From: Ectocarpus siliculosus
Taxonomy: Eukaryota; Sar; Phaeophyceae; Ectocarpales; Ectocarpaceae
Assembly: GCA_000310025.1 (NCBI GenBank)
Contig: FN649731.1
Span: 2,348,915-2,388,448, forward strand
DNA length: 39,534 bases
Reading direction: 5' to 3'
The notes beneath the pieces are model-generated. The model searched no databases. It saw nothing but the letters and a program-made list of their open reading frames with translations, and was not told the origin of the DNA. Shown in pieces: positions 1 through 39,534 of this stretch. Made by a program: the position numbers and the translations under genes. Every line of letters starts with the position of its first letter. Position 1 is the stretch's first letter.

Positions 1-140
1 CCCCTTTTAAAAAGGGGGGGGGGGTAAAGGGCAAAAGGAAAAGGCCAACCAAAAAAGGGGGCCCCCCCCCCCCCCCCCCCCCCCCTTGTTCCTCCCCGCT
101 TTGGCGCCCGGCCGTTGAAAACTCTCTTGGTGATGACTAG
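1..140. other. Low-complexity contig-edge-like sequence
   Basis: The first 85 bases are homopolymer runs: a C4T4A5G12-like palindromic start, then A- and G-rich blocks, then about 25 consecutive C. This looks like a low-quality assembly end rather than genomic information. Bases 86-140 are ordinary sequence and end in an in-frame TAG (138-140) that may also be the splice acceptor of the first visible exon. Confidence 0.6.
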
Positions 141-3100
141 ACGAAAGAAGATAGGCAGCTTGTCGACATCATGCACTATCACATCACCACACAAGGCCAG
201 TACACTGGCACTTGGGACGAGGCCGTGAAATACTACCGACGCATAATGCGGGATCCTGATGACATTAACTTCGTCACGGTACTTCGTGAGCCTCGATCGC
301 ACCTTCTCAGGTAACTGAAGAATGCATATAAGGCAGTGGAATATGCCGTCATTCGAAAGGGTGGCAGCGATTGGAATGGGGGATGCGCTTGTAGGATGCC
401 TCACTGCTCATGTTGTAACACGTGTGAGCATTGGCCAAGCATTTGTTCACGCGAAAAGCTTCAACGGGCTTCTTTTCTTGACCTCAGCTGTGAGCGTCAT
501 GCAATAATGAACGAGCAGGCCCTTTAGATCGCCGCGTTCTATGGGACCCGTTTGTGCATCATTGACATTTCTAAATACCCGCCACCTTTCCGTGTACACT
601 CCTCGTTTCTCGCTCCTCTCGTATGTTTTCGCTCGCTGTGCCGTTGACGCTCGAATGGTCGCCTTGTGTACTGATGGATGGGCATGGTCTCACAGCTACT
701 ACTACTACTATATCCAGCCGAGAAATCAGGTATATATGGCGAAAAGAGAACTTATTGCTCGACCGTTTCACCACAAAGTGTGTGCAGCCCGTTCAACCTC
801 CCTGCGCTGGCATAGCTCGAGAATCATCGGGCACAGCACCTTCAGGGTCGGATATAAAAAAACATCTTGAAGCGAAGGTTTGGCAGTATTGCCGAAGAAA
901 ATACATATTTTGTGGAGTAAGAGTGACTTGTGAGTTCGGAAAGGGGTCTTCACGCAAAATGGCCCCCAAGCGTACGGCAAGTGTTCAAGCAACCGCTCAC
1001 TCTACTTTAACACGCGGTGCTTGTCGTTGGTCCTCTTCTGTCCCCACCGAACGTTTTACTGTAACTCTTCAGGCACTTGTCTCCCCTAACCCGAACCCTC
1101 CTGTACGCCTGACTGAGCGGAAAAGGCCAGAGATATCATGGGAGTCGCCTCTCGCGCTCAGAAACTGACGTTTGTTCATAGAGGTTCGGTAATGTTGGGG
1201 TAAGGACATACCGATGATCAATGCGTTGACGACAGCCACAACATGAACAACTACGACGACGACGACACCAGCAAACGGATTGTGCCCTCTCCCTTTCGTC
1301 TTTCGGTTCAGATCTCTATCGAGGAGTTCTTAATGCACACTGCCGGCTCTAGCAAGGACCACAAGCTCCTGTACAATCCACTCTCGGCAGAGTTCGGGGT
1401 GCGAACGGCGGAACAGCTGGACAGCCTCATCAGTGATACGCTACCGGACTTCAAGCTGGTGAGGTTGGTGTAGCATACTATAACGAGACATGTCTTGTCT
1501 GCATCAATGCTCGTTGTCCTTTTGCCGTCTGATAGTGCAAACCTCTCCTTGTGAGTTTGACCAACCCCCGAAAAGGGCGGTTTTCAGGCAACAGCTCACG
1601 TTTTGCCACCGGTTGGTGATGGATTGTTGTCTGTGACTGCTATCTATACTGAGCTGCCTTCGAGTAAATATCGAAACCTGAACGGAGAGCGCTTAGATGC
1701 TTTCGCCTGTGATTCATGCCGCCATGAACAGCCCCTGTTGTCCCCGTCTAGCGTGAGTAGTGAAGACAGAACCAGCTCACTTACCGTTGTAAATCGATGA
1801 CGGCCAAAGCCCGGGTCTTCCATTCTCTGATCTCGTCGCGAACCTACAAGTTGTCGTTTCCGACCCCCCTCCACCCCATCCGTGCCTCCGTCCCCTCTCA
1901 AGGTAATTCCGTTGACGCTTGGAATCCTGCAAACATTGCTTGCTCATACGCTAACTACTTTCTCGTGTAAGCTGAGTAAGCCTATCCAAGCCCCGTTGAT
2001 AACACTAAACACTCAACTCAACCTTAACGCCGTTTTTCATGGAATTGATGCAGAAAAAGTAAGTTTTAAGTTTGGCAGCTCTGTTTCAACGTGTGCATGT
2101 GCAAGAGTGTGAACTTTGCACGTTTACATTATTTCTATCGCATATGCATACGTTGAATAAACTCTCCGCTTCGTGCAGATATTGCTGACGGAGCGGCTGG
2201 AGGAGGGGCTGTTGGTTCTTGCGCGCATGCTGCACTGGCACATGATTGATCTAACCTATTGCGACCTGAACGAGACGAAGGCAGGGTCACGACGATGGGA
2301 CGGCAAGCCGTTTGTCTCCAGACCGCATTTCGACAGTCTCCCTTCGAAGGCAAGTCAGAGATTGAGACATACACCATCACCCCACCACCGGGTGATGACT
2401 GAAAAAGTACGTTTTCAACATTATATGGTACAACAAAATATGATCTATGTAAGCACCAGCCTCGAGATGTCGGAGGATAGTTTAATCGCAGATGCTGAGC
2501 ACATTCTCGAGATACAGTCGGTTCTATTGTGTGGCGATTATCCGGTGTCCCGTGATCTGTACTGTCGAGTACGTGGTATCTGAACGCCACCGCTCCACGC
2601 CCAGGGCAAGCAATAAATAGTAAAACTTGCATTGAAACGATGTTTGCGTTTGACCCAGTTTATCCACTACATAGTACATCGGCAGATCAAGACCCAAGCT
2701 GAGTCTCCTATCCCAACCACGTGATCGATTGTGTAGGTGCAACAAAAAATCGATGACCTCACAAGGCTGGATCGGTCCCTTTATGAAGCGGGCAAGAAGG
2801 AGTTCGAGAAGGTATGGGGTTCAGACCGTTCAAGATGTTAGACTGGACAAGGACTGCTATCAACAAGTTCTAGGACGAAATCATTGAAATCATCACCCTC
2901 GTTCCACTCATCACTCAAGTGAGGAATCTACGAAGTGAGCGCCATGTCGCACGCCCTGTCTGTCAGCCACTGCTAATGTTCTCTCCGACCCAGATGCACG
3001 AAGGCAAGGAAGGACCTTCATTTCCGAAAGAGCGCCGCTGATATAATAGTGGAAACGACAATATTCCCATGACACAATCGGGTCAACCAGCCGAAAGAGG

Positions 3101-3338
3101 CAGTGCACTGGGGGTCGGGGGGCTAATTTTAGATCTCGACACTCTTTCGCAGGCCTCGTGTTCCTACTAGTCCCAACCGATACCTAGAACGGGTTTGCTG
3201 TGCCGTACGTTTTTCTGGCAGCGGTTGGCACCGTACGCGAGCTCGGTGGAAGAGGATATTCCGCGGTTTCAGGAGCTGCAGAGCGCCATCAGCGAATATT
3301 TGAAAGGGAACTCCTCGAGCAAGGCCAACACGATGTAA
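141..3338 (+). CDS. Galactose-3-O-sulfotransferase-like protein, 5' partial
   Basis: Probable Golgi carbohydrate sulfotransferase that moves sulfate from PAPS to a sugar hydroxyl. Exons read by eye: 141-310, 696-729, 1312-1458, 2179-2349, 2737-2811, 3222-3338, with all phases compatible (0/2, 2/0, then 0/0), giving 237 C-terminal residues. Exon 1 holds the 3'-phosphate-binding motif FVTVLREPRSHLLS, with its R and S in the expected places; the final Ser codon is split by intron 1 (AG|C). A YYYYYIQ stretch follows, then ISIEEFL, YNPLSAEFG, ILLTERLEEGLLVLARML, and a C-terminal LTRLDRSLYEAGKKEFEK helix, which is the usual domain order of this family. The N-terminal membrane anchor and 5'-PSB loop lie outside the window. 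Exon 4 may instead end at 2406 using a GT donor. The acceptor at 141 is uncertain. The acceptor sugar cannot be told from sequence. Confidence 0.8.
696..729 (+). other. 34-nt microexon of the sulfotransferase gene
   Basis: Flanked by a CACAG acceptor and a GTATAT donor. Its first base completes the Ser codon begun at the end of exon 1, and the next 33 bases encode YYYYYIQPRNQ. This supplies the aromatic segment expected between the REP...S motif and the ISIEEFL segment in this family, and restores phase 0 for the exon at 1312. Support comes from phase and family order only. Confidence 0.7.
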
Positions 3339-4623
3339 GCACGGGGTTACCCACTGTAGACCTCTCACACACGCCACTCACTTCTCTGCTGTGGGCAAGT
3401 CCAAAAGTTGAAATAGGTTCCATTTTGTAGAGTAAAGTATCTCCACGTTGTTGGCCGTCGATTTTTGAACCCGTGTCGTGTGTGTGGTTGTTTCGTTCGT
3501 TCCATCTATTCTGGGCGCCAGTCTCAACCTTTCGGTATATTCTATGTTTGATGCACCAGCCGGGGTCACACGAAGAAGGTACACACACACTGGAGTTCGT
3601 TGTTTCTCCATCGTTCTTTCTGCAATGCTTGGCTTCTTCAATTTTTTGCCAAGGGATGAAAATGTATGCAACCACGCCCTCATCATGTCCCGCCTGCTGC
3701 GTGCTGTCTTCACGTCTCGCCGCAGGTATCGAAGCATGAACGTCTACAAGGAACCGCCCGACAACCACCTATTCTAAACACACCAGAACAGCTGCTTCAT
3801 TCAGTGTTTTTTTCGTTGGACGTTGAAACGGAGAACATCCGTTGAAAGCGCGGTGTGGCACGTGACGTGTTGTGGTTCGCACACGCACACATACCGTTTG
3901 ATTAAGAGAGTGTTCATGTTTTTATGGCTCTACAAGACTGATTTCGTTTCATTGGGCAGTCGGTTGGCGCGGGACTATGGTTGTGTAAACACCATTTACA
4001 TTTTCTGATGGTGCCTTCTCATCAACAAACGCCCCCCAGATGAACACAGCAGGTAGCGGTTGTCTTGATGTATCCGTATGTTCTGAAAAATGTCTTGTAA
4101 AGGGCACACCTTGCCGCCGTAGGCGAACTTCTGTACGTATGGCGCTGCGGATGCATTACGTTGCTGAGTGGGCTGCTGCATGTACTCGTATTACGAAGAG
4201 TTTGACAACAACTTTGGTTGTACGCTAGACACACGTTTGGGCGTGAGTGACACATATTGTAGCATTTGGAAAACTTCGAGGCAATAACGGCCGCCGGCCG
4301 ATTTTGCCACCGCGATACGGAACGTTGCTTGATTCATTTCATGGTATCTGCGAGTTTCTTTCCTGTTTTTCTTGGTCGGGTAGTTTATTGCTCGCAATTC
4401 TCGAAAGAATCACGATCGACGAGTGAGTCAAGAAGCTGCGTGAGCACGGTTTGATTTATGTACCCGGTGAAGTTTCGTCTTGTTGGAGGTATGTTTTGTA
4501 AGATGTTGAGGACCGCTGGGCCACTTGACGAGGGTGAACGAATGGGAAAGTGAAAATCAAAATGAGCTTCTGGACTTCTGTCGGCAGCGGGCAGGCATTT
4601 TATGTGCTTGCCCCTGGTCCCCC
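3339..4623. other. Gene-free interval after the sulfotransferase
   Basis: It should contain the sulfotransferase 3' UTR. Only short overlapping open frames with no recognisable motif are present (for example 3478-3777). No RNA gene or terminator could be supported. Confidence 0.5.
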
Positions 4624-5136
4624 GCCCCCGGTGTTCGCCATCGGGGTTGGGTTTTCGTCGCTTGGCAACGGCGTTGTAGAACAAACCAATTTACTCCGTG
4701 AACTTGGCAACCAGGTTACCGTTTTTTTTTGCGGTAACCATGAATGGTGGTCGAGTAGATTATGTTGTGCGGGGTCGAGAACCCTCACTCCGCGCAAGGG
4801 GGATAATCGCACCACGTTGTGTTAAAATGGTAAAGCACCCTTGAGGCAGTTTCACAGTGCTTACAACCGTCTCTGGAAGTGAAAGCACCAGAAAATAAAT
4901 GAAGTCATACGCAGCTGTCATCCGTACGCAAGGAAGTAAACACAAGATGCCGAACACCCTTAGCAGGATGCAGCGCACCCTTCATGCGACTCGCCGAATA
5001 CCTCACGGCGCTTCGCGCTTGGTGATGTGAGAGCCTGGTCCGGTGAGGACCCGGCGTGCTCCGTCCCGGCTTTGTAGGGATGCGAGGTCAATGGTCTAAC
5101 GACTACGGCATGCACGACTATGAGTACACCCCCCCT
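4624..5136 (+). repeat. Dispersed repeat, copy A (full length, about 513 bp)
   Basis: Most complete member of a family with five copies in this window. Order: C-tract, a head beginning GGTGTTCGCCATCGGGGTTG, a hairpin GGTTACCG / T9 / CGGTAACC (4714-4739), a middle with GGTCGAGAACCCTCACTCCG, a second small hairpin CTCAC..GCGCTTCGCGC..GTGAG (5002-5031), and a tail ending CTATGAGTACACCCCCC. The 10-mer CTGGTCCCCC lies on both sides (4614-4623 and 5137-5146), a candidate target-site duplication. No credible ORF. Element class unknown; a non-autonomous retroposon is the leading idea because other copies are 5'-truncated. Confidence 0.85.
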
Positions 5137-5523
5137 CTGGTCCCCCCTGGGCAGCGCAAGAGATTTCACAATGCTCCACTCACTGCGCGGGATAAACTAG
5201 CGTTTTTATGCCAGCCCCGATTCACTGTCTGTGCCACGAAAAGAGCGGCAACAACACCCCCCTTCATTTTAGCAAAAGAACTTTCATCCTGTAGCAACAC
5301 CGCTACGATTTTCGAGGAGAGTACTTCATCTTCTACGACAAACGCGCATCAATCACCCTCAATTTACAGACGCTAGCAACCCTCTTTACGGGACCCTTTT
5401 CTGCGCTAGCCGTCCTCTGGGTAGTGACAGCGTACACCCCCACCAGCGAGGGTACATGTCATCAACACCACCCTACCAACGGCAACATCACCGCATTGTA
5501 ACAACGAACGGAAACACGTTTAT
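5137..5523. other. Intergenic, 3' flank of ESS-2
   Basis: Lies between dispersed-repeat copy A and the minus-strand stop codon of ESS-2, so it should contain the ESS-2 3' UTR. No gene or structured element recognised. Confidence 0.5.
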
Positions 5524-8500
5524 TCACTTCAAGGTCAACAGGCCATCCGTAAGCGACGTCTTGCGTTCAGGCGCGCCCGACTTCCTCTTTGCCGGGGCAG
5601 GCGAAGCCGGCAGAGGTGTTAGCCCACCTCGGTTGGCACCAGCCCCCCCCCCCGAGCGGTCGGTTCGCCTTCTTTGCCGTCCAGGAGTGAGCCCACCGCC
5701 GAACGGTGTGTCGACGCTCTGCCGCTGAGCTAGCCTCGCCGCCAGGCTTCGAGCGGCAGGCGTCACCGCCGCAGCCTTTCCCTTTCCCTTTCCCTTTCCC
5801 TTCGCGGGTGTCCTCCCACCCCTGGGCGTTCGTTTCCCCGTCCCGGGGGTTCGTCGTCCTGTGCCGGGCGTCTGAGGGGTCATCGGTGTTGCCGGCGCGG
5901 GCGTGTGCGTCCCCCTTCCGTCTGCGGCCGCGCCGGCCCCAAGCTTCGCTCGCTTCCGGCGAGTGTCTACGGCCTCGAGGCGGTGCGCAAGCTTGTCTCG
6001 CGCAGGGAGATCTTTAATCTCGAACTGCTGTTGGCCAACCCCGCCAACGACGCCTCCGAGTGTCTCCATGAAACTCGCCACGTCCATGGCCCCCCTGCCG
6101 GCCTCTGGGAGAGGAGTGGCACGCGGGTCGAGGATCATGGGAGTGCCGTCAATGGAACCCCAAGTGATCTGCGGAGAGTCTCCATCCACGCCTGGTACTC
6201 TCGAAGGTGTCATAGGTACTTCCTCGTACCCCGACGAGTCCGCCGTTCCCGCCAACAGCTCCGCAACGGATTCCCGCGACGACGAGGGCTTCTCAATTGG
6301 GGATGCCCAAGGACCTCGGCTTGGTTTCCGTGGCGCGGGGACCGGGAACCTCGTTGCATGGGCCTGAATAACCTTGGGGTTCGCTTTGACGACTACCGCA
6401 CCGCGCGAAACTGGTGGTGCTGGTCGTGGTGGTGCGGGCGGCTCATCGGCCCGTGATTCCGATGATCCAAAATCATCAACGCCTTCGTTCGAGTCTACGC
6501 GAGGCGGGCAATGTAAAGGTTCGTCCATTTCGGTCCGCTGTGTCGATCCTCCTGCGTTCGGTGGCCCTGAAGACTGATATTCAGGTTCGCCCTGGTGCGG
6601 TTGGTCGGGAGTCGCGGTGAGAGCTTCATCGCTAGAGGGCGAGGAAGAACAACCTCCTTCAGTTGCCGCGACTGCTGTTACTGCGGTAGCCCCGGACGAC
6701 TTTGAAGAATGGCAGTCGCCATCTGCAGATTCTTTGGTAGATGTTGCTGTAGCCCGCGCCACCCTCTTCACGACCTCTTCCGATTGCTTGATTACTCTTC
6801 GCTTCGTTGTTGCCGTCGCCGATGTTGACCCGTCCTTCACAAGAAGCTGAGCAGCCTCCGTAGGTGCTTGCTCGATTCTGCATATGTCATTCGACGCTGC
6901 CAAGTTCGGAGAAAACATAAGCTGGTTTCGTGTCCTGTGCTTCCAAGTCTTCACCTTCAGCAAGCAGCAAGATACGACAACAGGTGAAACACAACTTCTT
7001 CATGACCGCGTGGGGGTTACATCCGTTTTACGTGTACCGAGTACGGAGGCGATGTTGCAGCAACAGCCGTGATATCGTCGGCTGAATGCAGCGATTGCTA
7101 TGATCCTCCAACAACGAGGTGTGCCGTTCAAGAACATTGACGGGAGAACACCCCGCACAGACAATCTTCTTTAAAAAAGGGAGTGGCAATACTGCATGAA
7201 GGGGGAAATGTTTGTCATGTGCGCAACTAAGTGCGAAGGTATCTTGAGTGACAGGACTGGCTGAAGGACGTGAACCGACGTGGTGATTCCCAAACAGAGC
7301 CTGGCATGTTTGGGGTTCGGAAAAGCACGAGGCCGTACAATAGTACCTCCGTCTACTACGCGCCACGCTAATGTGCTCTGCACTGCACGTGAGTCTGCGA
7401 CGTCTCACCTGATTTGGTCGTGAATCTCCTATTTTTGGACGATCTGCACAAGCTGCGTCCATTTGCTCCCGCCGCTCGACGGACATCATCTTGCCGTTGG
7501 GGAGTATTAACAGTTTGGTAGACGTGGCGTTGTTGCCCTCCCCGTCTGGTGTGGTATCGTAAGCCCAGAAATATCGCCTTCGAAAAGCCTCCTGGTCTTT
7601 CTCCTGAAATCGAATGCGGATCAAGGCGATTGTTGTTGTTGTTGTTGTCTTCACATTAAACTCGTGCCAGTTGCGAACCCCAAAATCTAGCAAAGACCCG
7701 GTCCAATTGAGTAAGGTAAACAGACGGCATTGATGGGAAGCACGTGTTCTCCAAGCTCTCGCCGTCTCACGGCAAAGGAGCACAACACGTAGATCGGTGC
7801 AGCTGAAGAAGCAGAGGGATCGCAACTCCACGAACGCCAGTGAGGATACGCACCCCAGTGCCAGCACAAGACTGAAACCAACACATGACTGTTGTGCATC
7901 GGCTACTTACAGTAGGTCATTGTTGTGAGAAGAGGATACAGTAGATCATTATCTTGCCGCCCCTCTCACCTGTAGCTCGGCGAAGGCTTCGTTGTCCTCC
8001 GACGTATGTGTCGCAACGAACTTGGTGAGGGCGCCGCCGTTTCCCGCGCAATTCGAGGACGATGGTCCATCCGAATTGCCCCCACTCACTCGAAGCTCCA
8101 GGCCATCCCCATCAGTAGACCCGCCAATACTCCGTAGCCCAGTCACAGGGGTGCCTACCATGGAGCCACCTGCCGGTGTGCGGGAAGGTGTGGTGTCTTG
8201 GCCATGGTCGGCAAGCCCAGCGAGGGCTCGATACATCTTGGCGTTGTTGGGGAAGTAGTCCCCTTCAATAATCTCCCCCAGGCGGTCCACGTACTCTTCC
8301 TCCTCGAGAACCGTCTTTTTCAGCGGAACCGATCGCCCTTTTGGTAGTGGTGGGGCCATGGGGAGGGCGATTGCCCCACTCCCGGGACGAGGTCTCGGGC
8401 GCTGTATCCCCCCCTCCCCGCGTGCGTGCCATGCCCGTGGATCCTCCAACCGCGCAAGAGTGGTTGGTGTTGCCACTTCGAATTTACTCCCATCCGCAGT

Positions 8501-8545
8501 GATCATCTTTGGCCGCGCCTCGTCTCCGGGCATGTTGGTGGTCAT
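5524..8545 (-). CDS. ESS2: ESS-2/DGCR14 (Es2 family) splicing-associated nuclear protein
   Basis: Nuclear protein associated in animals and yeasts with late spliceosome (C-complex) function. Exons on the minus strand: 8545-7970, 7603-7409, 6954-5524, all phase 0, 733 aa (human about 476 aa). Family landmarks in order: VLEEEEYVDRLGEIIEGDYF near residues 79-98, HTSEDNEAFAEL near 181-192, VKTWKHRTRNQLMFSPN near 258-274, a VIQAHATRFPVP segment, and PQITWGSIDGTP near 518-529, then a basic TP-rich tail ending SLTDGLLTLK. The excess length comes from a low-complexity Ser/Ala/Pro linker and the C-terminal TPGTG and (GK)n repeats. The ATG at 8545 is chosen because it opens the conserved frame; the other ATG a few bases upstream stops at once. 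Head-to-head with LSM14. Confidence 0.92.
5775..5802 (-). repeat. Coding hexanucleotide microsatellite in ESS-2
   Basis: About 4.5 units of CCCTTT on the + strand, read as GGGAAA on the coding strand, encode KGKGKGKGK in the basic C-terminal tail of ESS-2. The hexamer keeps frame when its copy number changes, so length polymorphism would be tolerated. Confidence 0.85.
7630..7660 (-). repeat. Intronic TTTAATGTGAAGA(CAA)6 element, ESS-2 intron 1
   Basis: On the coding strand a 13-nt unique sequence, TTTAATGTGAAGA, is followed by six CAA units, ending 26 nt before the intron 3' end. The same sequence with seven CAA units occurs in LSM14 at 10231-10264, also in sense orientation and near an acceptor. 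The unit may be the tail of a truncated retroposon; that is inference. Confidence 0.75.
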
Positions 8546-8954
8546 CGCATCTACAGCAGCAGCAGCAGCAAGCTGTAACGCTGTACACTGTAACAGCGTT
8601 CCTGCAACAGCAGTCGAACAGGCTGGCTCACGACGGGCAGGTCAAAAAGCAGTAGTGAGAACCAGTTCCGTGATGTTATGTGGGTCACACACAAACACAC
8701 CTCGAATAAAGGACAGGAGCTGAAGGCGACAACTCGGTGATAATCTGTGAAGAGCGACAATGAGCTGTGGCAGAGGTGGTGTCTGCGAGTGCCGAGAGGA
8801 GGGTGGAGGGTGGCATCAATAGAGGCCCCGTGAAATAATTGGGCATATCTAACATCCCACACGCCCGTCTTCCCATCTATAGTCCCCCCATGCGGCACCG
8901 CACCCAAGCACACACGTTCTATCCTCTGTGTGGCGCTCTTTCCACGCGGCGGAC
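8546..8954. promoter_or_regulatory. Divergent promoter interval between ESS-2 and LSM14
   Basis: The two start codons face away from each other 409 bp apart, so this interval must hold both 5' UTRs and probably a shared bidirectional promoter. A run of CAG units (about 8553-8567) lies next to the ESS-2 start. No clear TATA box or other defined element was found. Confidence 0.55.
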
Positions 8955-11900
8955 ATGGCAGAAGAAGGCTCCGGGGTGCCCCTCGTGGGCTCTCGCATTA
9001 GCCTCATCTCCAAGAAGAACATTCGCTACGAGGGAACTTTGTACAACATCAACACCAGCGATGCTTCTCTGGCACTCCAAAATGGCAAGTGTGGTGGATA
9101 ATGGTTACAAAGTCTAGCCGTTCCCTCCTCTTTTGATGTACAGCCGTAGGTGCCTCTGCGGTACACCGGCAACCTTTATTCCTTTCGTTTTACCAAAAGG
9201 AGAAGAGGGTAAAGGCGCCAGGAAGGGATATGGTTGTCCATGCGATACCATGAGTTGTATTTCGTCGTTCACTTGGAGAAGTGTACACCAACTGACCTCG
9301 CGCACGCAATCAACCTGGCACCAGAGTGCCGGTTCGAACGTGCGATCGCTGTACCTACCCAGCACAGCCTCGCGCCAACCGACTCGAGACTAGCTCCCGG
9401 TGATGGTGGCCACCGCATGCATGATTTTCACTCCGTGACACGAATAAACAGTAGCCGCCTGGAGGCCTACTTGAGTTCATATCTCATGACCCGCAATGTT
9501 TACATGGAGGGCGTTTTTGTCCTCGCTCACTCTCGATTCCCCTCCCAAACGGGTACTACTGCTGCTACCCCTTTCTTGTTGACTGCTGTGAACTGTGAAC
9601 ACATGCAGTGCGAAGCTTCGGGACCGAGGGGAGAGTAGAGGGACACGTCATTCCTCCAAGTCAAGTCCTTCATGATTTCGTGTGCTTCCGGGGACAGGAC
9701 ATAATGGATCTCCACGTGCACGACGCAGAGGCCGATGAGGTAGGTGTTAGGTTGTGTTTGTGTGTACACGACCAATCGCGAGGCAGCCAACACCAACAAT
9801 GTACTTCCGTTACCACAGCATGCCTTGTGTGTTTGCATACCAGGATCCGATGATGACGCCCCGCAATCGTTGGGGGCAGCAGCGCGGGGCTGGGTCGATG
9901 GGCGGGTACCAACTAATTGGTTTTCGCTAGAAAGCTGTGTTCCAAGTGGATCTTTCGATGTGTCAGTCCCGTTAATTCGTGTTTGGTATGTATCTACGAT
10001 TGTCACGATTCCGTGGAGAATTTTGACGTCGTCGTTCGCAGCAGTTATTAATTAATCGACTTGGCGGCGGACAAAGTTGATTCCTATTGACTTGCGGACT
10101 CCTCGGGGCCAGTTTGTTTGAGCGTACCTTTTTAGGGTAAGTTAGCCTGTGACTACAGGAATCGACCGCGTCAAGTGTTGGATCAGTACGGACTTATGAA
10201 GGTACTGGGTAGAGAGAGATCGGAACGGTTTTTAATGTGAAGACAACAACAACAACAACAACAATGTCTGCCTTTGAATGCAGGGAAGCCAGGCGGCGCC
10301 ACCGCCACCGCCCACTGCTCCAGTTCAATTCGCCCAACCGCCTCAGCCGACTGGTCCTCCGCCTCCAAGTGGCCCTCCACCCCTCCTCAGCCCCGCCTTT
10401 GTATCGGTGAGTGCCGGCTGTTGACGGCGTGGGTCCACGCAGATCGGCGCTGACTGCTGCTGCAGCAGCTGTTTCTTCCGAGCCCTACTTTATCACGTCT
10501 CTTGGGAAGAGAGGACGTTTGTATCGTGCATTCAAGCTGACACCTTTCTGACACCTTTCGTCTGTGTTGAACAAAGTTGCTCATGATGCGAAGTTGTGGG
10601 CAAGGGAATCCTGATGTGAGACGGTGAGTGCTTGCTTGTCAACACATCAGTTCATTGTGTGAAGGCGCAAGTGTTGTTTGAGGGACACTTGTTAATAGCA
10701 AGAACGAATCGTTGTGTTTTCGCTGTCGTTCAACTGCTGTCAATTCTGATGCCCAGCATCAGCAGCAGCCGTACCAGCCGCAGCCCCACCAGCCTCCGCC
10801 GCAGCCGCAGCGGCAGCCGCCACCGCCGCCGCCGCAGCAGCAGCAGCAGCAGCCCCCGCCCCCCCCACCACAACAGCACGCGCGAGCTCCACAAGTCAAC
10901 AACGCTCAGCAGCAACAAAAGCAGCAGCCGAGAGCACTCACGAGCGCAACGTCCGGATCCCAAAGGTGGTCTTCTCCTCACTTCGCCATTTCGGCTTCTC
11001 CTAGAATACAGCTCTCATGCGATACTTCAAACGCTGTCGGTTTTGTTTCGTTTCACAGAACGAGAGATGAGTAGTCTAGCATGTCACCGAGATACGAGCT
11101 AGTGTTTCTAATCCCGCTCGCCGATTGTGTTCTTAGCGGTAGTCACTCACACTGGAATGTGTCGCCGTCCCTTACACCGTGGCGCCTTAGGATTAGGTGG
11201 TGGCTTTGGTTGATTAGAAGATATCCATAAATCTTGACCTTGTGTACGGGGTTCTCCTCGCCTTGACAGGGCTACGAATGGGCCTCAGAATGGGCCTCCT
11301 GCTCGGCAGCAGGCTACGCAAGCTGGCCAGAGGCAGCCAGCCCCTTCGGCAAGACCGGTGCCTGTAGCGCGTGGAGCACAGCAACGGAGGGCCGCGCCCG
11401 CCTCGTCGTCGCCCCGTGTAGCACAGGCGGCTGGGCAGGCTGCTCAACAAAACCAACGTAGGGCCCCGACGGGACAAAGGCCGCCCCCTCGGTCACAGCA
11501 ACACCAGCACCCCTCGCAGGTGCTTGATTTTGCGTGATGTGTTTATGTATGCAGGCTTCCTTCTGTTGTGCCGAATTATGTGAAATTTTGCAGATATTTC
11601 GAACTCATTTGATGTTCTTCCGCGATATCCTATCTTGCCAAGATGTTACGCGTGAGTGAGCTGCCTGCATCGACAGTTACGAGCATGTTCGCAGAGGGTG
11701 GTACGGTCAGAGTAAAGCGACCCCATTAGTAACTGTTGTACCCGTGTGCCAATCTGTCGCTTTGATATCCGTTTTTCCCTTCAAACCATACCGTTTCGAC
11801 CCACAACACTGCTGTTTTTCTGGTTTGCAGCCAACGGGGGCACCGCGGGGCCGGAGGAACGGCACACCTAGATCTCGTCAGCTAATTAATGGGGGTGGTG

Positions 11901-13999
11901 CGGGTAGGGGAGCAGCTGGTGGCACTAGCGCCACCTCAGCCCCTGCTCGGACGCCTGGGGTAAGAGCTCGTACAATCATAGTTTGATCTGTGCACCCTCA
12001 AGAAAGTTGAACTTCTTTTTTGTGCTCTGCAGGAATGACTAGCGAGAGGCATGCCTTGTTGGTTTTGATGATGGACTGCTGGTCCTTCTTGTGATGGATT
12101 CAAGTTTACCTGTGTCGCGGCCGACTTGCTATGCAAGCAGTGACAAGCTTTGTGGTTCGTGTCTGGTTCGAGACAGTTTTGCCAGTACTCGGAGACCGAA
12201 TGATCATGGCTACCCACAACGGATCGCTCACATGGTCGAGGAACGTCAACGTAGCGTGCCGCTCCTCGGTCGAACTACACCGACCGGCTGCTGATCCGAA
12301 GCTAGGGCCTTACCACACTCGCTGTCGCTTGGCCTCGTGCAAGTGGTATAGGCATGCGTTGATTTATGACGGGGACGCCGTCCGGACATGTACGCATCGG
12401 ACGTGTGGATAGTTTCGTCAGCGATAAAACAAGTTGCACCATCTCGTTGTCTTGTTGCTGTTGGGGTGCTGGAAGCTTTTTTCGATCGGTGCCCTCTCTC
12501 GATGTTGGTTGACACCCGTCTGTTGTTCCATTCAGGCGATGGTGGGCACTGGAGAAGCCCTGCTCAATATCCGAGCCAGAGGTGGCCCGGCGACGGACGG
12601 GAAGGGGGCGGCAAGCGTTCCCACCGCGCAGGAGTTTGACTTCCAAAGCGAGCTCCAGAAGTTCGACAAGGTGCCTGTACAACACTCTGTACCCATTTTG
12701 GGCACGAACAAGGGCGCAGTTGTCGGAAGAAACCGAGTTCCGTTCGTCATTTGTAGTCTTCAGGAAAACTTCGGTCCGGGGTGGATGGATATCCTGCTAC
12801 TATAGCTATGCGAGAGCGCACTCCAGCTGGCGAGGTTTTTCAGTTTCTGTATGCCGAGGGAGACATGTGCGTGTTGCTTGTCAGCATCACTTAATCGTAT
12901 CCAGGAGGTTTCGAAAATGGAAAGTCTGCACGGTCTGTACCGCTCCCGGCTACGGCGTAAAACGTGATTTTGCCACGTATGGTCACGTGTTCCGTGGGAT
13001 GAAAGTTTTCGGCGGAGTGCAAGCATGGCATCAGGTTCCAGCCGGTGGCGTATCGCAGTCTGCCTTCCTGAAGTCTATTGCAAGGTTGTATGGTAATGCT
13101 TTCGTTTATCGGTACCTCCCCCAACTCCTCATATTTGTTTGTCAGGAAAAAGAGCTGGCTAAGGAGATGGGGGGATTGAGCGTGGAGGCGTCCAACTCCA
13201 CGGCGTCATCGGGAGGTGCTGGAGGGGCGACGGACAGCGTGAAAAAATACAACAAGTCTTCGTTCTTCGATGAGATTTCGTGCGACGTGTTGGACCGTGC
13301 CGCAGGTACGGGAGGAAGAGAGTTGACGACAATTGCTTTATTGTTTCACAGGACACGCGTCAAGCTGGCTAGGTTTCACGATGGAGGACAATCCAGCTGG
13401 ACTCCCTGTGTCTTGCGCACGTCTAGAGTATGTTGTCTTGGGGCAATCGCAGATGTGTATTGTGATGATGGGTCCGAATGTATCTTATTAATCTATGGCA
13501 CAAACCTTCACGTCTTTCATTTTTGTCCGGCGTCTCATCAGGGCGCCAGCCGCGTGTAACGCGCGCGGCAGAGATGGACATGAACATGGACACGTTTGGC
13601 ACAACCGGCTTACAACACGCCCGACGCCGAGGCGGACGAGGTCACAACCGGAACAAACCTGGAGGAGGTGGGGCCGGCGGTGGCGGCCAAGGCACCCGCG
13701 GTGGAGTAGGAGCAGGACGCACCGGGGCCGGGGGCGGGGCCGGTACCGCTAACGGTGGGCGGGGAGGCGGTGGCGGTGGTCGTGGAGGAGCTGCTCAGGC
13801 TTCTGGAGGTGGTGGCCGTGCTAGAGGCGGAGGTGGTGGCCGTGGTAGCACAAGGGGTGGGTATGCTGGCGGTGGCAGAGGCGGGGCGGGACAGGCGCGA
13901 CCAAAGCCAAAGGGTGGGAGAGGACGGGGTGGCAACGCCCCTCAAGGTCAGCAGCCCACGCCAGGGCCCACCTCGGCCCCTCAGGCCCAAGCGGTATAG
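8955..13999 (+). CDS. LSM14: LSM14/Scd6/RAP55 family mRNP protein
   Basis: Cytoplasmic RNA-granule (P-body) protein that acts in translational repression and decapping. Exons: 8955-9084, 9609-9739, 9844-9905, 10289-10406 (10284 is an alternative start), 10757-10965, 11270-11519, 11831-11959, 12536-12670, 13146-13305, 13542-13999; about 593 aa. N-terminal divergent LSm: [19 protein letters not shown], then VRSFGTEGR and [12 protein letters not shown] long Pro/Gln-rich then Arg/Ala-rich linker (exons 4-7) precedes the FDF motif [14 protein letters not shown], the FFD box [13 protein letters not shown], the TFG box [11 protein letters not shown], and a Gly/Arg (RGG-type) tail. All junctions keep phase. 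Intron 1 uses a GC donor (GCAAGT), needed to form the VRSFGTE block. Exon 3 and its junction with exon 4 are the weakest part. Divergently paired with ESS-2. Confidence 0.93.
10231..10264 (+). repeat. Intronic TTTAATGTGAAGA(CAA)7 element, LSM14 intron 3
   Basis: Shares 31 exact bases with the element at 7630-7660 in the neighbouring ESS-2 intron. Both lie in sense orientation and end 19-26 nt before a CAG acceptor. Weaker similarity continues about 10 nt upstream (GGAACGG here, GGCACGAG there). Confidence 0.75.
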
Positions 14000-16954
14000 T
14001 GAGGTGGCCCCTCGGGCCCAACCCCTGCCCCCCCTCTCCTCCCCCCTGGCGCTCTGAGCTATTTGCTACGATTTGTTCATCGGGGAGGAGAGGCGAGAAC
14101 GAGCGTCCACGCGCGAAAGCGGAGGTGGAGGGAGCGTCCTGCTTGGGAGGATGCCACTGCTGCGGGACCCTTTTTCGTTGAAAGCGACTCCGCGCAGTTG
14201 CATGAAATTTCGGTCAAGAGAAAGTGCAGCTACGCAGTTTGTGGCAAAGCCGTATTCGCTGCGTAGAACGAAGGAAGTCCGTCTAGTGTTTCGTTGCTGT
14301 TGTTTAAATGTCACTGTCCGGATTTGGAGCAGGTTTAGCGGCTTTGTAGATTTTCTCAACGGTAGGATCTCAAGGATCGAATGGCCTCAAACAACGTTAG
14401 TTTTAGAGTATGGTCGACGTGTGTCATTCAGAATGGAAGATTGAGTCGTGTAGAGCGTGTGCGTGGGGTGACAAAAAACAAGCGATAATAGCTTTACGTG
14501 AGAACACAGAGGTAGATGCTTAGGTATTCACGGTTCGAGTATAACAGCGGTGTCACGGCCATTTTGTGAAATGGGCTTGTTCTTTGTGTTATTTTGTGAG
14601 AGGATGAAGTGTAACGGACTACCAACACGTGGCTCTCACGGAGTACCTATTGCTGTTGGGGCTGGCTGTGTACCGACGATGTTCAAAGTTCTACGTTACC
14701 TGCCCGCAGTATGCCCTTGAGGTTCCCAATCTGAATGCATATGGATAGGTGCAACCTCCTCCGGAGTAGTGGTATGAGTTGACCCCAAGACTCGAAGACT
14801 AAGTCATCCAAGCGCCCTCAGTGTTCCTGTTGGTCATTACTGTGGCTGGAATCCATATAATCCTGCATTCCAAACATCAGTCAACCCCTTACCCAAAAGC
14901 AAGAAACGCAGCCCTGTTGTACGCTGCACCGTGTACAACGTTTACGTGTTTACCGCACCCCGCAGCGCCGTGGGCAGCCTGCGCCTCTGGCTTTCCCTCT
15001 CCCATGAAACAAAACACGCCCAGCTCCCGAAAAACATGCATTTCGAAGTTGTAGAACTTCTGTACATGCGACCCCCCCGGCCTGGCGCACTCGGGGCACA
15101 CGGCCAACAAACCATGCAGACAGGTGGTGACAGCTATACCTGTCGTTCTGTCAAATGAGCGACTTGCAGAAAGTTGAGGAACGGCTGCGCCATCCGATGC
15201 CACAGCAAAGAAGGGCCTGACGGCAAATACCAACCGAAGGCTTACATCCATCCGACGCCGGCCGGCCTAAAATCACCGAACTACGCTGCCCGTGGCAATA
15301 AAGAGGTTCCTACAAGAGCAAGTACACTCATGCCCACCGCCCAGAAGTGACACCCCCACAAAACACAAAAACACCCGGCCGTGTGGGTCTGTCTACGTTC
15401 AGTCCCGTGCACACCACATGCGATCCTCCCGCTGGCGTATGTTGTCCTACTATGACTCTTCGATGCGATCAAACACAAATGAGGGGCGATGTATTTAGCA
15501 TGGGACAAAGACGGCCACTCAGCACTCAATAATGTGTTGGTGGTGCTACCACGGAGTCCCCCCCCCCCCCCGGGTTGAATCCGCGTGGCTCCTCGCTTGT
15601 TCCGCGCGCCGGCCTGGTCGTGGTGCTGCATGCACTCCAACACAATACATGGCAATCACCATCGGCTGCACCATTGGCACTCACAAAGCCATCGACTGCA
15701 GCAGCACTATAGTACGCACGATCACCCAGAGGTATTCTCTGTTGGTATCTGTGGATACGGAAGCAGCAGCTGGAGCAGGGCAAAGAGCGGGCCGTAGTTT
15801 CTGTCGTGCGGCCTGTCTCTCTTTGGGCCTCCTACTACTTCTGGAGGTGCTCGGTGGTTTCTCTCTCTGCCTCCGCTTCCTCTATCTGCACTTCCATCAC
15901 TTATACCGGTGGAATTGAAGCACATATCGGGATAAGGTGGGCGTGTGTTTGCTTTTGGATGAAAGAAAAGTTTGTATAAACACAGCAGTATGGAAATGGT
16001 ACATGTACAGCAGTACTTCGAAGGAGGAAACTGTTGTCCTGACAGACTTATGCTACAACTAAAATACCTGCTGTTACGACAGACAGAAGCACCATCTTAT
16101 GTCACAACTAAGCAATCTCTAGACAGCGCCAGGCATGTGTACTCAGGGATTCACCACGTTCGATTGAGGAGTATCGGCAGTGTCAGATTCAATTTTAAAA
16201 TTCAAGTTTGAAAATCGAAGAACCACAATTATTTTCATTCAGGTTCGTTTCTACGGTGTTGTATGCGTATTACGGGGAACATGTTTTCAGCGAAACCAAA
16301 AAAGGTAATCCCGCTTGTTCGTAACGAATTTGCGCTTGTGTTTTTCGCCTTCACCCGCACAGCACCACACACGACGACCGATCGACTTGACTTTATCGCT
16401 TACTCCAGCTCGATAATAATACCGCTTCTTGATGGATGATGGTAACATCAACATTTTACAGCAGTAGTGTTCATGCATAGGATTACATGTCTAGGCAGAA
16501 TATAGAAGATAATGGTTCCTTCTAGAAGACGCGGGGAGATGTAACTCCCAGCGGAAGGATAAAACAGGGGACAGGATCTCAGTAGCCCCTGCTTGAGCAG
16601 AGGATCCTGGCCCCCTCGATGTCAGACCTATCGCTACCCAAGGCATCAGCTACTGCTGCTGTAACTTCTACACGGGCTTCCCAGATAGCACCACGCGTGC
16701 ATACCACTACACTTGGCGTCGTCGGCAGGACACAGGGCCAGAGAGGTATTCACACTTCTTGTCCAAAGCACTCGATACATATGTTTGCAGTTTATGCATC
16801 GGTACGTTGGATCTGTGGACCTGCTCCCACGCTGATTTGATGCTTTCATGTTTCCGTAATTCAGAATATGTTCTCAATGCTTGCCTCTCGGGTGTTTTTT
16901 TTTTTGCCCCGAACGTTGAAACGAGGACAGGATTGCACACTTTTGGACAAGACA
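14000..16954. other. Gene-poor interval between LSM14 and MND1
   Basis: Begins with the probable LSM14 3' UTR and ends with a T13 tract (about 16899-16911) just before the MND1 start. A C12 tract sits near 15551. Short open frames occur on both strands. Only one, on the minus strand near 14954-15059, has a coding-like look and is listed separately. No RNA gene recognised. Confidence 0.5.
14954..15059 (-). CDS. Possible isolated coding exon, unknown product
   Basis: On the minus strand a CATGTACAG acceptor is followed by a GC-third-biased frame reading KFYNFEMHVFRELGVFCF and on, ending at a GTAAAC donor. Upstream in the same open frame is a CLHGLLAVCPEC stretch. I recognise no family and could not connect it to other exons. 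It may be chance open sequence or part of an unannotated minus-strand transcript. Confidence 0.18.
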
Positions 16955-19262
16955 ATGGTAAAGAGGGGACTCTCTGTGGAGGAGAAACGGGACAAGGTAC
17001 TCGACATTTACCACTCTACCAAGGCCATCTACAGCCTCAAGGAAATCGAGAAAGCAGCATCGAAGCAAGGGGTGACGATCAACACAGTCAAGGTACGTAT
17101 GTCAAAGCAGCGGCGCAGAAGCATCGACAACAGCCCCGATGACGACGACCTCGACATTGAAGCACTGCGACAAATAGTCGCAGCTCACGAACTTTCACGC
17201 ACATCGCAGTAGCACTCAATCTCACACTCAAGGTGGGGTTTTCCGGAGGCACCCCACACGTGTATGTGTGACTCGGGGACATTTGCGGAAATCGCAAAGA
17301 ACAGTGTTGTTCCCTGCGTTGTTGTCTCGCCCTTGTCCGATGACTCCGAACTATCCGATGACGCGCAAGCTTATCGATGGAACGACTCACGCATATCGTC
17401 TTTTTTGTCCTTCTCCCAACATCACCCGCCACAGGACGTGAACCAATCTCTAGTGGACGATGGCCTCGTGGATATGGACAAGATCGGCGCTTCGAACTTC
17501 TTTTGGTCCTTTCCTTCCAAAGTGGCGGTCACCAAACAAAATGTAGTCGACAACCTTGAGCAAAGCATCGCCAAGGTATGTACCGCTCCTGGCCGGATGC
17601 CCCATATTGCTCTACGAGGATCTTGCGCATACCACTACATTTGGGAGACTTTCAAGGTGCAAGGAATACGCTACGTGTACATCTACGTGGTCCATATTGG
17701 TTGCTTGAGTCGTCCGATGTGCTCGTGTACTCCACGGTCCGTTGTACTGGTACGTGCAATCGGCAGGTCGGTTTCTGTCGCCCGACGCTGACCAGTTATC
17801 GCATGGTTCATTCTACTGACGATGTGTAGGTGGCGGTACCTAGTTGGAATCATCAATTGCACACCGCACCCTTCTTTTCAATTCGCTACAATACACTGCC
17901 ATGCTTTTGTGTAAGGCCGAAGACAACACAGCAGCCAACAAGCGCAAGTTTTCGGAGCTTGAAGAAGGTCGTGCGGACACAGCAAGCCGAAGAGAGAAGC
18001 TTGGACGTTTGCAGGAGAACGGCCTACGGTGAGGTTGGCAAGCAATACCCCCGCAACTGCACGATCAACCAGCTGTGCGTTGAGGTTGAGGGCCGCTTGA
18101 TTGTGAGTTTGTGTACAACCTCGTAGTACCACAACCGGTTATGCTGTCAGAGACCATTGGCGTGTACGTGGTACATGTTTTCCCCCAGTGTCAGATATTT
18201 TTACTCTAGGTAGCCATGTCTATGCTTGCGTTCTTGCGGTGGTTGTAGTAATTTAATCTGTAGTAATTCAATTAGTATTCCATGTGTGCCCGCCTGGGCA
18301 GTTCCGGTAAGTGCGTACAACTGATATTTTCTGCCGATCCTGCCGCTCGCCGGATGTTTGAACCTTGTCGCTCACTGCATGTTTGTTTTTTGGTACAGAT
18401 TACAGGAGCTAGAGAAGGAGTATGAATCACTCAAGGAAAATGACCCTGCAGAGCTGGAGAAGGTCGCCCGTCTGACACAGGTGAGCAGTTTCGTTGAATC
18501 AGGTTCACGGGACATAGTTTACGCCGCGCGGCGTACCCATATGTATGTCGTTTTGGCATGGTATACTTGTAGCGCCTTCCCGGAACAAACGCTCTCTCCG
18601 TCGGGAAATACTGGCTGTCGGTGCCTCCCTCTCCTCGGTGTCGAATTTACCCGGACTTAATTTTTTTTGTTCTACGGATGCCACACTGCATGCAGTAGAG
18701 CCTGTTGCAACGAAACTGTGGAACTGTTCTGCATTGACTTAGCATAAAGGAGGAGCACGCGGAGGCACTGGATGGATATCACAGTAGATTTTGTTTGTAA
18801 CCAAGACAGAAATAGTACTTGGTATTTATTACACAATCCGACACGACCACCACTACGACAAACTCGCCTCAATTCAGCGCTTTTCTCTCGGTAAATGACA
18901 ACATTCAAACCCGCCGAAGACTCACCTGGCTCATGTGTGGCCCGAGCGCGCGCGTGTGGTTGCACCTTCCCTTCTCTGACACCGTGTTTCTTGACTATCT
19001 TCGAGTTCGAAGCCCTGCGTCCGTGACAACACTCATGTCCGCCTAGCTTGTTGTTTCACCCATCCACCCATGCGTCTTTGGAGAGTCGCACGCTACTAAA
19101 ATGTTATGCCCGAATCATCGTCGGTAGGTATGCAAGGACGGAGTCAATCGCTGGACAGACAATTCGTGGTGCATCAAGAGCTGGATGGTGAAGACGAAGG
19201 GAATGAGTGGGAAAGACGTGGACAGATATCTGCAAATCAAGGGAGACTTTGACCTAGTTTGA
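16955..19262 (+). CDS. MND1: Meiotic nuclear division protein 1 homolog
   Basis: MND1 pairs with HOP2 and stimulates RAD51/DMC1 strand exchange in meiotic prophase, in the nucleus. Exons: 16955-17092, 17435-17575, 17916-18028, 18399-18480, 19128-19262 (phases 0,0,2,0), 202 aa against about 205 in animals. The N-terminal winged helix starts MVKRGLSVEEKRDKVLDIYH and continues with SLVDDGLVDMDKIG and FFWSFPSKV (about residues 1-80). A charged coiled coil follows (RREKLGRLQENGL, LQELEKEYESLKEND, about 93-155). The C-terminal domain carries NRWTDNSWCIKSW and ends GDFDLV. The ATG at 16955 gives the family N-terminus exactly. The exon 3 acceptor (17915) keeps phase but could be a few codons off. A HOP2 gene is not in this window. 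Confidence 0.95.
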
Positions 19263-19725
19263 GTTTTTCAATTGTACCCCGTCGGGCGAACCAGATACTA
19301 CGCGCTCCCTGGTTTTTGTGTGTCGTCCGGTGCGTATGCATCCGTCCGTGGTGGGAGCTTGGCCAAGAGTGCGCGAGCCAGCTTCATGTGCAGCGAATTA
19401 GGGGTGGTGCGGGGGAGAGGCTCTTTGTAGATTTGTTGTGGCTCTGCCTGCCGCTCCCCATTTCAGTGTGCTCCCACCTGTAGTGCTAGTAGCAGTCAGC
19501 GAAAGCCAACACGTGCGGTTGGACTACTAGAGAAAATGTACAAAAGGTGACATTCTTGTGAGCTCACACATACGTATATATTGGCCAATAGAAAAAAGGG
19601 TGTCCGAACACCTCCGTTAGTTCAAGAATGAGTACATATGTGATATTGCCTTTGCTGAAGTATTGTATGCATACAACTTTTAAAGAAGCCCAAATCAAAC
19701 AATTGGACTAGTCAGCGACTTGATG

Positions 19726-19975
19726 TATCGGCTTCTGCAAAAGGTAATCGTGGGGTTCGAGACCTGGACACTTGAGGCTTTTTTAGTGAGACCCTGGATG
19801 CTCGGCGAGAGAATCGGGTGACGGAAAGACTTGTCTGAGACCCTCCTGATATATCGGCTTCTGCAAAAGTCAATCGTGGGGTTCGAGACCTGGACACTTG
19901 AGCGTGGCTTTTCTAGTGAGACCCTGGATATTCGGCGAGAGAATCGGGTGACGGAAAGACTTGTCTGAGACCCTC
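19726..19975. repeat. Tandem duplication, two units of 120 and 124 bp
   Basis: Units 19726-19845 and 19852-19975 both start TATCGGCTTCTGCAAAAG and end TTGTCTGAGACCCTC. They differ by a few substitutions and a 4-base CGTG insertion in the second. Each carries GGGGTTCGAGACCTGGAC, which resembles a tRNA B-box, but I found no matching A-box at tRNA spacing. A minus-strand open frame runs through both units and therefore has repeated peptides; I do not regard it as a gene. Confidence 0.9.
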
Positions 19976-20279
19976 TGGAACATTGTGCAGGATTTGGGTG
20001 ACGATTGATGAAGCGAAGTACAGATTGGATGGATTTAGCAGCGCTGGCCACAGGAGTCACCCTCCTCGGAAAGTGGAGCTTCAAGTGTAGACTACTGGTG
20101 ATCACGACAAATTATCGGATCGTCAAGGCTCTCTAAAAATAAATCGCACGAACCAACGCCAGCGGCACTTGAGAATCACACAGATGAACGTCAACATAAT
20201 ATGCAAGTCTATCAACAAAGTCACAGGAGAGACAAATGATTCTGCCAGTCAGCGACTTAATGGTTGGTATTGAAGTGTG

Positions 20280-20347
20280 GGGCGAACGGACAGTAACTGT
20301 CCGTATGACAGCAAGCAGCAGTCGTGTTGTTGTTCGCCTTGCTGTCA
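20280..20347. other. Nested inverted repeats, possible structured element
   Basis: Three perfect inverted pairs in 68 bp: ACGGACAGT/ACTGTCCGT (20286-20294 and 20296-20304, one-base centre), TGACAGCAAG/CTTGCTGTCA (20306-20315 and 20338-20347, 22-base loop), and GGCGAAC/GTTCGCC (20281-20287 and 20332-20338), which competes with the other two. It could be a transposon end, an RNA hairpin or chance. No family recognised. Confidence 0.6.
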
Positions 20348-20991
20348 GAAGACACAGATGACGATGATGGGGGCGTTAGGATTGAAGTACTATTAAAACA
20401 CTTGCTTGAAGTTGTAATCATATGTGGAGTCTCTGGGAATGGATGGTGAAAGAGGAGGATGCGGTTTTCTGCGTGATACCCCTCGTGGTGCTGGGGGCGC
20501 GCAACATGACGTCAGGATCTGTCTGCCGAACTCCCTCTTGTCGCGTGAAAAATTGAAGGCAAAGCCTACATACTGCTGTATAGACGACGACGACGACGAC
20601 CACGTGAAAACAACCGAAAAAACTCCGAGAAAAAGAGCGAGGTATAGGCACCTTCCTGTGTTGTTGTACTTGTAACCCGCGGGCTGTTGCATCAAACATT
20701 CATACCGAAAGGTAGGTAGACTAAATACTGGTGTCCAAACATTACATACGTCTACATACACATCATACAGCTGTAGTGGTAGATGGGACGAAAGCACGCA
20801 CTGGCACATCAAGGCACATAAACAGCAGTCAACCTTTTTTTGAGTCGCATGGGCATGGTGGGGGGGTTGGGGGGGGAGCCGTGATTTCATTTTGTATATC
20901 CCCAACCGATTCCACCAAATTCCACTCATCATGTCGTGTACACAGCGACCAGTTCCTGTGACGGAAAGCAGGGACGAGACAGCAGGTGGTC

Positions 20992-23900
20992 ATGTCAGCC
21001 CTGGAGGGCCAACAATGGTATATCGAGGAAATACCCCCCGTAGAAGACAACGACGAGCTGGGCGATGTGGTGTGCGAACCTTCTGTGACTGTCGAAAGCG
21101 AACCTGCCGTGATCGCTCTTGATATCCGTTCAGCTGCTACGTTGGATACACAACAACAATCGAAGGTGTGTGCCTACAGCAGTACAGGATCTGATGCAGA
21201 TACAACTAAGACGTACTGACATATACCCAAGAGCTCAGCTTGGAGCATCACCAACAATCTCTCGTCGTCAATTTTTGGTGGATAGACTATATGCCGGACA
21301 ACGACGTGACAACAGGCCGCATAGACTAAAAGCGTATCTCTCCCGTACTGGCTGTAAAACATATGTACTTACAGACAGTGTAGTGGCGCTGGTGGTATCT
21401 TGATCTTTCAACGTTACCGTACACCAGCGCCAGCAGTACTGGGTCGCAAGCGGAGGACAACAAAGTAGGGGGGGGGTGCAACTCTTAAGGAGTGTATTCT
21501 GAGGCAATGCGGCATGAGGGGTGACTTATAAACCATGATTGTCTGTGTACCCCCGCATAGTTTATTTCACTACTACTGCTGTCCATGTGCGTACGGAGCT
21601 GCTGTAAGGACACTTACTTGCAGTGTGCAGCGAAAGTTGAGCACTTGAGCAGCTACACTTCTGCGGAAATGAAAGGTCAGAAACTTTGCAGCAAGGGAGG
21701 TGCTCATGTGACCATGTGATTATAATGTGTCTAGTGTTAGTTATATGGGGCCGGGTGGTATGCATTCGTCCCTACCTGCGGTGCACCATGATTCGCACTA
21801 CTGCTGTACTACTGTACAATTGTACGTCTGTTGTGTCGACTGGACAACAGCCTGACCAGTTGTGAGAGAAAACATACACTTCAAAGAGTGCGCACCGTTG
21901 GCGAGGGTGTTCCTCAAACGTCCATCCGCACGCCTCAGCCCCGACCAACCACTGTAGCTCCTCTCGTCGCAATCTGTACATACCTCCCTGCTAGTTCATT
22001 CCCTGGCTGTGTCGCACGATATGACCCGACCCCGAAAACTACGTAACTTGGCTACCATTGTAGACTAGTTGTGCTCCGGATTCTCATCTCACGTGGTTTT
22101 TATTTGTTTTCCCAGCTTTGCGACAACCCACGCCCAGGCAATCAACTCACACTCCAGACCGGCGTGGCAGAACGAAAGCCCCCGCGAAGATACACAGAGA
22201 CCAAATGGAGTGCGCGGTGAGAGAAGGCAGGTTTGGTTGCATCTGGTCGGATCAGTTATTATGAAACATGACGCTCCGAGCATGAACTGCTTTTTGTTGG
22301 ATCTTGACCGATCCAGGTAGGGAAGCCAGCGAGTGTTACCAGCACCGGCGCGGTGGCGCATCCACCTGTAGGCGGCATCGGAGACCGGTCATCACGTGGT
22401 GAAACTTGGGTTTGCAAAACGATAGCGGCAAGCTCTTCGACGCAGCAGCCATCTCCCAGAGGGGGGTGCTCGTGGACGAAGGTCAGAGCTACACTAGTTA
22501 TCCCCTTACTCGTAGAGGTTGGGGTGTAGCCACAAGCTGTGCTGCAACCAACGAGGTTTTACGCCAGATACAAACCGAAACAAGCTTATAACCGCGAGGC
22601 CTACATGCCACAAAGGATGTAACGTAGTAGACAAACAGAGGTGTGGGCAGATATCACCACCAAGAACGCTAGCTCGTGTTTTCTGATACATTCGCATGTG
22701 ATTTTTGCGGACGAGACATCCATTTGGGTGGTTTGAAGAGCATGGATGAAAACAGGACCGCCGTGTTTCCGTGTTTCCGCGGTTGACCGAAGAAAGTAGA
22801 ACGTGCTACATCATTTCTGCATTGCAGTTTCTCGCGACCAAGCTAACAGCCACTTCCGCAACAGCAGTGCTATGATAACCAGCTTTGCTTTATTCCCGCC
22901 AATCCTCTCCTCCGGTTGAGCAAATATCCATGCGTCTGTCTGTGACACAGGCTTCGAGGTAATCGATTGTATCTCGTGCCTGTTCGTGTTGTGCCCACAG
23001 CATCAGGAAGCGAACGCAGGATGCAGTGAAACTGTTGCGTGCATTGTTAATCTTTCAGCCGCCTTGTTGGCGGGCAGGGCCTCGAGTCCGGCCGTCAGCG
23101 TTCGATCTGCACCGAGAAATTTCGCGACCTGTTTCAACCTTCTATGCAGGAGTATGCATCATGTACAGACGATACCTCATGTGTCGTGTGGCGCACAGGT
23201 TGGGTCAAAGTTCGTCCTGTTTGGAGGGGCGGACGAACGTCAGCAGCATTTTTCCGACATCCACTGCTTTGACGCGGCAATAGGGAAATGGGAGAAGGTA
23301 CGTGTTAATTTGCAGTGCCAAACGCGGTGATGAACACAGCAGTGTGCCGCCTCTCATCCTTCATCATATGCATGTCGGCACATTTGCCAATTGTGTCTGT
23401 TCGTTCATGGCAATTGGTACGCAGAATATGACCTTTCTTCCCTTGTGTCGCATGAAGAGGTGCGTTCCGTTAGATACGCGTTAAGAACATTAACCTGTCG
23501 CTATTCTCACCCGAAAGGACCGCGACACTCCGCTGCAAGCAGACCCCTGTCAGTGGTGCGCCACCTTCCCCGCGGAATGGTCATTCGGCGGTCGCACTGG
23601 GAGAGTCTTTGGTGGTCTACGGCGGTATGAATGGACAGGATGGTGTGACTTTCAACGACCTGTTTGAGCTCCGACCCGGTGGGTAGGTGGGCGTGATCTT
23701 GTCCGCGGTTCTGTCATCATAGTATCAGTGCGCTGGTTCCATAACGTGCTGCCGTGCCGTTAAGATTCATTCTCCTCGCGCACAGCGTCTTTTGAGGTAT
23801 ATTTTGCTCTAACGTCCAACTGTGCAGGACCTCGGCAGTGAACCGTAGCTTGGTCTACCAAAACATGACCCCTCGCGTCACCCAACTGGGATTCATTGGT

Positions 23901-26561
23901 GTGCAGGATCTACGGAGGGCATGGAGTGGGTGCCCCTTCCCTGCGTGGACATCCCTCCTCGCAATGCGCACACTGCAGTACTCGATGGGGAAACCATGAT
24001 AGTCATCGCAGGGGCTTCCCCGGAGGGACAAACAGACGACGTTTTCACCATCGACTTGTCCAATCGTGCAAACTTGGCCTGTCGGAGAGTGTTCTGCCAG
24101 CCGTTCGAATCAGGGACTGGTGAAAGACGTTGTTCGGAAGGCGTTGGAGGAGTACCAGCCGCACGCGAGATGCACTCGACCTGTGCTTATAACTCCGAGG
24201 GGACGACGGGTGAACGGGCGACTACAATATTGCTCATGGGCGGACGTTCAGCTGGGGGTGTGCTTCGTGACCTGTTTGCGCTCAGAACAGGTACGAATAA
24301 GCCATATTTTTTCGGATAAGAGAACTACGTGCCAGGCCAGGTGTTAACGACGTTCGAACAAATGAAAATTCAGTCGTCAAAGTACCAAAATCAATTGTCA
24401 CTTTTCCCTGAAACTGAGAGAAATCGGCAGACCATGTTTGTACGAAGAATGGTTCGGGAGTGAAGTTAAAACAAACCTAGCGCGAGGGGGAGCGCCAGCG
24501 GGAAGCATTTTCTTACGTGTAGTTTTGTACGCTCCAGTTCACATGTTGACGAACATCTTGCCGAACAAATGACGAGGTGCCTTGGGGGTTGGTGTGCCGT
24601 TGTGGGTGCCATGGCCTTTTTGGCAAAGATGTAGCACCGTAGGGCGCCAAATGTGTCGAAAAAATTACAATGGAGTGACTGGAAGAAGTCAACGTCACAG
24701 AGTAGTTGGTTAATGTCGGTACTGTTGATTCCATATGGGTTTGATTTTCCGCCCATAACGTTTTGAAGGAGGAAGCAACAGCCGTATTGTAACAATTGGT
24801 AGCTTTACAGTCCGTTTTTCATGCCCAAGGTTTGATGTTGTAGGATGTAGTGTATATCGGGGAAAATATTGCAACTATCCTCTCTCGCACGAGAACGCGC
24901 AAATGAACGGTTCAGCTCTGCTGTGATCATCGGCCTCGTTCGCAGTTGTGGCGATCGGCGTTTTCTCTCGAAGAGCCGCGTGAGCCGACCCGGTTTTGGG
25001 CTTGCCGACGAGCATTGTGTCTTTTCTGGCTATGATGCCACGAACATCCGCGGTTTCGGTAGAGGGGGTATCGATAGTCTCACTTTGAGCAGTGCATGCA
25101 TCCAATTTGAGCAGCCCCGCGGGATCCGATCGAACGGAGCGGCCCTTGCAATCCTTGTGCGACTTTGATTGGTTTGGATTAAAGACAATGCTGAAAATGA
25201 AATGTCGTCGTTCAGAGGTATTGTATCGATCCTTCGACTCACTCATCTCTCTGGGTGTAGGTTTTTTCATTTTGCGAGTATCGTTAATACCCGGCCTCAG
25301 CCATTACGCATAGTAGTTCGATCAAGGGAATTTAACATCAGTATCAGCGCGCGAGAGACTATCCATATATTCATGTTTCTGTGTGTCACGTCTCTAGGAT
25401 ATGTCCAATAAATGCGTCACACAAATTCCGTTCTTGACGCGAAGTTTTTCCCTCTGCCTGCAATAACTCTTACAGATACCTGGACATGGAAGCGATTAAA
25501 AGATGCTCCTGTTGCCCGGTGCGCCCATTCAGCTTGTTTCGTACAAGCCGCAGGGATCATGGCCATCTACGGGGGATGGGATGGGTAAGTGACTACTTTA
25601 CGATCACACAGATTGGATGCAGATCACCCCCATAGTCGGTAAACATTCTGTGGGAAACACAGTTGGCCGAAATTGGCACGAAAGTAAACGAATGTGTTGT
25701 ACCAGTCTGAAACGCAGCTTCACGGTGGACCCCACACTACATCCTGCTTGGTCGCTTGTTCAGAGCGGTTCAGTGAAATGAGCACATGGACCTCGACCCA
25801 ACATTTTGCATCTTATCTGCGGGCTTCTGTAATGGTATTTGGAGGTAAACATGTGATCGTTGTTGACCATGGTTATTTGGCGTCGTCAGATGCTATGACG
25901 CGACGTCATGCTAGATTAGGGCTTTATGCTGAGGCATGTGCCCTTCTGTTCAGTGTGCGTACGATCCGGTGGTCGTGTGTGCTTGGGATCTTGTGAGTTG
26001 GCTTGGGAAAGCGTTAATCAAGAGAAAGAGAACAACGGAAAGCAGCAACAACCTGCACCTGTGGTCGGACAAGAGAGTTCCACACAGCAAAAGGGTGATT
26101 GATTCTGAAGGAAGGGGTCAAATCTTATTACACTGGCGTCGTCGGCAGGGCATAACACGCTTCCTCTTGAAATAGGGATTGGAAATACGATTAGAACGTG
26201 CGAAGAATACGAACTCGACCCATGTTGATTACTATTAAGAACCTGAGAGCACTTTTGGTGTACTCAATCGATCTACCATTTGGTTGCGCTAGATTGCACC
26301 AAGAGTACACTACTACATACAGTAGTACCGCTGACATCCGCCCACTTGCCTGTTTTAAACAGGGGCACAACCGTGGCCGACGATCTTCATCTTTACGATG
26401 TGGGATGTGGAGAGTGGACGAAACCAAGAATTTCTCCAACAACAGCCGGTCGTTTCGCTCACGCGGCGTGCGCTGTTGGTTTGGAGGGAGAGATGATTGT
26501 GTTCGGAGGGGTACACCCTGGACAGGATCTGGACGATGTTTTGTTGCTGTCTGCCGCTTAA
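20992..26561 (+). CDS. Kelch-repeat beta-propeller protein
   Basis: Predicted protein-binding scaffold; partner unknown. Exons: 20992-21165, 22317-22481, 23199-23297, 23540-23678, 23907-24290, 25476-25584, 26363-26561, with phases 0,0,0,1,1,2, about 422 aa. After an acidic N-terminal extension (about residues 1-58) come kelch units with the diagnostic GG pairs: SKFVLFGGADE, SLVVYGGMNG, MIVIAGASPEG, TILLMGGRSAG, IMAIYGGWDG and MIVFGGVHPG, consistent with a six-bladed propeller, each followed by a D-hydrophobic strand and often a Trp (GKWEK, MEWVP, WTWKR, GEWTK). No BTB, BACK, F-box or membrane segment is visible. The fold resembles RABEPK or KLHDC proteins but I cannot pick an orthologue. The ATG at 20992 fits the frame; the exon 4 start could be 23543. 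A candidate exon at 22116-22216 does not join in phase. Confidence 0.85.
22116..22216 (+). other. Candidate extra or alternative exon in kelch intron 1
   Basis: It has a strong acceptor (a T-rich tract ending CCCAG) and a good donor (GTGAGA) around 101 bp that is open in all three frames. Its length is not a multiple of three, and no frame joins both the exon ending at 21165 and the exon starting at 22317. It may be a cryptic exon or part of an alternative 5' end. Confidence 0.25.
24466..24795 (-). pseudogene. Possible decayed mobile-element ORF in kelch intron 5
   Basis: A 109-codon minus-strand frame inside the 1185-bp intron 24291-25475 includes a coding-like stretch (GINSTDINQLLCDVDFFQSL) and, further upstream on the same strand, a segment PPLPKPRMFVAS. 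The frames are broken and I cannot assign a family. It could be a remnant of a transposon gene or chance. Confidence 0.15.
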
Positions 26562-28512
26562 CCTACATGCTGCGTGTCATTGGTTCGAAAAGAGAGGCGG
26601 CAAAGCTCAGCCTTTTCCAGCAAGCGTCCTGTCCGGAGAACGAAATCCCGGAGCGCTGCTGCCCCAATCCGTACGTACCCAAGCACGCCATCGCGAGTGT
26701 ATCATATCAGATATGCGATCGAAGTTTTGAGTAAACAAGCGACTCTCGGATTGTGAAAATGAGTGAAACTATAGCATAGCATGGTGGAAGGAAATGACAC
26801 GTGTTGCTAGGATCGAACCGAAGGTATGCATGTATGACACAATCAAGGGAGCAAGCAGCAGCTGAGACCAGTCATTGTTTGTGGTACTTCGGTACGATAT
26901 TCGATCTGGAAATGATGAAACTATGAAATTATATGTGTGTGGGTGGATGTATGTAGACTAAGCTGTCAGGGGTCCAAGTCCGCCGCCCCCGTTGTGTATT
27001 TGTAGGGTCCCGTCATGACCGATGATTGTTTGATCTTCTTGCAACTGGGGTTGATATCTCCTAAATCCTGCCTCGTTCATCGTTCGTTGAGCATATACAC
27101 GAAACATTCATCATGGGCCCAGACACAGAACGAACGTCGAAACGCGTTCCGTTCTCCAAAAATGAACCCACCCACCCTCTCTGGCCAAAAGTATCATCTA
27201 TGTAAGAGACCTCTAGATGATTTGAAATTGCAGTTGCCCGGCTTCGCCGCCATGGTTGCGCCAAGGGCAGGTGCTGCTGCTACGTGTTTGTCTACAACTA
27301 CAGTTAGTTGGATGGTTGGTTTGTCTAAGGTATGTTAAGCAGGGATACTAAATGCACCCGAGCTGTTGCCTGTGATAAATAGCTGCAGATAGCACCCGGG
27401 TTCCCTCCGTGTCCCCCCCCCCCACTCGACAACAACTACACAGGTATGCATCCTTCATACAATACGCTCAAATGCAACAAATATATAGTCTATCTGCTGG
27501 ATACGGTTGGTTTCATGTGTGTTGATCGATGGTTGATACGTTGATACAGGCATACTGTAGATAGCAACACAGGCTGAAGGGAGGTAGTTCTTTCGCCGCG
27601 GGCCTTTATCTCTTGCGTGATATGCTCACGTTACCGTGAGGTTTGTACGCTGACTGCTGCTGCTTGCAACATGATCACGACATCACGACCAACTTGTCAC
27701 GACACAAGTCTTCATGAATCAGCCCCCCCCCCCCCCTCCCCATCCCTATATTTTGCAGAGCACACAGCTTTTCCTGTGTGTGACTTGCTGTGACCCTGGA
27801 TGTTCCGTTGCATTTTGACCTGAGGTTGGGCGTGCGATTGCACAACGCCGTTAGAGTGTGCTCCTGCCCACAACCAACACATATCGTGAGGGGTTCCAGT
27901 GCTGGTGAGGTGCTGGTGCAGGGAGCTGTTGGCATGCAATATGTTTGTTCACTCCTTGGAGACCCTCGCGCAAATTTGTTGTGTTGGTAAAAGTTCTACT
28001 GGTGAGAGGATGCAAACCTCATGACCGTCCCTGCGAAGATGTCCCGCTCGATGTCCATTGGGTGCAGTTGTCTTCGTATCCGCTTCTCTGTAAGTTGGGA
28101 CGCGAGGAACGCATATGTACGACGGACGTGTGTTGAGGTGACCACAGTTCTTTGAATGGTACTCGATACTCTTTTCGGTTTCCATGGGGACGTATACGAC
28201 AAATAAATGGAGGTTGTTGACATCACGCCCATCACGCAGCAGAGAGAGGTGGTGGATAATACTGGCGCACCGAGCAACGGGATGAACGGCTAATTGCATC
28301 TCATATTTGAACTGCTGTTCTGGTGTGCGCCCGTGCTGGGCTCTAATAGATTGTACGCATGGTACCGAACTCTGGCGTATTTCTGCACTGCCGTTTGTGC
28401 TTATGTTCTCCAGAGGGGTCGATGAAACCAACGCCTCTTTCCCCCGCTTTTTGTGTCCTCTCGCTTTCCTCAGCAGTTGCCAATCTGATTGATCTGAGGG
28501 AGTTGCCCCGAG
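26562..28512. other. Gene-poor interval before the exchanger gene
   Basis: Contains two C-tracts (27413-27424 and about 27723-27736) and a 160-codon minus-strand open frame (27949-28431) with no recognised motif. The last part should hold the exchanger promoter, 5' UTR and possibly an upstream signal-peptide exon that I could not identify. Confidence 0.45.
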
Positions 28513-31500
28513 ATGTCGTTATTCATCGACCCGGACACCTTGCCACCTGATTGGCAAGGTTTCGTCCAAGTGTGTTTCCTGATGCTTGTATATGGGTACA
28601 TCCTATTCAGGTGAGTGTGTGCAGTCTTTGTACGTAGCATCATGAACTTTTAGTTCGCGTTCATCTGCACATGCATACAGACGACGGAGTCTAGTTGGAT
28701 GATTACAGCTGTTCGGGTTGAAAACCGTGCCGCTCTTTAGAGATGTGTTGATGGTGTAGTTCGGAGTAACTCAACATTTGTGTAACAGAACACGGGACTG
28801 ATGTGTGTATGCTCCGCACGGTTTGCTGTTGTGTTTGCTGGGTTCACCCCCGTTTCTAGCGCATCCAACATGATCTCGGATGGGTCGGAGCTCCTGCTGC
28901 TGGTTCCGTCGTTGGCTGGCATCGTGGGTTCTGTCGTGCTTCCGGTGCTGGGCGCAGTCCCTGACGGCGCTATCGTTCTGTTCTCGGGGATGGGTGATGA
29001 CGCGCAGGAAGAACTTTCTGTCGGTGTCGGTGCTCTTGCAGGATCGACCATCATGCTGTTAACCATACCTTGGTGAGAACTATCCCGTTGATAATCTGAC
29101 TTGTGCACTGCTGTGCATACAAGCTGGCTATAGTTCTTCCGTGCCGTGCCTTTTCGTTACGGGTGGTTGCTCCGCTGAAGAATACCGCGATACTGCGATC
29201 CATGGACAGCAGTATTCCAACCAGTGCGGAATTATTTAGTTTAAATCAAAGTGTGCGTTTGTTTAGTTTGAACACATTGTTTCTCGATCCATGGATGGAA
29301 ACCAACCAGCAACGATGCAGCAGCACGGCACGCAACACAACTCTTGTGCTCTGTATGCATACAATTATTTAATGGAACCAACGAGCACTCGGATCGTACA
29401 TGTATGCTACATGTGCATATTGATGGAAACTGGTCATTTAGTCATTTATGCATTCACACATAGACTGTCATTGCTCTGGACGTCATTTTTCCCTTGCCCG
29501 TAACACGGATTGGAGCTCCTGTCTACCCGGCACGTATGCTATGTGTTTTGTGTTTTCGTACCATTTATTATGGCGACGGTCTCCCCATTTTCTTGGTGAG
29601 ACGTGTACTACACTCACTACAACCATTCAGGGTCACACAGGAGGGGTTAAACACCAGGGCGTTTTCTTCTTTTTATTTATTTTCGTGCCCCACCTTCCTC
29701 CTGCGGTGCGTGCTGAATTTAATTTTTATCGCGACAAGGGTCTAGCCGTCCCTTTCCCTCGTCAACGGTGCTAACGTCGAAGTTTGGTACTCTCGAGACC
29801 TTTTCAGCTATATTTCGCTTTCACCCGCAAATTTTGTAATTTTTTCATACCGTGGGGATTCGGACTCACGACCTCTGCGACCAGCGAGGATACCACTAGA
29901 CCACCGGGGCGACCAGTGATGAAAAACAAATAGGTGTAGCACGCTCGTTGTGGCGAGGGCAGTCGGCCCAACAAGTCGCAGTCTTGTTATTTACTGGAGT
30001 ACGTGTCACTTGTAGTTCAGATGTCAGCTTCAGCTTCTAGTCACACGATCACAGCAGATGTTGCACCCCCCCCCTTCCCCCCCCTGCCATCGGGGTTGGG
30101 CTTTCGTCGCTTGGCAAAGACGTTGTAAGACAAGCCGATCGGTTGGTGAGCTCGACAACTAGGTTGCCGCTTTTTTTTCTTCCTTGTTTTTTTCGCGGCA
30201 ACCATAATGTGGCGAGTAGATAATGTTGTGCGGGGTCGAGAACCCTCCCTCCACGCAAAGGGGATTGATCGCACCACGTTGTGTTATAATGGTCAAGCAC
30301 CCTCGAGGCAGTTACACAGTGCTACCAGAAAACTAATTACGTCATTCGCAGCTGTCATCCGTTGCAAGGAAGTGCGCACAAGATGCCGAACGCCCTTAGC
30401 AGGATGCAGCGCACCCTCCATGCAACTCGCCGAATACCTCACGGTGCTTCGCGCTTGATGATGTGAGAGCCTGGTCCGGTGAGAACCCGGCGTGCTCTGC
30501 CCCGGCTTTGTAGGAATTCGAGGTCAATGGTCTAACGACTACGGCATGCACGGCTATGAGTACACCCCCCACCGCAGATGATGGATACGGCGGTTGAATG
30601 ACTCGTATACCTATCCCTGTCTTCGATACATTGTGAGGAGACCTTGCACTATTGCCATACGACCAAATGATCAATGATCAAATACAAGTAGATATATGCT
30701 CAAACGCTTCACCTATGCGACCCTAGAAGGACACGTTCCGGCGACAGAACGAGGAAAACAACGATACTACATATATAGGGAGGAGCATGAGCCGTGGGGT
30801 CGGCTCAGTGCCTGCGGTCGTCTGTATCTGCGATGCTTAGTGTGATGGGGACTTCCTCCGCACGTGATGCATACGTACCCGGAAGGTATTGAGTGGATCT
30901 TCAAGATTGTGCATCCGCTCCCCCCTTGTATCAAATGCTACACCAACGAACGGCGGAGGAACACACACACGTGCCGTGACACACGCGATGGTACGGCAGT
31001 ACCGCCAAACGATCGGCACCTAACAGCACTGCCGCCGGCAACAAATGAACAATGGACAGGATTAGAATACACTACTGTAGATAGAACCCTCGGGCAGCAC
31101 GGTGTGGAAAGCAGGTGGAACTGGCAGGAGCACAGTTTCATCAGAGCCAGCTCGCGTTCTCTCGCATGTACTGTTTGTTCAACAGTTCAGTGTCTCTTCT
31201 GTTTCGCTTGCTGCAGGCGGCGTCGTTTGTTTGCTTCCCTTATCCCCCGCCCTATTGTTGTCCAGCGAAAGACGTCATCCCTACATCGTTCTGAGTCCCA
31301 CATGGCGATTGCGGCAACAACGCCAATCGCCTCAACTTCGCTCTCCGCTGTTCCTGTTGCTGCTGTGGGCAAGAAGACCTCAATCTATCCTTTGGTCACT
31401 CATCGATTTTTCCGACGTCAAATAGAACCGCCAAGACTTTCCCTGTTGTTTAGCCAGAGAGCGGGAACCAGGTCTACTGTTTGCTTCTGTGCTTTTCCCT

Positions 31501-34500
31501 AAAGAAGGGATTAGACCACGGCGGGTGGGTGTGATGTTGAGGGTGTGCTAGACATCAGCGGTATGCTACCTCTGTTTCTTCCCAAATTTGAATCGCGCGC
31601 GCTTGAGATCTCCGCTTTTATAATCCCGCAACTCCAGGCCATGGGGTGAGGTATCTCCTACGAATTTTGGCACAAATATCTATGAGTCACGGCCATCTCT
31701 CGCCGAAGCACGACCAAACCGGTGTGACGAAGATTGCCCTATTCTTCTCCCTCCTCAGAAGCCAACAGATCGTAAATCGGTGATCTATAGATATCGTTCT
31801 GGTCCCAGTGGGTTATCTAGGCTTCCCGGAAATGCAAGGTTTGGGCCCCTGCATCGCGACTGGAACAGGCCGATATTTAGAGCCTTTTTTTTCCCTCCTG
31901 GGACGGAGAGGAAAGAACGGTCGCCCTTCGCGCTCTCCGCGGCTCATTATTGCTGTAGTAGGCCTTGCGTCCATGCCGTGGTCCTATTCTCGGTTTCCCT
32001 CTCGACATTTGTCACTGTAGTAGTTCCCTACCTCGTAGCATCAAACAAACATGGGCTATCAGCCCCCCCCCCACCCCCCAACAACTGTCTCTGGAAGTGA
32101 AAGCACCAGAAAATAAATGAAGTCATACGCAGCTGTCATCCGTACGCAAGGAAGTAAGCACAAGATGCCGAATACCCTTAGCGGGATGCAACTCACCCTT
32201 CATGCGACTCGCCGAATACCTCACGGCGCTTCGCGCTTGGTGATGTGAGAGCCTGGTCCGGTGAGAACCCGGCGTGCTCCGTCCCGGCTTTGTAGGGATG
32301 CGAGGTCAATGGTCTAACGACTACGGCATGCACGACTATGAGTACACCCCACCCCCCCACCTTGCCCCCCCCCCGGTGTTTGCCATCGGGGTTCGGGTTT
32401 TCGTCGCTTGGCAACGACGTTGTAAAACAAGCCGCCCCCCCCGGTGTTTGCCATCGGGATTGGGTTTTCGTCACTTGGCAACGACATTGTAAAACAAGCT
32501 AATTCACTTCGTGAACTCGGCAACCAGGGTACCGTTTTTTTTTACCTCTTTTTTTTTTTTTTGCGGCAACCATAATGGTGGTCGAGTAGATCATGTTGTG
32601 CGGGGTGGAGAACCCTCACTCCGCGCAAGGGGGATGATCGCACCACGTGGTGTTAAAATGGTAAAGCATCCTCAGGCAGTTACACAGCAGTGCTTATAAC
32701 TGTCTCTGGAAGTGAAAGCACCAGAAAATAAATTAAGTCATACGCAGCTGTCATCCGTTGCTAGGAAGTAAGCACAAGATGCTGAACACCCTTAGCAGGA
32801 TGCATCTCACCCTTCATGCGACTCGCCGAATACCTCACGGCGCTTCGCGCTTGGTTGTGTGAGAGCCTGGTCCGGTGAGAACCCAGCGTGCTCCGTCCCG
32901 GCTTTGTAGGGATGCGAGGTCAATAGTCTAACGAGTACGGCATGCACGACTATGAGTACACCCCCCCACCCCATATTCTAGCAGTGTGGATGTCACCTGG
33001 TTTTATTCGCGTCAAGCGAGTTGATTCAGCAGCAGTGCAAAAACCGTGGTGCTTGCGCGTTGGCCCACCAGTCGGTTAGATCACTCAAATAAATACTTCG
33101 TTGGGATTCAAGTTGATGAGGGCCCCGCTTGTATCCTCTTGTGCGTTGCCAAACTACACCCGGCGCCCTCGCACACCACTCGCGGCGGCGTGACCGGCTG
33201 CGGTTGCTTGTCAAGAATTGTAGCGACGCGCAACTGAAGCTCTCTGCCGTGAGCAAAGTTTCTCGCTCGTGAGCAATGTTTCTCGCTCGCACCATGCCAC
33301 CCTTGCAGGAGTTGCTCGACGTTAAAAAACCCTGAAGCCAGTCTTTTTGTGTGTTTTCTTCACATCACATTGCAGGTTCCTCGCAACGTGGGGTGGCCGT
33401 GTGGATATCGACAAAGAAACTGGCCTGGCCGTTTACAAACGCCCGTCGGGTGTGGTCGGATGGAGCAAGCTTACGCCCGGACTCTCTTTCATGGAGACCC
33501 TCCTGAATTCTGGTGTGACTGGTAGCCCTCAGGTTAGCAAGGGAGGCAAGCTGATGATGATCACCAGCATCAGCTACTTCATCATCCAGGTCAGTGCATC
33601 ATGTGGTCGAGCAGTCTTTTGATGGTACATAGACTAAAGTATGTTGCCGACATGTTTTTTGCTTCGCAACGTTTTGCAGGTTCTGGGGGCGTGAGTAGAG
33701 AAATGGGCAGTGGTGCGGGGAATGGTCGGGGGTATCGCGGCACTGCCCTATCGGAACCAACGTTTCATGTTCATGCTATTATACAAACGCCGTAATCAAT
33801 GGGCATCCCCCAACCGTGGGTGCATGAGACACGAAAAACCACTCCTGCTCGCATCGCGCGGACCATGTTAGGTGGATGCGGGTATGACATGCATTGAAGG
33901 CCTGCTGTGATTTTGTACAGGGCACCTCTCGCGTTCACGCTTCTTGCTGGATGCTGTGACGTTTTCGATTGTGCGCAACCTGCTGTTTTTGTTTTTCCGC
34001 ACGACAAGCCGCGGCTTTCGAGCTCCCCTGGGCGGATATTTTTCATGTTCAAGGTTACGGTAGCGTTACCCAGGATTTCGGTGGAACGATTACGAATTCG
34101 AAACACACCTGCCACAAGCGTAGTGCTTGTTCAAGTTCAGTATACAGGATGGTTCGGGATGCACACCCGATTTAACTCATCAGCAAATTGTTCACGCGTT
34201 CTTGTCAATTAGAAAACATCAGTTTGCACAGGGGTATGCATAGTACGAATGAACCTGTACTAAGCTATCCAACTACCACGTCTTTTACTTTTTCGGGGGG
34301 GGGATGATCGACCCAGGTATACAAAGTGTCGAAAGTGTGAATTAATTCATGACGAATCCTGGACACGTATCTGTTTCCGTAAGAACAAGACACCAAAATG
34401 CGAGGAAACGGAATTTTGAACAGTTGTTTGTGACGCCTTTGTTGCCGGCTTTTGGTCATGTCTAATTGGCCATGAAAAGCCGGCACTCCTGACCAACGAG

Positions 34501-37500
34501 GAGTATGCTTCGAACTTTTGTGTTTGGATCTGAAACGTTGTGAAGGCTGCCGATTGCAGGGACCGGTTCTCATCCCTTATGAACAGCAGTGTTGTTGGTT
34601 GCCACTCATAGTCCCAGCTGCTCCCTCAGCTTGCGAACTATCGTTTTTTTGCCAGGGTCCCGCATTTTTCTTGTCTGGCGAGACTGACGCAGAGGTTTCC
34701 GCTGGAGAATCTGGGTTCGCTCTGGCTGGTCTCATCACTTGCACGGTGCTCTTCGCGGGATACCTTTTCTACCAGGTTTGTCTGCCCCCCCCCCCGCTTT
34801 TTACATTTTGCCTTTGTTTTTATTTGCGGTAACCATAATGGTGGTCGAGTAGATTCTGTTGTGCGGGGTCGAGAACGCTCACTCCGCGTAAAGGGGGTGA
34901 TCGCACCACGTTGTGTTAAAATGGTGAAGCACCCTCGAGGCAGCCACGCAGTGCTTATAGCTGTCTCTGGAACTAAAAGCATCAGAAAATATATCGAGTC
35001 ATTCGCAGCTGTCATCCGTAAGCAAGCAAGTACGCACAAGATGCCGAATACCCTCAACAGAATGCAGCACACCCTCCATGCCCCTCGCTGACAACCTCAC
35101 GGCGCTTCGCGCTTGGTGATGTGAGAGCCTGGTCCGGTGAGAACCCCGCGTGCTCTGTCCCGACTTTGAAGGGATGCGAGGCCGATGGTCTAACAACTAC
35201 GGCATGCACGACTATGAGTACACCCTCCCCACGCGCGCCGGACCGTGTGCTTGTGAACGCTTGTGATCTGCGTTGAAATCGTTGTGAAGAATGCAAAGGC
35301 TCAAATATTGTCCACTCCGCTTACGTCGCTGCCCGACGAAACACCACCTATGTCAAAACTGCAGTGGGAGTTGAGTCGTACGGACAGCGATCAGGTCTTT
35401 GAGGACTACATGGAGGAGGTCAGGCGCGAGAAGATCATGAATGGCGAGATCTCGTTGCTCGGCGTCATGCAGGCAAGAATACCAGTTCGCAACTTGTTGG
35501 TCATTTTTTCCTTGGCTAGAGTCGTCACGCTCGTTCGTGTCAGGCCTTTGTGGGTGTACCAGCGGTGCTGCAAATTGTTTGTGTCGTGAATGGCCCGTTC
35601 TGTGTTTGCCGTATGTCCGTCAGCCGTGATTTTCTTGTTTTATGCCCGACGTACTGACAAGGGGAAGCAGGCAGGGGTTGTTGCGTTACAACCCCTCTGA
35701 AGGCGTCCTTTTTTCTTTGTCTCCGCAGCTTTTTGAGTCTTGTCGGCTGTGGGACTGAGGCGTATGTCCGACGCTTGCGTGTATGAATTATGTCTGTGTC
35801 TATCATTTTCAGGCGGAGCTTCGATTCGCTGCGACCCGTCAATCAACCGAAGAAGGCTACCAGTCCATGGACGGGGTGAGCGCGAGAGGGAGCGCTTAAG
35901 CTCAAGAGGAGGTTGGCCCAGTTGGTTGTCTTTGGTTTATTGTGAGAATCTGCTCCGAATGCATTCATATCGCCCCACTTGCGGCTGTCTACATTACTGG
36001 TAAAGTTAGCTTCTGCGACTTTTTGGATCCGAGTCACGACGAATCTTGCGCGTCCTCTACCTTTTGTTCCCACACACGATTCGGCTGCAGGGCAACCTTG
36101 CTCTCCCGGAGATCGTTATGCGGCGCCTAGAGAAGCTGCTGAGGCCTTTCTTCGATAAGTACGACGACGACAACAGTGGACAGCTGGACAGAGGAGAGTT
36201 CTGGTCGGTTTTCCACGACCTTCAAGAGCATGTCCAAACCTCGGTCAGTGCAATCGGCGTGCAATGGAGGTTGAGTCAGGAATCTACACGTCATGCTGCT
36301 TATATATGTATGCCTTTGTACCCTTGTCCCGGTCGAGGTATGCCGTTGTAGCCGCCCCAGAAAATGTCGAGACTGCCGCCGTGCTACAGCAGTACATTTG
36401 ACTCGTCAAATTCTGGTTGCATGTTGGACGAACCACCTTTTGCTACTCAAGGAGCTGAATGCTATCTTCGAAAAGATCGACACCGACCAGTCGGATCAAA
36501 TCGACTTCGATGAGTTCGTGACGGGTGTGGCAAAGTTCGTCCTGGAGAAAAGCCCGACCGGTACCATCAGGTAAAGCAACGCCTACTGTACTGTTGGACA
36601 CAACTTGATGGTGTTTGGACGGCTTTCGTCGTGTCTTTACAAGCAGATACTGCTGTCTGTTTGCTCCTGTTGTGCGAGCGTTGGTCCTTGGGCACTTGGA
36701 TCGCCTATGCTGACGCGCTCACTGTGTACCATATGCCCTTTTTTCGTGAGTAGCTTTTTCGGCTTGGGCTTCGCCGTTTCGAGATACATCTACCTTTTGT
36801 TTTCGTTGAACCGGAATGGCTTTCTGGACCTACCCGTTTCCAGCCAGGACTCGTCATGTGTTGAAACTGGCTTTCTCACCTGTCAACTAATTTTTTTCTG
36901 ATCGTTTCTCCGTCTCAGCAGCCCTCCGCCGGCAGCAATCGACGAAGCGGCGGATGACGGTGATTCCGAAGAGCACGAAGAGGTCAGAAATACTCGCAGG
37001 CTCGTATGCATGTCATGTTTGTCGAAACAAGAAAGTCTTGAATCGTATCTGACTCGAACCAATTTCTGCTCAGCAGCTTGTGGAAGTAGGCCCGTGAGCC
37101 CGTACTGTATTCTCTTGGTAAATAATGGTCGAAAATTTGCTGCTTTGGATTCTGCGAGAACTTTTTACCGTTGTATCAACAGCAGTTGTTTCGCACTTCG
37201 TACATTGCCTCTCTGTGTGTCCCCTTGAATCTGTACGGTGTCATGTCATAGATGCCGGAGGATCTGGCACACCTCAAACCAGAGGAACAACAGTACCACG
37301 TCAAGATGCGCGCGGCTTACCTCATGACGGTCGGGACAGCCCTAGTGCTCATTTTCTCAGGTAAACCTCGCAGCTGTCCTCCTGGCAGACGGGCCCCTTC
37401 TCATGACCGTATACGCCAATTTCGGAGCAAGCTTGTGTCTACGGACAACGTTCGTAGTGCAACACGGAATTTGCAAGTCCTTGTCCCTCCAGGACTGTAT

Positions 37501-39036
37501 GCATACTAGCGAATCAAGCAGGGTTGGTGTAGAATCCCTCCTGCTGTTGTTCATTGACCATGGTTTGTTCGACGCTCGTGACCAGATAGATAGGGACAAG
37601 GAAGCACCAAAGTGCTATACTGTAGTCCGACTGGGACTTCGGGCGTGCTGCTTGAAGGGCTCGTGTTGGGCGTAATACAGTAGAAAAACACAGATTGTCC
37701 CCCGGGCCATCCAAGAGCGCTCAATTCATGATTTGGGACCCTGACATATTATTTGAAACATGTCGCAAATGGACGACGGGCAGGTATCGATGCGACAGCA
37801 CGACGAATCGATAACCCTCTGTCATATTGGAGAGGTCTACGAACTGTGGCGGACCGTCGTTAACCCCCCTGGACCTAGACAGCTCGCAGAGCTGCCGTGA
37901 TGGGATTTTGCTCTTGCTGAGCACTTCTATCTCTTTCCCTCGTCCCGTACCCCAAAATACATCAGCGAACGGAGACGGTTCTGACAGTCAAATCAAGGCC
38001 TGCCGTGCGCGGTGAACAGGCTTGTCCTCCAAGAAGGGTTGCGCAAGGCCCGGGCGCACCCGAAGACCAAGCGTCAATGCGCAAGGCAACTCTGACATGC
38101 CTTTGACTTCGGTGATGCCTTTTGTTGCGACAGATCCCATGGTGGACGTGCTCGGAGTCCTCGGCGACCGCACGGGAATTTCGTCCTTCTACATCTCGTT
38201 CGTCTTGGCGCCGCTCGCGTCCAACGCTAGCGAGCTCATTGCCGCCTTCAACTACTCTCTCAAGAAGACCAGTCGCACGATCGTCATCTCTTTCGCAGCA
38301 CTGCAGGCGAGAGAGACTGAGGATGGTACTTTTTGTTGCTTGCGCCCGTTGTGTGCGTTTGAAATGCGCGTTGTTTGTCTTGGATGTTTCGCCACGCTTT
38401 CCCCGGTCACCAATTCACGTCTTTTTGCAAGATTCGCACCACATATGCCCCGTAACGTGAATGGAGCGCCTCCTTCTTCTGAATGTTTTTGCAGGGCGCC
38501 GCGTGCATGAACAACACGTTCTGCCTGGGTGTGTTTATGTTCCTCATCTACTTCCGGAACCTGGCATGGGAGTTCAGCGCGGAAACGGTCACCATCCTCC
38601 TAGTGCAGGTGGGTAGATTCGCGGGTTGTATGTACAATACCTGGTACGATGTACTAACAGGGTATGTTGATCGTTGGTCTTGTTCTGTCATTGTGATGCG
38701 AATGCTGCTGTATTTGCTTGCAAGCAGCAAGCACCGCTAGGATCCGGACAATCCACGGCATGCCCCCCTTGTGCGGTTTCGCTTGCGACTTACATGTAGC
38801 CACCCACCCTCGCATCTCGCCTTGCTGGATTGAATGCGGTGTTGCCCGCTAAACTCACATGTGGTAACGGTCGCGTTTTGTTTGTACGTCGTTGTCGGCT
38901 CGTGTGACTGCAGGTGGCAATGGCTGTGTTGTCCTTGCGAAACACATTCAGGGTGGTCGACGGAGTTATGGTGCTCTCCCTCTACCCGCTGTCTCTCATG
39001 GTGGTGGCTGGGTTGGAGGCGTGTGGCTGGGATTGA
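28513..39036 (+). CDS. EF-hand Na+/Ca2+ exchanger-like protein (CaCA superfamily, NCL type)
   Basis: Predicted multi-pass cation/Ca2+ exchanger with a cytosolic Ca2+ sensor. Exons: 28513-28610, 28860-29072, 33376-33589, 34656-34775, 35290-35472, 35813-35875, 36091-36243, 36452-36570, 36919-36982, 37252-37360, 38134-38306, 38495-38608, 38914-39036; every junction keeps phase; 581 aa, like plant NCL. The alpha-1 region has MISDGSELLLLVPSLAG, LPVLGAVPDGAIVLFSG and VGALAGSTIMLLTIPW (residues about 36-104). A loop carries EF-hand 1 DDDNSGQLDRGE (about 322-333) and EF-hand 2 DTDQSDQIDFDE (about 358-369), an acidic stretch, then MPEDLAHLKPEEQQY. The alpha-2 region has VLAPLASNASELIAAFNYS. An in-frame TGA lies just upstream of the ATG, but an upstream exon spliced at 28512 remains possible. 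Two introns appear to use GC donors (35473, 38307). Confidence 0.92.
29662..29914 (-). mobile_element. tRNA-derived SINE-like element in exchanger intron 2
   Basis: On the minus strand a tRNA-like head carries a perfect A-box TGGTCTAGTGG (29893-29903) and a near B-box AGTCCGAATCC (29857-29867) at tRNA-like spacing, with a CCTC/GAGG anticodon-arm remnant. The acceptor stem does not pair well, so it is not a working tRNA gene. About 165 bp of body follow, then an A-rich tail (29662-29683) of the kind that ends SINEs. Five-base ACCAG words flank it, too short to be a sure target duplication. Confidence 0.6.
30066..30570 (+). repeat. Dispersed repeat, copy B (near full length)
   Basis: Same order as copy A: C-tract, TGCCATCGGGGTTGGGCTTT head, hairpin GGTTGCCGC / T-rich loop / GCGGCAACC (30162-30203), the GGTCGAGAACCCTC block, and a tail ending CTATGAGTACACCCCCC. 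The hairpin arms differ from copy A by an A-T to G-C exchange on both sides. GCAGATG occurs near both flanks (30054, 30574) but not flush with the ends. Lies in exchanger intron 2. Confidence 0.85.
32063..32359 (+). repeat. Dispersed repeat, copy C (5'-truncated)
   Basis: After a C-tract, similarity to the family begins only at the ACTGTCTCTGGAAGTGAAAG block and runs to the CTATGAGTACACCCC tail. The head, hairpin and first middle block are missing. Copy D follows within about 6 bp in the same orientation, forming a head-to-tail pair. Confidence 0.85.
32365..32972 (+). repeat. Dispersed repeat, copy D (with duplicated head)
   Basis: Full-length copy whose first 68 bp are duplicated: GGTGTTTGCCATCGGG starts at 32375 and again at 32443. 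The T-tract is longer and interrupted (about 32537-32561). The left hairpin arm (GGGTACCG) no longer fully matches the right arm (GCGGCAACC). The tail ends CTATGAGTACACCCCCCC. Confidence 0.85.
34785..35230 (+). repeat. Dispersed repeat, copy E (5'-truncated, fills an intron)
   Basis: Starts with an 11-C tract only 9 bp after exchanger exon 4, keeps the T-rich tract and right hairpin arm GCGGTAACC, and runs to the CTATGAGTACACCCTCCCC tail 59 bp before exon 5. The head is missing. It is the most diverged copy. Confidence 0.85.
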
Positions 39037-39534
39037 TTCGCTCCTTCACCCACACCTTTGTGTTTGGCGCATGCAACGAGTCATTTCGTGCACATGAATC
39101 GTGGAGTAACGAATACGGCGTCCATTGTTTTGTCTGTTCTTTCTTGCGGCATCGTGTGAAGATAGCAGTGACTGACTGGCTTCTTGAAAACAAACCCCTT
39201 TGACGCAGAACACGAACCGGGTCCTTGTTCATAACGCGCACCTATGCCGCACTCGAATGTTTACGTCTTTTACATGTGGTGTTTACGCACTCTGAGCCTT
39301 CTCTCTCTGTTTATGGGTTGTAGGGTAGGAAACACGCGCAATACCTATGGATGGTTTGTAGATCATCTACATTGCACGGTTGTTGTACTTCTCTAGGTGA
39401 AATGTTTTTCGTCGGGCGCAGGACAATGCCACATTGGTTGGTGCTCATTGCTCCGATGCCCGTGTCGTTTTTACGACGCTTCGCGTGCGATTGCTATTTC
39501 TTGTTCCTTCGTTAGGCTCCTCATGAAATGTACC
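39037..39534. other. 3' flank of the exchanger gene
   Basis: Follows the exchanger TGA and should contain its 3' UTR. No further exon, RNA gene or repeat recognised before the window ends. Confidence 0.5.

Follow-up and report, generated by a model that had tools for sequence, protein, structure and literature searches.

The question raised by this locus is what kind of element recurs, between C-tracts, along the window (the whole stretch of 39,534 nt of Ectocarpus siliculosus DNA analysed here), and how those C-tracts came to lie at its ends. The window is eukaryotic, as indicated by Es2 matches in two minus-strand ORFs (5524-6963 and 7949-8545), an Mnd1 domain on the plus strand (17264-17791), kelch repeats (23903-24304), and a Na/Ca exchanger match under the Pfam cut-off (38022-38510). 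Its G+C content is 52%, CpG is not depleted (observed/expected 0.95), and its genes are apparently intron-bearing. Several other features were recorded along it: homopolymer-rich low complexity at 1-90 (G11, C24), resembling a contig end of poor quality, a stretch of about 125 bp duplicated in tandem with 92% identity at 19721-19975 (self-BLAST), a perfect 31-base inverted repeat at 7630-7660 and 10231-10261, 2.6 kb apart (self-BLAST), and low-complexity coding-like stretches, Q/P/A-rich and RGG-rich, at 10753-14054, with a weak FDF-domain match under cut-off, which we take to be perhaps an LSM14/Scd6-like gene.

Self-BLAST of the window revealed five copies (A to E) of a common repeat of about 0.5 kb, all of them on the plus strand, with pairwise identities of 80-97% over the aligned parts (Table 1). 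A repeat profile made from copies A, B, D, and E, with copy C left out, matched all five copies as well as an extra 5' piece of D, and nothing else in the window up to E=10. The five same-orientation copies described in an earlier note on this DNA were thus borne out by both searches, their placement on a single strand being weak evidence in itself (1 in 16 by chance). Without the C-tracts, the core is about 480-520 nt long in copies A, B, and D. In the shared 3' part, identities among the five copies ranged from 83.6 to 97.3%, with 97.3% for A-C, 95.4% for C-D, and 94.6% for A-D, and with 83.6-88.9% for B or E against the other copies. The repeat was the only sequence common to the copies, as their flanks were not shared (self-BLAST), and four of the five were found within 5.2 kb. 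Copy E lies between two putative same-strand exons in a gene model drawn by eye, and Pfam gave no match for the exon peptide of this model. All inferences on the family are drawn from these five copies within the window.

Table 1. Positions in the window of the parts of the five copies and of the candidate target-site duplications.
Feature	Position	Strand	Evidence or remark
Copy A, left candidate target-site duplication CTGGTCCCCC	4614..4623	+	10/10 match to right copy
Copy A, 5' C-tract (GCCCCC)	4624..4629	+	
Copy A, full-length core (GGTGTT...GAGTACA)	4630..5128	+	self-BLAST, profile
Copy A, 3' C-tract	5129..5135	+	
Copy A, right candidate target-site duplication CTGGTCCCCC	5137..5146	+	
Copy B, left candidate target-site duplication GCAGATGTTG	30054..30063	+	9/10 match
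Copy B, 5' C-tract, interrupted	30064..30084	+	
Copy B, core, start 6 nt inside A/D start; internal gap of ~25 nt	30085..30564	+	self-BLAST, profile
Copy B, 3' C-rich tail	30565..30573	+	
Copy B, right candidate target-site duplication GCAGATGATG	30574..30583	+	
Copy C, 5' C-tract at truncated start	32063..32079	+	
Copy C, core, 5' truncated by ~240 nt	32080..32346	+	self-BLAST, profile
Copy C, 3' C-rich tail; TTG alone between tail and next C-tract	32347..32361	+	
Copy D, outer 5' C-tract	32365..32374	+	
Copy D, extra 5' unit of 60 nt with the beginning of the element only	32375..32434	+	self-BLAST, profile
Copy D, C-tract (C8) joining partial unit to full unit	32435..32442	+	
Copy D, full-length core	32443..32960	+	self-BLAST, profile
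Copy D, 3' C-rich tail	32961..32972	+	
Copy E, 5' C-tract at truncated start, nine bases past putative exon end	34785..34795	+	
Copy E, core, start in internal T-rich tract	34796..35222	+	self-BLAST, profile
Copy E, 3' C-rich tail, interrupted	35223..35230	+	

Analysis of the ends showed one and the same 3' end in all five copies, consisting of TATGAGTACA and then a C-rich tail interspersed with A or T here and there, in which C-runs of 3 to 7 are followed by interruptions. The 5' starts vary: A and D open with the full-length start GGTGTT, the first 6 nt are missing from B and about 240 nt from C, and E begins in the internal T-rich tract. The loss of the 5' part from C and E and the 3' tail kept by every copy, both reported before, held in this analysis, but B also begins inside the full-length start, and the fixed 3' end, found in 5/5 copies, has an exception in the 60-nt 5'-only piece of D, which is without a 3' end. 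Copies C and D stand head to tail, nothing but TTG and C-rich sequence separating them, and self-BLAST aligned the two units of D over 66 columns with 93.9% identity.

C-rich sequence was found beside all six 5' starts and all five 3' ends, in agreement with the C-tract bounds first described. At least five C directly precede each of the six 5' starts, as against 0.24% of 36925 background positions, although each start had been set as the first base past the tract, so that the six-of-six count is partly circular; the profile alignments at B, C, and E open within 1 base of the starts so defined. The 5' C-runs are 5-11 long, and longer when interruptions are allowed. The starts preceded by C include three new start points (B, C, and E) in addition to the full-length start of A and of the two units of D. 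The C-runs at B, C, and E thus tie the tract to the junction and not only to a fixed end of the element, and this presence of a C-tract on truncated 5' ends too, to which the earlier note had not drawn attention, is the most informative feature of the family; the C-run at the full-length start may be merely encoded. Such C-rich junctions look unusual among retroposons, and no paper on C-rich or poly-C retroposon tails was found among open-licence papers.

Long C- and G-runs are also present elsewhere. In the whole window, 18 C-runs and 5 G-runs of at least 7 were counted, compared with 1.9 and 1.4 in simulations, and 12 of them (8 C and 4 G) were located outside the copies and the window start, in 36925 positions, the background counts leaving out the first 100 bases of the window and the copies. 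These unattached runs are at 5643, 8408, 10859, 14028, 15072, 15558, 20860, 20869, 21468, 27413, 27723, and 34295. Segments with C- or G-tracts at their ends were also inspected by eye within 14960-15700, 20780-21560, and 27300-27860, and no duplication was seen to flank them.

Target-site duplications were searched for as 10-bp words that could lie up to 3 bases away from the outer tract edges. Copy A showed CTGGTCCCCC on both sides, outside both C-tracts, with a 10/10 match equalled by 38 of 19045 C-rich random pairs, and copy B showed GCAGATGTTG and GCAGATGATG outside its C-tracts, with a 9/10 match reached by 0.155% of 20000 random draws; in this test, the tract boundaries were chosen after the candidate repeats had been seen. 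No duplication was detected by the same test for the C-D array (best 6/10), C alone (6/10), D alone (7/10), or E (5/10). A looser search gave weaker values (A, p=0.06; B, p=0.018; C-D, 0.29; E, 0.71), and in it the left flank of A gave 7.35 against the right flank of E and 6.1 against its own right flank. The duplications at A and B are candidates, probable rather than proven. As both lie outside both C-tracts, the tracts of these two copies would not simply be the target.

The fixed 3' end, the variable 5' ends, and the probable target-site duplications together point to target-primed reverse transcription (TPRT), the process that the earlier note had considered; this proposal stood in part, with the 3' end in 5/5 copies, the variable 5' end, and the candidate 10-bp duplications of A and B in its favour, and the missing duplications at C-D and E against it. 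The repeat is a real family, best read as one of a known kind, a non-autonomous TPRT retroposon, and its junction feature is unusual. Our main reading, to which we give a probability of roughly 0.45, is that of a LINE-dependent (SINE-like) retroposon whose C-tracts arose from G addition and template jumping; the RNA intermediate, the dependence on a LINE, and both of these reactions are what we infer. Under this reading, the element would borrow the enzymes of a LINE encoded elsewhere in the genome and would be inserted by TPRT. Its RNA would end in the C-rich tail, and reverse transcription would begin there, which would keep the 3' end constant and often cut the 5' end short. Once cDNA synthesis was complete or aborted, the reverse transcriptase would add an untemplated G-run (C on the plus strand), and this G-run could base-pair with the C-rich tail of another RNA and allow a template jump. 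Jumps of this kind would produce the extra 5' piece of D and the array in which C and D follow each other head to tail. Junction synthesis would, in this way, account for the presence of C-tracts even where the 5' end is truncated, for the one between the two units of D, for the C-D array, and for the position of the A and B duplications outside the tracts.

Further points speak against this reading. No partner LINE came to light in the window, short of a frame-by-frame scan. The reverse transcriptase of R2, for which non-templated addition is described as aiding template jumping, adds 3-4 nt and at most 7 (PMC8857657), a length exceeded by C-runs of 5-11, and C/G runs are common in the window anyway, as shown by the 12 of at least 7 outside the copies. 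That every cDNA was begun and ended with long untemplated G-runs, giving C-tracts at all junctions that were sticky for template jumping, so that the family would be a record of G-tailing in TPRT, we consider rather unlikely.

The serious rival, somewhat unlikely in our view, is that the same TPRT retroposon inserts into poly-C microsatellites. Here, the C-rich RNA tail would anneal to the target's G-strand, and duplication of the C-rich target would yield C-tracts on both sides, even on 5' truncated copies. Non-LTR lineages that target microsatellites are known (PMC4640811), and a preference for simple-sequence targets is possibly common to them and to the repeat. The 8 C- and 4 G-runs outside the copies exceed the 1.9 and 1.4 expected for the whole window, E and C-D are without duplications outside their tracts, the target site of A is itself rich in C, both of its break points falling within or beside C-runs, and the C-D array is bordered on both sides by the C-rich 12-mer CCCCCCCACCCC, the right one of which may be the element's own tail. 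However, the candidate duplication of B is not C-rich and lies outside a 21 bp 5' C-tract and a 9 bp 3' tail, so that B contradicts the C-tract as a target, a role that it would at most possibly have at the other copies, and the tract between the two units of D could not be a target unless the array arose stepwise. Because of copy B and the tract inside D, junction synthesis is slightly favoured over poly-C targets.

Penelope-like elements, for example those of the Chlamys group, form tandems and carry hammerhead ribozymes. A non-autonomous element of this type, typically found as partial head-to-tail tandems, would fit both the extra 5' piece of D and the head-to-tail order of C and D, and Chlamys elements are present in Ectocarpus (PMC12477816, Table 1). 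In contrast to this expectation, no hammerhead core was found by pattern in any copy, nor did Rfam give a match in any of them (copy A was also scanned alone), the three Rfam matches in the window being all far under gathering score and all outside the copies. Moreover, tandem units occur at one place only, A and B being solitary and provided with candidate duplications, and this origin therefore appears improbable. Equally improbable is a spread at the DNA level, by segmental or unequal duplication via C-tracts or as a DNA transposon without inverted termini: four of the five copies do lie within 5.2 kb, C-tracts could mediate misalignment, and a tandem duplication could explain the extra unit of D (93.9% over 66 columns), but the copies share the repeat and not the flanks, they have several 5' starts and one 3' end, A and B show candidate duplications, and no terminal inverted repeats joining the two ends (arms of at least 10 nt) were detected in A, B, or D.

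Coming back to the LINE-dependent retroposon, the content of the copies was also analysed. The longest ORFs overlapping A and D encode 106 and 93 aa, respectively, and a 144-aa ORF overlaps E; Pfam gave no match for any of four ORFs or stop-free stretches, which overlap copies A, C, D, and E. ARAGORN detected no tRNA. Simple patterns for the generally known Pol III box motifs, scanned over A, B, D, and E, revealed an A-box-like word in each of these four copies and no B-box word on their plus strand, with one on the minus strand of B only. A canonical SINE was rejected on these grounds, with no Rfam or tRNA match and an A-box-like word without a B-box on the plus strand, although the repeat may have a decayed or other promoter type. 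The predicted fold of copy A had a z-score of -1.91, with 6/100 shuffles as good, and in four of the five copies (C left out) 2/136 predicted pairs showed two-sided change, with an unfavourable covariation term; for this reason, no conserved fold is claimed. An internal T-tract of variable length is present in A (4710-4740), B (30155-30205), and D (32520-32575), flanked by complementary arms in A (GGTTACCG/CGGTAACC) and B (GGTTGCCG/CGGCAACC) and by imperfect ones in D. In addition, the first 13 nt of copy A (4630-4642) are 92% complementary to the internal segment 4946-4958, a pairing not reported for B and D at the same settings.

Strict SINEs are, like the repeat, short and dispersed, with a fixed 3' end, and the repeat shows candidate duplications in some copies and an A-box-like word. 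They have a Pol III promoter head that derives from tRNA, 5S or 7SL RNA, whereas the repeat has no tRNA or Rfam match and no plus-strand B-box in the four copies scanned, and its internal T-tract would be expected to stop Pol III. With R2, the family would share the proposed junction chemistry, although R2 is autonomous and rDNA-specific, unlike the repeat. Relatives were sought with DNA patterns taken from the 3' half of the element, without a match in viral contigs and genome contigs, and a single 20-base pattern match was dropped, as it showed no match of more than 20 bases to any copy. BLAST of copy A against phages and of copy D against plasmids gave no match either.

Among brown algae, Ectocarpus has been described to harbour short non-autonomous families that depend on LINEs (PMC12477816), so that the statement in the earlier note that no described family has this layout was too strong. 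One of them, RTEX-N1_Ec32, is a LINE-dependent non-autonomous element of about 600 bp with more than 6000 copies and a 5' region whose origin was not determined (PMC12477816). Compared by description, RTEX-N1_Ec32, of about 600 bp, and the repeat, with a core of about 480-520 nt, are both short retroposons, the latter of presumably LINE-dependent type. The family may already be catalogued in the published Ectocarpus library, as judged by description and not by sequence, and the term "C-rich" is absent from the main text of that publication (PMC12477816). In Nemacystus decipiens, SINEs were reported to make up 0.0024% (RepeatMasker with Repbase; PMC6418280), a share that neither supports nor excludes the family.

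In conclusion, if the C-tracts were made during insertion, each copy would record how a reverse transcriptase started, ended, and switched templates in vivo, and the poly-C/poly-G runs of such genomes could partly be scars of retroposition. If the C-tracts were the targets, the family would be a retroposon directed at poly-C, a finding likewise of value.
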